A stretch of DNA of 64,000 nucleotides from Siphonodentalium dalli (lineage: Eukaryota > Mollusca > Scaphopoda > Gadilida > Siphonodentaliidae), in assembly GCA_032622095.1 (NCBI GenBank), contig CP136062.1, positions 152,762,875 to 152,826,874 on the forward strand. The letters run 5' to 3'. Position numbers and translations under genes: made by a program. Shown here in pieces: positions 1 to 64,000 of the stretch. The stretch's first letter is position 1. Every line of letters begins with the position of its first letter. The notes beneath the pieces were generated by a model. It searched no databases. It was not told the origin of the DNA and was given only the letters and a program-made list of their open reading frames with translations.

Positions 1-321
1 GTAATTACATATTGATGTAAATGCTGTTAATGCCAGATCATCAGTATGGTTGTAAGTTATTATTTCAATTTTCTGAAGGCTAGTTTTAGAAATATACTCA
101 CCCTCTTCAGGAGCGATATATTAGCTATAGATATCAAACCATAAAACTTTTACTGGTGTGTGTTTCATATCGATAAGGGAATGGCATTATGTATATCCTA
201 CACAAAGGTGTCACGTACTACTCTCATCTGTAACTGAGGAATTGAAATGTGTGGAATTATTCGACATATCTGGGATTGCTGTTTCGCTTCGACATTGTTT
301 CCTGTTGGAACAATTTATCTA
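1..321. other. No recognisable gene (left edge)
   Basis: AT-rich sequence with only short frames and no similarity that I recognise. The near-identical LINE duplication starts at 322. Confidence 0.5.
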
Positions 322-813
322 ACTCCTTGGCTTATATGCAGCTAACTATGGGTCACGAGTCACGACACACATCGGTATATGTTCTGGAGAAAGGTCGAAA
401 CTGTATACACAAACTGTTACTTCCAGTTGATTGGAAATATATGTTGATAAAGCGCTTGTTCTTTTTGATGAGATGGATTAGGAACCTGAATGATTGGATG
501 ATGAACAGGATGTTATATCGGTCGAGCACGTGATGTCTTTCCTGGAAGCGGATTCGTCCAAGTTATATATCCTGATCAGTCAGCTCTGTTATAAATATCC
601 ATAGGATAGGATAGAATAGGATATTTTATTTCAATATACACATATTAATACATAATACATTTTACAGATATTGTATTGTATATTCGAGGGGTGGCATAGT
701 AAGGCTAGACTGTCTTACTGCCATCCCTTAAAGATGAATAGATGTTATGATAGGCGGTCACGATTTATTGTACAATGCACGGCTATATAAGTATGTATCG
801 CATAATGGTTGCA

Positions 814-1296
814 TTTAAAGACACGGTTGGCCTTGGCGATGGGTATCCTGTGAAAATATCTCCACCCGTCAAAAACCGCCACAAACAGAAAGAACATCAA
901 AATGTAGATAGACTTTATCCGTATATAAATCAGAAATATCGCATAAACAGTATGTTATGGTCATTTGTTTGACCATTGTTATGTAAACAAAAGCATAAAA
1001 AGTTACTTTTCTGGTGTTTGTTTATATTATGATGGTAAACATAAAGAGCGTTCTTTGTTGGTGAATACCTGATATGGAACTAATAGAGAGCGTTTATGCC
1101 ATTTGTGTGTGATTAGCCAGTAGCATTGTGCTGTCTTCTGTAACACAATCAGGCTCTTGCTTAGGTAAAATATAGTAGGTCTTTATGATAACATGCTGTT
1201 TACGCGATGGTCATGGTATATATGAACGGAACTGTATGCGTTTTAATGTTTTTCTGTTTACGGTGTTTGGAACAAATATGAATATTTTCGACAATT
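814..1296 (-). repeat. R484 repeat, copy 1
   Basis: A ~484-bp sequence found four times: 814-1296 and 7203-7685 inside the LINE 3' region, and 18241-18724 and 40877-41360 in opposite strand sense inside a KRBA2/GIN integrase fossil. Identity between hosts is about 95 percent. The boundaries are sharp: TTTAAAGACACGG on one side and CGACAATT on the other. No inverted termini are visible. A 45-bp end piece recurs at 35116-35160. Confidence 0.8.
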
Positions 1297-1298
1297 CT

Positions 1299-1406
1299 AT
1301 GCATGGAGGGTATACGTAATGATAAATCGATTATATGCATGGAGTGTATACGTAATGATAAATGGATTATATGCATGGAGGGTATACGTAATGATAAATC
1401 GATTAT
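1299..1406. repeat. Three 36-bp tandem repeats
   Basis: Three direct units starting ATGCATGGAGGGTATACG at 1299, 1335 and 1371, differing by one or two bases. They lie immediately next to the R484 edge and are repeated in LINE copy 2 at 7688-7795. Confidence 0.9.
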
Positions 1407-1726
1407 GGGCTACTTGATGGTTTGTCTCTTTCTAGTTGGTGGCAATATATGTTCCTTGAAAGTTGAGCAGGAATGTTCTGAGTGAGGTTGTGGATTGCGA
1501 TGTAGGGGATGTCCCTTATTGAGCCGAGCTGACCACACAGTCGGGACATCTTTTATTGTTGCATTTAATAGTTGCATAATACTTTTTAACACAATCGTCA
1601 TGCAATTACGCCGTTTGAATGTGTGTCTGGTTTGGCATGATGTAAATTATCGTTATCTAAGTTGTTCCATATAGTTGGGTAAGAATGAAATGGTAGTTGT
1701 TGGGACCAAGATGTTCTTGGTGTTTT

Positions 1727-2515
1727 TTAAAATAGTGGGTGCTTTTGCCGGGTGTCTGGTCCGGTTTTGCGTTTGGTAAACATGTCGGCGAATGATTCTA
1801 TTAAGCGCATATAATACCAATCCTGCATGAAAACAGCAGTTTGGACTTTGTGGATATCATATATTTTGAGTATATTTTCTTTTTCAAAAAGAGGTTCTGT
1901 GTGGCTTCTATATTTCTTATTACATAAAACTCGTATCGCGCGTTTTTGAAGCATGAAACCTTTTTTGACCGCAGGGACGTGTCCCCATATTTGAAAACCG
2001 TAGACAAGATGGCTTTGTATTAGAGCATAATATAATGTTTTAAGTGCGCTACCAGGAAAGAAGTGCTTTACTTTATTGATGTGGTATATGGCATTCACCA
2101 TTTTATAACAAACAGAAAACACATGTTTTTTGAAAGTCAGGTTTTCATCTATATGGATTCCTAAGAATTTTGTGGAGGATTCGTGCTCAAGATTTCCTAT
2201 CTTGTTTAGTTCCGTGTTATTGAAGTAAACCTTTATAAAGTTCCATTTGTCATCATTGTTCTCTGTGTGTATTATCATATAGTTGCTTTTTTTAGTATTG
2301 ATCACTAGCTTATTGCTACAGCACCAAGCATATATGTTGCGTAACTCATTATTCACATAACTTTCTACAAGCATGCCATTTTTTTCACCAGTTACTAGAG
2401 TCGTATCGTCCGCGTATGATAAGATATCCATGGTTGTCGAATTTGACATATCGTTAACGTAAATTAAGAAAATTATCGGTCCGGGAATGGAGCCCTGTGG
2501 CACTCCACACGTCAC
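1727..2515 (-). pseudogene. LINE reverse transcriptase, C-terminal fragment
   Basis: The 262-aa frame starts in the RT palm (TCGVPQGS, the turn before the catalytic motif) and contains the catalytic SYADDTTLV box. The LGIHIDENLTFKKH thumb motif follows, then the C-terminal LHLVYGFQIWGH-like and QKRAIRVL motifs typical of CR1/Jockey-type LINEs. The upstream fingers are in another frame up to 2803, and the endonuclease is absent. Compared with copy 2 it keeps the intact region QSHLVYGFQIWGHVPAV, which copy 2 has lost. The last ~25 residues of the family run out of frame after 1727. It is not a functional protein on its own. Confidence 0.85.
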
Positions 2516-2803
2516 TTCCGTTAAATTAGACTTGGTACCATAGAGTTCAACATATTGCCGTCTATTTTGCAGATAGCTCTGAAACCACGAGTATGCTGTG
2601 CCTCGTATGCCATAGTGATCTAGTTTATGAACTAAAATATCGTGATTTATCGTGTCAAATTCTTGTGAGAGGTCAAGAAATAGAGCTAAAGTTGAGTCTC
2701 TTATTATTTTGTCATTATTTGAGACAACTTGATCGAGGAGATATAATACAGGATGGAAAGTTGAATGATGAGAGGACGGAAGCCGTATTGGTGTTTATAG
2801 AGA

Positions 2804-2850
2804 ACTAGCAGGGTTACCCGGCGTTGCCCAGGTTAATGTATGCTGTGGAT
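2804..2850 (+). repeat. Head of a CCCGGCGTTGCCC-type interspersed repeat
   Basis: The sequence ACTAGCAGGGTTACCCGGCG starts exactly where LINE copy 1 ends. The 61370-62280 element starts in the same way (ACTAGCCGATGAGCCCGAC). Elements with this head and a CAGA-rich tail are widespread in invertebrates. I cannot tell whether the body continues to the CAGA tail at 5335 or 6700. Confidence 0.5.
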
Positions 2851-4850
2851 ATTTGTTGGGAATAGATGTGACGGTGTAATTTAGCCCTAGTTTATATACA
2901 ACTAATACAAGTTAATACTGACAACTAGCAGCTAACATATTCATCCATATCACCGGTATTTACGACATCCCGTTTACCCTCTCAACTTTGCTGTATTCGA
3001 TCCGTCCCTGTCTTATCACTGTCACTTCAGCCCAATGCTAAACGCTCTAGTACCGCCACTTCAAATAATACAGGTAAGCTCGCAGCTGATTGGATGACAC
3101 ATGGTCGCGCGTAAAGTTGTCAAAGGTTAAACAGTTTCGCGGGGTTTTAGATTAGTTTGTCAGAAAGTAAAGTTGTCTTCGGAAAGTTATTGTTTTAAAG
3201 TCTTAGTTTATTTTGTCGTCAAGATGTCGTCAAGTTGTTTAGACTATCGTTGTATACAGATCCTGACATAGTGGCCTATGTCTCATTGAACTGGTATGTT
3301 CACAGTTTCTATATTTTATCGTTATAACATGTTTTTATTAATACTTTTGTCTTCAAGTAAATCACCATAGAGTTTGTCCATTTTGACATAAAGTATATTT
3401 CCTATTTTAATTATATTTTAATGTGATTACTTTTGTGAGGTTATCTCCCGATAACCTGAGATGCCAGTTTGTAGATATCTCAATTAGATAGATTGGATAT
3501 CTGGCATTTCTTGTATTTTCAGGAACTCCTCAAGTTCCTTTAACATATATTTGTGTATGCACATATGCGTGCTTATCATGCAAATGGTAATATATTTGCA
3601 TTTGGTTGCAGGGCCTATTCTATGCCTATAGTGATGTATGATAACACTCTCTGTGTTATGTGAACAGACTATGCCAGTCTGTGGATGATGTTTGATTGTA
3701 TGTGTTGGTGGTGATGATGATGATAATCAAGATGTGTTATTAAGATGAATAAATGCTATTGAAGACTACAAAAGGTAATATGAACTTTCCATAGACCCTG
3801 CCCACCAAGACTGAGAATTAATTGACGGAGCCCATACTGCCAAGGCTAACTTTATAAATTTAATGTCAAAGGCTCAAGGACATTTAATAATATAAATGGA
3901 CCCATAGTAACCCTATGACATAGAGAATGCTCTTGCTTAAAGTGTTATACGTTTTCTCATAAATTGTATATTCAAATAGCATCACAACACATGATTATTA
4001 CAGTCATGGAATATAAGTAGTGGCTCACCTTGTCAATTGTCATTCTGTTTATCTAATCGCGATTAATCCGTTCCACCAATAATGAAGTATTTATTTATTT
4101 ACAACTGCGTATACATTAGACGTTATAATATGATACATGAACATCATAAACACATTAGTTCGATAAAAGATGATAATTGGGTTTTACATATTGAGATGTA
4201 TCAATCAATCTAGTGGGTTGAACTAAGATCTCGATGACACCTGGCTATCATATCTCCACGAAGATACAGATGTTTCAAAGAAATTCCCAGGTGCTCATCT
4301 GTTCATGGTGCTATATATTGGCTAAATATTCTTAGTTTAAACGAAATGTTGCTTCACACATATATCAGCTACATGTGCCAGGCACAGAGCGATATTTTGA
4401 GTTGTTTATGTCAGTCGATGAGTCTGTTCTAAAACCCTTGTCAGATGTCAGTATTGGTAGGATCCTGAAAAGTCTTGTGATACTAACTGCATTTTCTTGT
4501 ATATCAGAAGAAACTATATTTGACTGCACACTGTGACCACTATTTTTGAACAGGCCTTCCATGTCTGTTGACAAATTGTAACTTTTTGTGGAAACTGTAT
4601 TGAATGGAACACACTAAATTTTGTTATTATATATATGCAATCCTCTGACGGTTCGAGGTCTCTCAGTTTGCACGAATATATGTATCTCTTCAATAGAATG
4701 ATACATATACGTTTAATGCTTCTTCTAGTTATCTCTTTTTGCTAGCTCATTGTGTGAATGCCTTGATTGCCATTCCCATATAAATATGACTGTTAAGAAG
4801 ATATAATTGTTCAAGTGACTTATGTGGGTCACCATATGTCGGGATTGTGA
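2851..4850. other. No gene; non-coding stretch with hairpin cluster
   Basis: There are no long frames. Notable are the hairpin cluster (3437-3681, separate entry) and a plus-strand AATAAA at about 3747 shortly after it. 3780-4850 has nothing I recognise. Confidence 0.5.
3437..3681 (+). other. Cluster of short perfect hairpins
   Basis: Five short perfect inverted repeats follow one another. GGTTATC-tccc-GATAACC is at 3439-3456 and AGGAACT-cctc-AGTTCCT near 3521-3539. ATGCAAAT/ATTTGCAT is at 3578-3601, ATAACAC-tctct-GTGTTAT at 3641-3659, and CAGACT-atgcc-AGTCTG at 3665-3681. A wider pair, ATGCCAG/CTGGCAT, is at 3461-3508. Such a density suggests a folded transcript or a special element, but no known RNA family is recognised. 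Confidence 0.55.
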
Positions 4851-4989
4851 AATGTGAACGCCCAACTACTTAAAATGATATGGAGATGGCCTGGTGACTG
4901 TATATATCTTATATGTGGATATCTGCGAATAGCAAGAATTATCAATGATAGTGCATATCCGCTCGCCATCCGTGATGCAAACGACACCA

Positions 4990-6560
4990 AATGTGATTTA
5001 ATTCATGGTATATCATTAGAGAAAAAAGTGTATGAATTTGGTGGAATTAGGTTTATTAAATCAATTGTTGATGCAACGCTGACTCGAACAACACCATATT
5101 GGGAAGATGATTATGTATTCGTTTGGTGGAAATCAGCGACAAAACTATTTCACCATATTTTTTTAATTTCCCATCCCACCAACAGCGTCATTTTAGAAAA
5201 TTTTAACCCGCACCATTATCTTCCTTGTTAAAAATTACCCCTCTTAGAACGCCTTGGTGCCATTCGATTGTACCGCGAGAAGTTATATATAGAACGCACA
5301 CAGACAGACAAAAAGACAGACAGAGACAGACAGCACGCTTTTATTTCTTGTATCATTTGAGAAGAACGTGTCTGAATTTGATGGTAATTGGTACTAAAAA
5401 TATTTTGTATCAGTTTTGGTGACCCTCCCGTCCCTATTTCGGACTCAAGCTACACACACTAAGACTCATTAGAGATTAGAGATGCATATATATGAAATTG
5501 GTGAAAATTGGCGAGTATACAAATTCGTATCAAAATTAAGGTCCCCATATATCTCACCCATAGGGCACCAATTTGGTGTATCTAAACCACACGATAAGAT
5601 TCCTCGTATCACGGAGAAGAATATGTATCAATCTGGTGGAAATCGGCACTAAACATATAGATTTTTTTTTTTTGTGTCCCTCTCATCTTTATAGGCCACT
5701 GACTCGAATGGCCCCACTTGTGACATCCTAAAACCACACGATTACACTCCTGATATCATGGAGATGATTGTTTATAAGTTTGGTGATAATCGGCGACTAA
5801 ACAATTTTTTTTATCAAATTTGGTACCAATCCCTCCCCTCCCCATCTCTCACACAAACAGCACCACTATGGCGTCTTTAAGTCACGATTAGATTCCTCGT
5901 ATCATGGATAAGAACGTGTATCAATTTGGTGGAAATTGGCGCTAAAAAAATTGTGCATCAATTTTGGTGCCCCTGTCCCTTTCAATGCAACCCTGACTCG
6001 AATGAGGCCACATTTGACAGATAAAAGCCACACCATTAGACTCCTCATACCATGGGGGTGATTTTGTATAAGTGTGGTGGCAATCGGCGACTTATTATCA
6101 AAATTAGTGCCCACCCCCTCCCAATCTCTCATCCAAAAACAACAATTTGGCGTTGTTAAATCGCACAATTAGATTTCTTGTATCATGAAGAAGAATATAT
6201 ATAAATTTGGTGGAAATCGGCGCTAAAATTAGTTTTATCAATTTTGGTGCCCCTCTCCCCTTCCGTTCATCCCTGGCTCAAACGACGCCACTTTTGACAA
6301 ATTTAAACCACACCGTTGATTTTTCATATCATGGGGATGATTATATGTAAGTTTCGTGGCAATCGGCGAGAGAAAAAAAATCTGCCCCCCCCCCTTCCGG
6401 GCACCCCTGACGCGAACGGCGCGACTTTTGCCATATTTAAACCACGCCATTATATTCCTCATATTATGGGGATGATTATATATAAGTTTGGTGGCAATCG
6501 GCGACAAATTTTTTTTCTGCCCCTCCCCCTTTTCTGCCCCTGACAACAACGGCGTCACTT
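4990..6560 (+). repeat. About ten diverged ~140-bp tandem units
   Basis: The motif AATTTGGTGGAAATCGGCG (with variants) recurs near 5038, 5365, 5493, 5629, 5776, 5920, 6070, 6205, 6351 and 6486. Between occurrences lie conserved blocks ACTCGAACGGCGCCACTTTT-like and ATTCCTCATATCATGG-like. Units alternate in subtype (GGAAATCGGCGC versus GGCAATCGGCGA). The array forms the body of elements that end in CAGA tails. Short frames across it are incidental. Confidence 0.8.
5180..5335 (+). mobile_element. CAGA-tailed element, 3' end, copy 1
   Basis: The 3' end of a tandem-unit element: a GCGTCATTTTAGAAAATTTTA block, then a ~100-bp unique part ending ATAGAACGCACACAGACAG, then a CAGA-rich tail (5300-5335). 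It is homologous to 6545-6700. This looks like the 3' end of a LINE or SINE. The exact family is not assigned. Confidence 0.65.
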
Positions 6561-6661
6561 TAGAAAATTCTAACCCCGACCATTATCTTTCTCGTAAAAA
6601 GCTACCCCTAGTAGACCCCTTTGGCATCATCTAGATGGTCCCCTGTGAATTTCTATAGAAC

Positions 6662-6700
<39 letters not shown>
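6545..6700 (+). mobile_element. CAGA-tailed element, 3' end, copy 2
   Basis: The second copy of the same 3' end, with a near-pure (CAGA)n tail at 6662-6700. LINE copy 2 ends directly against this tail, in opposite orientation. Confidence 0.7.
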
Positions 6701-7202
6701 CTCCTTGGCTTATATGCAGCTAACTATGGGTCACGAGTCACGACACACATCGGTATATGTTCTGGAGAAAGGTCGAAACTGTATACACAAACTGTTACTT
6801 CCAGTTGATTGGAAATATATGTTGATAAAGCGCTTGTTCTTTTTGATGAGATGGATTAGGAACCTGAATGATTGGATGATGAACAGGATGTTATATCGGT
6901 CGAGCACGTGATGTCTTTCCTGGAAGCGGATTCGTCCAAGTTATATATCCTGATTTGAATAACATCAGTCAGCTCTGTTATAAATATCCATAGGATAGGA
7001 TAGAATAGGATATTTTATTTCAATATACACATATTAATACATAATACATTTTACAGATATTGTATTGTATATTCGAGGGGTGGCATAGTAAGGCTAGACT
7101 GTCTTACTGCCACCCCTTAAAGATGAATAGATGTTATGATAGGCGGTCACGATTTATTGTACAATGCACGGCTATATAAGTATGTATCGCATAATGGTTG
7201 CA

Positions 7203-7685
7203 TTTAAAGACACGGTTGGCCTTGGCGATGGGTATCCTGTGAAAATATCTCCACCCGTCAAAAATCGCCACAAACAGAAAGAACATCAAAATGTAGATAG
7301 ACTTTGTCCGTATATAAATCAGAAATATCGCATAAACAGTATGTTATGGTCATTTGTTTGACCATTGTTATGTAAACAAAAGCATAAAAAGTTACTTTTC
7401 TGGTGTTTGTTTATATTATGATGGTAAACATAAAGAGCGTTCTTTGTTGGTGAATACCTGATATGGAACTAATAGAGAGCGTTTATGCCATTTGTGTGTG
7501 ATTAGCCAGTAGCATTGTGCTGTCTTCTGTAACACAATCAGGCTCTTGCTTAGGTAAAATATAGTAGGTCTTTATGATAACATGCTGTTTACGCGATGGT
7601 CATGGTATATATGAACGGAACTGTATGCGTTTTAATGTTTTTCTGTTTACGGTGTTTGGAACAAATATGAATATTTTCGACAATT
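7203..7685 (-). repeat. R484 repeat, copy 2
   Basis: The same unit as 814-1296, in the 3' region of LINE copy 2. Differences from copy 1 are a few substitutions only. Confidence 0.8.
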
Positions 7686-7687
7686 CT

Positions 7688-7795
7688 ATGCATGGAGGGT
7701 ATACGTAATGATAAATCGATTATATGCATGGAGTGTATACGTAATGATAAATGGATTATATGCATGGAGGGTATACGTAATGATAAATCGATTAT
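7688..7795. repeat. Three 36-bp tandem repeats, copy 2
   Basis: The same three units as 1299-1406. Confidence 0.9.
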
Positions 7796-8041
7796 GGGCT
7801 ACTTGATGGTTTGTCTCTTTCTAGTTGGTGGCAATATATGTTCCTTGAAAGTTGAGCAGGAATGTTCTGAGTGAGGTTGTGGATTGCGATGTAGGGGATG
7901 TCCCTTATTGAGCCGAGCTGACCACACAGTCGGGACATCTTTTATTGTTGCATTTAATAGTTGCATAATACTTTTTAACACAATCGTCATGCAATTACGC
8001 CGTTTGAATGTGTGTCTGGTTTGGCATGATGTAAATTATCG

Positions 8042-8344
8042 TTATCTAAGTTGTTCCATATAGTTGGGTAAGAATGAAATGGTAGTTGTTGGGACCAAGA
8101 TGTTCTTGGTGTTTTTAAAAATAGTTGGTGCCTTTTGCCGGGGGTCTGGTCCGGTTTTGCGTTTGGTAAACATGTCGGCGAATGATTCTATTAAGCGTAT
8201 ATAATACCAATCATGCATGAAAACAGCAGCTTGGACTTTGTGGATATCATATATTTTGAGTATATTTTCTTTTTCAAAAAGAGGTTCTGTGTGGCTTCTA
8301 TATTTCTTATTACATAAAACTCGTATCGCGCGTTTTTGAAGCAT
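8042..8344 (-). pseudogene. LINE C-terminal region (frame-shifted from RT)
   Basis: A 100-aa frame that continues the RT reading of the family: LQKRAIRVLCNKKYRSH, then FEKENILKIYDIHKVQ, then IRLIESFADMFTKR. It ends ILVPTTTISFLPNYMEQLR. It is separated from the main RT frame by the small repeat expansion at 8359-8392. Copy 1 shows the same stretch joined in frame to the RT. Confidence 0.8.
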
Positions 8345-9669
8345 GAAACCTTTTTTGACCGTAGACCGTAGACACCGTAGACACCGTAGACAAGATGGCT
8401 TTTCAGTGCGCTACCAGGAAAGAAGTGCTTAACTTTATTGGTGTGGTATATGGCATTCACCATTTTAGAACAAACAGAAAACACATGTTTTTTTAAAGTC
8501 AGTTTTTCATCTATATGGATTCCTAAGAATTTTGTGGAGGATTCGTGCTCAATATTTCCTATCTTGTTTAGTTCCGTGTTATTGAAGTAAACCTTTATAA
8601 AGTTCCATTTGTCATCATTGTTCTCTTGGTGTATTATCATATAGTTGCTTTTTTTAGTATTGATCACTAGCTTATTGCTACAGCACCAAGCACATATGTT
8701 GCGTAACTCATTATTCACATAACTTTCTACAAGCATGCCATTTTTTTCACCAGTTACTAGAGTCGTATCGTCCGCGTATGATAAGATATCCATGGTTGTC
8801 GAATTTGACATATCGTTAACGTAAATTAAGAAAATTATCGGTCCGGCAATGGAGCCCTGTGGCACTCCACACGTCACTTCCGTTAAATTAGACTTGGTAC
8901 CATAGAGTTCAACATATTGCCGTCTATTTTGCAGATAGCTCTGAAACCACGAGTATGATGTGCCCCGTATGCCATAGTGATCTAGTTTATGAACTAAAAT
9001 ATCGTGATTTATCGTGTAAAATTCTTGTGAGAGGTCAAGAAATAGAGCTAAAGTTGAGTCTCTTATTATTTTGTCATTTGAGACAACTTGATCGAGGAGA
9101 TATAATACATGATGGAAAGTTGAATGATGAGGGCGGAAGCCGTATTGGTGTTTATAGAGAATGTTTTGTTCATTTAAGAAGTTTAGTAATCGTTTATGCA
9201 TTATTTTGTCTAGAAGTTTAGAGATAGCTGGAAGAATGCTGATATGTCTGTAGTTGGAAATATCATGAGTGGTAGTATTTTTTGGGATCGGGACTGCTTT
9301 GGAATTTTTAATTTTGTTAGGGACTATTCCATGATCTAAAGACAAATTAAAAATCTGCAATAATGCTGGGGCTATTTCCTCAATTGTTTCCTTGATAAGT
9401 TTAGTTGATATACCATTGAAATCTCTTGATACCTTCCCAGTCATAGAGAAACATGTAAGGATGATATCCTGGATAGAGGTCGGGATTATTTTGAAATTGA
9501 TGTCGTCTGGTTTGCGGTTATGGAGAAAATCTGTAAAATGAGAGTCAGATTCATGTTCATTGAGTTGGCTAGTTTCCCGCCCAATTTTTGAGAAAAAGTC
9601 ATTATTTTCGAGTTCTATTCCGTTTTCGGTAAAGGTCTTGGGGTTATTTGTGTTTCCATTTATCTTCAA
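8191..9669 (-). pseudogene. LINE reverse transcriptase (492-aa frame)
   Basis: The RT domain in order is: FNGISTKLIKETIEE (pre-RT), VPIPKNTTTHDISNYRHISIL (RT motif 1-2), YKHQYGFRPHHST (motif 2a), ALFLDLSQEFYTINHDIL (motif A), VTCGVPQGSIAGPIIFLIYV (motif B), SYADDTTLV (motif C) and FLGIHID (motif E). Two departures from the usual family pattern are NYRHIS for NYRPIS and SQEFYTINH for the usual AFDTINH. The frame turns out of register where GTAGAC-type repeats (8359-8392) encode VYGVYGVYG and a short block present in copy 1 is missing. The protein would have copied the element's own RNA at a nicked target. Confidence 0.9.
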
Positions 9670-10067
9670 TGCACCCTTAAGTATTTCCCATGTTTTCTTT
9701 TAGTTATTTTTATTTACTTCTAGAATATTTGTATAGTATATATTTTTACTCCTTCTGTTTAGTTTATTATATAGGGTATGATAACTCACATATTTATTTA
9801 CGTTTGTTTCCGTTGGTTTATTCAATTTGCGTGAATATAACTGACTTTTGACAATAGTTTACTTAATCAATCCAGATGTCATCCAAGGTTCGCGTTTTAT
9901 TAATTTTTTGGGTATATGTCGACTTTTGATGGGGAAAGCTAGTTCATATGCATCCATGTAGATATCTAAGAAGTTTTCATATGCTTGGTCGACACTTCTA
10001 CAAACTGTGACGGAGTCAAATGCACAAGAATTTAAAAGATTTTTGAATCTAATTATGTTATCATGAC
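9670..10067 (-). pseudogene. LINE linker between endonuclease and RT
   Basis: This stretch reads SVDQAYENFLDIYMDAYELA, then FPIKSRHIPK and REPWMTSGLIK, the conserved linker of CR1/Jockey-like LINEs. After a TAA it continues in the same frame with LNRRSKNIYYTNIL-like sequence, another TAA, and then enters the RT frame through KKTWEILKGALKINGN. Two in-frame stops are therefore the only interruptions here, apart from the upstream MITE. Confidence 0.75.
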
Positions 10068-10071
10068 TTAG

Positions 10072-10266
10072 CCCTTTGAGTGCCAGGTCGATTTTTGTAT
10101 CAACCCATATACCCTGTGCCAATGCATTCTCTTATATATGCGAGTCGACCATAGGTCGCCTCGCATATATAAGAGAATGCATTGGCCTAACAATTTTATT
10201 ATATTCTTTAACATACTTATTGTGTAGGGTTAGGGCCGATTAGATCGGCCCCTGGCACTCAAAGGG
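10072..10266. mobile_element. 195-bp palindromic MITE inside LINE copy 2
   Basis: The terminal inverted repeats are CCCTTTGAGTGCCAGG and CCTGGCACTCAAAGGG, flanked by TTA on the left and TTAA on the right. The core is a second palindrome (GCCAATGCATTCTC, TTATATATGCGAG with its complement). It separates the endonuclease part of the LINE from the linker, so it entered after the LINE. A related core lies at 14843-14943. Confidence 0.85.
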
Positions 10267-10620
10267 TTAAACATCTTTGATTAGTTGTAGTTTCGTGATT
10301 ATTGGTGTGTTTTTTTGTCTGTTTTGTGTAGATTCTGAATAAAATATGCCAAAATGATCGGATACATCGCATGTGATTATACCAGATTTACATTCGCCTT
10401 GTAGGTTATTGGTATATATATTATCGATAAGAGTTGCTGAGTGGTCAGTCATTCGAGTAGGATTAGTTATCCTTGGCACGAATCCTCTAGTGAAAATGTT
10501 ATTTATTAAGTCATTCGTTTTTGTATGTGAGTTTAAATTGAGTAGGTCAATATTAAAGTCTCCTGATATATATGATTTGTGGTTATTAATTTTTTCTAGA
10601 ATGTCGTCGAATTTTTTCAA
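10267..10620 (-). pseudogene. LINE APE endonuclease, C-terminal half
   Basis: The motifs KSYISGDFNIDLLN (catalytic D/N), TRMTDHSATLIDNIYTN (the conserved SATLIDNI block) and DVSDHFGIFY (catalytic DH) mark the AP-endonuclease-like domain that nicks target DNA in LINEs. The preceding ~75 residues (GVCLYIKESIHSKYRPDLSE, VYRPNTAQKANIDQFLKKF) lie at 10621-10840 in shifted frames. The domain is decayed but easily recognised. Confidence 0.85.
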
Positions 10621-10847
10621 AAATTGATCGATGTTGGCCTTTTGTGCGGTATTTGGCCTATATACGCAGCCGATTATCCTAGCGTCATTTTTCCTGGGTT
10701 AATTTCCACGAATATTGTTTCTATTACGTGTGGAATAAATTCACTAAGGTCGGGTCGATATTTAGAGTGAATGGATTCTTTTATGTAAAGGCACACACCA
10801 CCTCTACCATCATCGTCATCAGCTCTACACTTAAATTCCATAGGATG

Positions 10848-11240
10848 TTATCCCGGTATATGAAAGTGTGATGCTTGTCGTATTTTAAATGTTTCAGTTA
10901 AAGCAATAACGTCGAATGAATTATTATTCGACTTTAAGTCGCACAGGAGATTACGCAATGAATCGAAAATTGCGTTGATAGTTCGACAGTTGAGGCTGAA
11001 TATTGAAAATGTAGGTTTTTTATTTGATTGATCTATAGTATGTGATGGTGAAATGTATCCACACTCATTGCATGTACTAACAGCAGAATTTAAATAATCG
11101 TCATTTTCCTGTTCCGCTTCGTTACATTTAAATGTAAAGTTATATTCATCAGAATCCCGAACCTCACTCAGATTTACACTATATGTAGCCATGTGTACGA
11201 TATATAACACAATGAATAAAATGTATGCCCTCCGCTTCAA
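10848..11240 (-). pseudogene. LINE endonuclease, N-terminal part
   Basis: FSIFSLNCRTINAIFDSLRN and FDVIALTETFK are the first two APE endonuclease motifs (catalytic N and E). About 85 residues of unassigned leader precede them. A TAA just after HIPG is followed in frame by MEFKCRADDDDGRGGVCLYI, so the break is a single stop. Confidence 0.8.
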
Positions 11241-12357
11241 AATGAATCAAAGATGCAAGCATGAATATGTATAGTCCGTGCATTGTTACTTGAGCTGACC
11301 GTAATATGATATACATATTATTTTAATGATGTGTTGTATTCGGCGGGTATGTGTTTCTGGTAAGTCCTCGAGTACGAGTCAATCGATAGTCAATTAAAAT
11401 TCTATGTTCCGGTTGTTATTTTCTTATGAAAGTATTGCCAAAAAAGTCAATATCTGTGACTTGACGTGTAGGCTATCTAATTGACCCGCAACGAGGACTT
11501 ACGTCATGGTAGAAAGAGATCACTCCATAATATACAGGGTATATAGACATATATGGATGAGTGTAGGCCAATATAGTGAAAATACATAAAACAAGAACGT
11601 ATAATTAATAAAGCATGAAAAATCATAAATGAATGCATGTACATGTATGGTACTCCGAATTCTGATTATATTTGACAAAGGATAATTTGTTTTCAAAAGA
11701 AATCTACATTCATTAATTAATTCGTTTTAATCGGGTGTACTTAATTGTACTCAGAATGTTTCGGACCTGACTGTACTGTCACAACATGACATAATTATTT
11801 CAATAGTAATAAATGTCAAGGTCAGTTTGATGACATCGGATTCGTGAACTCGCGGAGTCGTATCGTGTGCAAGAAACTTGAAGAACGACATCATATTTGG
11901 GCTAATTGCTATTCTTATTTCTTATAAAAGTTAATCCGTGTTTATGTTCATTCAATCGGATTGAGGAAATATGGGGAAATTGTTGGTCAAGACTGTATGG
12001 TGTCTTAAATTATATAAGAATGGATATAGAACTTTGTGCATTTCTACTCGGCACCGACGTCATGCAGTACCCGGTGGAAATAGAACAACACATGGACAAA
12101 ATAATTATCGACACTGCTACATTTCTGTTCATCTTGTGCCAAGTGATTCGAGGACAATAATCACATTATCAACCCACGACTTTGTATATTGTTGTTATAT
12201 TTACATGAACTATACATATTCTTCTCCAAACTGGAGGTCCACAATAAATATATATTGACCCAGTATTGAGTCATACCCCTTTGAATAACAAATGAATAAA
12301 AATGACCAAAATAGTAATTGTATATTGAAAGTTTATTAATTGTCAAGACACCACGTA
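11241..12357. other. No recognisable gene
   Basis: AT-rich non-coding sequence. Two overlapping short frames near 11906-12258 show no family motif. Confidence 0.4.
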
Positions 12358-12752
12358 AAGATGGATTATCTCTTCTATGTTTTATATAGTTTCTAGGGTA
12401 TAAAATAAGAATGAGTCAAAGAGACCTGCCCGGAACTATTTCTATCATTTATTACTGATTTCATATTGAAGTTTTCTTATATAAATTAATGCGATAATCA
12501 ATTGGGACATTTTTTGTTACTATGTTTACAACAGACCATGATAGACTTTCAGATATCTCAGATAGAATTATCCCGCTTGCTACGCTCCAAACTATAAAAT
12601 GAGCCAAATTGATCAATGTATTATACTAGAAAATTAAAATAAAATCAATATTAATTGATAGAAGTGTTTCCAACAGGGGTCTTCGGTTCATATTAATTAT
12701 TTTATACCAAGGAAATTATATAAAACTTGTTATATGAAGAGACAGACCAAGG
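12358..12752. mobile_element. MITE family M1, copy 1 (~395 bp)
   Basis: The left end TTATCTCTTC..TTTTATATAGTTTC..GGTATAAAATAA is the complement of the right end (TTATTTTATACC..TATATAAAAC..TATATGAAGAGA.AGACC). The inverted repeats are ~60 bp and imperfect. A second copy lies at 53119-53635. Confidence 0.8.
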
Positions 12753-15140
12753 TGATTATCAGAGCAAAATATAAATTGAAGCATATACTGTGTACTCCCA
12801 GGTGCCTATTAATAGAGTCAGCATGATTTTAATTGTGGAGAAAATTCCCAAAAATCACTATTATTTGGCAGTGAAATTGGTCACTATTATTATAATTTCA
12901 GCCTAAATCCCCACCATCACTATTATTTGGCCATCATGATTATTAGGCAATTGAGAGTAATCCCATTCAATAATTTGTAAACATTACAACATAATTTGAT
13001 TTCGGACGAGGCAACTGAGCATGCGAGACAGAGAGACATACAACTGCCTGACACTTTGGTATCAGGTTATTACATTGTAAAATTTCTTTAAATTCTCTTA
13101 TGCAAACAAAAGAAGCTCATAGAGCTTCACCTTTTGATTAATTGACCTTTGCAGTGAGCACAGGCAAAACTAATAAAAGAGTTTCTGAGACTGAAACCAT
13201 ACTATTTTAATTCCATCTTTGTATAGAAGTGACATGCAGACAGACATTAGGCCATGCCACCCCTATACAATATAATATTTATTTTTGATTGTATCACAAT
13301 AACATGATTTTTTGGCCCTTATGGATTATGAACCCTTTCTATTATCACATTGTTTATAAAAGTATACATTGGATTTGTCTATTATTCACATGGAGGGATG
13401 TTCAGGTTATAAAAGCGGAAGACAGACCGACATAAAGCTAATAAAAGTCCAGAAGGATTCATATTCTTTGGTGGAAAAAGTCCAGATAATGAGTCCAACA
13501 AATGACCAAGGGTTGTCTGTTGAGCTTATTATTTTAAAAATTCAAAAGAGAGCTTTTAATCCTTCTGAGGGGGCCTTTGATAAACAATAATGCCTGACAA
13601 AGCCATGTTATTATTATTGTCACAGGCTTGTTCACTTGCAGAGCAGATAATGAGCAGAGCATCTCATCAGCCCGTGGTTCGATGAATTTACACTATTTGA
13701 CGTGCCCTGAAAAATTCTTGTTAATGGACTGGAGAACACCTTATAAAGTGATAAAAAATAATTGTTAATAGCTTATATATGAATCAGTCAAACCATTATC
13801 ACTATAAAAATTGTGAAAAAGATCAACATTGTATTTATATTCATTAATCATTCATTATAAATGATATCCCAGTAACAAGGTTGCACATTGAAACCATTGC
13901 TGTGTAGACATTACTGCTAAAAATGAATCGATGTGAAATTTCATACATCCTGTTGTTCAATTTCAAGTCTTTTAATAGAACAATGCAACTTTAAATAAAT
14001 GAACAATATTCATTCTAAAATGATTTGGGTCAAGTGCTGCTTTGTTCGCAATTAAAGGGACACGAGGCTTTAGTGGTTGACATACTAATAAAACTGTAAA
14101 AGTCTACATTGTGATAAATTTACTGAACAAAGGAATGCTTTTAAGAAACTTGAAATTATTAACGTCAATGAGCTCATGGCCTCCACTTTAAACTTTTCTT
14201 AAAATCATCCTAATTCCACAGACTAATTCCAGGAGCCTAATATGCAGTTGATTAGACAATGCTCAATTCTTTAATTGATAATTAGCAAATTACATATATA
14301 TTTATCATATATTCTTCTTCTCCAGACTTGACTTTACCCTTTCATGACAAGAGTTGCACGGGTGCAGCATTTAAGATCCTGTGCCATAAATGTATTCGAA
14401 TGCCTTATTCGATAGCCTTATTCGCTGCCTTATTCGACCCATTTGATAAACAGTTATGGTTCTCCGCTGGCCTCATCCACATATTCATATTCCACATGTT
14501 TGTACTTTATATATCACATTACAAACTTAGCAATGAACGACTAACGAATTATATTATTTATAAAAAGAGACGTTTATATACCAATGTTTACAGTTAACAA
14601 GACAAAACCTAGATAAAATCATTGTATTATTACATGTATAGTTATATTACTTTTCAACGGGGACGCCAGGTAGACAACCCTCTTGGTTATGCTGTCCCCG
14701 ATGCATGTTATATTACACTGTAGATAATTTTATATATTATGAATGAGTTATGAATAAATAATCATAGTCATAGGGAATTCTCTTAAATATACATGTCTCC
14801 CCTAGGAAGACTTGCATATATCAGCGAATGCACTGGCTTACAAGGTCAACCCATATATTGTTAGGCAAATGTATTTCCTTATATATGCAAAGCTCCCTAT
14901 AGATGGGAGAGTCGTATATATAAGAGAATTTATTGGCACAGGGTTTTTCGCAAAATTTCAGGAAGCTAGTCATGGAAGGGTTACACCCCTTCTCATGTAA
15001 TTACTAGACAGATAATAATTCAGAATGTGGTATTGAGTGCTTTTACTTATCTCTTTATTTCTATTTTGTATTGTACGTGGCAGACATCACTATCTTGATA
15101 TTGCTTTTAATAAAATGTTAATGTTATCCCAGGGTTGAGC
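12753..15140. other. No gene; scattered MITE scraps
   Basis: Frames at 13369-13590 and 14328-14597 show no known domain. At 14041 ATTAAAGGGACACGAGG resembles the TTAA-flanked end of other elements. At 14655-14700 a GGGGAC/GTCCCC inverted pair occurs. Confidence 0.4.
14843..14943. mobile_element. MITE core related to 10105-10200
   Basis: A palindromic ~100-bp core (TTCCTTATATATGC / CGTATATATAAGAGAATTTATTGGCAC) homologous to the centre of the MITE at 10072-10266, including the CCCTGTGCCAAT edge. The outer CCCTTTGAGTGCC ends are not seen. Confidence 0.65.
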
Positions 15141-15144
15141 TTGA

Positions 15145-15935
15145 ATTAAAAGGATAATAGGTCTCTTTGTGATTTTGCTGTTGTCTTCGCATTTCTGTTC
15201 TTAGTTTGTTGTAGATTTGTAAGCTGATTACCCGTCCTCCAAACACCATGAGTTGCATTGTGGTGATCATCCTCCTGGTCACACAGAATATGTTATCCCG
15301 GCTGATGATCGATTAAAATGTTGTGCAGCACAAAACAAACCCGTACAGTGCTTTCCACCTCATCTGGCTCTAAACGTAAACTTGAAAGCGAAACCTGGAA
15401 TCTCCAGGACAAAATGCCAAAAGCATTCTCAACAAACCATCGAGTCCTACTCAATTTATAATTGAACACTTTGTTTGATCTTATTGAAGTGGTCTGGGAA
15501 AATGGTTTGATGATATCTTTCTGAGAGGAAAGGCATCGTCTCCAATGATGTGGTGGTGTAATTCATTAGACGTACCATTTAAATGGTCTGGTTTTGGGAG
15601 ATTTGGTGAACCTGCTTCCAAAGCCTTGTTGAGTGTAGAATGCGCAAAAACACCAGCATATCCGACCCTGCCATTGGAATAATATGACCATATATAAACC
15701 TGTAATCAGCTCCAACTAAAGCCATCAAAATAAGGCTAAACAATTTCTTATAATTGAAATAAACTGATCCGCTGTTTGATGGCTGTTTGATTGCAATATG
15801 TTTGCCACAAATGGCCCCAAGACAAAGGGAATAATTCCACTTGTTTTCGAAATCTTTGGCGATCTCTCGCCACTCATCTTCGGTGGAATGGCGTCGAAAA
15901 GAAAAATGGAAAATTACATACCATGACGCGAACAT
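15145..15935 (-). pseudogene. PIF/Harbinger transposase, decayed
   Basis: A DDE_Tnp_4-type (HARBI1-like) transposase remnant on the minus strand. Visible in order are STEDEWREIAKDFENKWN, LGAICGKHIAIKQPSNSGS (family: GAIDGKH, so the first catalytic D is replaced by C), YFNYKKLFSLILMALVGADY (family: VDADYRF), IIGDDAFPLR (catalytic D), FNYKLSRTRW and FVENAFGILSWRF (catalytic E). FVLHN and a C-terminal NRNAKTTAKSQRDLL follow. The parts after ~15579 lie in at least two other frames. The upstream helix-turn-helix exon and the terminal repeats were not found. Confidence 0.88.
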
Positions 15936-15959
15936 GGCGTTAAAAATCTGAAGTGGGGT

Positions 15960-17565
15960 ACCCCACTAGACAAGATAATTAATATTTAGCGTTGAATTAG
16001 TCGACCCGCGCGCAATTTATCAGTTGTCTTTGACGAAAATATCCATGGGAGTGCTGCTGTCACGACTTGGGGTATTAGTTGTCCACGGCCGGTTTATATT
16101 AACCCATTAATAACGATACATTGTATTGCGATTTCCAATTAGTATAGCCACGACTGCCGAGGCGCCCCACGGACCCGTATGCAGGTATTTTGTATATCTT
16201 GCAGTTGCTTGAAGTTGACCAAGTGGGGTGAAGGAGAAGATCACTCGATCTTTTCGACCATCCCGGGCGCTTCGCGCCCATCTACTCACTCTCTCTTGAC
16301 CAAGTGTGTCCTGTGCGAATCGACTTTCTGTGTCGTTCAAGGCAGGTTTTATTAACCCCTTGAATGCACATATTGGTTACAGCTATATAGTGACGCGCGT
16401 TTGTCCAAGTCTGTCTGAGACTGGCCAAGCAGTTCCTCGTCACGGTGTCAGTGGCCGGGAATGTTTTTTTTTTATTTCGTCCAGTTGCGGGACGATAACA
16501 GGGTGTATTCTGTGAAAATTGACTGGTTTCATTAACTCCTTCAATACCGATATTAGCTATATGGTGTGGCACGGGCCAATATAGTCATATATGCCTATAA
16601 CGTAATAGATACAACTACACTAACGCATGGTGGACCCCCCCCCCCCCCTTCGGGGAGATATGCAATGGTCAGACCAGAAGCTATAGCCCCCCCCCCCCAA
16701 TTGGGGGATCGTATCCCATGCGTTACGTCGCCAAATGGCCGAGAACCCCATGCATCCGTCCACCCAATTCTGATAGTTTTCAACTGATCACCCCTACGTG
16801 TAGCCTAAATAAAACCATACGAATGGGGAATATATACCCCTACCTATGTTATACCAATTATCAAACTATACTGTCGGATAAAGTTGGTACAGGTTGTCAT
16901 ATATAATGATATATATATATGCTAATATTTTACTTTTATGTCGTGAACCCATCAGTTCCCGCTAATCGAAAATTCTACCTAGATCTACAAATTTGGCATG
17001 CATATTCTTAATGACAGTATTAAAGGGGCACAAAGCATTTAGCATATTGCTATAAACTGTAAGAAACGTAAATTCGCCTCAAAATAATACTCCACGTCCC
17101 GTGAACAGTCCAATAACTTCAAATGAAGATGAAACATATGACTAAAGCTCATTGTTTTATTGAACAACACCGCAGCACAGTAAACAGTTAACAATAATAT
17201 ACTGTACTTTGTTCACATTGAGGAGACGTTTGATGTTATAGAACGTGCTCAGTTATCCACAATGTCACTGGCCACGGCGGTCGTGATCGAATGTTAAACA
17301 CATATTATGGACCTTTTCAGGTGTGTTAAACTGTTAAGTTAGTATTGAGGCACTAGGTCAACTGGAGGAATGTAGCATTCTACTACATCGCCGAAAATAT
17401 AAAACAAATCTACCGTACCACTCCATAGAGAACATCATCTGAACTACTCTCAATTGTAAATATTTACTTCGCGATTCGGGACGCAACTATCGGCGATAAA
17501 GTAACGAAAATGATTTAGCCATCGAGAGTCACTGAATTTAATTAATATATAATAATGACGGTTCT
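15960..17565. other. No gene; contains two poly-C tracts
   Basis: Poly-C runs occur at about 16627-16640 and 16686-16700, flanked by CGCATGG and CCATGCG (16612/16718), which form an inverted pair around the two tracts. At 17019 ATTAAAGGGGCACAAAGC resembles TTAA-flanked element ends. Short frames show no family. Confidence 0.4.
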
Positions 17566-17569
17566 TAGT

Positions 17570-19010
17570 CAGTTTGGATTTAATATTTGTAAACAATAAC
17601 TGCTTTGAGCAATATTATCATCCATTTCTACTTGATCACCCTACCGGAGTGTTTCACGTCACTTTAAATGAATTACAGAAGAAATGTTCAAACATGACCA
17701 GAGACGCAGTGAACTGTTCAAGACAGTGTGCGTTGATTAGCGGAAACGTGTTAGGCCTGCAACCAAAGGTGTGGTGGTCAGGCCAATCTTATCTAAAGAT
17801 TATTTTATCTCGTGGCCTAGCTAGTTGACCTTATCGACATGCAGTTGCTACCACATTGTTCTTGTAAGTGGATAATGGTGTATCAGGACCATCTAATAAC
17901 ATTCTGCATAGGCCGTCCGTTGACATCGAAAAGAGCTTGTGATGTTGCGTATCAACTTGGATATATTTCTTCTGTTCGGCGCGCCACAGCGTGACAATGG
18001 TTCAGAAGTCACTGGTAAAATAATGTCTGAATTAAAGCAGTTTGTCAGAGCTTGTGGTATATAGTGCATGGGAAATCTCGCCATCCACAGAGTCAATTAT
18101 CTATTGAGCGTGCAAGCTATGACATTGAAGACATGCTTGTTGCATGGGTGAGTGATAACGATACTTCGGACTGGACTATGGTGTACGAAATATATGAGAG
18201 TTCTAACTAGAACGTAGGCATTAAAGGCACGTGCGGCCTTAATTGTCGAAAATATTCATATTTGTTCCAAACACCGTAAACAGAAAAACAGTAAAACGCA
18301 TACAGTTCCGTTCATATATACCATGACCATCGCGTAAACAGCATGTTATCATAAAGATCTACTATATTTTACCTAAGCAAGAGCCTGATTGTGTTACAGA
18401 AGACAGCACAATGCTACTGGCTAATCACACATAAATGGCATAAACGCTCTTTATTAGTTCCATATCAGGTATTCACCAACAAAGAACGCTCTTTGTGTTT
18501 ACCATCATAATATAAACAAACACCAGAAAAAGTTACTTTTTACGCTTTTGTTTACAAAACAATGGTCAAACATATGATCATAACATACTGTTTATGCGAT
18601 ATTTCTTATTTGTATACGGACAACGTCTATCTACATTTTGATGTTCTTTCTGTTTGTGGCGGTTTTTGACGGGTGGAGATATTTTCATAGGATACCCACC
18701 GCCAAGGCCAACCGTGTCTTTAAACTATCACCATCGCCACATCGTCACATCTTCATCGCTACCCCATGCTGTGATCCAAAAGTGTCGGCGACAATGTGAC
18801 GGTGCCCATTCCATCTGTTGACAGAGGACGCGGAGATCAATGAAACATTTTCGGTGCTATACAGCTGTGGAAAACTGATAATATACGATCGGCTACCATT
18901 CTGGTGTGCTTACAACATAACATGTAATTGCGGTGGATCTAAGAGATGCAAGATCAAGCGATGTCTTTGCTATAAAATATGTGTTCTGTAAAAGTAGATG
19001 TCACTCATGT
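17570..19010 (+). mobile_element. KRBA2/GIN-type integrase fossil, broken
   Basis: An old copy of an element with an integrase of the KRBA2/GIN type (Ty3/Gypsy-Ginger lineage). Recognisable parts in order are the zinc-binding H2C2-like region (about 17590-17720), the integrase core (about 17750-18200) with the HGKSRHPQSQ-like and DMLVAWVSDN-like blocks of this family, and a cysteine-rich C-terminal patch (about 18923-19010). The coding region has several breaks and is interrupted by the R484 repeat. Ends and terminal repeats were not identified. A second copy of its 3' portion is at 40828-41650. Confidence 0.8.
18241..18724 (+). repeat. R484 repeat, copy 3
   Basis: The same unit as in the LINE 3' regions. 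It lies between the integrase core and the cysteine-rich end of the fossil, so it inserted into that element. Confidence 0.8.
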
Positions 19011-19329
19011 ACGAATTATTGAAACAAATTTATGAGTTACCGCATATAATTGTGTATGCTGTGTTACTGTATGTTAGATACCTATAATTTCATAAAAAAT
19101 GTATATCTTAATCCTTAATATATATGTATTAAATAGGCATTTGGCACTAAAATTCAGTCAGAAGTTTTAGTCATTTGGTCAAAATGACTGGTTTGACAGA
19201 TTGACTGCAACATATACAAAACAACAAATTACGCAAATGCGCTAACATGCAAACGGAGTCTCGGGATCATATATCCTAATAATGGTTAACCAACTGTTGT
19301 TTGATTATCACGCGCACAGCAGAAGCGAC

Positions 19330-19577
19330 GGAAAATTCTGCATATTGATCGGCTTAGAGTGCATGGGACTTTATTTTGTCCACTATAGTAATAAATTTGT
19401 AGTCGTCAATGCTTCGCAAATGCTGGACAATTGTCAATCATCGATTCGAAAAGTTCGCTTCGTAGTTGTGTATACTGAATAAGGAAATGTTCTTCATCTT
19501 GTATGAAATCATCACAACAAAACACGCACTTAAATTTCTCTCTTCTAATGTTACTTGGGGCTGAAGATGTTGCTCCT
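19330..19577 (-). pseudogene. LINE C-terminal zinc-knuckle scrap, part split by insertion
   Basis: The minus strand reads REKFKCVFCCDDFIQDEEHF and LRSELFESMIDNCPAFAKH, matching the C-terminal C-x2-C..DE.HFL..R region of LINE polymerases. The preceding part of the same scrap (HIEDRIAFTRFTISNHSL) lies beyond the 14.3-kb insertion at about 33869-33980. The two are contiguous in copy B, with one frameshift between them. Confidence 0.7.
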
Positions 19578-19605
19578 CCCATATAAAAATGTACCTGGGT
19601 AAATC
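19578..19605 (+). repeat. Left terminal inverted repeat (28 bp)
   Basis: The exact reverse complement of 33841-33868. Identity ends after GGGTAAATC. Confidence 0.97.
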
Positions 19606-19870
19606 TTGGTGTTTACCTAGGTATACCCCGGTACATATAGGTTTTACCCTGGTTCCACCCAGGTCACACCCAGGTTACACCCAGGTAAATCAGGGATTTA
19701 TATAGATTTACCCAGGTGTTTTCTATATATGTTAGGTATAAACCCCAGTTTACCCGGGTTTTTACGGATTTACACCCAGGTATTTACACCAGGTATTTAC
19801 ACCCAGGTATTTACACCAGGGTTTCGCCCAGGTATTTACTACAGTGTTCACCCGGATATATACACCTGTG
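19597..19870 (+). repeat. Left subterminal CCAGGT-rich region
   Basis: CCCAGGT or a one-base variant recurs about twelve times, spaced 10-30 bp (TTACCCAGG, CACCCAGGT, ACACCCAGGTATTTAC). The right end has the same motif, largely inverted. Such subterminal motifs are transposase-binding sites in several DNA transposon families. That role here is inference. Confidence 0.75.
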
Positions 19871-19889
19871 GTATTTTGTTAAACTGTAT

Positions 19890-21690
19890 AATCTGCATTG
19901 AAGTCACCTTATTAACCCTTTCTATATTACAGCACCATTGGCGTGTAGTTACCTTATTAACCATTCTATATTAAATCATTAATTGACAGGTAGTTACCTT
20001 ATTAACCCTTTCTATACTAAGTAACATTGGTGAGTAGTTACATTATTAACCCTTTCTATATTAAAGCACCATTGATGTGAAGTTACCTTATTAACCCTTT
20101 CTTTATTAAAGCATCATTGACGCGTAGTTACCTTATTAACCCTTTCTATATTAAAATATCATTGATGTGTAGTTACAATGTTAACCCTTTCTATAGTATA
20201 GCATCATTGGCGGGTAGTTGGCTCCTTAACTCTGTATATACCAAAGTATCATTGTCGTATATAGTTACCTTATTAACCCTTTCTATACTAAGTACCGTTG
20301 GCGTGTAGTTGCCTTATTAACCCTTTCTATATTAAAGCATTAATTGACTGGTAGTTACCTTATTAACCCTTTCTATACTAAGTATCATTGGTGAGTAGTT
20401 GCATTATTAACCCTTTCTATATTAAAGCGCCATTGGCGGGTAGTTACCTTATTAACCATTTATGTATTAAAGCATCATTGACGTATAGTTACCTTATTAT
20501 AACCCTCTCTATATTAAAGCATCATTATTGCTGGGTAGTTATCTTATTAACCCGTTCTATACTAAGTATCATTGGTGAATAGTTACAGTATTAACCCTTT
20601 CTATATTAAAGCATCATTGACGTGAAGTTACCTTATTAACCATTTCTGTATTAAAGCAGCATTGACATGTAGTTGTTAACCCTTTCTATATTAAAGCATC
20701 GTTGACGGGTAGTTGCCTAATTAACCCTCTATATACTAAAGTATCATTGTCGTGTAGTTACCTTACCAACCCTTTCTATACTAAGTATCATTGGCGTGTA
20801 GTTACCTTATTAACCTTTTCTATATTAAAGCATTAATTGACAGGTAGTTACATTAAACAACCCTTTCTATACTAAGTATCATTGGTGAGTAGTTACATTA
20901 TAAACCATTTCTATATTAAAGCGCCATTGACAGGTAATTACCTTATTAACCATTTTTGTATCAAAGCATCATTGACGTGCAGTTACCATATTATAACACT
21001 TTCTATATTAAAGCATCATTGACTGATAGTTACCATATTAACCCTTTCTATATTAAAGCACCATTGGCGTGTAATTACCTTATTAACCCTTTCTACGTTG
21101 AAGCAATAATTGACAGGCAGTTACCTTATTAACCCTTTTTATAATGAGTATCATTGGTGATTAGTTACATTATTAACCCTTTCTACAATAAAGCATCATT
21201 GACATGTAGTTATCATAGTAGCCAGTTATATATTAAAGCATCATGGACGGTAGTTACCATATTAACCCTTTCTATATTAAAGCACCATTGGCGTGTAATT
21301 ACCATATTAACCCTTTCTATATTAAAACATCATTGACGTGTAGTTACCCTATTAGCCCTTTCTATATTTAAGCATCATTGACGTGTAGAACTTTATCTTA
21401 TTAACCCTTTCTTTATTAAAGCATCATTGACATGTAGTTACATTAGTAACCATTTCTACACTAAAGCATTATTGACGGGTAGTTACCTTATTAACCCTTT
21501 CTATATTAAAGCATCATTGACAAGAAGTTAAATTATTAACCTTCTATAATAAGTATCATTGCCGTGTAGTTAGTTACCTTATAAAACCTTTCTATATTAA
21601 GACGTCGATCATTGACGGGTAGTTGTTACCTTATTAATCATTTATGTATTCAAGCATCATTGACGAGTAGTTACCTTATTACTTGAAGTT
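19890..21690. repeat. 45-bp satellite array with higher-order variants
   Basis: About forty tandem units of ~45 bp of the form AGTTACCTTATTAACCC, TTTCTATATTAAAGCATCA, TTGACGTGT. Variant units recur in fixed order: a TTAATTGACAGG unit (19977, 20340, 20831, 21106) is each time followed by a TACTAAGTATCATTGGTGAG unit and then an AGTTACATTATTAACC unit. This indicates amplification in blocks of roughly 6-11 units. Confidence 0.92.
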
Positions 21691-22384
21691 TATTATGACA
21701 GTATGACAATACACTACCCCGGACAAATGAAGCAATATCATACTTTATCTAACAGCCTAGCTATAATTAGTGAACATTAAACTGACAAACAGACAATTTT
21801 CAGGGCCATTATTTAATATTAAAGGGATACAAAATAAAGAGATTTCTAATTATCAGTAAGAATTATTCTCTAAGTGATACTTATTATTTCAAATAAATGA
21901 TTGCATATACTATAGTAGACCATATACCAACAGGAAAATATTAGTGAATACAATTATTGTGTTTCAAAATTCGTTTCGTTTCGTTTCTGCAGCCAAATTA
22001 CAATCTTAACTTTTAGTTATCGTTCTTCAAAATGGAGCGCGGATAATTCCTTGTGGTATTTTGAGTTAACTTTGTCGCGAATCAACGCGGATTGACAGAA
22101 GGAAATGGTGTATTGGCTACAAACGGATAAACTGTGGACTTATATATAAGATTCGCCGATTTCTCCCCATGGATGTGCGCAAATATCGAAAAAGACTGAA
22201 TTTCATGTGACAAAAAATATTTCAATTCCCGGAACAGTAAGAATTAAGCTGCGATAACGAAACGGATCAACTATAGTATTGAACAGTACCTCAGCTACCT
22301 GGCCATAACCAGAATATTTTCTCAAAATTGAATTTGTGGTACCGGTACAATCATGATGTAGTGCCAGTGGCCTGCTCATAATGC
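21691..22384. other. No gene
   Basis: Non-coding sequence between the satellite and the LINE scrap. At 21815 TATTAAAGGGATACAAA resembles a TTAA-type element edge. Confidence 0.4.
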
Positions 22385-22927
22385 ACCTGTCCAGAAGAAG
22401 AAGAATTGAGAAGTTTGAAGATCATCATCATGGACTACGCAGACACCATCTGGGACCCCTACCAACAAAATCACATCGACAAGCTGGAAAGAATCCAGCG
22501 TAGAGCAGCCCGTTTCATTAAAAGAGACTATAAGAGCAAAGAAGATGGATATATGACCAAGATCCTCTACGAGCTAGATTTACCAACATTGCAGAAACGG
22601 CGGAAAATAAATCGGCTGGGATTCATGAGTAAGGTGGTGGGTGGATTGGTCCCGGCTATACCGCCTTATCAATACTTTACACCCGAAACAAGGCGTCTTA
22701 GATCGCAGAGCAAAGTTCTGACAGGCTACGTCACCAGCCAAATTCCTCGGCACCTAATTTAAAGGAACAACAGTCAGTGCTACGAGGCTATACCATACGT
22801 GTCAGCTCAGTTCGCTAATTCCACATTTGTTCGAACTATATGCGACTGGAATCAGCTGGAGGAATCCTTAATCCTACAACAACAGCCTGTGGATTCCTTC
22901 AAGAGTGCGCTGAAGGAAAAGATCTGA
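22385..22927 (+). pseudogene. CR1/Jockey-like LINE polymerase, C-terminal end
   Basis: This reads MDYADTIWDPYQQNHIDKLE, RIQRRAARFI, LPTLQKRRKINRLGFMSKVV, FTPETRRLRSQ; then, after one in-frame TAA at 22760-22762, VRTICDWNQLEESL, VDSFKSALKEKI and a final stop. These are the conserved last ~175 residues of CR1/Jockey-type LINE ORF2. No RT core precedes it. It is a 5'-truncated insertion carried inside the giant element. Confidence 0.85.
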
Positions 22928-23702
22928 GACTCTCTCGCCCGCTGCGAAATTACCATAATTGGGATCTGCAGCGTAACCATTCAGATTCAGATTGATCCAC
23001 GATAGTAAGGGGTCAGTACATGTAGTAAGTACTGATAGTGATAAGCCTGCTGTACAATAATACTACTTTTGCTGTTTTACTGGTCTTAACTGAGTACTGT
23101 GTCAATGTGACATTGTTAATTCAGTTCCACTCTAATGTACATTAACTGGCAATGATGCATCTGACGCTATTAAAGGCACCGGTAATCCCTAAATACCAGG
23201 AGGACGCGGCGTAGAAACTTGGTACAACAGTTGTTACACGACAAAGAAAATTATCAACAAGCTTAGTGAGCGTCATCATCAAAATTGCAAATTAAAACAC
23301 GGCAATGGTAAATTGGTAATCCCTACATACCAGGAGGACAAGGCATTGAAACTTGGGACAACAGTTGTTACACGGCAAAGAAATTTAAAACACACTGTGC
23401 ACAGATGAATGTTTATACATGTACTGTGCAGTCGAGATCACCTGGACTACAAATATTTGAGGATTATACTATTTGATGAGTAGATGCGTGACTGATAAAA
23501 GAATTAGAGACTCCATATTTACTCGGAAGATAACAGTATACGAATCATACGATGCCATACAGTTGTTCCATAACACCTCAACCTTTGGTGGATATTAACA
23601 GTAAAACTAATGAAAATGATGAAAGCCAGACTCAACATCAAGACAACATGTGCATGCATAAGTGACGGTTCAATGATTTTGACTCCATCAGATGATATTT
23701 AA
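22928..23702. repeat. Non-coding stretch with a ~70-bp direct duplication
   Basis: GGTAATCCCTAAATACCAGG ... ACAGTTGTTACACGACAAAG at 23184-23252 is repeated at about 23311-23380. ATTAAAGGCACCGGTAATCC at 23171 may be a TTAA-flanked element edge. No gene was seen. Confidence 0.55.
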
Positions 23703-24080
23703 GCGACACCAATTTTTAAGTCTGGTTTACGATGTGGGGAGAGAAAAAAGTAGATGCAGGAGGGAAAAAAATAAAAATAAAAAAGATTGTCCCCCCAATT
23801 TATATCAAGTAAATCGTGGAATTTTACATAAATTTTACAAAAATTGTGAAAAAATGTTTTTGAATGAAATTCTGTTCAAACCAAACAAGACATATCTTGT
23901 CATGAAATACATGAAAATATGGATCTGTAAATGATCATAAGCAGAACCGGATGCGACAGCACATGAAAATCAGTACGCGTGTAAAATATTTTGGGACAAA
24001 AAAATTAAAAAAAAATATTCATGAAATGGAAACAAAGTTGTAGGAGGTGTTCGTAAACCAGACTTAAAAATTGGTGTCGC
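23703..24080. mobile_element. MITE family M2, copy 1 (378 bp)
   Basis: 30-bp terminal inverted repeats: GCGACACCAATTTTTAAGTC at the left is the complement of the right end ending TTAAAAATTGGTGTCGC. The interior has no transposase. A copy in opposite orientation is at 31048-31429. Confidence 0.93.
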
Positions 24081-24266
24081 CTTAGGCTCATGTTAACACA
24101 GGATCACATATTCTCAAAATAATTGTCTCCCTCAAGTTGGCCTCAACCATACTAGTATTTATATTTGATAGAACCTCAGTGAGACCATGTTGAAAATTAC
24201 CATCAATGCAGTTCCAGTGTTGACGCAACGCGGTCATGTTACTTCAAACCAGTTGCAATGTTCCTT

Positions 24267-24966
24267 AGGCCAAAGAAAAAAGATACTATGTTTCCGTACA
24301 TCGACCGACCCTAAAAATAACCCGCCGACCCTAAACTTTTTATTGATATTTTGAGAAAAAGTCAAAATTTTCGCAATTTTAATTTCCTGAGAGTGGATCT
24401 CCTGCCTGCTTTATGTCTTGTTTGGGACTTATGGAACACTATCAACAGACATGGTGGGTGTGTATCTGTATATATACATGTACAGAGGTTATCACTGCAT
24501 ATATTAGGTGTATACATGTACTAGTAGCTACTGTTTCCAAAAACCAGGCATGCTCGGTGGGTGTACTGGCTACCCCCAGACAATGGGATGTAATCGTCAC
24601 AATACATGTACGGTATAATGGCGGTATTATTGGTAAAATTCTTATAAAAAGTTAGTGACATCAATTTTGTACCAAGTTTATAGCCAAATTTATGAAAATG
24701 TGGTATTAGATATAATAAAAAACATACGTAAGCATGAAGTAAGTTTGATTTTTTATCAATCTTAATGTATATTTCCACTGTGTTGATCAAGTAATACTTT
24801 CCCCATGGCACGGGTTGGCATTTTATGTCACTTTGGTCGAGGTAGTTCAATATTTCTGCAGCTGGATAAAAAATATCAAAATAAAATAAAATAAAATAAA
24901 AAAAATTCCCTACCTACCTACCCTAAATTTTTTTACCGGAAACATACAATCTTTTTTCTTTGGCCT
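24267..24966. mobile_element. 700-bp MITE with AGGCCAAAG ends
   Basis: The left end AGGCCAAAGAAAAAAGATAC and the right end complement (ATCTTTTTTCTTTGGCCT) form ~30-bp inverted repeats that continue into TATGTTTCCG / CGGAAACATA. TT flanks both sides. Interior frames have no known domain. Confidence 0.85.
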
Positions 24967-24994
24967 TTAGCATGGTAATTCGTGAAAATAAATG

Positions 24995-25345
24995 TCAATG
25001 CAACTTACTCTCAGGCTCCAAATAAAAGTGCAGGCCCAAATAATAGTGCGGGGGGGGGGGGGAAATTCCATTGAAAGTTAATAAAAGTACAGACCCAAAT
25101 AATAGTGCAGGGGGAACTCTGAGCAAAACATCAACTGTGGTTAACCAAATAATTTTTATAGCAGGTTCAGGTATACGAGTCAACATGTAGTACAGGTACA
25201 TGTATGTATCATGTGGTGTTTTTTTGGTTTGCCACATACTTGAATATGTACTACTCTTGAGTGCCTAATGTACGATTATTAAAATCGAGGTAAAATTCCC
25301 ACCTGTACGATCGTTATTTGGTCCTGTACGTTTATTAAATTAACC
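24995..25345. repeat. AATAAACGTACAG-type repeat cluster with G-runs
   Basis: Units of the form AATAAAAGTGCAGRCCCAAAT, AATAGTGC then a G-run occur at about 25020 and 25080 (the first G-run, at ~25050, is a dozen long). At 25249-25345 lies an inverted version ending GTCCTGTACGTTTATTAAAT. Related copies are at 25835-25930 and 57690-57785. Confidence 0.65.
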
Positions 25346-25391
25346 AAAAGAAATAATTCACCAATCTTAAATTGTGTTATTCATATAAGAA

Positions 25392-25525
25392 ATGAACGGC
25401 GGTTTCAATGCGGTCATGGGGTTTTGACCGCGAGAAAAAATCAGCAAACTTCGGGGTTCATGCAGAGTTTGCTGATTTTTTAACACGGTCAAAACCCATG
25501 ACCACGTTGAATCCGCCGTTTATTA
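25392..25525. mobile_element. 134-bp foldback element
   Basis: AACGGCGGTTTCAATGCGGT and GGTCATGGGGTTTTGACCG are mirrored by CGGTCAAAACCCATGACC and GTTGAATCCGCCGTT. Both inner arms read AAATCAGCAAACT or its complement. The ~60-bp arms have few mismatches. Confidence 0.85.
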
Positions 25526-27038
25526 TTTATATTTATATACTTAAATTCATTATGAACTAGGATTGTATGTCTTTCCCATTATTTATTCATCTATTTAAAC
25601 AAACGCATGGAGTTCAGTTCAGACAGTTCGAATCCTTGTTTTTTGGAAAACCAAACATTTTGAGAATCCGTTCATGGAGAACGGAAGAAACGCAATTTCA
25701 CAGTAAAGTATAAACATATGACAAAATGTCTTGTTTAGCTAGTAACTAATGTAGACGTGTTGATCATTTTTACATCTGAATCATATAGAAATCTTGAATT
25801 TGTGCTGATTTAAATTTTCATAGCTTCAAAATATTAATAAACGTGCAGACCCAAATAAGCACTGTGCAAGGGGGGGGATTTCCCAAGAAAAATAATAAAC
25901 GTGGATGCAGCTGGTGCATGCATATTTATTTGGAGCCCAAGAGTAAAGAGGTGGAGGTGAATGTTACATGTAAGTTGTTATTAACGAAATGGAACGATGC
26001 CTTTAATAGGTTCCACCAGCAATAAGTCGCGACTTCTTTATATTGGCCTGACAGATTGGTTTTTGTTGGCGTCATGCCTGTCGACCATTATGATGGCCAC
26101 ATATATTGTCATATAACAGCGATTTACGATCTGTCTTGTTGGCTCATAATATAAATTAAGAAAGTGGCCTTGTGTTCGTTCCTTGCGTAAAAAAATATTT
26201 TTTAGTACAAACGTCCTCATTGATTGTGTCCCTCGACTCCTTGTGTAATTGGTCAAGTAACTTACATGTATGTGCATGTACAGACCACTCACAAATTTCT
26301 TAGAAAAGCGACCACATGTTCGAATCTACTTTGCGATTTTGGAGCAACGCATTTGTAAATGCGTTCATATTTTAACACATTTACCTTGATTTATTCACAA
26401 ACAAATGTCTTGATGCAGGCCTTAAAATCCATCAGATTTTTGGCAATAATCAAAATGTTAGTGTTTCACTTTCTACAGGGAATCAAGACTTTTTACTAGA
26501 ATCAAAATGAGAATCATGATTCTCAGATTCTGATTATAAAACAATTAATGTCAACAGTGTTTATTTATGTTTATTCCATTTTGAATGGAAAACTACATCA
26601 TGAATGTCCGATTCCGAACATATACATGTACACCAGGAGTGGGAAAATAACACAGAATTATTCAGATGTGAATTTAAATTAAACTAAAATTGCAAAATAC
26701 ACTATCGTATCGTTATTTGGGTGTTCATACTAGTATACTTTTTCGGCGCAATGATCGGTAATTTCAATGCGACTGCGATTATTCCCAATGCAGTGCATTT
26801 AATTTAAATGCTGTCATTAAGGCATTTACAAAGTGGCGTGACACAATGCACCCTCAATGCATTTTAAATTCAACAACCGCATTTCATTGATCCACGTTGT
26901 AAAGGACATTTATTTTTAGAATACATGTATGTACGTGTATATAACCACAAGAATAAAGAACAAATCAAATGTTTTTATTACTTTGTAAACCTCTGATGTT
27001 TCCCATACAGTATACATTTGTATATTATAAACCATGTT
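25526..27038. other. No gene; AT-rich passenger DNA
   Basis: Besides the AATAAACGTGCAG unit near 25835-25930 I see only non-coding sequence with TACATGTA-type motifs. Confidence 0.4.
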
Positions 27039-27255
27039 ACAGTAATTCTAGAGCTAATTAATCGACTCCTTAACTACAGCAGAATTATGGGTAACTTTTC
27101 AGGATTTAGTCCGAAATATGGCTTGTTGCCATTCATCGGAAAGCTCTCACCGAGAGCTCCGATGAATGGCATCAACCCATATTTCCGACTAAATCCTGAA
27201 AAGTTACCCATAATTCTGCTGTATTTAAGGAGTCGATTAATTAGAGCATTACTGT
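27039..27255. mobile_element. Foldback family M3, copy 1 (217-bp near-palindrome)
   Basis: The whole element is an inverted repeat: TACAGTAATTCTAGAGCTAA ... CATTCATCGGAAAGCTCTC, then its complement to ATTACTGTA. Arms are ~105 bp with a minute centre (ACCGAGAG). The family copy is at 28759-28925. Scraps of the same end may be at 29675-29720. Confidence 0.9.
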
Positions 27256-28758
27256 ATATCCTCTATAACTGTTTATTCAACATCACGTGCTGCAATCCAT
27301 AAATGCGGTTCAGATTTCGATGTCCGGTTCAACATTATTATCATATGGTTTGATAGCAGAAATACTCAGTTTGGAATGTTATACCATACGAGTTTTACGA
27401 GTTGCTCTTGCTCAAGAATGGATAAATTTATAAACCTGATTTTTGGCGCATTAGTTAGAATTATATTTTTGCACAAGAACACACCACAAATATCGAACTG
27501 GACATCAAAAGCAGAACCGGATTGTATCGATTGCATAAACATAAGAAGTTGGTCACTGACCGACAATTGCTATTCTCTGGTGTGGTTTATAGGACTACCG
27601 TACGCAATGCCGACTTAAAAATAAAAATTCACATAAACATCGCATGAAGCGGTCTATCCACAAACTCAGGTATTCGGTAATTCCAAATGTATGAACTATC
27701 ACCATGATATCCCGGTATATCATTGTCAGGACTGTTTGTACAAAAGGTTGTTATTCTACTATGCATAATTTTGCTATATCATTGTACTCGGACTGTATTG
27801 CAATGTAATATATCAGTACATGTACCGGTATACTGGGTGCACATTATATACATGTAGGCCTACTTTCACTTTAGTACATGTATGTGTCATAAAAGACTCA
27901 TGTTGTTAAATTGAAAAAAAACATGTGTGAAAACAGAGAGAATACATGTACATGTGCCGGTACTATATACCTCTTTGTGTGCTGTACTACCGGTACTATT
28001 CATGTACATGTACTACACTACAATAAGAGAAATTTTAATTGATTCTGCTGCCCTTGTGCCACAGGCCTCAAACACGCCAAACAAGTATCTGTAGCCAGGC
28101 CCACCAGTACCAGGCTACTAGTAAATGAAGTACTGAAAGTGTCACATCATTAATCGAGCCCAATCTTAGTTATACTAGTCTCTTGTGTAGTTTGGGTTAC
28201 TATTAATAAGATATTTAATGAATGTTTGGAATGTATGCATGGTAGCATTCTTACCTGGATCAACATATGCCATGCACAACGCTGGTCATCATATCATCAC
28301 CGCTGTTGGCAGTAAACCGCTCATCGGGCTATAACAGTTAGAGTTTTCCAAACCAGGGCTAATCTAATCAGTTAAAATTAGTCATTTTAGAGGGAATACC
28401 AACCAGTGGAAGACGTATAAAAAGTCATGTATATTCAGATATCAGTTTTCGAGAAAAAACCCATCTTAGTCGAGCGGACTTAGAATATCGGGGTAAACTT
28501 AAATTTCATTCAGCAACACTTTCACAGCAGAATATAAAAATAGTACATTATAATCACTTACAGTACATGTACATGTAGCCCAAGTGCAGTGCTAGCCTAT
28601 ATTATATACTACCAAAACTTTTGGTCAGTTTCTCGATGACTGACACTTGTAAACGCTTGAACGGGTACTATATAGTACATGTACATGTACATGTGTACCA
28701 TATGTGAATTAAAGATCTTATTAGTGACACAACAGGAGGCTAGACATACATTTGTAAC
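27256..28758. other. No gene; TACATGTA-rich
   Basis: The palindromic octamer TACATGTA and longer GTACATGTACATGTA runs are frequent (about 27815, 27945, 28003, 28565, 28675). Frames at 27366-27618 overlap on both strands and show no family motif. Confidence 0.45.
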
Positions 28759-28925
28759 TACAGTAATGCTCTAATTAATCGACTCCTTAACCACAGCAGA
28801 ATTACGGGTATTAAACTCGGGGAGAGCTTTCCGATGAATGGCAACAAGCCATATATCCGACTAAATCCTGAAAGTTACACATAATTCTGCTGTGGTTAAG
28901 GGGTCGATTTCTTAGGGCACTACTG
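28759..28925. mobile_element. Foldback family M3, copy 2
   Basis: It shares TACAGTAATGCTCTAATTAA and CGACTCCTTAACCACAGCAG ends and the GAGAGCTTTCCGATGAATGG centre with 27039-27255. It is more diverged and has an internal deletion of one arm. Confidence 0.85.
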
Positions 28926-30071
28926 TATCTGTTTTAGTGCACATCAAATGTATTTGTTGTCTTTCCTCTTGTAATTTGTCTTTGGTTGTGTTCGCCATTT
29001 CGATGGACAACTACATGTACTGACATCAAATGACTGAAATGAGTCAAAATTTAGCAGTGCAGCCAATTATGTAGATAAACAGAATTAAATAGCATCCAAA
29101 TTCCAAATGAGCATAAATGATAAAACAAACTTTATTGAGCACTCTTTTAATACTAGTAATTACAGCTACAATGAAAGCACCTAATAACAATTCTAAGTTT
29201 GGTAAAACTGTCTGTATACAAAGTTTATCTGGTCGTGATGAATAAAACTTATAAATGGGATCATATACATGTATGTTAGATATCATTACATGATTATTTG
29301 AAAACACGTATCCGTATGGAAAACAAACTATTTTACCACTGGCCAAGTGGTCCTGCTAATATGCTATGATGCTGGTGGTCCTGCTGAATTGCTATGATGC
29401 GGGTAGTGCAATTCATAGCAATTAAGCAGGACCCAACCGCATCATAGCACATTAGCAGGAACACTTGAACAGGGTATATTTACAGTGTCAAATCGAATGG
29501 GCATCTTTTAACAATATTTTTGAACAATTTCCTAGAAGTGTTCGAAAATTGAGAACTGAATTTCCATTTTTTTTTATGAGGTTTCGATTGAAAAATTTCT
29601 AACTTAGCTCATCAGGATTAACATTGTCGCACAGCTATATTCTCTTTCCCAACAAAGTCTATAGAACATACATGTAAAATTACAGCTATGCTTTAATTAA
29701 TCAACCCGCCTTATATTACTCGGGTATTACTGCAGTATTCAGGCGTGTTCATGCGATCAACCGCAGTCAGTTATACCGCCGCAGAATGTGGTCCACCTCA
29801 CATTTGCAGTTAGGCTGTATTTTTCATGCGATGTTAATATGAATTTTGTTTTAAAGTTGACATTGTAATCACACCAGAATTTTTTTTTTATTGTTTCAAA
29901 ATGTCTAGATAGAATTCAGAATTTTTGTGGTAAAAACAATTAACTTGGTTATCACAGTTAACACATATTACTGTGGTAAGATTACCAGCGGATACCGCAT
30001 GTCAACAGGGACTGCATGCTCTAATTAATTATCAGGTTTAACATGTTTATACTGGATACAGTTCATTTTAA
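28926..30071. other. No gene apart from a short foldback
   Basis: The frame 29044-29346 (minus) has hydrophobic stretches but no recognised family. A foldback lies at 29349-29460. Confidence 0.35.
29349..29460. mobile_element. 112-bp foldback
   Basis: GGTCCTGCTAATATGCTATG and GGTCCTGCTGAATTGCTATG are mirrored by CATAGCAATTAAGCAGGACC and CATCATAGCACATTAGCAGG. Each arm itself contains two related half-units. Confidence 0.8.
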
Positions 30072-31014
30072 AGGTACTCAATCGGTTCGATGATACCCAT
30101 ATAATCAGATTCCAACATCATACATTTGTATTTAGAAAGGCTGCTTCAGTTACGTTATCAGAATTGATTAATTGCCCTAAAATAATGCTAACCACTGTCA
30201 ACTAAAGTATACAATTGCCTGACATATGTTATTTATCAACATGTTGTTCTACAAAATTTGGCCTTATTATCAACAGAAAGCCTCTTGATTTTAGAGTTAT
30301 CCATCTTCATCTGAAATTTGGTCCGAGACCGTGGGCCACTATTAATTCTTGATCGTGAAAAATAGTATATTTCAAAAATTGATATCTAATAACTCTGAGC
30401 TTTGATAGGTGGTGGGTTCCTCGACTCGTACCAAATATCTTTTACCCCCCAAGTCCAAATAAAGAGTAATGTGCGAGCATTAATTCAGGGGGCCCTTAAT
30501 CATCAGATTATGCATCTTTAAATTCAAATACAGTTTAAAGATGCATAATCCGATTAAGTGCCCCTCATTTGCTATTTACATATACATGTATATGGAACCG
30601 GGGGGGGGGGGTAAAAATATTTTAATCAAGTCGAGGGACCCACCTACATGTATCAAAGCTCAGAGTTATTAGATATCAATTTTTGAAATTTTAATATTTA
30701 TCACCATCGATACTTAATAGTGGCCCAGAAAAATTTGACGAGCCGACGGTCTCAGACCAAATTGCGGATGAAGATGGATAACTCTAAAATGAAGAGGCTT
30801 TGTGTTGATAATAAGGTCAAACTTCGTCGAACAGCATGTTGATAAATATAACGTATCAGGCGATTTTATACTATACATGTACTAGTAGTTGACAGTGGTT
30901 AGCATTATTTTTGGGCAATTAATCGATTCTGATATTACTGAAGCAGCATTTCTAAAAAAAATGTTGTTGTTGGAATCTAATTATATGGGGACCATCGAAT
31001 CTGATTGAGCACCT
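30072..31014. mobile_element. Kolobok-like long-TIR MITE (943 bp, TTAA sites)
   Basis: TTAA lies at both edges (30068-30071 and 31015-31018) with termini AGGTACTCAATCGG and complement AGGTGCTCAATCAG. The arms are ~430 bp, diverged to perhaps 85-90 percent, and meet near 30510 around GATTATGCATCTTTAAA and its complement. TTAA duplication with 5'-AGG termini fits Kolobok-type elements (piggyBac also uses TTAA but usually has CC-type ends). There is no transposase. Confidence 0.85.
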
Positions 31015-31047
31015 TTAATAGTTAGCTATATGAGTTATATACACATA

Positions 31048-31429
31048 AGGCGACACCAATTTTTAAGTCCGGTTTACGAACACCTCCTACAACTTTTTTT
31101 CCATTTCATGAATTTTTTTTTTAATTTTTTGTCCCAATTTTTTTTACACGCGTACTGATTTTCATGTGCTGTCGCATTCGGTTCTGCTTATGATCATTTG
31201 CAGATCCATATTTTCATGACAAGAAATGTCTTGTTTGGTTCAGAATTTCATTCGAAAAGTTTTTTTTCACAATTTTTGTAAAATTTATGTAAAATTTCAA
31301 GATTTACTGGATATAAATTGGGGGGGACAATTTTTTTTATTTTTATTTTTTTCCCCTCCTGCATCTACTTTTTTTCTCCCCACATCAGCCCACATGTTCG
31401 TAAACCAGACTTAAAAATTGGTGTCGCCT
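31048..31429. mobile_element. MITE family M2, copy 2 (382 bp)
   Basis: The same element as 23703-24080, in the opposite orientation: AGGCGACACCAATTTTTAAG ... ATTGGTGTCGCCT. Interior identity is high, including a mirrored CATGTGCTGTCGCAT and TTCTCCCCACAT. Confidence 0.92.
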
Positions 31430-33025
31430 AATAGACATTTAAACTTTGAAAATTGTAGGTTTCCGGATGATAACTTCAGTTTGTGTGATCATATCTGAAC
31501 CAAATGTGGTATGTAAGTTTATCAGACCAAAATACAGGTCAAGTTCGAATATAGGTGTGCTCCGCTCATTTTTGCGAGAGTTATGGCCCTTTTTCGACTT
31601 AGAATCGTGTTAATTTCTGGTTTCCGCATCATAATTTTAGTTTGTGTGATCAAATCTGAATCAAATTTGGTATGATAGTTTATTATCCACCATTTCATGG
31701 GACACTGGTTGGATTGTTCTGAAATGTAGTATCGGATTTAGGGGACCTTGATATATTTTTCAGACAAGCTGATGCCCCAAAGAAGCCACTTTTTCTCACA
31801 TTTGCTGAAATAGTATCCAAAACATCAACATATCAAGAGCCATTAGACTGAATTAGATAAAAATATATCACTTGGGTCTGTTTAAGCTGGAAAATACTCA
31901 AAAATTTTATAATTTTCTGCTATTATATCTGCATACTAGCCTTTTTGCTGAATCGTGAATGCCGGTTATATTGCCGTGTGAAATCCTAGTACCAGATAAC
32001 ATTGGGTATGTACATGTATATAGCATACCACCTGAAAATGGCTTGAATATCACATACCAAAGCGGGGTGGGGTGTGTGTGACACCCTCCTTGATCATAGT
32101 CTGTATTCTACAGGGTATGTTAACTGTTTCGAGTTGGTGCAATTAATGTGATTGTTTAATCTCTACCATCTGAAATCTATTTATAGCATATTTTGCTATC
32201 TGATCAATATTGCTACTTAGTACTGATATAAAACAGGATAAAGATGGTGTGTCTCTTTCCTGAATGTTCTGTTTACATGTACATTTGGGGGTTTATGAGT
32301 CAAATAATATCAGACAACATGTCCTTCTAACACTAAGAAATAATATGTTCTTATCAACCAGGACAAAATATGACTATTTCTGGAGCATTACAGCACATTA
32401 TTACAAATCTATATTTGTAAGCAGTAAGATAATGACAGGAAACATGTCCTCAGACTAAGAAATAATTTTTTGGTGTGTATTTCACACCACAGCTCATGTG
32501 TATACTCACATTAGTTTATGTCATTCAAAGGGAGAAACCCATTTAGAAAGTTTAAATGAGACAAAACTACCTCACTGTAGATGTAGTTGCAAGGTACAAC
32601 ATGTACATGTATTCTGGTAAATGACATTGGAACTAAAATAATGATTTTTGTGTCCACCGGTATGTCATGTACCGGTACTAGTATACATTGCAACTACATG
32701 TACATGTAACTTGCCTAACATACCATATACATGTATGAAGAGGGACTTTGCAAGTGTTTTTTAATCAAAATTTTAACCCAACTCTTGTTGTCAGTAAGTT
32801 TTAACCCATGCAGTTTAATGAGTTTATATATTTATATATTGCATGTGTTTCTATACATGTATTTTATCTTTAGTTAGTTTGTTGTCCTTGAATAAACTTG
32901 TATTGCTGCACAATCAGTTTCCTTAATGTTCTATTATACTAAAACAACTCCATTGATAACAATACCCCTGCATCCCATCAAAATCTACTTCATTGCCATC
33001 CTCATCATTTCACTTTGGTATCCCC
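31430..33025. repeat. Non-coding, with a ~158-bp direct duplication
   Basis: GGTTTCCGGATGATAACTTC ... TTTGTGTGATCATATCTGAA at about 31460 recurs at about 31618. The rest (to 33025) has short frames without family motifs and several TACATGTA sites. Confidence 0.5.
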
Positions 33026-33028
33026 ACC

Positions 33029-33245
33029 CAGGTGTACCTTGGTGTTATTCACCCAGGTGTTCCTTGGTGTTTCCTACCCATGTGTACCTTGGTGTTTTCT
33101 TACCCAGGTGTACCTTGGTGTTTTCTTACCCAGGTGTACCTTGGTGTTTTCTTACCCAGGTGTACCTTGGTGTTTTCCTGCCCAGGTGTACCTTGGTGTT
33201 TCCTTACCTGGGTGTACCTTGGGGTTTTCTAACCCAGGTGCATCT
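33029..33245 (+). repeat. 26-bp minisatellite (CCCAGGTGTACCTTGG)
   Basis: About eight units of TACCTTGGTGTTTTCTTACC then CAGGTG. It is the inner half of an inverted minisatellite pair near the right end of the giant element. All three frames stay open across it, which is a by-product of the repeat. Confidence 0.92.
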
Positions 33246-33254
33246 CAATGGGAA

Positions 33255-33665
33255 ATCCACCTGGGTAAGAAAACACCAAGGTACACCGGCGTAAAAAAAA
33301 AACACCAAGGTATACCTGGGTTGGAAACATCAAGGTACACCTGGGTGGGGAACACCCAGGTAGGAAACACCAGGGTACGCCTGGGTGAATAACACCAAGG
33401 TACACCTGGGTGGGAAACACCCAGGTAGGAAACACCAGGGTACACCTGGGTGAATAACACCAAGGTACACCTGGGTGGGAAACACCCAGGTAGGAAACAC
33501 CAGGGTACACCTGGGTGAATAACACCTAGGTAACCTGGATGGGAAACACCCAGGTAGGAAACACCAGGGTACACCTGGGTAAATAACACCATGGTACACC
33601 TGGGTGGGGAAACACCCAGGTAGGAAACACCAGGGTAGACCTGGGTGGGAAACACCCAGGTAGGG
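33255..33665 (-). repeat. 65-bp minisatellite, inverted sense (ACCTGGGTG)
   Basis: Units starting AAGGTACACCTGGGTGGG recur at 33397, 33462, 33527 and 33591, thus every 64-65 bp, each with CACCCAGGTAGGAAACACCA inside. The ACCTGGG sense is opposite to 33029-33245, so the pair can fold on itself around 33245. Confidence 0.92.
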
Positions 33666-33840
33666 TACACCTGGGTGTGGTCACCTGGGTAATTACACCC
33701 AGGTTTACCCATACCAGGGTTTTTATCCAGTTTCAGGTGGGTAAATCATGGTAAAACCCAGGTTTCGCGGGGTCTTGATGGTTGGTGGATGTCTTGGTAG
33801 ATAGATTTTTACCTGGGTTTCGGCCCAAAAAACCTGGGTG

Positions 33841-33868
33841 GATTTACCCAGGTACATTTTTATATGGG
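33841..33868 (-). repeat. Right terminal inverted repeat (28 bp)
   Basis: The exact reverse complement of 19578-19605, followed by the second CT. Confidence 0.97.
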
Positions 33869-35115
33869 CTTCTCTATATATATCAGTGAATGGTTACTGA
33901 TAGTGAATCTGGTGAAAGCTATTCTGTCTTCGATGTGGTTAAAGTCTATATTATTTATTGAAAAGACGATGCTTATTGTATGTATGTTCAAAGCATGTGA
34001 TGTTTTCACCATTATTGTGGATCTGCGTTTGGTGCCAGATATCTTACCCGCGGACAGAATACGAGTACACTATATAAATTGTTCGAATTCAAAAACAATA
34101 CACAAAGAAATCTCCCGAACAGTATTGATAGTGGCAGAGATAAACTCGCCATTATCGAGTCGGGGCTTCCATTACAAATGTCGATGTATGACCTTTCAAA
34201 AGCTTCAACCCATAGATTTGAGGCGAGACGCTAAACTGCATGGGAAGTTGACGTAAAGACTGAAAAGAAATTTTCAGAGTCAGAAGGGCATTTAAAGGTC
34301 TATTATATATAGTTTGATAAGAGTATAGAAGATGCATTAGATATTTGTGTTGTAACAATATAGTGCCCGACAGTATGAATATGTGTTTCCGATTGAAACT
34401 TTTCCGGCATACATCACCAAAGACACACCAACTGTTCGGGCTTCTTTGTGCACGCAAGTCGACTCTGGTATTTCTAAAGCTTTAACCATCACACTGGCAT
34501 ATCACTTCTATTCAAAGCAAGTACAAAGATGTACAGCATGGCCATTGTCGAGACGTTGCTCCAATCGCTCACGCCAACGTAGGACCTTTCAAAAAAACTT
34601 TACTGTCAATCTTTGTTGAGAGCTCGATTGTTTACCAGTGGCTGAACACAGGGGGTCCGGGAACTTTAATTTGTTCTGTTATGTATTACAAGAAGGCCCC
34701 GGATCGATTTTCGGGAAAATCACACCAATGGTGTGGAAATGGCTTCAAAATCACATTTTCTTTTTCAAACTACCAATTTTGTTAACAGGATTATATCCTT
34801 CAGTAGACTCTGTTCTTTAAAACTAACATCCACAAAATATGATAAATCAAAACTTGTTTGATAAAATCCGATCCCAAATTCAAAATCTGATACCAATATC
34901 TTCATATAGGGAAATGCGTATTATTTGACGATAATGTTATCGAATTCGACTGGCAGGATATTGACATTTTAGACACTGTTGTCAAATCTATCAGGGTTTG
35001 AATATGCGTTTGGATTTTCTAAAACTTGTATATCGCCTTATCGTATTTCATGCATGCTAACTTCAAAGAATAAACGTCTAACGAATGTGTATAGAGCTGT
35101 TACCAATTAAAAAAA
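33869..35115 (+). repeat. Duplicated block, copy A, right part
   Basis: 1247 bp matching 42213-43459. It holds several short frames (for example 34152-34457 minus, 33864-34256 plus) without recognised families. The match ends in a run of seven A at 35109-35115. Confidence 0.95.
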
Positions 35116-35255
35116 TATTTTCATAGGATACCCACCGCCAAGGCCAACCGTGTCTTTAAACTATCACCATCGCCACATCGTCACATCTTCATCGCTACCC
35201 CATGCTGTGATCCAAAAGTGTCGGCGACAATGTGACGGTGCCCATTCCATCTGTT
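35116..35255 (+). repeat. 140-bp fragment of the duplicated block
   Basis: Equals 41316-41455, an internal part of the block that includes the last 45 bp of R484. It joins the A-run end of copy A to the 3' end of the large LINE. Confidence 0.9.
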
Positions 35256-38200
35256 ACATTTATTTTCAATACCTCCATTTATGGAGAAGAATATTTACAG
35301 CAAGGTATTTACGATTGTGTACATAACAAGTGTGAACAATGTACAATCTATAAGATGAGTGGCAGGGCATGTAACAGTTGGGTAAGTTGCGGTTGATGCC
35401 TGACATATGACGGCGTGTGGAATCATCTACGGCTGGTGGTCATAGGTTATCCTCTAATCAGGGAGCACACGGCAAGAAGATACGCAGCGGAGAACAGAAT
35501 TATTGTATGCTTGTTCTCGATTAGATGGTGTGGTTGTCCTGGAATGTTCCCTCCAAGAATCAGTGCTGAAAGTTCTTCGTCGCTCAAAGAATCGTGCATG
35601 AAGATAAATACAGACACTCCATAGTGGTTGAGAATAGTCTCCCAGTAGCTATTACGTAATGAAAGAATAACTTCCGAAGAGCAATACCTCATTGCGTGGA
35701 GAAGTTCGTTGTTGTACTGCTGATCACAGGCACGGCATGTCAGATGGTTAATATACGTCGTCTTATTGAGTAGAATAGCAAGATTCCGAAGTTGAACTGA
35801 GCAATTTGGGTACTGTCTAAGAAGTGTCCAAATCGACCAGGGAGTCATAGGATATGTGTGAACTAGTTGAAATGTGGTCAGTGATGGGTTGTTGGCAACG
35901 GATGAAGTCCAGAATGAGAAATAATGGTCCCGAACAGCTTTCTTGTAAATTGTTTTCCATGCAGAGTCTGACGGAAAATGTCCGGTTTGTGTGAAGATGT
36001 CAAGGTAATCGTAGAGTTTATATTGCTGAAGAATAGGAACAATGTCTGACACAAATCCAGTTGTATGTCTATTAAACAGAGTGAATTTAAAGAATCGTAA
36101 GAGGAATATCTTTAACGGCACCTGATGTCCTTGAGGAAGGTGAATCAGATGGCCGAGGAAGTTCAACTTTTTGATGTGGATTTCGGACTCAAGAGGCAGG
36201 AGTCCCAACAAGCTGAGAGCGACGTCTGTTGATGTGCGTCCAGGAAGAGTTTCTATGTGTTTAACACAGCATCGGAAAGCTCGTTCTAGTGAGATGTGTA
36301 TAGAACGTGTACTGACTTGTGTGAGCTCGCATCCATATAACGCCCTAGGAAGGACAACATACTTTAGCATAAACCCCATCGTCAGGGGAGAGCACGATTT
36401 GAAGGGCTGCTTTCCAGCTAAGACGAAGTAAGTTTTTCGCAGTTTCGTGGTTAACTCATTGGCTCGGTTGGAGTCATTTTGATACTTGTTGTGTGGAATT
36501 CCGAGATGAACACACGAGGAAGTTTCTGATATTATTTGATCTCCCAAGTACCATTTCCTGTCGTGATTTTCGTCTTGACGCTTCGTCTCATTAAAAACGA
36601 CGACCACACTTTTTGTTTCTGAGAAATTAAAGCGCCATAGTCGGCTGTATCTGCAACATATATCTAGAAGACTGTCCATTCCATATTTTGATAATGATAG
36701 CAGAGCAATGTCGTCTGCTGCTGTCGGTGCGACACAATGTACAGATCCAATTGAGAAACCGCAGTTCGAAGAATTCAATTGATTCAGCAAGTCATTTATG
36801 TACACTAAGTAGAAAAAAGGGGAACACACTGCCCCCTGCCTTGTTCCTTGTTTAACTGAGAGTGTATTCGAGAGAGCCTTGTTATACAATACGCGACTTG
36901 AGCAGTCAGAGTACATGTTAGTCACGACACGTAGTATCCTACCACAGAAGCCTAGTTGGTGAAGTTTCACAAAGAGACCTTCATGCCAGACACGATCGAA
37001 GGCTTTTGCCGAGTCCAAAAAGCACACAAAAGCACGAGAATTGTGATCACCAGTATAGTTGATGAATTCTTGGACAAGAAAGGCAGACATTTGGCAGCTA
37101 ACTCCTTTCTGGAAACCGTGCTGCAACTCATGTGGGAACATTGCGATGTCGGGATCACCAAGAAATCTATTGAGAAGGATATGTTCGAAAACTTTATAAA
37201 TTACAGGCAATAAGGTTATGGCTCTGTAGCTGTCAGGTAGATGCTTCGGTTTGGGATCACCCTTGTGTAATGGCACGATTATTCCAGTTTTAAGAGATGG
37301 TGGTATCCATTCCAGTTGAATAAGTCCGTTGAACAGGCGACAAAGAGCATTAACAAGGGATGCACTTCCGTGAATTAGATGGTCGTTTGTGATCTGGTCG
37401 ATGCCGCCTGATTTGTTCCGCTTCAGTCGTCGTAAAACCGAAAACACTTCGCTATTACTTATTGGCTCGCAGAACACATTACAATCGAATTGAGGATGAG
37501 ATTCATCAAGCAGCGAATGCAGTTGTCTGTATATGCTTTCTTCGAACTCTGTGTCAGAATGAATAGCCGGGGTGTACAGTTTTTCGAAATATACACGCCA
37601 TGCTTCAAGAATATCGCCGCGATCTCTGAGTGCTCTACCTTCGAAGTTCATAACGGAACCGAAACTGTCAGTGTGTTGAGAATCATCAGATGTTCGCAGC
37701 ATTTTCCAGAATTGCGTCTGGTCCTTGCTGGCACATGATTCGAGGATTTCATATTTGCGATGCTCTTGTGAACGAATTGCAGAGCGCACTGATCGTCTGA
37801 AGGAACGTTTGGATTCTTTGTACTGGATGTATTCTTCATGATCGTATGAGTGAGGCCTACCAACCATTATCCACACGGTACGTTTCTGTTTGACATCGAC
37901 ATGAAGTGACCGTAATTCATCGTTCCAGAAAGATTTCCTGGACCTATGGCGTGGTGCTGATGGCGACGCCATCGAGGAAGCGTGCAGTATTGCTTTAACA
38001 ATATCTGTATACAATTTGTCTAGATTATCTCGTGTTTTGAGAGAGTGGCACAAAGTCATGGTGAGAAGTTCATCAAGTGAAGCCTGGTATAAGGCAGTGT
38101 CCATTTTATCCCAATTGAGGGATAACCTCGTGAATAGAACTGGTGCAGTGGTCTCTGAAACTGGTATCTCAAAGCTGCACGACACTGGTAAGTGATTCGA

Positions 38201-40827
38201 TGTATTCAATTCGTGGTCATCGAGTATGGCGCTTTTAACAATTAGATCCGCCATCGTATCCGGCACAATGATGTGGTCTATACGTGAAGGTGATGCGACT
38301 GTACAGAATGGGTAGTATGAGAATGGGGGACCAGTGCATGAATCCAGACATGTAACTGAATAGGATTGTGTCCGAGTTAGCATAGCATTAATGAGTTGCG
38401 ATCTACTTTCGTGACCAGTCGGGAGATGCTCCCCCCTGGTTCCAGTCAAATGGGCATTTATGTCGCCCATAACAATCACAGGGCCTCTTGGCGAATAGTT
38501 ATCTATTAGATCGTTCAGAGAATCCAGGCATTCTGCATAATAATTGTCACTGTGTGAAGTGCTTGGGAGGTAAACTTGGAGAACACTAATATATTCTGAC
38601 GATCTCACTTTCAGTTGCAATCCAACAATCCTGTCTGTTCCAGTATCAAGAATAATACACTGATTTGCCAGATGCTTCCTTATTAGGATGGCCACGCCGT
38701 CGCGCGTGAAACTACCACCGGTCCTTGTTGTGATTGTTCTCCCGTGTTTGGCTAAACAACAGTATGAGTCGTGAAACGATTGGAGAAAGTGAAGGTTCTC
38801 ATCATTGAGCCAATGCTCAGAAATACCAACAAAGTCGTACAGTTGTCCTTTCAGCAGGACAGAAAGGTAGTCGGATGTGGGCACAACACCACTAGCATTC
38901 CACGCGACGAGATGAATAGTTAGTTTATCCGCCATAATTGCGTTTGGGTGGTTCGTTCTTCCAGAGTCTAAAATTCACACCACGAGGCCAGAAACCGTCA
39001 CTGTGGATTGAATCAATATCATTAGCGTAGATATGAATTCTGGCAGACTGTGTCCCTCTGCGCGAACTTGACATCAGTCGCACAAACGTTGGAGAGACGC
39101 CTTTGCCTTCCAAGAACGCCCAAATATTGTCGTCACTGGTCTTCATCGATATTCCACTCACAAATAGTTTACGTGTGCGTTTACGAGAATATGGAACTCC
39201 TACGAAACCATCTGATTCATCGACTCCGTCACCGATATCATCGCCGTGAGTAGGTAGATCACTTAAGTTACGTGTTCGACCCGTATGAGCACTCAACGAT
39301 TCAGGCGAGAAGGCAGGAACACTGTTAATATCGTTTTCAGATGAATGTGTGTGATCCGGACGACACATACCGGACGAGCCAGACGAGGAAGCAGGAACAA
39401 TGTTGCTAGCACTTTCAAATGACTGTGTTTTACACAGACGGAGGGCACCATGCGAGCCAGGCGATGCGACGGGAACACTGTCAATAGCACTTTCAGGCGA
39501 ACGAGATTGATGTGGTAGCGATATTGTTGTATAGTGCTCAGGCTCCGCGTGTTGTATATAACCTGAGTTTTCTGAGTTATTTGGTACATCTATTGGTGAT
39601 TGTGGAGGGCGCTGCTGTTTCACCAAGCGTGGTTTGAATTTTGGTTGCAGCGGGGTTGAAGACGAGAGAGACTGATTGGTGACCTCGGGAGTAACCGAGA
39701 GCGACAAATGAACGCTGGGATCCATCGAATGAACACTAGCCGACGGGGGCGTTTGTGGAAGCAGATACTTTTGGAAGTTTTGGACAGTCGCACACATATC
39801 ATTGAACTTTTCAGTGACATCTCTAGCGAATAATTCGAACATCGTGCTGAATTTCCTTTCTATGCTTTCTAGTATGTCGTCCGATTCTTTTAGTGACTCT
39901 TTGAGTTCCTTTTTCATGCCATTCAGTTTACCTTTCAGTGTCTCTGTTCGAACAAACGTTTTGTCGAGATCCTTCTCCTTCTCATTGAACAGTTTAGTAA
40001 TATGGTCGTTGCTGTCAGTGCTGTATTTTAACTCATCCTCGATTAGTTTGATACGGTTCTTTAAGCTCACAACACCGGTGCACTTATCATCGTTCATACG
40101 TGTTATGGTTTCACCTAATGTTGTGCATCTGCCTATAGTGTTGCCGATTGAAGACACGTTCGATTTGCATTTTATTTCTAGTTCCGTGTAAGCTTTCTCC
40201 AATTTAACAACACGCGAGCTGATGTCATTTTGTCCGTCCAACATGGAATTAATGTCACGCTGAAAATTGTCTGTTGTGATTTTATTGTTAGATTTCAGCA
40301 ATGTCAGCTCTGTTAGGACTTCAGCAAGCTTGTCCTGGATGCACATTGAGTTGCACTGGCACGTTTGTGTTGGGTCGGTCGGTTTCTTGTCGTCTTGGGA
40401 CAATTTCTTCGTTTGAATCCTCGTAATGCAGTCACGAATATCGTCGAACGAACCTCCGTGAAGAAATTGCACTATGTTGTAGATGTCCTTAACCAGACGA
40501 CTGCTGACAGGAAGACCTCCGAGTTCCGGATCACGCTGGATGCGACTTTTCAGGCAGTAATCTGAGAGGTCACTGCAAATGTTCTGGGCATCAACGAAAA
40601 AGTTCGTGCGAATATTACGTAGGTCAGAGTCATTTGGCACGGCGTGGAGCAGTCCTGCGATGAATTTATCCTTTGGGTGTTTTAGGATCTCATCCAGATC
40701 CGGGTAACGACTGTCAGAGAAATAATCAGGCAGTGTGGAATTAACATCTGGTTGTGTTTGAAGAGTTTGTCTATTGAACATATGGCTGGACGGAACAGGA
40801 CGTTCCGATTCTTCATATAGAACAGGC
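35256..40827 (-). mobile_element. Large two-ORF APE-type LINE, frames open
   Basis: A non-LTR retrotransposon on the minus strand with a coiled-coil ORF1 and an endonuclease-RT ORF2, overlapping by 11 bp. Both frames are uninterrupted over 5.4 kb. The 3' untranslated part is ~190 bp, ending with AATAAATGT on the minus strand against the block fragment at 35255. The other edge falls at 40827-40828, within the ORF1 start codon, so a 5' untranslated region and perhaps the true N-terminus are missing. The flanks do not form an ordinary target duplication. Confidence 0.9.
35447..38935 (-). CDS. LINE ORF2: APE endonuclease and reverse transcriptase (1162 aa)
   Basis: It nicks target DNA and copies the element's RNA onto it. 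The endonuclease spans about residues 1-255: IHLVAWNASG (N), VGISEHWL (E), VLQVYLPS, IVMGDINAHL (D/N), RIDHIIV and TSNHLPVSC (H); all catalytic positions look present. The RT spans about 490-800: GIIVPLHKGDPKPK, HGFQKGVSCQ, FVCFLDSAKAFDRVWH (motif A), KQGTRQGAVCSPFFYLVYIN (motif B), PTAADDIALLS (motif C, A-A-D-D instead of the common Y/F-A-D-D) and FNFSETKSVVVVF. Near the C-terminus (~1085) CRACDQQYNNELLHAMRYC forms a CCHC-type knuckle. The start overlaps the end of ORF1, implying coupled translation. Clade is not assigned. Confidence 0.92.
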   Translation of the reverse strand: MADKLTIHLVAWNASGVVPTSDYLSVLLKGQLYDFVGISEHWLNDENLHFLQSFHDSYCCLAKHGRTITTRTGGSFTRDGVAILIRKHLANQCIILDTGTDRIVGLQLKVRSSEYISVLQVYLPSTSHSDNYYAECLDSLNDLIDNYSPRGPVIVMGDINAHLTGTRGEHLPTGHESRSQLINAMLTRTQSYSVTCLDSCTGPPFSYYPFCTVASPSRIDHIIVPDTMADLIVKSAILDDHELNTSNHLPVSCSFEIPVSETTAPVLFTRLSLNWDKMDTALYQASLDELLTMTLCHSLKTRDNLDKLYTDIVKAILHASSMASPSAPRHRSRKSFWNDELRSLHVDVKQKRTVWIMVGRPHSYDHEEYIQYKESKRSFRRSVRSAIRSQEHRKYEILESCASKDQTQFWKMLRTSDDSQHTDSFGSVMNFEGRALRDRGDILEAWRVYFEKLYTPAIHSDTEFEESIYRQLHSLLDESHPQFDCNVFCEPISNSEVFSVLRRLKRNKSGGIDQITNDHLIHGSASLVNALCRLFNGLIQLEWIPPSLKTGIIVPLHKGDPKPKHLPDSYRAITLLPVIYKVFEHILLNRFLGDPDIAMFPHELQHGFQKGVSCQMSAFLVQEFINYTGDHNSRAFVCFLDSAKAFDRVWHEGLFVKLHQLGFCGRILRVVTNMYSDCSSRVLYNKALSNTLSVKQGTRQGAVCSPFFYLVYINDLLNQLNSSNCGFSIGSVHCVAPTAADDIALLSLSKYGMDSLLDICCRYSRLWRFNFSETKSVVVVFNETKRQDENHDRKWYLGDQIISETSSCVHLGIPHNKYQNDSNRANELTTKLRKTYFVLAGKQPFKSCSPLTMGFMLKYVVLPRALYGCELTQVSTRSIHISLERAFRCCVKHIETLPGRTSTDVALSLLGLLPLESEIHIKKLNFLGHLIHLPQGHQVPLKIFLLRFFKFTLFNRHTTGFVSDIVPILQQYKLYDYLDIFTQTGHFPSDSAWKTIYKKAVRDHYFSFWTSSVANNPSLTTFQLVHTYPMTPWSIWTLLRQYPNCSVQLRNLAILLNKTTYINHLTCRACDQQYNNELLHAMRYCSSEVILSLRNSYWETILNHYGVSVFIFMHDSLSDEELSALILGGNIPGQPHHLIENKHTIILFSAAYLLAVCSLIRG

Positions 40828-40829
40828 AT
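38925..40829 (-). CDS. LINE ORF1: coiled-coil protein with RRM-like end (634 aa)
   Basis: The likely RNA-binding, ribonucleoprotein-forming protein of the LINE. Residues ~165-370 are rich in heptad-like charged and leucine repeats (LAEVLTELTLLKSNNK, VSLKNRIKLIEDELK, TLKGKLNGMKKELKESLKES), predicting a long coiled coil for trimer-type assembly. A Ser/Pro-rich linker follows. It contains three imperfect repeats of the type SRSPESAIDSVPVASPGS, QSFESASNIVPASSSGS and HSSENDINSVPAFSPES (~440-520). The last ~80 residues (RKLFVSGISMKTSDDNIWAF ... FWPRGVNFRLWKN) resemble the compact C-terminal RRM-like domain of LINE ORF1 proteins. The ATG straddles the element/flank junction, so the native start may be lost. 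Confidence 0.85.
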   Translation of the reverse strand: MPVLYEESERPVPSSHMFNRQTLQTQPDVNSTLPDYFSDSRYPDLDEILKHPKDKFIAGLLHAVPNDSDLRNIRTNFFVDAQNICSDLSDYCLKSRIQRDPELGGLPVSSRLVKDIYNIVQFLHGGSFDDIRDCITRIQTKKLSQDDKKPTDPTQTCQCNSMCIQDKLAEVLTELTLLKSNNKITTDNFQRDINSMLDGQNDISSRVVKLEKAYTELEIKCKSNVSSIGNTIGRCTTLGETITRMNDDKCTGVVSLKNRIKLIEDELKYSTDSNDHITKLFNEKEKDLDKTFVRTETLKGKLNGMKKELKESLKESDDILESIERKFSTMFELFARDVTEKFNDMCATVQNFQKYLLPQTPPSASVHSMDPSVHLSLSVTPEVTNQSLSSSTPLQPKFKPRLVKQQRPPQSPIDVPNNSENSGYIQHAEPEHYTTISLPHQSRSPESAIDSVPVASPGSHGALRLCKTQSFESASNIVPASSSGSSGMCRPDHTHSSENDINSVPAFSPESLSAHTGRTRNLSDLPTHGDDIGDGVDESDGFVGVPYSRKRTRKLFVSGISMKTSDDNIWAFLEGKGVSPTFVRLMSSSRRGTQSARIHIYANDIDSIHSDGFWPRGVNFRLWKNEPPKRNYGG

Positions 40830-40876
40830 ATGAGAGTTCTAACTAGAACGTAGGCATTAAAGGCACGTGCGGCCTT

Positions 40877-41360
40877 AATTGTCGAAAATATTCATATTTG
40901 TTCCAAACACCGTAAACAGAAAAACAGTAAAACGCATACAGTTCCGTTCATATATACCATGACCATCGCGTAAACAGCATGTTATCATAAAGATCTGCTA
41001 TATTTTACCTAAGCAAGAGCCTGATTGTGTTACAGAAGACAGCACAATGCTACTGGCTAATCACACATAAATGGCATAAACGCTCTTTATTAGTTCCATA
41101 TCAGGTATTCACCAACAAAGAACGCTCTTTGTGTTTACCATCATAATATAAACAAACACCAGAAAAAGTTACTTTTTACGCTTTTGTTTACAAAACAATG
41201 GTCAAACATATGATCATAACATACTGTTTATGCGATATTTCTTATTTGTATACGGACAACGTCTATCTACATTTTGATGTTCTTTCTGTTTGTGGCGGTT
41301 TTTGACGGGTGGGGATATTTTCATAGGATACCCACCGCCAAGGCCAACCGTGTCTTTAAA
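40877..41360 (+). repeat. R484 repeat, copy 4
   Basis: The same unit as 18241-18724, within copy B of the block. Confidence 0.85.
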
Positions 41361-41959
41361 CTATCACCATCGCCACATCGTCACATCTTCATCGCTACCC
41401 CATGCTGTGATCCAAAAGTGTCGGCGACAATGTGACGGTGCCCATTCCATCTGTTGACAGAGGACGCGGAGATCAATGAAACATTTTCGGTGCTATACAG
41501 CTGTGGAAAACTGATAATATACGATCGGCTACCATTCTGGTGTGCTTACAACATAACATGTAATTGCGGTGGATCTAAAGAGATGCAAGATCAAGCGATT
41601 TCTTTGCTATAAAATATGTGTTCTGTAAAAGTAGATGTCACTCATGTACGAATTATTGAAACAAATTTATGAGTTACCGCATATAATTGTGTATGCTGTG
41701 TTACTGTATGTTAGATACCTATAATTTCATAAAAAATGTATATCTTAATCCTTAATATATATGTATTAAATAGGCATTTGGCACTAAAATTCAGTCAGAA
41801 GTTTTAGTCATTTGGTCAAAATGACTGGTTTGACAGATTGACTGCAACATATACAAAACAACAAATTACGCAAATGCGCTAACATGCAAACGGAGTCTCG
41901 GGATCATATATCCTAATAATGGTTAACCAACTGTTGTTTGATTATCACGCGCACAGCAG

Positions 41960-42330
41960 AAGCGACGGAAAATTCTGCATATTGATCGGCTTAGAGTGCA
42001 TGGGACTTTATTTTGTCCACTATAGTAATAAATTTGTAGTCGTCAATGCTTCGCAAATGCTGGACAATTGTCAATCATCGATTCGAAAAGTTCGCTTCGT
42101 AGTTGTGTATACTGAATAAGGAAATGTTCTTCATCTTGTATGAAATCATCACAACAAAACACGCACTTAAATTTCTCTCTTCTAATGTTACTTGGGGCTG
42201 AAGATGTTGCTCCTTCTCTATATATATCAGTGAATGGTTACTGATAGTGAATCTGGTGAAAGCTATTCTGTCTTCGATGTGGTTAAAGTCTATATTATTT
42301 ATTGAAAAGACGATGCTTATTGTATGTATG
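41960..42330 (-). pseudogene. LINE C-terminal scrap (uninterrupted version)
   Basis: The minus strand reads FNHIEDRIAFTRFTISNHSL and IEKEQHLQPQVTLEER, then, after a frameshift, KFKCVFCCDDFIQDEEHFL. This is the conserved C-terminal FR.SNH.L.IE..R / CxxC..DE.HFL pattern of LINE ORF2, with the last knuckle Cys replaced. The 14.3-kb element split this scrap in copy A. Confidence 0.7.
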
Positions 42331-43459
42331 TTCAAAGCATGTGATGTTTTCACCATTATTGTGGATCTGCGTTTGGTGCCAGATATCTTACCCGCGGACA
42401 GAATACGAGTACACTATATAAATTGTTCGAATTCAAAAACAATACACAAAGAAATCTCCCGAACAGTATTGATAGTGGCAGAGATAAACTCGCCATTATC
42501 GAGTCGGGGCTTCCATTACAAATGTCGATGTATGACCTTTCAAAAGCTTCAACCCATAGATTTGAGGCGAGACGCTAAACTGCATGGGAAGTTGACGTAA
42601 AGACTGAAAAGAAATTTTCAGAGTCAGAAGGGCATTTAAAGGTCTATTATATATAGTTTGATAAGAGTATAGAAGATGCATTAGATATTTGTGTTGTAAC
42701 AATATAGTGCCCGACAGTATGAATATGTGTTTCCGATTGAAACTTTTCCGGCATACATCACCAAAGACACACCAACTGTTCGGGCTTCTTTGTGCACGCA
42801 AGTCGACTCTGGTATTTCTAAAGCTTTAACCATCACACTGGCATATCACTTCTATTCAAAGCAAGTACAAAGATGTACAGCATGGCCATTGTCGAGACGT
42901 TGCTCCAATCGCTCACGCCAACGTAGGACCTTTCAAAAAAACTTTACTGTCAATCTTTGTTGAGAGCTCGATTGTTTACCAGTGGCTGAACACAGGGGGT
43001 CCGGGAACTTTAATTTGTTCTGTTATGTATTACAAGAAGGCCCCGGATCGATTTTCGGGAAAATCACACCAATGGTGGGGAAATGGCTTCAAAATCACAT
43101 TTTCTTTTTCAAACTACCAATTTTGTTAACAGGATTATATCCTTCAGTAGACTCTGTTCTTTAAAACTAACATCCACAAAATATGATAAATCAAAACTTG
43201 TTTGATAAAATCCGATCCCAAATTCAAAATCTGATACCAATATCTTCATATAGGGAAATGCGTATTATTTGACGATAATGTTATCGAATTCGACTGGCAG
43301 GATATTGACATTTTAGACACTGTTGTCAAATCTATCAGGGTTTGAATATGCGTTTGGATTTTCTAAAACTTGTATATCGCCTTATCGTATTTCATGCATG
43401 CTAACTTCAAAGAATAAACGTCTAACGAATGTGTATAGAGCTGTTACCAATTAAAAAAA

Positions 43460-44687
43460 GGTGCATTTGGATAAATTTGCCTCAGACTGCGTGTGATTTC
43501 CTGGGCAATCGACCTGTGACTATTTTAGAAATGTGTCCCGACCCCTGTGTGGCAGAACGATCCGAGAACACAAAATGTGTAATTCTATAATGCGTTATTT
43601 TCACACGGAATTGTTTCAATAGAATAGTGGTGGTTTGCTTCCTGTTAACACGTTAGTATTAAAGCATTGGTGTACCCATAGATTCGATGTCGATGACTAT
43701 ATAGAAAGAAATATGAAGATTCAGAAAGGCAAATAAGACCTGTATATTCTCATATACGAGCATTATATTCTGTGGATGAGTAAGACTTTTGCTAACAATA
43801 GGACGTGTTCTTTATGCAGGATCGTGAGAATGTACGTCGATTTAGACTTTTCTGTCAGACTTCCATTTATTTTCCAGCTGTAAAGGTGTATAATGTAACA
43901 CTGGAACCTCATTTCTATTCACGGTAAAATACAAAGACGCGTCAACGTCATTGTCGAGACTTCTTTGCACGTACGTCGACACTGATCCTTCAAAAGATTC
44001 AACCGTCGTAAAACACAAAGAATATCGGATACAATTTAAGATCAAGAAATTTTATTTGGACAACTGTGAAATGTCTCTTTGTACATTATTTCAACATCTC
44101 GTTTTTTGTGGAACTATTATAACGCCGTCGGATGATTAAAGTTATCACCAAAGGTCGTTCAGTGCAGGCTTTCAACAATCTGATGACTACTGGCATATAA
44201 ACCGGTTTAACCACATGAAGAATAGTTATTCTGATATGGCTGTTAGGCGGCCGCCGTTGTCTAATTACATACGGCTATAGTGTATTGATAGTACTCATAG
44301 TTTGTTGATTCCGGCGTTGACAGTACACTACCAATATGCTGTGTACTGTCATAGCTATAGCTAAGGTATTACCATCGTCACCTGTATACAGTCCAATTAG
44401 TGGCTTGTCTATATCCCCGCCTACTTGTAACTGTGTTTCGCGTTCCCAAAAGTTTTCAAACACATGCGAATTTCGGATGCCTGTGTAGATGAAATGTTCA
44501 GAAAAAACATCCTATATATTGTATAGCACTTTGCATGACTACAAATGAAATATGTTCTGCTAACAATAATATGTAACTATATATATTATTAATGCTGGAG
44601 TTAATAATAATAGCTATATCACTTATGACACAATTTTTCCAGTTCCTCAAAACCAGTTGTAAACTTTACGACATCTGCATGGAACTA
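43460..44687. other. No gene; one GACAGTACAC hairpin
   Basis: Unassigned sequence. Parts (43860-44000) resemble 34400-34570 weakly (CATTTCTATTCA, CATTGTCGAGAC, CGTCGAC), suggesting an older duplication. GACAGTACAC/GTGTACTGTC forms a hairpin at 44319-44350. Confidence 0.45.
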
Positions 44688-45680
44688 GAAATATATTGGT
44701 AGAAAGGTTGGCTGTGTTTGAATTCCTATCGGCGGATTTCTATAAATATTTTTAACGGCAACCTTTTGCATGTTGCAAGTTAAATCTTTTATCAATTCGT
44801 GGATACCAAATTTATTACGATTGGACTTCGGGAACTTAACGTATTAATTGAAATAATCTCGAGGGGTATAAACCCAAATAATCCCACTATATAGAGATAT
44901 TTTGGAAGACAGTTTATTGTCGGAGTTTTCATATTAATCGATATAAACCCACACTAGAAATATATTGGTCGAAAGTTTGGCTGTGTTTGAATGTCTGTTG
45001 TCGGATTTCTGCAAATAGTTTTAACGGCAACCGTTTATTTTTTATTCCTATATAACTAATTTTAACGGCAACCTTCTGCTTGTTGCAAGTTCAGTCTTTT
45101 ACTAATTCGTCGATACCAAATGTATTACCATTGGAGTGATTGGGCGTCAGGAACATGACGTACTAATTGAAATAATATCGAGGGGTATAAACTCCAAATA
45201 ACCCCACTAGTTAGAGATATTTTGGAAGACAGTTTATTGTCGGAGTTTATCATTGCGTACTATATGACGGGCTGCGTTTAGGTGACTTTTGTGGGTTTTC
45301 TATACATATTTTAGCGACAAATTTGTGCATGTTGCAAGTTCAGTCACTGGCCGATTCATGGGTATGAAATTTATTACGATCGGACATCGATGGGTATAAA
45401 CCCCAAATAACCCCACTATAGAGATATTTTGGAAGACATTTTATTGTCGGAGTTTATCATTGCGCACTATATGACGGGCTGCGTTTAGGTGACTTTTGTG
45501 GGTTTTCTGTAAATATTTTTAGGACAAATGTTTGCATGTTGCAAGTTCAGTCTCTGGCCAATTTATGGGTATCAATTTTATTACGATCGGACATCTGGAA
45601 CTTGAGAATTCAGTGGGAACAAAATTTCAATTGAATATAAACTATCTCGGGCAGAAATTGAATAAAGACTCAAATACATT
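44688..45680. repeat. Tandem array, ~200-310-bp units (four)
   Basis: The GTTGCAAGTT block recurs at about 44773, 45084, 45333 and 45538. It is accompanied each time by ACGGCAACC-like, TTATTACGATYGGACWTCG, GGGGTATAAACCCAAATAA and TTTTGGAAGACAGTTTATTG blocks. Units are diverged and of unequal length. Confidence 0.85.
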
Positions 45681-46153
45681 AGAATAATAATATAATTCAT
45701 GCACAAATTATCACACGGTGTTGTAGTCAATACCTTTTACGAACAAACCCGTCGTTGACAACAGAATCGACGCGGCAGTTAGTGTAATTAGCTTGAAACT
45801 TCTAGTGGGGTAGATTTTTTTTATTACTCTTTTCATCGACAAGATATATGAGCATGAACAAAATGAATTAAACCTATATAAGTTAAATTATGCACATACG
45901 CGAAGATAACAACATGAATGAATGTGACATGTTCCGAGTATATCTCTCTCAGTATAATTGTCTTATTATAGTCCTTTTGGGTTATCGGGTGTGGTGGGGT
46001 TGGGTGGGGGTGGGGCTTTGGATAATAATCATACACATTGTTAATCATATATAGTATACCTTAGGTCATTCTATTATGTATGGGCATTTCCTGCATGGGC
46101 GATTTTTCTGTCGCTTTTATACAAGGTGTTGTGTCTATGTGGGGTGGGCACTT
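45681..46153. other. No gene
   Basis: A G-rich run (GGTGGGGTTGGGTGGGGGTGG near 45990) is the only notable feature. The frame on the minus strand there is an artefact of that run. Confidence 0.4.
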
Positions 46154-46510
46154 CTAGTTTAATGCCTCAGGGGCTCCTATCTGAAAGAGGGCTTCGCGGA
46201 TGAATATCGATAGGTTCGTAAGGGTTTTCCTATTGCTTGTTTTGAACAGGCTGTTCAGTTTCCATGGATTGGGTCGGGTGTAATAATATGGTTTAATGTA
46301 TTTTTTCTTGATATCAGTAAGTTTGGTGCACTTCAAAATAATGTGATATTCGTCTCCAATGCCGTTGTTACATAATTTACACTTTCTATCTTCGTGAACT
46401 TGTCCAACCCAGGAGCCTGTCTCGATGGCAACTCGGTGATTCCTAGTACGGAATTTCATCAGGCGTGAAACGACATTATTGTTGGTGTGTGAAAGAGAGA
46501 GCCTGCATGC
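46154..46510 (-). pseudogene. LINE polymerase C-terminal scrap
   Basis: NVVSRLMKFRTRNHRVAIET, then GSWVGQVHEDRKCKLCNN, GIGDEYHIILKC and a KKYIKPYYY tail match the widespread C-terminal FRTGNH.L.IETG / C.LC....GDE.H.L..C region of LINEs. It ends at a stop (PEALN). The upstream edge runs into a palindrome at 46521. Confidence 0.85.
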
Positions 46511-46520
46511 GTTTCACCAC

Positions 46521-46601
46521 CGCGTTAAAAATATCACGAGAGGGTGTACTTTATTGATACCCCTCTAGCGCTCTATACAGAGGGGTATCGCGTTTTAACG
46601 C
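46521..46601. mobile_element. 81-bp palindromic insert
   Basis: The outer arms GCGTTAAAA / TTTTAACGC and inner arms GATACCCCTCT / AGAGGGGTATC are separated by about 15 bp. It sits directly upstream of the LINE scrap. Confidence 0.7.
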
Positions 46602-47525
46602 AATGTTCGCGTCATGGCATTAGTTGAAGGTGTACATCGATTTATATGTTTTGCATAATATGAAAAGTCTGAAATACCATTATGATTTAAGGCGAGTATT
46701 ATCGTGCACCTGTTACTTCTCAAACATGAATGTTCATCTTTCAATTAAATATTTAGATATTTTTAAAACTATTTTGAAAATTCAGTGTAGTTGGAAATTT
46801 CAAGATGGACACCCCTCAAAAACTTTAGACTCGAGCATGTTTCCGAACGCACAGTAGCTCATCCATTAACCCTGACTTAAGTATCTGCTTTTTTGGATAA
46901 CCAGGACCCTAATTGTCCTCAAAACATGGCTATGGTGTCATCTTTGTTTATCAATTCATACCAGTAGTTTATATGACACTGGATGGCTATTGTTGAGACC
47001 GTACTTCATTTTACAAACAACAATCCATTATTTTAATAACAGACACCCAATATTCATATTAAATTATCAGTGTTATTTAACTGTGAACAATTTAATTTAA
47101 AATGACTTGCATATATGATACCATAATATTTTGTCATGCTAACAAAGTAACTAACTTACAGTACATATATACTGATGGATGACTGTGATAGGAGTCTATG
47201 TACCTCTTAGCCGTTAACTGCCCTCTGTGGTGATGTCAGCTGGTTTTTCTGAACAATATAACCGCACGACTGATGACAATTGTACAATGCAGTAATTCTT
47301 TACAGGCGTCAATAATGACTGCATGATCATGTGGGCTATTAGCCAGGAACTGCTACTACCAATGCATCCTGGCGGCTCCAGCTGGGGCTAAATCAATACT
47401 ATCTGGTGTGAACTGATAATGTGCATTTAAGTGTACCCATACCATGTACGGTATATATAATGCCAAGTCAGGATAAACCACTGTTTGTCTAGGCGTCCGT
47501 ATTAGATAGGTGCATGCCAGAGAAA
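46602..47525. other. No gene; weak repeats shared with 55840-56330
   Basis: GGACCCTAATTG (46907) and the block TGTGCATTTAAGTGTACCCA (47418) recur in the same orientation at 55911 and 56026. The flanks of the large foldback therefore share an older repeat. No coding signal was seen. Confidence 0.5.
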
Positions 47526-47589
47526 ATCTAAAAAAAATTGCTGTCAAACTTTTGAGAACGTTTTTGCATAGAATGATCATTACAATTCA

Positions 47590-49020
47590 AAATAAAAAAA
47601 TGGGCCACCTTGAAAATGGCCGCCATAAGGCCAATTTTCTTATCATGTGTCGCATTGATGGTGTTGAAGTTTAGTTTCATCACCATGAAACCTTGATATA
47701 TGCATGACTAAACTGTTGTCAGGTGATGTCTTGATAAAAACACTAACAAACCAACCATATTGATGATGATTTTGATCCAAAATGGCCACCAAAATCCAAA
47801 ATGGCTGCCATAAGACCAATTTTCCTATCATGTGTAATGTTGCTGGGACTGAAAGTTAGTCTTATCAGCATAAAACATTTATGTATGTATGTCTTAATTG
47901 TTCTTAAATGATCAGTTAATAAAATAACTAATAACTTTACCAAATTAAGGTTGGATGTTATTTCAAAATGGCCGCCAAAATACAAAATGGCCACCATATG
48001 GTCAATATTTCAATCATGTGTAATGTTTCTGCAACTGAAATTAGTCTTGGCAACATGAAACATTGATGTAAGTATGTATGTATTAATAGTTCTTAGATGA
48101 TGAATTATTGAAAACAAGTAATAAATTGACCACAAAAAGGATGAATGTTATTTCAAAATGGCCGACAATCCTAAATGGACGCCATATGGTAAATTTTCCT
48201 ATCATTTGTTATGTTGCTGGGACTGAATGTTAGTCTTAGTGGCATGAAACATTGATGTATGTATGTTTTAATTTTTCTTAAATGATGAAATAATAAAATA
48301 ACTAATAAATTGACCACATTAAGGATTGATGTTATTTCAAAATGGCCGCCAAAGTCCAAAATGGCCGCAATATGGCCAATTTTTTCAATTCTGTGAAATG
48401 CTGCTGCGACTGGAAGTTAGTCTTGTCAGCGTGAAACATTGATGTTGTATGTCTAAATTGTTATTAGATGATGACTTGAAAAAAAAACTAAAGGATGAAT
48501 GTTATTTCAAAATGGCAGCTAAAATCCAAAACGGACGCCATATGGTCAATTGTCCAATCGTGTGTTATGTTGCTGGGACTGAAAGTTAGTCTTAGCAGCA
48601 TGAAACATTGATGCATGTATGTCTTCATTGTTCTTAGATGATGAATTGATAAAAAAAAACTAATAAATTGACCAAAAAAGGATGAATGTTATTTCAAAAT
48701 GACAGCTAAAATTCAAAATGGCCACCATAAGGCCAATTTTGTATGTCTAAATTGTTCTCAGATGATGAATTTAATTTAATAAAACATAATCAAATGACCG
48801 CATTAATAATGAATATTATTTCAAAATGGCCACCAATATCCCAAATGGGAACCATGTGGTCAATTTGTTCTAACAAGTGTAATGTTGCTGGAACTGAAAA
48901 GTAGTCTTATCAGCATGCCACTTTGATGGATGTATGTCTTAATTGTTTTTGGATTATGAATAATCCAAGTTGGCCACCATAAGGCTACGTCATTGCTGCA
49001 TTTGTGATTGAAAACCCATG
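47590..49020 (-). repeat. Left satellite arm (~187-bp units)
   Basis: About seven units. AGTTAGTCTTATCAGCATGA recurs near 47857, 48045, 48233, 48417, 48587 and 48901, with AAAATGGCCGCCAAAATCCA between units. It is the reverse complement of the right arm. Confidence 0.92.
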
Positions 49021-49895
49021 TAATCGTGATTAAAAATACACCAATGATGGCCACTCATACATTATGTGGAAACTAGTAAGTGACAATCTGTTGTAGAAAA
49101 CATCTCGTGAACACCGATACATGGTAATACATAATGAAATACACTTTGTACTGACTGCATGGTCGTCATATATAAAACAAGAAAACCATAGTCAGAAATG
49201 GTAACGCCACCAAGATCATATTAGCCATAAATATAAATTATAATATAAATATAATATAAAATATTATTCATTAGTTAGCGCCTATATTAGCGCTTGTCAA
49301 ATACCATCTAATAAATATTCATCTTATTCACAACTTTAAGGAGTCCTTCTGGCACACGAGAATATTTATCGCCGTTTGATTTGCACCAAGTGAACTCGGC
49401 GCATATATAATTGATAGAACTGACCTTTATTATTATGATCGTGTCGTTATTTGTTTAAGATACGTATCAATTGACATATACGCACCGTTCCCTATTAAAA
49501 TCTATATATATCGCCCATTTTAGGGGACCTCCGCGAATTCGGGGACTTCCGCAAAGTGATCTCCACAAATCGGGACCCATTGCAAATCGTCGCACCCAAT
49601 GCAATTTGTAAACAAATACGATTGACATGCGTTTAAACGAGGTGAGCTTTAATTAAACGAAAGAATTAGCATTCTACATAAACTATTTGTCAGGGACTCA
49701 GCCAGTGTGCCATATATATGTGTCAACTAAGGTCGCTTTGCGTGGTAAAAGTGAAAAGTGAAAGTGGAAAATCCTATTGAAAATGAAACTGAAAGTAGCC
49801 TACAATTTTGGGAAATTCCGCGGCAGATTGCAGTGAATCTATACTATTATACTATTGGAAGTGAATGTACAATTCCTGGAATTCTATCAGATATC

Positions 49896-49963
49896 CCGAC
49901 TCTGCTCGTTTTCGTGATCATAGGTTATATAGGCCCTATATGACCACGAAAACGAGTCGAGTC
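49896..49963. mobile_element. 68-bp palindrome
   Basis: CGACTCTGCTCGTTTTCGTG and CACGAAAACGAGTCGAGTCG flank an inner ATATAGGCCCTATAT palindrome. Confidence 0.75.
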
Positions 49964-50026
49964 GCGATACATCCATCGGTACAAACACATTGTGTATACG
50001 ATACAATTTTGACTTGATGACTAGAA

Positions 50027-50340
50027 AATAAAAGATCGCGGTTAATCCAAGTCTCCAACAGAACAGACATGCGCGCTCCAATTAAAATTACCCACAATTC
50101 ACTTCACTACACAGGGGTTCCCAAAGGGTTATACATTATTTTCAGGCTATCAGAGTATTTATATTTTCAACAACATATTATTACACCAGTGACTTTAAGT
50201 TTACAATTTCAGCATGTCCTGACCCTATGGATACGATTTATCATATTTTTAAAAACGTATTATACACCGGTGCCGTTAACTTTACAATTTCAGCATATAC
50301 GTGATTCTATTGGTACGATTGAGTAAGGTACAAAAAAACA
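50027..50340. repeat. Direct duplication, unit 1
   Basis: Matches 50785-51080 at perhaps 88 percent, including ATTTTCAGGCTATCAGA, CAACAACATATTATTACACC and ACTTTACAATTTCAGCAT blocks. Each unit itself contains two TTATTACACCRGTG / TTATACACCGGTG half-units. Confidence 0.85.
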
Positions 50341-50784
50341 TATCCAAGAATATATTTCTCCATTCGACCATGAGTCTATACATATCTGTACACTAGTGTC
50401 CATCCACTTCGTGGCGGGAATAACCTTAAAAATTCGCAACTGAAGACCGTCTACTACTATAGCTCATGTATTAAATCAACCCCCACCTGCCCCCTGTGCA
50501 TAATAACTGTTTCATTTGTACCGCGCACTTCCGCGTAGTTCTGCGCAGTTCCGCGCACTGTTTCGAGGTTCCGGTACTACGGGTTTATCGAGTACGCTAG
50601 TTTATAAACAAACTTTTGTCAATAGCCGTTTTGGTCAAACTAAACCTTTTTCGACCGTGACAGCAGATCCGAATAGTAGCTAAGATGTATTTAGATAGAA
50701 TTATCAAAAGAATTTGACCGATTAGGGTGCATTTTAAAAGAATCGAGTGGAGAAATCTTGCTGACATTTTCATAAAACACGCCG

Positions 50785-51080
50785 AAGATAAAAGATGGCG
50801 GTTATCACAATAGAACAGGCATAATATTACCCATAATTCACCTCACTATACCAGGGGGCTCCCAATGGGTTATATATTATTTTCAGGCTATCAGATTATT
50901 TATATTTTCAACAACATATTATTACACCGGTGACTTTAAGATTACAATATCAGCCTGTCCTGACTATCGATACGATTGAGTCATATTTTCAAAAACATAT
51001 TATACACCGGTGGCGTTAACTTTACAATTTCAGCATCTACGTGATTCTATCGGTACGATTTGAGTAAGGTACAAAAACAA
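50785..51080. repeat. Direct duplication, unit 2
   Basis: See 50027-50340. The two are separated by ~445 bp holding a CCGCGCACTTCCGCG / TTCCGCGCACTG-type small repeat (50520-50565). Confidence 0.85.
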
Positions 51081-52031
51081 AAATCTTCGCCCACTCGACC
51101 ACAGAATTGGAGACTACCACTGAATATGAAAAACAGCCACATTAGAAACACCACAGGTGGCGTAATTATTTGACAAGTGGAATGTGGTTGTCTAAGTAAT
51201 TTCTTTCACTTCCATCCTATGCCATGCCAGTTATAATGCGTTTATATGTGTAGAATCAGAGAACAATCACCTCCCTTTTGGAAAAGAAACTGCTTAAGGG
51301 TGGAGACACACTTGCATGTAATTTCTGTATGTAAAATTCATGTATTCCATGTATTTTACATGGTCACACTAAACATTGATAGCATTAGTCTCCTGCGCGC
51401 GATCGGACAATTCCAATAGGCGAGACCAGTGAGCACTTATAAGCCATTATCAAACTAACTGCTATCAAGAAATTTCAGGCCAGTCATAAACATGTCTTCT
51501 TTCATGGATGCCGAAATCCTGTCTGATATATGTTGCTGTTTTTCACGAGTTTTAATTCATTTCGAACAGTGGATTTGAGTCCGTCGATTTTATACTTTAT
51601 TTGTTTCACGTCATTTCGTGGAAACAGGGTCATCCAAAATAAAAATAAAATGTGCAAAATTTGAAGCTCTTTTAGGAATATTGTGATGAACGATTGTTTA
51701 ATGTCCTACTCACTGACTCCCAATTTGATCTCGTACAGCAAAACCCGAACGGCTCTCTGGCTCAACATTTTGGAAGCGCTATATCAATGCACATGGAGAT
51801 CGACTAACTCATCCATGGTGTATGAGCGTTTGGGCACCGCAGATATCAGAACAGGTTATCTTCGAGGAACAAAGGGTTTTTTATTAACAGTCCAATTTTC
51901 TTATGACTGATTTCTTCAGATAATTCATTTTCTGGATTATATTGTAGAAGCTGCTGACATAACGCATGTGGTTAACCTTCGTCCACCATGTCTGAGACGG
52001 CCTAATAAGCCTTTGCACTGGGTCATGGTCG

Positions 52032-52207
52032 TATTGGATCCATACAGCCCGTTCCGTTTGTTTTTAGTGCTACAGGTCAAAGTTCTGGAGTAGCATTCCA
52101 TCGATGGAGCTTTTGAATTTTCATGAATTCCAAACATGGAATGCTACTCCAGAACTTTGACATGTAGCACTAAAAATGGAACGGGGCTGGATGGATGGAT
52201 CCAATAA
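52032..52207. mobile_element. Inverted repeat, ~70-bp arms
   Basis: ATTGGATCCATACAGCCCGT, TTAGTGCTACAGGTCAAAGT and TCTGGAGTAGCATTCCA are mirrored by TGGAATGCTACTCCAGA, ACTTTGACATGTAGCACTAA and the GGATGGATCCAAT end, around a ~35-bp loop. Confidence 0.85.
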
Positions 52208-52570
52208 GGCTGTGAGTCAGTGATAAGGCGTATTTGAGCGAAGGCGCATATCAGAAGGATCAATCTCATACTATGTTCCATGCTCTATCCATGACATTAT
52301 CAGAAGTTTGCTGTTGATGGCCTCTTCAGCACGAACGAAGATGTGCTGCAATTCAAGGATGCCAATTATCGCCAACATTCTCTCCCTATAGGACTTGATC
52401 ACACTGCCATTTTTGGGAAGGGGTATGGCGGGTAAAGTGGTGTTCTCAATGAATATTGTCGTCATAATTGCTTTAGTCTCTGATCCAATTTGACACGAGA
52501 AAATGAAATTAAATACAAAAGATAGATAGAATGAAGAAATTTTTAATGTACAAAATATACATGTACAGCG

Positions 52571-52675
52571 AGCGCCATAATGAATGTTTTCATCATCACC
52601 GTGATCATCACCAATTTCATTGTCATAATAATAATCATCGGTATCATCATCATCATCATCTCCACCACATATAAT
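52571..52675. repeat. ATC/ATA microsatellite-like run
   Basis: Imperfect ATC and ATA triplets (TCATCATCACCGTGATCATC, ATCGGTATCATCATCATC) keep frames open on both strands. Confidence 0.8.
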
Positions 52676-53084
52676 CAATGTCGTCGCCATCTTCATCATA
52701 TCGTCATCGTAACAGTCCATGAAGCAGCAGGCGACAATTCGGTAGAACTGTCTGGTATATATTTCGCTAAACATTTACTCCCCTCTGCACAAATCACCAA
52801 ACTTCATTGAAGCTGTAATATTTTTTATGAATTTCAATGAAAAATATGGCCGCCAACAGCAATCTTTGATATTACTTTTTCCATGACTAAATCCCTCGGC
52901 TTGCCCTATACAGCCAACATTATTTTTTTTACATCCGATTGAGCTTCAGATGTCGCTCTTGTTTGACATCTAGTATACTAGTAACTTAAACATTTAAACT
53001 TTCCACATTCCTTATCGCTCCATTGACTGTAAGATATGACATTATCCCCTCTCCGCGTTGAGCTACAGTGTCATTGACACTTTC

Positions 53085-55700
53085 ATTTTATTAACTCGTT
53101 GTCTAAGAACAATTAAAGATGGTCTATCTCTTTGTAAGCACGTGGTATATAGTTTCCATGGTATAATATATTATATATGTATTGAAGATCCACTCTTCTA
53201 TCGATTAATATTCATTATATTTTTATCATGTTCTGGTATAAACTGATAATAAACATGTGTGATCGTTTATCTAACCACCAATAGTTACTGTTAACAGAGA
53301 CCAGAAATGGCATTGTGTAATTTTGTCATAAATAAACGTTAATTAGACTCATTATCGCATATAGATATGGAATACAACAAACAATCAATCTGGGACATTT
53401 GACGTTCGGTGCAATGGCTAAACTCGAATAATCGCTACCTGATATCGTCTGAACGGTCTGTTCTAAAATAGTAACAAATGTATGTCCCATTTAATCATCG
53501 CATAACAAATTATTACAAATAAAATCAAAATCAATTGATAGTTCTATACATTTCCGAACAGATGTGTTATATTCATATTTATTATTTTATACCCATGAAA
53601 CTATATAAAACCTGTTATATGAAGAGATAGACCATCGTTGAGATATACATACATCAATATTTCATGCTGATAAGACTAAATTTAAGTTCCAACAACATAA
53701 CACATGATAGGAAAATTTACCATATGGTGTCCGTTTTGGATTTTGGCAGCCATTTTGAAATAACACCAATCCTTAATGTGGTCAATTTATTAGTTGTTTT
53801 TATTAATTCATCATTTGGGATTTTTGCAGCCATTTTGAAATAAAATTCATTATTAATGTGATAAAAAAAATTTGTTAATTAATAATTTAAGAACAATTAA
53901 GACATACATATATACATTTTTCATACTGATAAGACTAATTTTCAGTCACAGCAATATTATACATGTTAGGAATATTGAACATATAGCGACCATTTTGGAT
54001 TTTGGCGGCCATTTCGAAATAATATTTATTATCAATGTGGTCATTTTATTAGGTTTTTTATATTAATTCACCATCTAAGAACTTAAAACATACATACATC
54101 AAGGTTTCATGCTGACAAGGCCAACTTTCAGTCCCAGCATTTACACATGATAGGAAAATTTAACAAATTGCGGCCATTTTGGATTTGGTGGGAATTTTGA
54201 AATAACATTCATTATCATTGTGGTCAACTTTTTAGTTTTGTTATGAATTGATCATGTAAGAACAATAAAGACATACACACATCACTGTTTCATGCTGCTA
54301 AGACTAACTTTCAGTCACAGCAACATTACACATGACAGGAAAATTGGCCTTATGGTGGCCATTTTGGATGTTGGTGGCCATTTTGAACTAACATTCATCA
54401 TTAATATTGTTAATTTATTAGTATCAGTTATTAATTCATCATCTAAGAACAATTAAGACGTACATACATCAATGTTTCATGCTGACAAGACTAACTTTCC
54501 GACACAGCAACATATGCAACAATGATAGGAAAATTGGCCTTATGGCCTGTTATGGCGACCATTTTGGATTTTGGTGGCCATTTTGAAATAACATTCATCA
54601 TTAATGGTGGTTATTATATTAGTTTTTTTATTATTAATTCATCATCTAAGAATAATTAAGACGTACACATATCAATGTTTTATGCTGATAAGACTATCAG
54701 TCCCAGCAACATTACACATGCTAGGAAAATTGGCCTTATATATGGTGGCCATTTTGGATTGTGGTGGCCATTTTTGATCAAAATCATCATCAATATGGTT
54801 GTTTTGTTAGTGATTTTATCAAGTTATCATCTGACAACAGTTTAGTCATGCATATATTAAGGTTTCATGCTGATAAAACCTAAATTCAGCACCATCAATG
54901 TGATACAAGATAGGAAAATTGGCCTTATGGCAGCCATTTGGGATTTTGGCGGCCATTTTGAAATAAATTCATCATTAATGTGGTTAATATATTAGTTTTT
55001 TTGATTAATTCATCATCTAAGAATAATTAAGATGTACATACATCAATGTTTCATGCTGATAAGACTAACTTTCAGTCCCAGCAACATTACACATGAAAGG
55101 AAATTGGCCTTATGGTGGCCATTTTGGATTTTGGCTGCCATTTTGGATCAAAATCATCACCAATATGGTTGGTTTGTCAGGTTTGTTAGTGTTTTTATCA
55201 AGTTATCATCTGACAACAGTTTAGTCATGCATATATTAAGGTTTCATGCTGATAAAACCTAAATTCAGCACCATCAATGTGATACAAGATAGGAAAATTG
55301 GCCTTATGGCAGCCATTTTGGATTTTTGCGGCCATTTTGAAATAAATTCATCATTAATGTGGTTAATATATTAGTTTTTTTTATTAATTCATCATCTAAG
55401 AATAATTATTATGTACATACGTCAATGTTTCGTGCTGATAAGACTAACTTTCAGTCCCAGCAACATTACACATGATAGGAAACTTACACATGATAGGAAA
55501 CTTGGCCTCATCAATATGGTTGGATTGTTTGTGTTTTTATCAGACTATTATCTGACAACAGTTTAGTCATGCACATATTAAGGTTTCATGCTGATAAAAC
55601 CTAAATTCAGCACCATCAGTGTGATACAAGATATGAAAATTGGCATTATGGCGGCCATCTTGGATTTTGGCAGCCATCTTGGATTCAAGGACATTTTCAA
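53085..55700 (+). repeat. Right satellite arm (~187-bp units)
   Basis: About eleven units. CATGCTGATAAGACTAACTT-type blocks lie near 53677, 53935, 54115, 54299, 54487, 54690, 54878, 55068, 55250, 55437 and 55590. From 54770 on, two unit types alternate (one with TTGGATCAAAATCATCA), giving a ~365-bp higher-order period. Confidence 0.92.
53119..53635. mobile_element. MITE family M1, copy 2 (517 bp)
   Basis: ATGGTCTATCTCTT ... TATAGTTTCCATGGTATAAT and the complement TTATTTTATACCCATGAAAC ... AAGAGATAGACCAT. It splits the first satellite unit of the right arm (CTAAGAACAATTAA before, ATATACATACATCAATATTT after). It is related to 12358-12752. Confidence 0.85.
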
Positions 55701-55839
55701 GGTGGCCCATTGTTTTATTTTGAAGAGTAATGATCATTATATCCATAAACATTCTGAAAAGTTTGACAGCAATTTTTTTTAGATTGTTCTTGACTCGCAC
55801 CAGTCTATATGAATGTTTGTAGACATATGCTATCCAACG

Positions 55840-56332
55840 CGATAACACAAGTATTTTAAATAACTGATACCTCTCTGGTATTTATTGATGAGGTCATTTT
55901 TTGAATATCTAGGACCCTAATTGGATTTAAATAACTAATACATGCCTGGTATGTACTGATAATATACTTTTTGGAATCTCCATGGCCCTTAATTGGCTTT
56001 AAGTAACTTATACATGTCAGTAAATGTGCATTGTATGTGTACCCATATGTATGGCACATATAGTGACGACGTCCGGATCAACCGCCGTTCGTCTCTCCGA
56101 AGTCATGCTATAACTCAAGTATTTTAAATTACTGAATCCCTAGGACCCCAGTTGGCAGGTACATATCCCGTATGTTCTGATGAGGTACTTAAAAAAAACA
56201 GACCTTAATTGGCTTTAAATAACTGATAGCTATCTGGTATGATCCGATTATGTACAATTTTAAATACATGGTACCATAATTAGATTTAAATAACTTATCA
56301 CTATCTGGTACTGCTCATGTACTTTTAGCTCA
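55840..56332. repeat. ~71-bp diverged tandem repeats
   Basis: TTTAAATAACTGATACCT, CTGGTATGTACTGAT and GGACCCTAATTGGA-type blocks recur at about 55857, 55927, 55999, 56216 and 56287. Confidence 0.75.
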
Positions 56333-56700
56333 CCTGAGACGAAGTCTCCGGTAGAGCTAGTCATCAGTCTTCATCTGTTGTCCATCCGTCTGTCTGTCCA
56401 TCCACCCGTCTGTCTGTTCATCCATAATTCTTTAAACATCTTCTCCCGAACCATAATACCGTTTGGGTTCATATTTGGTGTGGACGTCCCCTTGGTGATT
56501 CACATTCAGATTTGTTAAAATGAGGTCACCGAGTCAAATAGTTGCGAAGCCAGGGCCATAGCTCTTTCCCTTCTCAAGTACCACCGAGCTGAATGCTTTC
56601 ATATTTGGTATGAAGGGTTCTTGTGTGACTGGGTTCAGATCTGTGCAAATGAGGCCACTGGGTCAAATGTTAGCGGAGCCAGCGACATAACTCAAAAAAC
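56333..56700 (+). mobile_element. AGCTCACCTGAG interspersed repeat
   Basis: It begins TTTTAGCTCACCTGAGACG, followed by GTCCATCCGTCTGTCTGTCC and GTTCATATTTGGTGTGGACG blocks. I recognise this opening from mollusc genomes, where it is a common short interspersed element. Two related ~120-bp parts follow one another (56460 and 56598). Confidence 0.6.
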
Positions 56701-57310
56701 AATGAAAATCCTTCCTTTTTTTTACTATATTTTAAAATTTGGACAGAGCCTTCGGTCACTATTTACATATTTTAAGTTGTAAATATCCTCGGGAATCTAT
56801 ATACATATTTTAAAATTTGGACAGAGCATCCGGCCACTATGTATCCTGATAAACTTTCAAACGATACGTGTATCGTGTCATGTGTATCGCGATACAGGAA
56901 ATCAAATAATGTCTGAAGATGGGCTAGTGTAAAAAGGTAAAACCTGCAATAATCTCACGTCTACATGTATACTATGCATATTTGACTCATCTAGCCAAAA
57001 ACTAACCTCCATTTTAGTTTAAAATGAACTATATCTCCAGTTATATACTTGTTTGTGATAATTCAGGCGGTATTCATTTGGAAACACCAATTTACTGAAT
57101 TTAGTGTAATGTATCGTATCGTTGATCGTGAATCTGATTCGTATCGTATCGTGACCAAGTGTATCATTGCAGCACAACTATTTACACATTTTAAAATTTG
57201 GACACAGCCTCCGCCACTATTTACATACATGAATTTTAAAATTTGGACAGAGCCTACAGCCATTATTTACAATTTTTTAATTTGGACAGAGTCTCCGGTC
57301 ACTATTTACA
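56700..57310. repeat. AAATTTGGACAGAGCCTCCG repeats
   Basis: The block TTTTAAAATTTGGACAGAGC occurs near 56737, 56816, 57197, 57240 and 57283 with ACTATTTACAT between copies. Unit length is ~43 bp in the closest-packed part. Confidence 0.8.
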
Positions 57311-57410
57311 ATAGCATATTGTATTTAGGTTGTCGCCAAGACAGTGTAGAGCTCTCATTGCAATATTATGGCGATGCTATTTCCGACCCTAAAATTTCAG
57401 AGTTTAGAAA

Positions 57411-58697
57411 GTAACAAATTCAAATTCAACCCAGTCTATGTTTCCGCCTTCTCAAACTAATGATATTCTTTATGGAGAATATAGGTGTAAAATCTTGAAC
57501 TTAGGCCACAAAATGCAAGCCTAACACAATCCTCTGGTTGTATTTTGGAATCATCTACTCCGATGTGGGTGTCGTGCTGCAACTTGCAAACATATTATTG
57601 TTTGCACACATATTCCAAACTATTATTATCAGTTTGGACTGACACTAGTGACAGTTATATAATCAAATATTGTCGAATCGGACACAGTGAAAATTAATAA
57701 ACGTACAGAGCCAAACAAGGATCGTACAGGTGTGAATTTCAACTGCAAAATAAATAAGCATTCATGTACGACTATTAGGCACTAGGGAGTAGTCAGCTAG
57801 AATTGAGGATGTAATATTAAAATGCTCTCGCTGTGTTTTCGTCGTGGGAATGACTGGTTATCGCACTGAAATTGAAAACGTGACGAGCATATAGGATTAC
57901 TGAAGTTGATTGAGAATTTGGAAAGTTGTGTAAATACACCATTGATATATGTAAGTACGCATAAATTAAATACTAAAATAGTCGAGCAACATCACAACAA
58001 CAACGTACAGAAATTTCATTCTGAACTGTGCAATGTGGAAATTGCCTGTAGCCAGGAAACGCAGGGTGATATGGAGGCGTTCCCTGGGTGTGATCGCCAT
58101 ACGCATTATGGTGTCTTGGCGGACAATACTGCTTTCTAACAGAGATAAATTAAAATTTGTTACCGTCATCCTGGTAAACTATCTAAAGTAGTCATCATCT
58201 TCGGTTTGCAATTCTGAAATTAAACGGTTACAATAACCCAACTCCTGTCGCCTGGTTATCTGTCGCCTGGTTATCCAGGAGCGTATCCACATGGTTCGAT
58301 GCCGCATTGCTCTTCTGCGTCTGCGACGCTTTTAATATTAATAAAATCAGTGTAATTTTCCGCCGTTTATTCAGTCCCGCCATTTTTGATTGTTTTGCTG
58401 GACTGATCACATGATAGGATGATCACATGACAACCAGATCGTACGATCGGATCGCATCGTGTGCGATGGAATATCGTAGTCATATGGTAGTGATAAAAAC
58501 AAGTCGCACGACTAAAATCGCGCCGTGTGCGCACACCGATCTTACATCGCAAGGGCCTGCGACAAATATTGTGCAACATATATCGCATCGTGTACGGCGG
58601 CCTTGAAGGGTACACAGGGTTTGTTAAATGTGCTGAAGGGTACACAGGATTTGAAATCTCGTTCCGATGTCACGTGACACTGATCTGATCATGTGAC
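57411..58697. repeat. No gene; AATAAACGTACAG-type copy and small repeats
   Basis: 57690-57785 (AATAAACGTACAGAGCC ... GTACGACTATTAGGCACTA) is related to 25249-25345. At 58440-58600 CG-rich repeats of ATCGCATCGTGTGCGA type occur. GAAGGGTACACAGG is duplicated at 58607 and 58634. Confidence 0.5.
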
Positions 58698-58987
58698 GTG
58701 ATCAATCAATTTCATCAAAATGTCGACCTCCAGAGCGAGTTCAGAGGATTTGGCCTCGAAATTCCGTTCTTTTCGCTCGCCAGTATGGTCCGCGGCGGAC
58801 GCTCTGCCAAAATGATTTGGTGGAGGTGCGTCGCGGACCATCTGGGTTTTTTTCGGACAAATTTCTCAAGAAATCGAGTCACAAAAACACAAAGCTGGGC
58901 ACAAAATGGGTTGATCGAGAGACCCTGTTTTGTGAATGGAGAAGCAATTGTTTCCGGGGCTGTGGTGTCTTCGGAAAGTGTGTGGAA
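58698..58987 (+). CDS. Possible host 5' exon, unrecognised product
   Basis: A stretch of higher GC than its surroundings with open frames. One frame runs from ATG 58698 (MINQFHQNVDLQSEFRGFGL ...) to VSSESVWK, where AAG is followed by GTAAGA, a strong splice donor. A second ATG at 58720 (MSTSRASSEDLASKFRSFRS) is attractive by context but stops after 31 codons. No domain is recognised and no matching downstream exon could be found by eye. It could equally be part of an unknown repeat. Confidence 0.2.
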
Positions 58988-59124
58988 GGTAAGAAAGAGC
59001 AAACGATATATGTTTTCATGTCATTTATTTCTGTATTTTAGGGCTATAAATTAAACAGTTCTGCGAAAATGTTTCAAAATATACAGATTATGGAAAACTA
59101 GACTGCTTCGGTTTTGTCAGTAAA

Positions 59125-59459
59125 TTGCTAAACACTGGTAAACAGGTATGGATGGGAATTAAACTATTAGCTATTATGGTTATATTTGATCTATTATTAT
59201 ACTTCCATGTTTTAACATGGAAGGATATTGTAATTCTTCTGGCTTTTATTATTTTTTCTTATTATTATTATTCCAATAACATGCTTATATCTCAAGAACG
59301 ACTGGACCGATTCACCTGCTGTTTTCGGCTTCAGTATATAACTTTGGAATATCTGCGAAAATGGCCTATTGAGAATTTCGTCCGACCTTGACCATCGGAG
59401 TTATCGCCATTTTCTTGATATTTTGGGAGTTTTCTTGCCGCTAAAATGACTTGCAACAT
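59125..59459 (+). other. Low-complexity stretch, no gene
   Basis: A TTATTATTATTATTCC-type run makes a hydrophobic frame (59125-59391). I regard it as incidental. Confidence 0.4.
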
Positions 59460-60450
59460 CTAGGTTTGATCTCTTATATCTTCAAAACAGCTTGGCCGAT
59501 TGATTTGAAATTTGATACCTGCATAGCCATTGAGTATACGCAGTCGATGCACAAATAAGAAATTTCGTCTGACCTTGACCTTTGGAAACAACGCTCTTTA
59601 TCTGTTTTATAGTTGTTAGCGTATCTCCTCCGAAACAGCTAGAGATATCGAGTTCGGACCTTTTTCGTTATTTGCACATATATATGTGTTCTAAAATACA
59701 GAAAAATGATAGGGTTTAAAAGTTCGCCACTGGTCAAATACTAAAACAACGCTCTTTATACAAACTCCAGAAGGGCTTGAGATATTGAGTTGGGACTTTT
59801 TGCATTGTGTGCACCAACCGCTGCGCTCTATAACGATATATAAAGTTTACGGATTTCACTTCCGGTTTGAGAGAACGGGCGTGTGGGTATGTATCTCAAA
59901 ACTATTTTGACGCCGATTTTAATGAAATTTGGTGAACATCATCACTAGGTGCCACTGATTACTATGCCACTCAAATTTTTAAAATGGCTGCTTGAATACC
60001 TGATTTTTATGGGGTTTTCATGCCCCTAAAATGGCTTGTATAATTGCAAAATCGACGTTTGATTACTTTTGTCGTCGAAACGGCTTTGCCAATTGATTTG
60101 ATATTCTTTATCTGCCTGGGCATTGGGCATATGCAGTCGATGCACTGATAGGGAATTTTATCTGACCTTGACGTTTGAAAATAACGCTCTTTATGTGTTT
60201 TATTGTAGGTAGCGTATCTCCTCCAAAACAGCTGTAGATATTGGGTTCGGACTTTTTACATTGTTTGCGCATTTATGTGTGTTCTAAAATACTGAAAAAT
60301 GATAGGGTTCGGAATTCCGGTTTAAATGTTGGGCTACTGGTCGAAGAATAAAACACGCTCTTTATACGAAATCCATAAGGGCTTAAGCTATTGAGTTGGA
60401 ACTTTTTACACTATGTGCACTATGTGCGCTCTACAATGATATATATGGGT
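59460..60450. repeat. Two ~400-bp direct repeats, 590 bp apart
   Basis: CAGTCGATGCAC, TTTCGTCTGACCTTGACC, AACGCTCTTTATCTGTTTTA, GCGTATCTCCTCCRAAACAG and GTGTTCTAAAATACTGAAAA recur in the same order at about 59550-59720 and 60135-60300. The GCTCTTTATACRAACTCC block follows in both. Both belong to one interspersed family. No coding frame was seen. Confidence 0.85.
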
Positions 60451-60737
60451 TACGGATTTGACTTCGTTGGTATGTATCACAAATTGTTTTGGTGCAGGTT
60501 TGATGGAATTTGGTGGATAGCATATGTGGTTGCAGAGTATTACTACGAGCTACAGTATATGTGTCTTCTGAAAACAGACGCTTTATCAGATGACAGAATT
60601 TCCGTCATTGGTGAACATGGAAGTATCGAAATTGCTGTGCAATTTCAGTTTCATTCTAGTTATTAATATAATTGGTCAATTTAAACTATAATTAGGGGAT
60701 AACAGTGTGGGTTTTTTTTGTGATTTCAGAAAGGTAC
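60451..60737 (+). other. No recognised gene
   Basis: The frame 60391-60666 (91 aa) has no family motif and overlaps the repeat above. Confidence 0.3.
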
Positions 60738-60830
60738 AGGGCGAATATACTGTGGCATATTTAGTTAACGGGCGACGGGGGAGCTGATGCCCATTAACGG
60801 CGCGGGTATTTGCCACAGTATATTCACCCT
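60738..60830. mobile_element. 93-bp foldback
   Basis: AGGGCGAATATACTGTGGCA and TGCCACAGTATATTCACCCT are inverted with one mismatch. Inside, GTTAACGGGC / GCCCATTAAC repeats the symmetry. Confidence 0.85.
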
Positions 60831-61369
60831 GGTTTGTTTATATAGCAAGAGCTGGTAGTCAGCCAACCCTGTGCATCTACTCTGTAACATTGTCGACGTG
60901 TATTGCATAAGGGTGACGTTATGGAGCGAAACAGAACGGAGCTGGATTGGTCATGGACTGATGTCAATATTGGCATGTAGGAATATCTAAGATTGAAGTG
61001 GTGTGTCATGTTTCAGGGGGTATATTGGCATAAGTGCATTAGAGTAGTAAATATTTTAGATGAAATTGACAACTAAATCAACATAAATTATCTTGGTAAT
61101 GATATAAAAAGCTGTAAAAGCCAATACAGAATCCAATGCAATTCTAAAGCAATAACATAGAACAAAAATGCTAAATCGAAGGGTTGTATTTAGAAATTAG
61201 ACCCAAATGAATCTAATCATTTGCATGGATTGCGGCTTGTGAACAAACATGGTACCGAATTAGTGCGACACTGATTTTAAATCACGTTTCTGTCTTTCTG
61301 GTAGATGACTTTTATTAAATTCAGAAAATCCAATAACTCTATTAAGCTATTATATATAATAGACTAGCC
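60831..61369. other. No gene
   Basis: AT-rich, without motifs that I recognise. Confidence 0.4.
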
Positions 61370-62280
61370 GATGAGCCCGACTTTGTCCGGGCTATTCAAA
61401 AACCAAATTTCAAGTCGATAGCTCTGCCCAGCCCGACGTTGTCCGGACTATTCAAAAACCAAATTTCAAGTCGATAGCTCTATCCGTTTCCGAGATCTGG
61501 TCTGCGCATGCGCGAAGCTGGCGTCGCACGGGCTCGGCGACCCGATAAAATTCGTATCCGGGGCTAGATACATTCACATACCAAATTTCAAGTCGATAGC
61601 TCCACCCGTTTCCGAGATCTCGTCTGCGCATATTGTTCTGATTACATAAAGTCTTTTGTCTTTTCGTGCATGTATCGTGAATGATGACGGCACAATTTCG
61701 TTATTATTTTGATAACTCGTGAATGATGACGGCACAATTTCGTTATTATTGACCAGTTGATAACATAAAGTCTTGTGTCTTTTCGTGCATGTATCGAGGG
61801 CTGCGCGAAGCTGGCGTCGCACGGATACATTCACATACAAAATGTCCGAGATCTGGTCTGCGCATGCGCGAAGCTGGCGTCGCACGGGCTCAGCGAACCG
61901 ATAAAATTCGTATCCGGGGCAAGATACATTCACATACCAAATTTCAAGTCGATAGATCCACCCGTTTCCGAGATCTCGTCTGCGCGTGCGCGAAGCTGGC
62001 GTCGCACGGGCTCGGCGACACGATAAAATTCGTATCCGGGGCAAGGTACATTCACATAGCAAATTTCAAGTCGATAGATCCACCCGTTTCCGAGATCTCG
62101 TCTGCGCATGCGCGAAGCGGGCGCCGCACGGGCTCGCCAATAAGACAACGTCGACCGCCTGGTCAAACTACACACACGTACCAAGTTTCGTCCTGATCGG
62201 TCGAGAATCGTATATTTGTATAAATGACAGACAAACAGACAAACAGACAGACAAAGAGACAGAGGTCTTCAAAATATAAT
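61370..62280 (+). mobile_element. Interspersed element with ~115-bp units and CAGA-rich tail
   Basis: It starts ACTAGCCGATGAGCCCGAC and carries AATTTCAAGTCGATAGCTC / CGTTTCCGAGATCTSGTCTG / GCGAAGCTGGCGTCGCACG blocks five or six times. It ends in a CAGA/CAAA tail (62226-62262) and AAATATAATAG. TATAATAG occurs on both outer edges (61358 and 62273), which could be a target duplication. 61629-61795 holds a separate TTTCGTTATTATT-type duplication. Same layout as 4990-6700 but unrelated unit sequence. Probably non-autonomous; LINE/SINE class not settled. Confidence 0.7.
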
Positions 62281-62810
62281 AGTTAAATCTCACTATGATA
62301 ATTGAATTCTGAATAAGCCCGTTGGTAAACAGGTAAATCACATATTCAATCAAACTTTTGTTTAAGACATGTTACACAGGAGCGCACAGGAGACTGATAT
62401 TTGTCATATTATTTGTGTAGTGTCAGAACTAAATGTGTGCGGTACTAGTACCCAGTAAAATTGTTTTATATTCTATGGTGACCATGAATAACATTACTGG
62501 TAGTGACTACCGGTTATTCATGATCGGCATATAATATAAAAAAAAAAAATTTAATGGTAGCATCCTTTGATTTAATATTATAACTAGATAACTTAAATAA
62601 ATGATTGTCTTGTATGTTATCAATTTTGATTGAGCAGAGGACAAATGCCATGTTTTATTACACACTTGTTTCTAGAATTATAGTGTTCTTGCTGTTCCAA
62701 CAGTTACAAATGACGTTCAAACCGAACTTTAAAATAAAAGCATCATCATACACGATAAACAAGCCTGGTGTGTGCCTGAATAAACCTTGTAATCCTGTAT
62801 TTTTATTCAT
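62281..62810. other. No gene; small hairpin
   Basis: CATGAATAAC ... GGTTATTCATG is at about 62484-62522. A poly-A run lies at 62540. Confidence 0.45.
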
Positions 62811-63078
62811 TGATTCCAGGCTGAGTGGTATGTAATAAACACGGAATGAAACAATGTGCTAATGGGGTTTGTTGGTATGGCAAACAAAAATTAAACACAT
62901 AATGACACATTTCTTAATATAACAGGTTGGGCAGTACAGCACTTGTGGCATCGCATTGGAACTCATGCTATCCTTCTGCACTAGCACTCATGCCGTATCA
63001 AGCTAATCAACAAACCCATTAACACACATTTCGATATCGTGCTGTGTTTATTACATGAAACTCATCCTGGAATCTGAC
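62811..63078. mobile_element. 268-bp palindromic element
   Basis: The left end GATTCCAGGCTGAGTGGTAT, GTAATAAACAC and CAATGTGCTAATGGGGTTTG are mirrored by CAAACCCATTAACACACATT, GTGTTTATTACATG and CATCCTGGAATC. The arms are ~65 bp around a ~110-bp centre. Confidence 0.85.
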
Positions 63079-64000
63079 CTCGTAACCATATATGTACATG
63101 TATGGTGTATACCAAGTTATACATGTAGGAATTAGAAATGTAAACCTAAGGCCAATATAAATTAATTGTTAGATTTGCATCAAACCTTTTCAGAAAAATA
63201 GGGCGGGACAGTGAATTTTATGTTATTCTTCCTGACATAAATGGTCATGGACAGTTCTAGCTATTGAAGCAATATCCTATCTTATATAATACAAGGTTAC
63301 TTAGATTGTCCAATTGGATCAAGATATAGTGAATAATGGGTCATTGAAATGTGATGTGACTGCTAAGGCATGAGAAAAGTTTCCATAAACGATATCCAAA
63401 TGAAAAAAATAAGGGCTAAAAATAGGGTCGGGAGGGTATGTGCACCAAGCAATGTTTTTATATTGGGCTAAATAAGATTTTTTTTGGAATTTGTCATGGA
63501 TGCCCTGTAGGACACGCCTAAGCTGACAAAGATAAGAATAGAATATGACTTATTGATTGACTCAAAAACAGAGTATTATCAAATTTTCATAACATTTTGT
63601 GATAACAGTAAATTGAAACGTGAAAAATGAGTGTTTAGCGAAAGAAAAGTTAGGTATTGAATAATGGTGAAAAGTGAAAATATGAATGTTTAGGAAAAGA
63701 AAAATTAAGTATTGGATAATAGTGAGAAATGTCAGCCTGGATATGTTTACAGACCGGTTTATATAATAAATACTCTTGTAACCAACAAGACAGACTAATG
63801 AGTAATGTGGCATATGATTTTATCAAATGTTTATAAATCAGTTTAATTACATTAACATGGTTTTCTCTTACAGTAACAAATATTTCATTAACTTCGGAAA
63901 GTAATCGACCAAGCAATTCCTTAACAGGAGAGTTTTCCCTGAACTGATGTAAATTACTGGCATTCTTTGAATGTATTGCCATCTATAAGAGACCATTTAG
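63079..64000. other. No gene; one ~60-bp direct duplication
   Basis: AAAGAAAAGTTAGGTATTGA near 63641 and AAAGAAAAATTAAGTATTGG near 63696 are parts of a tandem pair. Minus-strand frames here are AT-rich and unrecognised. Confidence 0.45.

Follow-up and report, generated by a model that had tools for sequence, protein, structure and literature searches.

The two copies of a 2.63-kb block in a 64,000-nucleotide stretch of Siphonodentalium dalli DNA (the window) raise the question of what interrupts one of them and how it came to be there. The block is uninterrupted at positions 40828 to 43459 and is present again at 18192 to 35115 in two parts, 18192 to 19577 (99.7% identical) and 33869 to 35115 (99.9% identical), which are separated by an insert of 14,291 bp (19578 to 33868). 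The insert starts and ends with 28 bases that are exact reverse complements of each other, and a CT dinucleotide present only once in the empty copy is found on both sides (19576 to 19577 and 33869 to 33870). A 14.3-kb segment of mobile DNA recently jumped into this position, and it is likely, if not proven, to be a large DNA transposon of the CACTA type found in animals (EnSpm/TRC), non-autonomous and moved in trans.

The junctions are clean. The left flank ends in ..GTTGCTCCT, the right flank starts with CTTCTCTAT.., and the empty site reads ..GTTGCTCCTTCTCTAT.. and carries no footprint. Joined with one CT, the two flanks come to 2,631 bp, whereas the empty block is 2,632 bp long; the filled and empty blocks differ by a single-base indel and at four substituted positions, five differences in all (99.8% identity). 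By a rough estimate, about 2.5e-7 perfect 28-bp inverted pairs are expected by chance in 64 kb. The same letters could also be produced by a 14,293-bp insert carrying CT at one end and making no duplication; because the ends are symmetric, the 2-bp duplication is favored. The two block copies lie 5.7 kb apart on the same contig and continue outward into different sequence at both ends, and they therefore look like paralogues rather than haplotypes of one locus. As no scar is left in the empty copy, the events are most simply ordered as duplication of the block and then insertion, so that the insertion would be younger than the 0.19% divergence between the block copies. The sequence-only reading had reported the repeated block with four or five differences, the insert with its perfect inverted ends, and the CT found only once in the empty copy, all of which were seen; its argument for recent transposition is likewise supported by the ends, the empty site, and the four substitutions and one indel over 2,632 bp. 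The locus is a clean single-contig case of a recent 14.3-kb insertion near its own empty paralogue.

The ends of the insert are organized as terminal inverted repeats followed by subterminal arrays of a short motif, ACCCAGGT, which was counted with at most one mismatch on both strands. The left inverted repeat (CCCATATAAAAATGTACCTGGGTAAATC; 19578 to 19605, plus strand) matches the right one (33841 to 33868, minus strand) perfectly, and each contains one ACCCAGGT-type copy, which in the left repeat takes the form ACCTGGGT. The left array occupies positions 19606 to 19833 and the right array positions 33026 to 33840, the latter consisting of tandem units of 26 bp and 65 bp and containing inverted repeats of itself. 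The left 330 bp and right 900 bp together account for 67 of the insert's 70 strand hits (64 of 67 places, three places in these ends being counted on both strands), whereas the middle 13,061 bp have 3 hits and the rest of the window (49,710 bp) has 12. With the inverted repeats included, the left end has 15 strand hits (11 on the plus strand and 4 on the minus strand) at 13 places, two of which are counted on both strands, and the right end has 52 (22 plus and 30 minus) at 51 places. The left 322 bp contain 7 exact ACCCAGGT sites, compared with a mean of 0.1 and a maximum of 2 in 1,000 first-order random sequences, and the right 860 bp contain 30, compared with a mean of 0.35 and a maximum of 3 in a second set of 1,000. 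The subterminal enrichment that the sequence-only reading had pointed to is real. In the left array, the plus-strand sites fit a spacing with a period near 10.5 bp (11 sites; 2 of 5,000 random placements were equally good), but an 11-bp tandem duplication accounts for part of this and no weight is placed on it.

The interior consists of satellite DNA and apparent nested elements. A 45-bp tandem array of 39.3 copies (19902 to 21681) adjoins the left subterminal region, and is followed by a 126-codon open frame on the plus strand (22382 to 22759) that by eye resembles the C terminus of a reverse transcriptase from a non-LTR retrotransposon. This frame has no significant match in Pfam, NCBIfam, or PDB, nor to two frames of the window, one a reverse transcriptase and one reverse-transcriptase-like by eye. 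A MITE-like element with inverted ends CAGTAAT..ATTACTG (27038 to 27256) is flanked by TA and has a shorter second copy at 28759 to 28927; from the TA duplication these are presumably Tc1/mariner-like. A 943-bp palindromic element with TTAA on each side (30068 to 31018) is assumed from its duplication to be piggyBac/Kolobok-like. Two copies of a 380-bp element are present in opposite orientations and are about 88% identical, one at 23702 to 24081 with inverted ends (A/G)GCGACACCAATTTTTAAG.. and TTA on each side, and one at 31049 to 31428 with TAA on each side as read on the plus strand; they are Harbinger-MITE-like by duplication, the Harbinger signature being TWA (PMC4482050). All of these names describe duplication signatures rather than library matches.

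No known eukaryotic transposase was recognized by Pfam in the 57 scanned frames of the insert, out of 59, and none of the matches reached a curated cutoff. The 59 frames run from stop to stop, are 52 codons or longer, and have their starts between positions 21,690 and 33,000, and the scan, at thresholds of up to E = 1 for part of the frames and up to E = 0.1 for the rest, covered all of these but two that enter the right array, with the sequence left of 21,690 lying outside it. A heavily fragmented or intron-rich gene could escape a scan of this kind. The CACTA-type transposase (Transposase_21) has no match in the same 57 frames, and since a non-autonomous copy is expected to lack a transposase, this absence is in keeping with the earlier suggestion that the insert is probably non-autonomous, with no known transposase visible. 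Weak matches were found to Arm-DNA-bind_1, a lambda-integrase arm domain (E = 0.033; a frame overlapping the nested element at 23702), and to zf-C2H2_5 (E = 0.0007; a frame running through the right motif array), both of which fall below the curated cutoffs and are taken as chance, as are all other weak Pfam matches on the insert frames. NCBIfam returned nothing up to E = 1 for eight insert frames, and Rfam gave no match in the window at gathering scores.

Searches for further copies of the ends were also negative. Exact patterns from the inverted repeat have no matches in IMG/VR (23 bases) or in prokaryote contigs (22 bases), which means little because these collections are viral and prokaryotic. 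The first 14 bases of the inverted repeat are absent from the literature searched, and the first 11 occur in four papers, which are apparently unrelated to transposons. Within the window, a near match at position 4775 (13 of the first 14 bases) is not followed by a motif array and was dropped; within one mismatch, its only partner is the insert's own right end.

What type of element, then, is the insert? Inverted repeats starting with CCC and duplications of 2 bp are described for the animal CACTA elements (EnSpm, or "TRC") of Schistosoma, Tribolium, and Aedes (PMC1636069), and Spongebob/EnSpm-4N1_HM of Hydra, with CCCAGCC.. ends and 2-bp duplications, is assigned by its authors to TRC-type CACTA (PMC4298943). 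The insert has CCCATAT at both ends and, in the one insertion observed, a 2-bp CT duplication; its subterminal arrays have the motif in two orientations, a design documented for plant rather than animal CACTA elements. Because neither a transposase nor a second copy was seen, the superfamily placement rests on the ends, the duplication length, and the subterminal design of one insertion. Its ends look like those of a kind of animal transposon known since 2006, so the insert is in all likelihood a plain passenger element of unusual size rather than something of a new kind. Within the CACTA superfamily it probably represents a new, uncatalogued family, the first 14 bases of its inverted repeat being absent from the literature searched.

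Other explanations can be set against a CACTA-type insertion. The sequence-only reading could name no superfamily that the 2-bp duplication, the ends, and the subterminal motif match, and suggested that the insert may be of an undescribed family; a lack of any matching superfamily and an undescribed kind are not supported. In its strongest form the insert would belong to an undescribed superfamily with 2-bp duplications and CCC ends that is moved in trans by an unknown transposase, a proposal to which the lack of a transposase for placing the insert lends itself, as does the failure of the start of the inverted repeat to appear in the literature or of its longer stretches to appear in the collections searched. 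We nonetheless consider it distinctly unlikely, as absence from viral and prokaryotic collections says little, CCC repeats with 2-bp duplications are already on record in animal CACTA elements (PMC1636069 and PMC4298943), and two-orientation, asymmetric arrays and a size of 20.5 kb are described in plant CACTA elements (PMC2613891). It is similarly unlikely that the insert stands for a family not yet reported, perhaps a superfamily in its own right, of giant non-autonomous elements that rely on CCC ends and on ACCCAGGT arrays partly phased with the DNA helix to move more than 14 kb of nested passengers as a unit.

Movement of an ISL2EU/Harbinger-type (PHIS) element by a PHIS transposase is very unlikely. 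ISL2EU is the other animal group that makes 2-bp duplications, and all 25 of its families are from animals (PMC4482050); the TTA-flanked elements lie inside the insert, and there is a DDE_Tnp_4 match outside it (15582 to 15965), although this is weak (E = 0.0067) and below the cutoff. However, the ISL2EU duplication is AT and the ends are usually GG (PMC4482050), whereas the insert has CT and CCC. Least probable of all is that the empty copy arose by precise excision or that the arrangement is an assembly error. Two block copies so close together on one contig and so nearly identical would be compatible with either, but perfect inverted repeats with a clean CT at both junctions are unlike a mis-join. 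The block copies also have different outer flanks; precise excision is uncommon, and the empty copy carries no footprint.

If the insert is a CACTA-type element, a transposase of that type encoded elsewhere in the genome would cut at the CCC ends and move the insert by cut-and-paste in trans. The ACCCAGGT sites, including the one in each inverted repeat, are putative multiple binding sites for the transposase or for a TNPA-like accessory protein, and the bound arrays may bring both ends together; cuts staggered by 2 bp would then give rise to the CT duplication. The interior would be passenger DNA: the satellite array, together with what appear to be nested elements from at least three further transposon groups, would travel as a single 14.3-kb cargo. 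The insert suggests that CACTA-like ends can transport a long stretch of nested repeats even when the element encodes no transposase. It raises no new question but can serve as a starting point in the search for an autonomous partner.

Comparison with known systems shows which features of the insert are shared and which are not. Duplications are 2 to 4 bp in the CMC group and 5 to 8 bp in hAT elements (PMC4482050), and subterminal motif arrays are not confined to CACTA elements, being also present in the hAT element Buster1 (PMC4298943). In the wider clade, most elements have CA..TG ends, with duplications of 2 to 5 bp (PMC12730594, 2025), so that CCC ends are a minority form there, the form of the published animal TRC elements. 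The likeness to ISL2EU is restricted to a 2-bp duplication and an animal host, the duplicated bases and the termini being different. The subterminal arrays of plant CACTA elements are asymmetric and repeat a short motif in both orientations, and those of Spm/En are bound by the TNPA protein (PMC2613891). The soybean element Tgmt* is 20.5 kb long, and its left array has 4 repeats in 159 bp where its right array has 24 in 732 bp (PMC2613891). The insert is likewise large and has two-orientation arrays of which the left is the shorter; Tgmt* differs from it in having CACTA ends, a 3-bp duplication, and a transposase gene.

Among the animal TRC elements described by DeMarco and others (PMC1636069), the inverted repeats are 54 bp long in SmTRC1, 27 bp in Tribolium, and 10 bp in the 9.2-kb Aedes element; a 2-bp repeat was present at only 7 of the 14 SmTRC1 copies examined, and paralogous empty sites confirmed three. 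The word "subterminal" is absent from that paper. Compared with these elements, the insert is larger (14.3 kb), is without a recognized transposase, and has dense ACCCAGGT arrays, and beyond CCCA its inverted repeat has no visible likeness to the few published animal TRC repeats. It shares with them a CCC start and a 2-bp duplication, its 28-bp inverted repeat is close in length to the 27-bp repeat of Tribolium, it is several kilobases long like the Aedes element, and, like SmTRC1, it has an empty-site paralogue in repeated sequence.

The 2.63-kb block, a duplicated segment with an empty copy at 40828-43459 and a copy at 18192-35115 that is filled by the 14,291-bp transposon, carries inside it a stretch of ~145 bp (18679-18823 and 41315-41459) that is repeated at 35115-35258, immediately to the right of where the filled copy stops. 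The final bases of the filled copy are AATTAAAAAAA. The ~145-bp repeat looks like a long target duplication flanking a 2-kb A-tailed insert, which, together with upstream sequence, appears to have been copied to 40828 at a later stage; no clear duplication was seen in the flanks of the block copy at 40828.

Next to this copy is a minus-strand non-LTR retrotransposon (35450-40838) with two long open frames, one of 1,175 codons coding for endonuclease and reverse transcriptase domains in a Pfam scan, and one of 637 codons without a Pfam match above the cut-off, the start of which lies within ~10 bases of the block edge. A further repeated stretch is present at 322-2804 and 6700-9161 (97% identity between copies), with minus-strand frames that by eye look like reverse transcriptase, and a 484-bp piece of it is found inverted, at 96% identity, in both block copies. 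Tandem arrays at 47613-48740 and 53812-55661, with units of ~170 to 380 bp, are related (~75 to 85% identity in the longer alignments) and oppositely oriented.

A minus-strand fragment at 15582-15965 weakly matches DDE_Tnp_4 (Pfam; E value of 0.0067, below the cut-off), a domain of Harbinger-type transposases.
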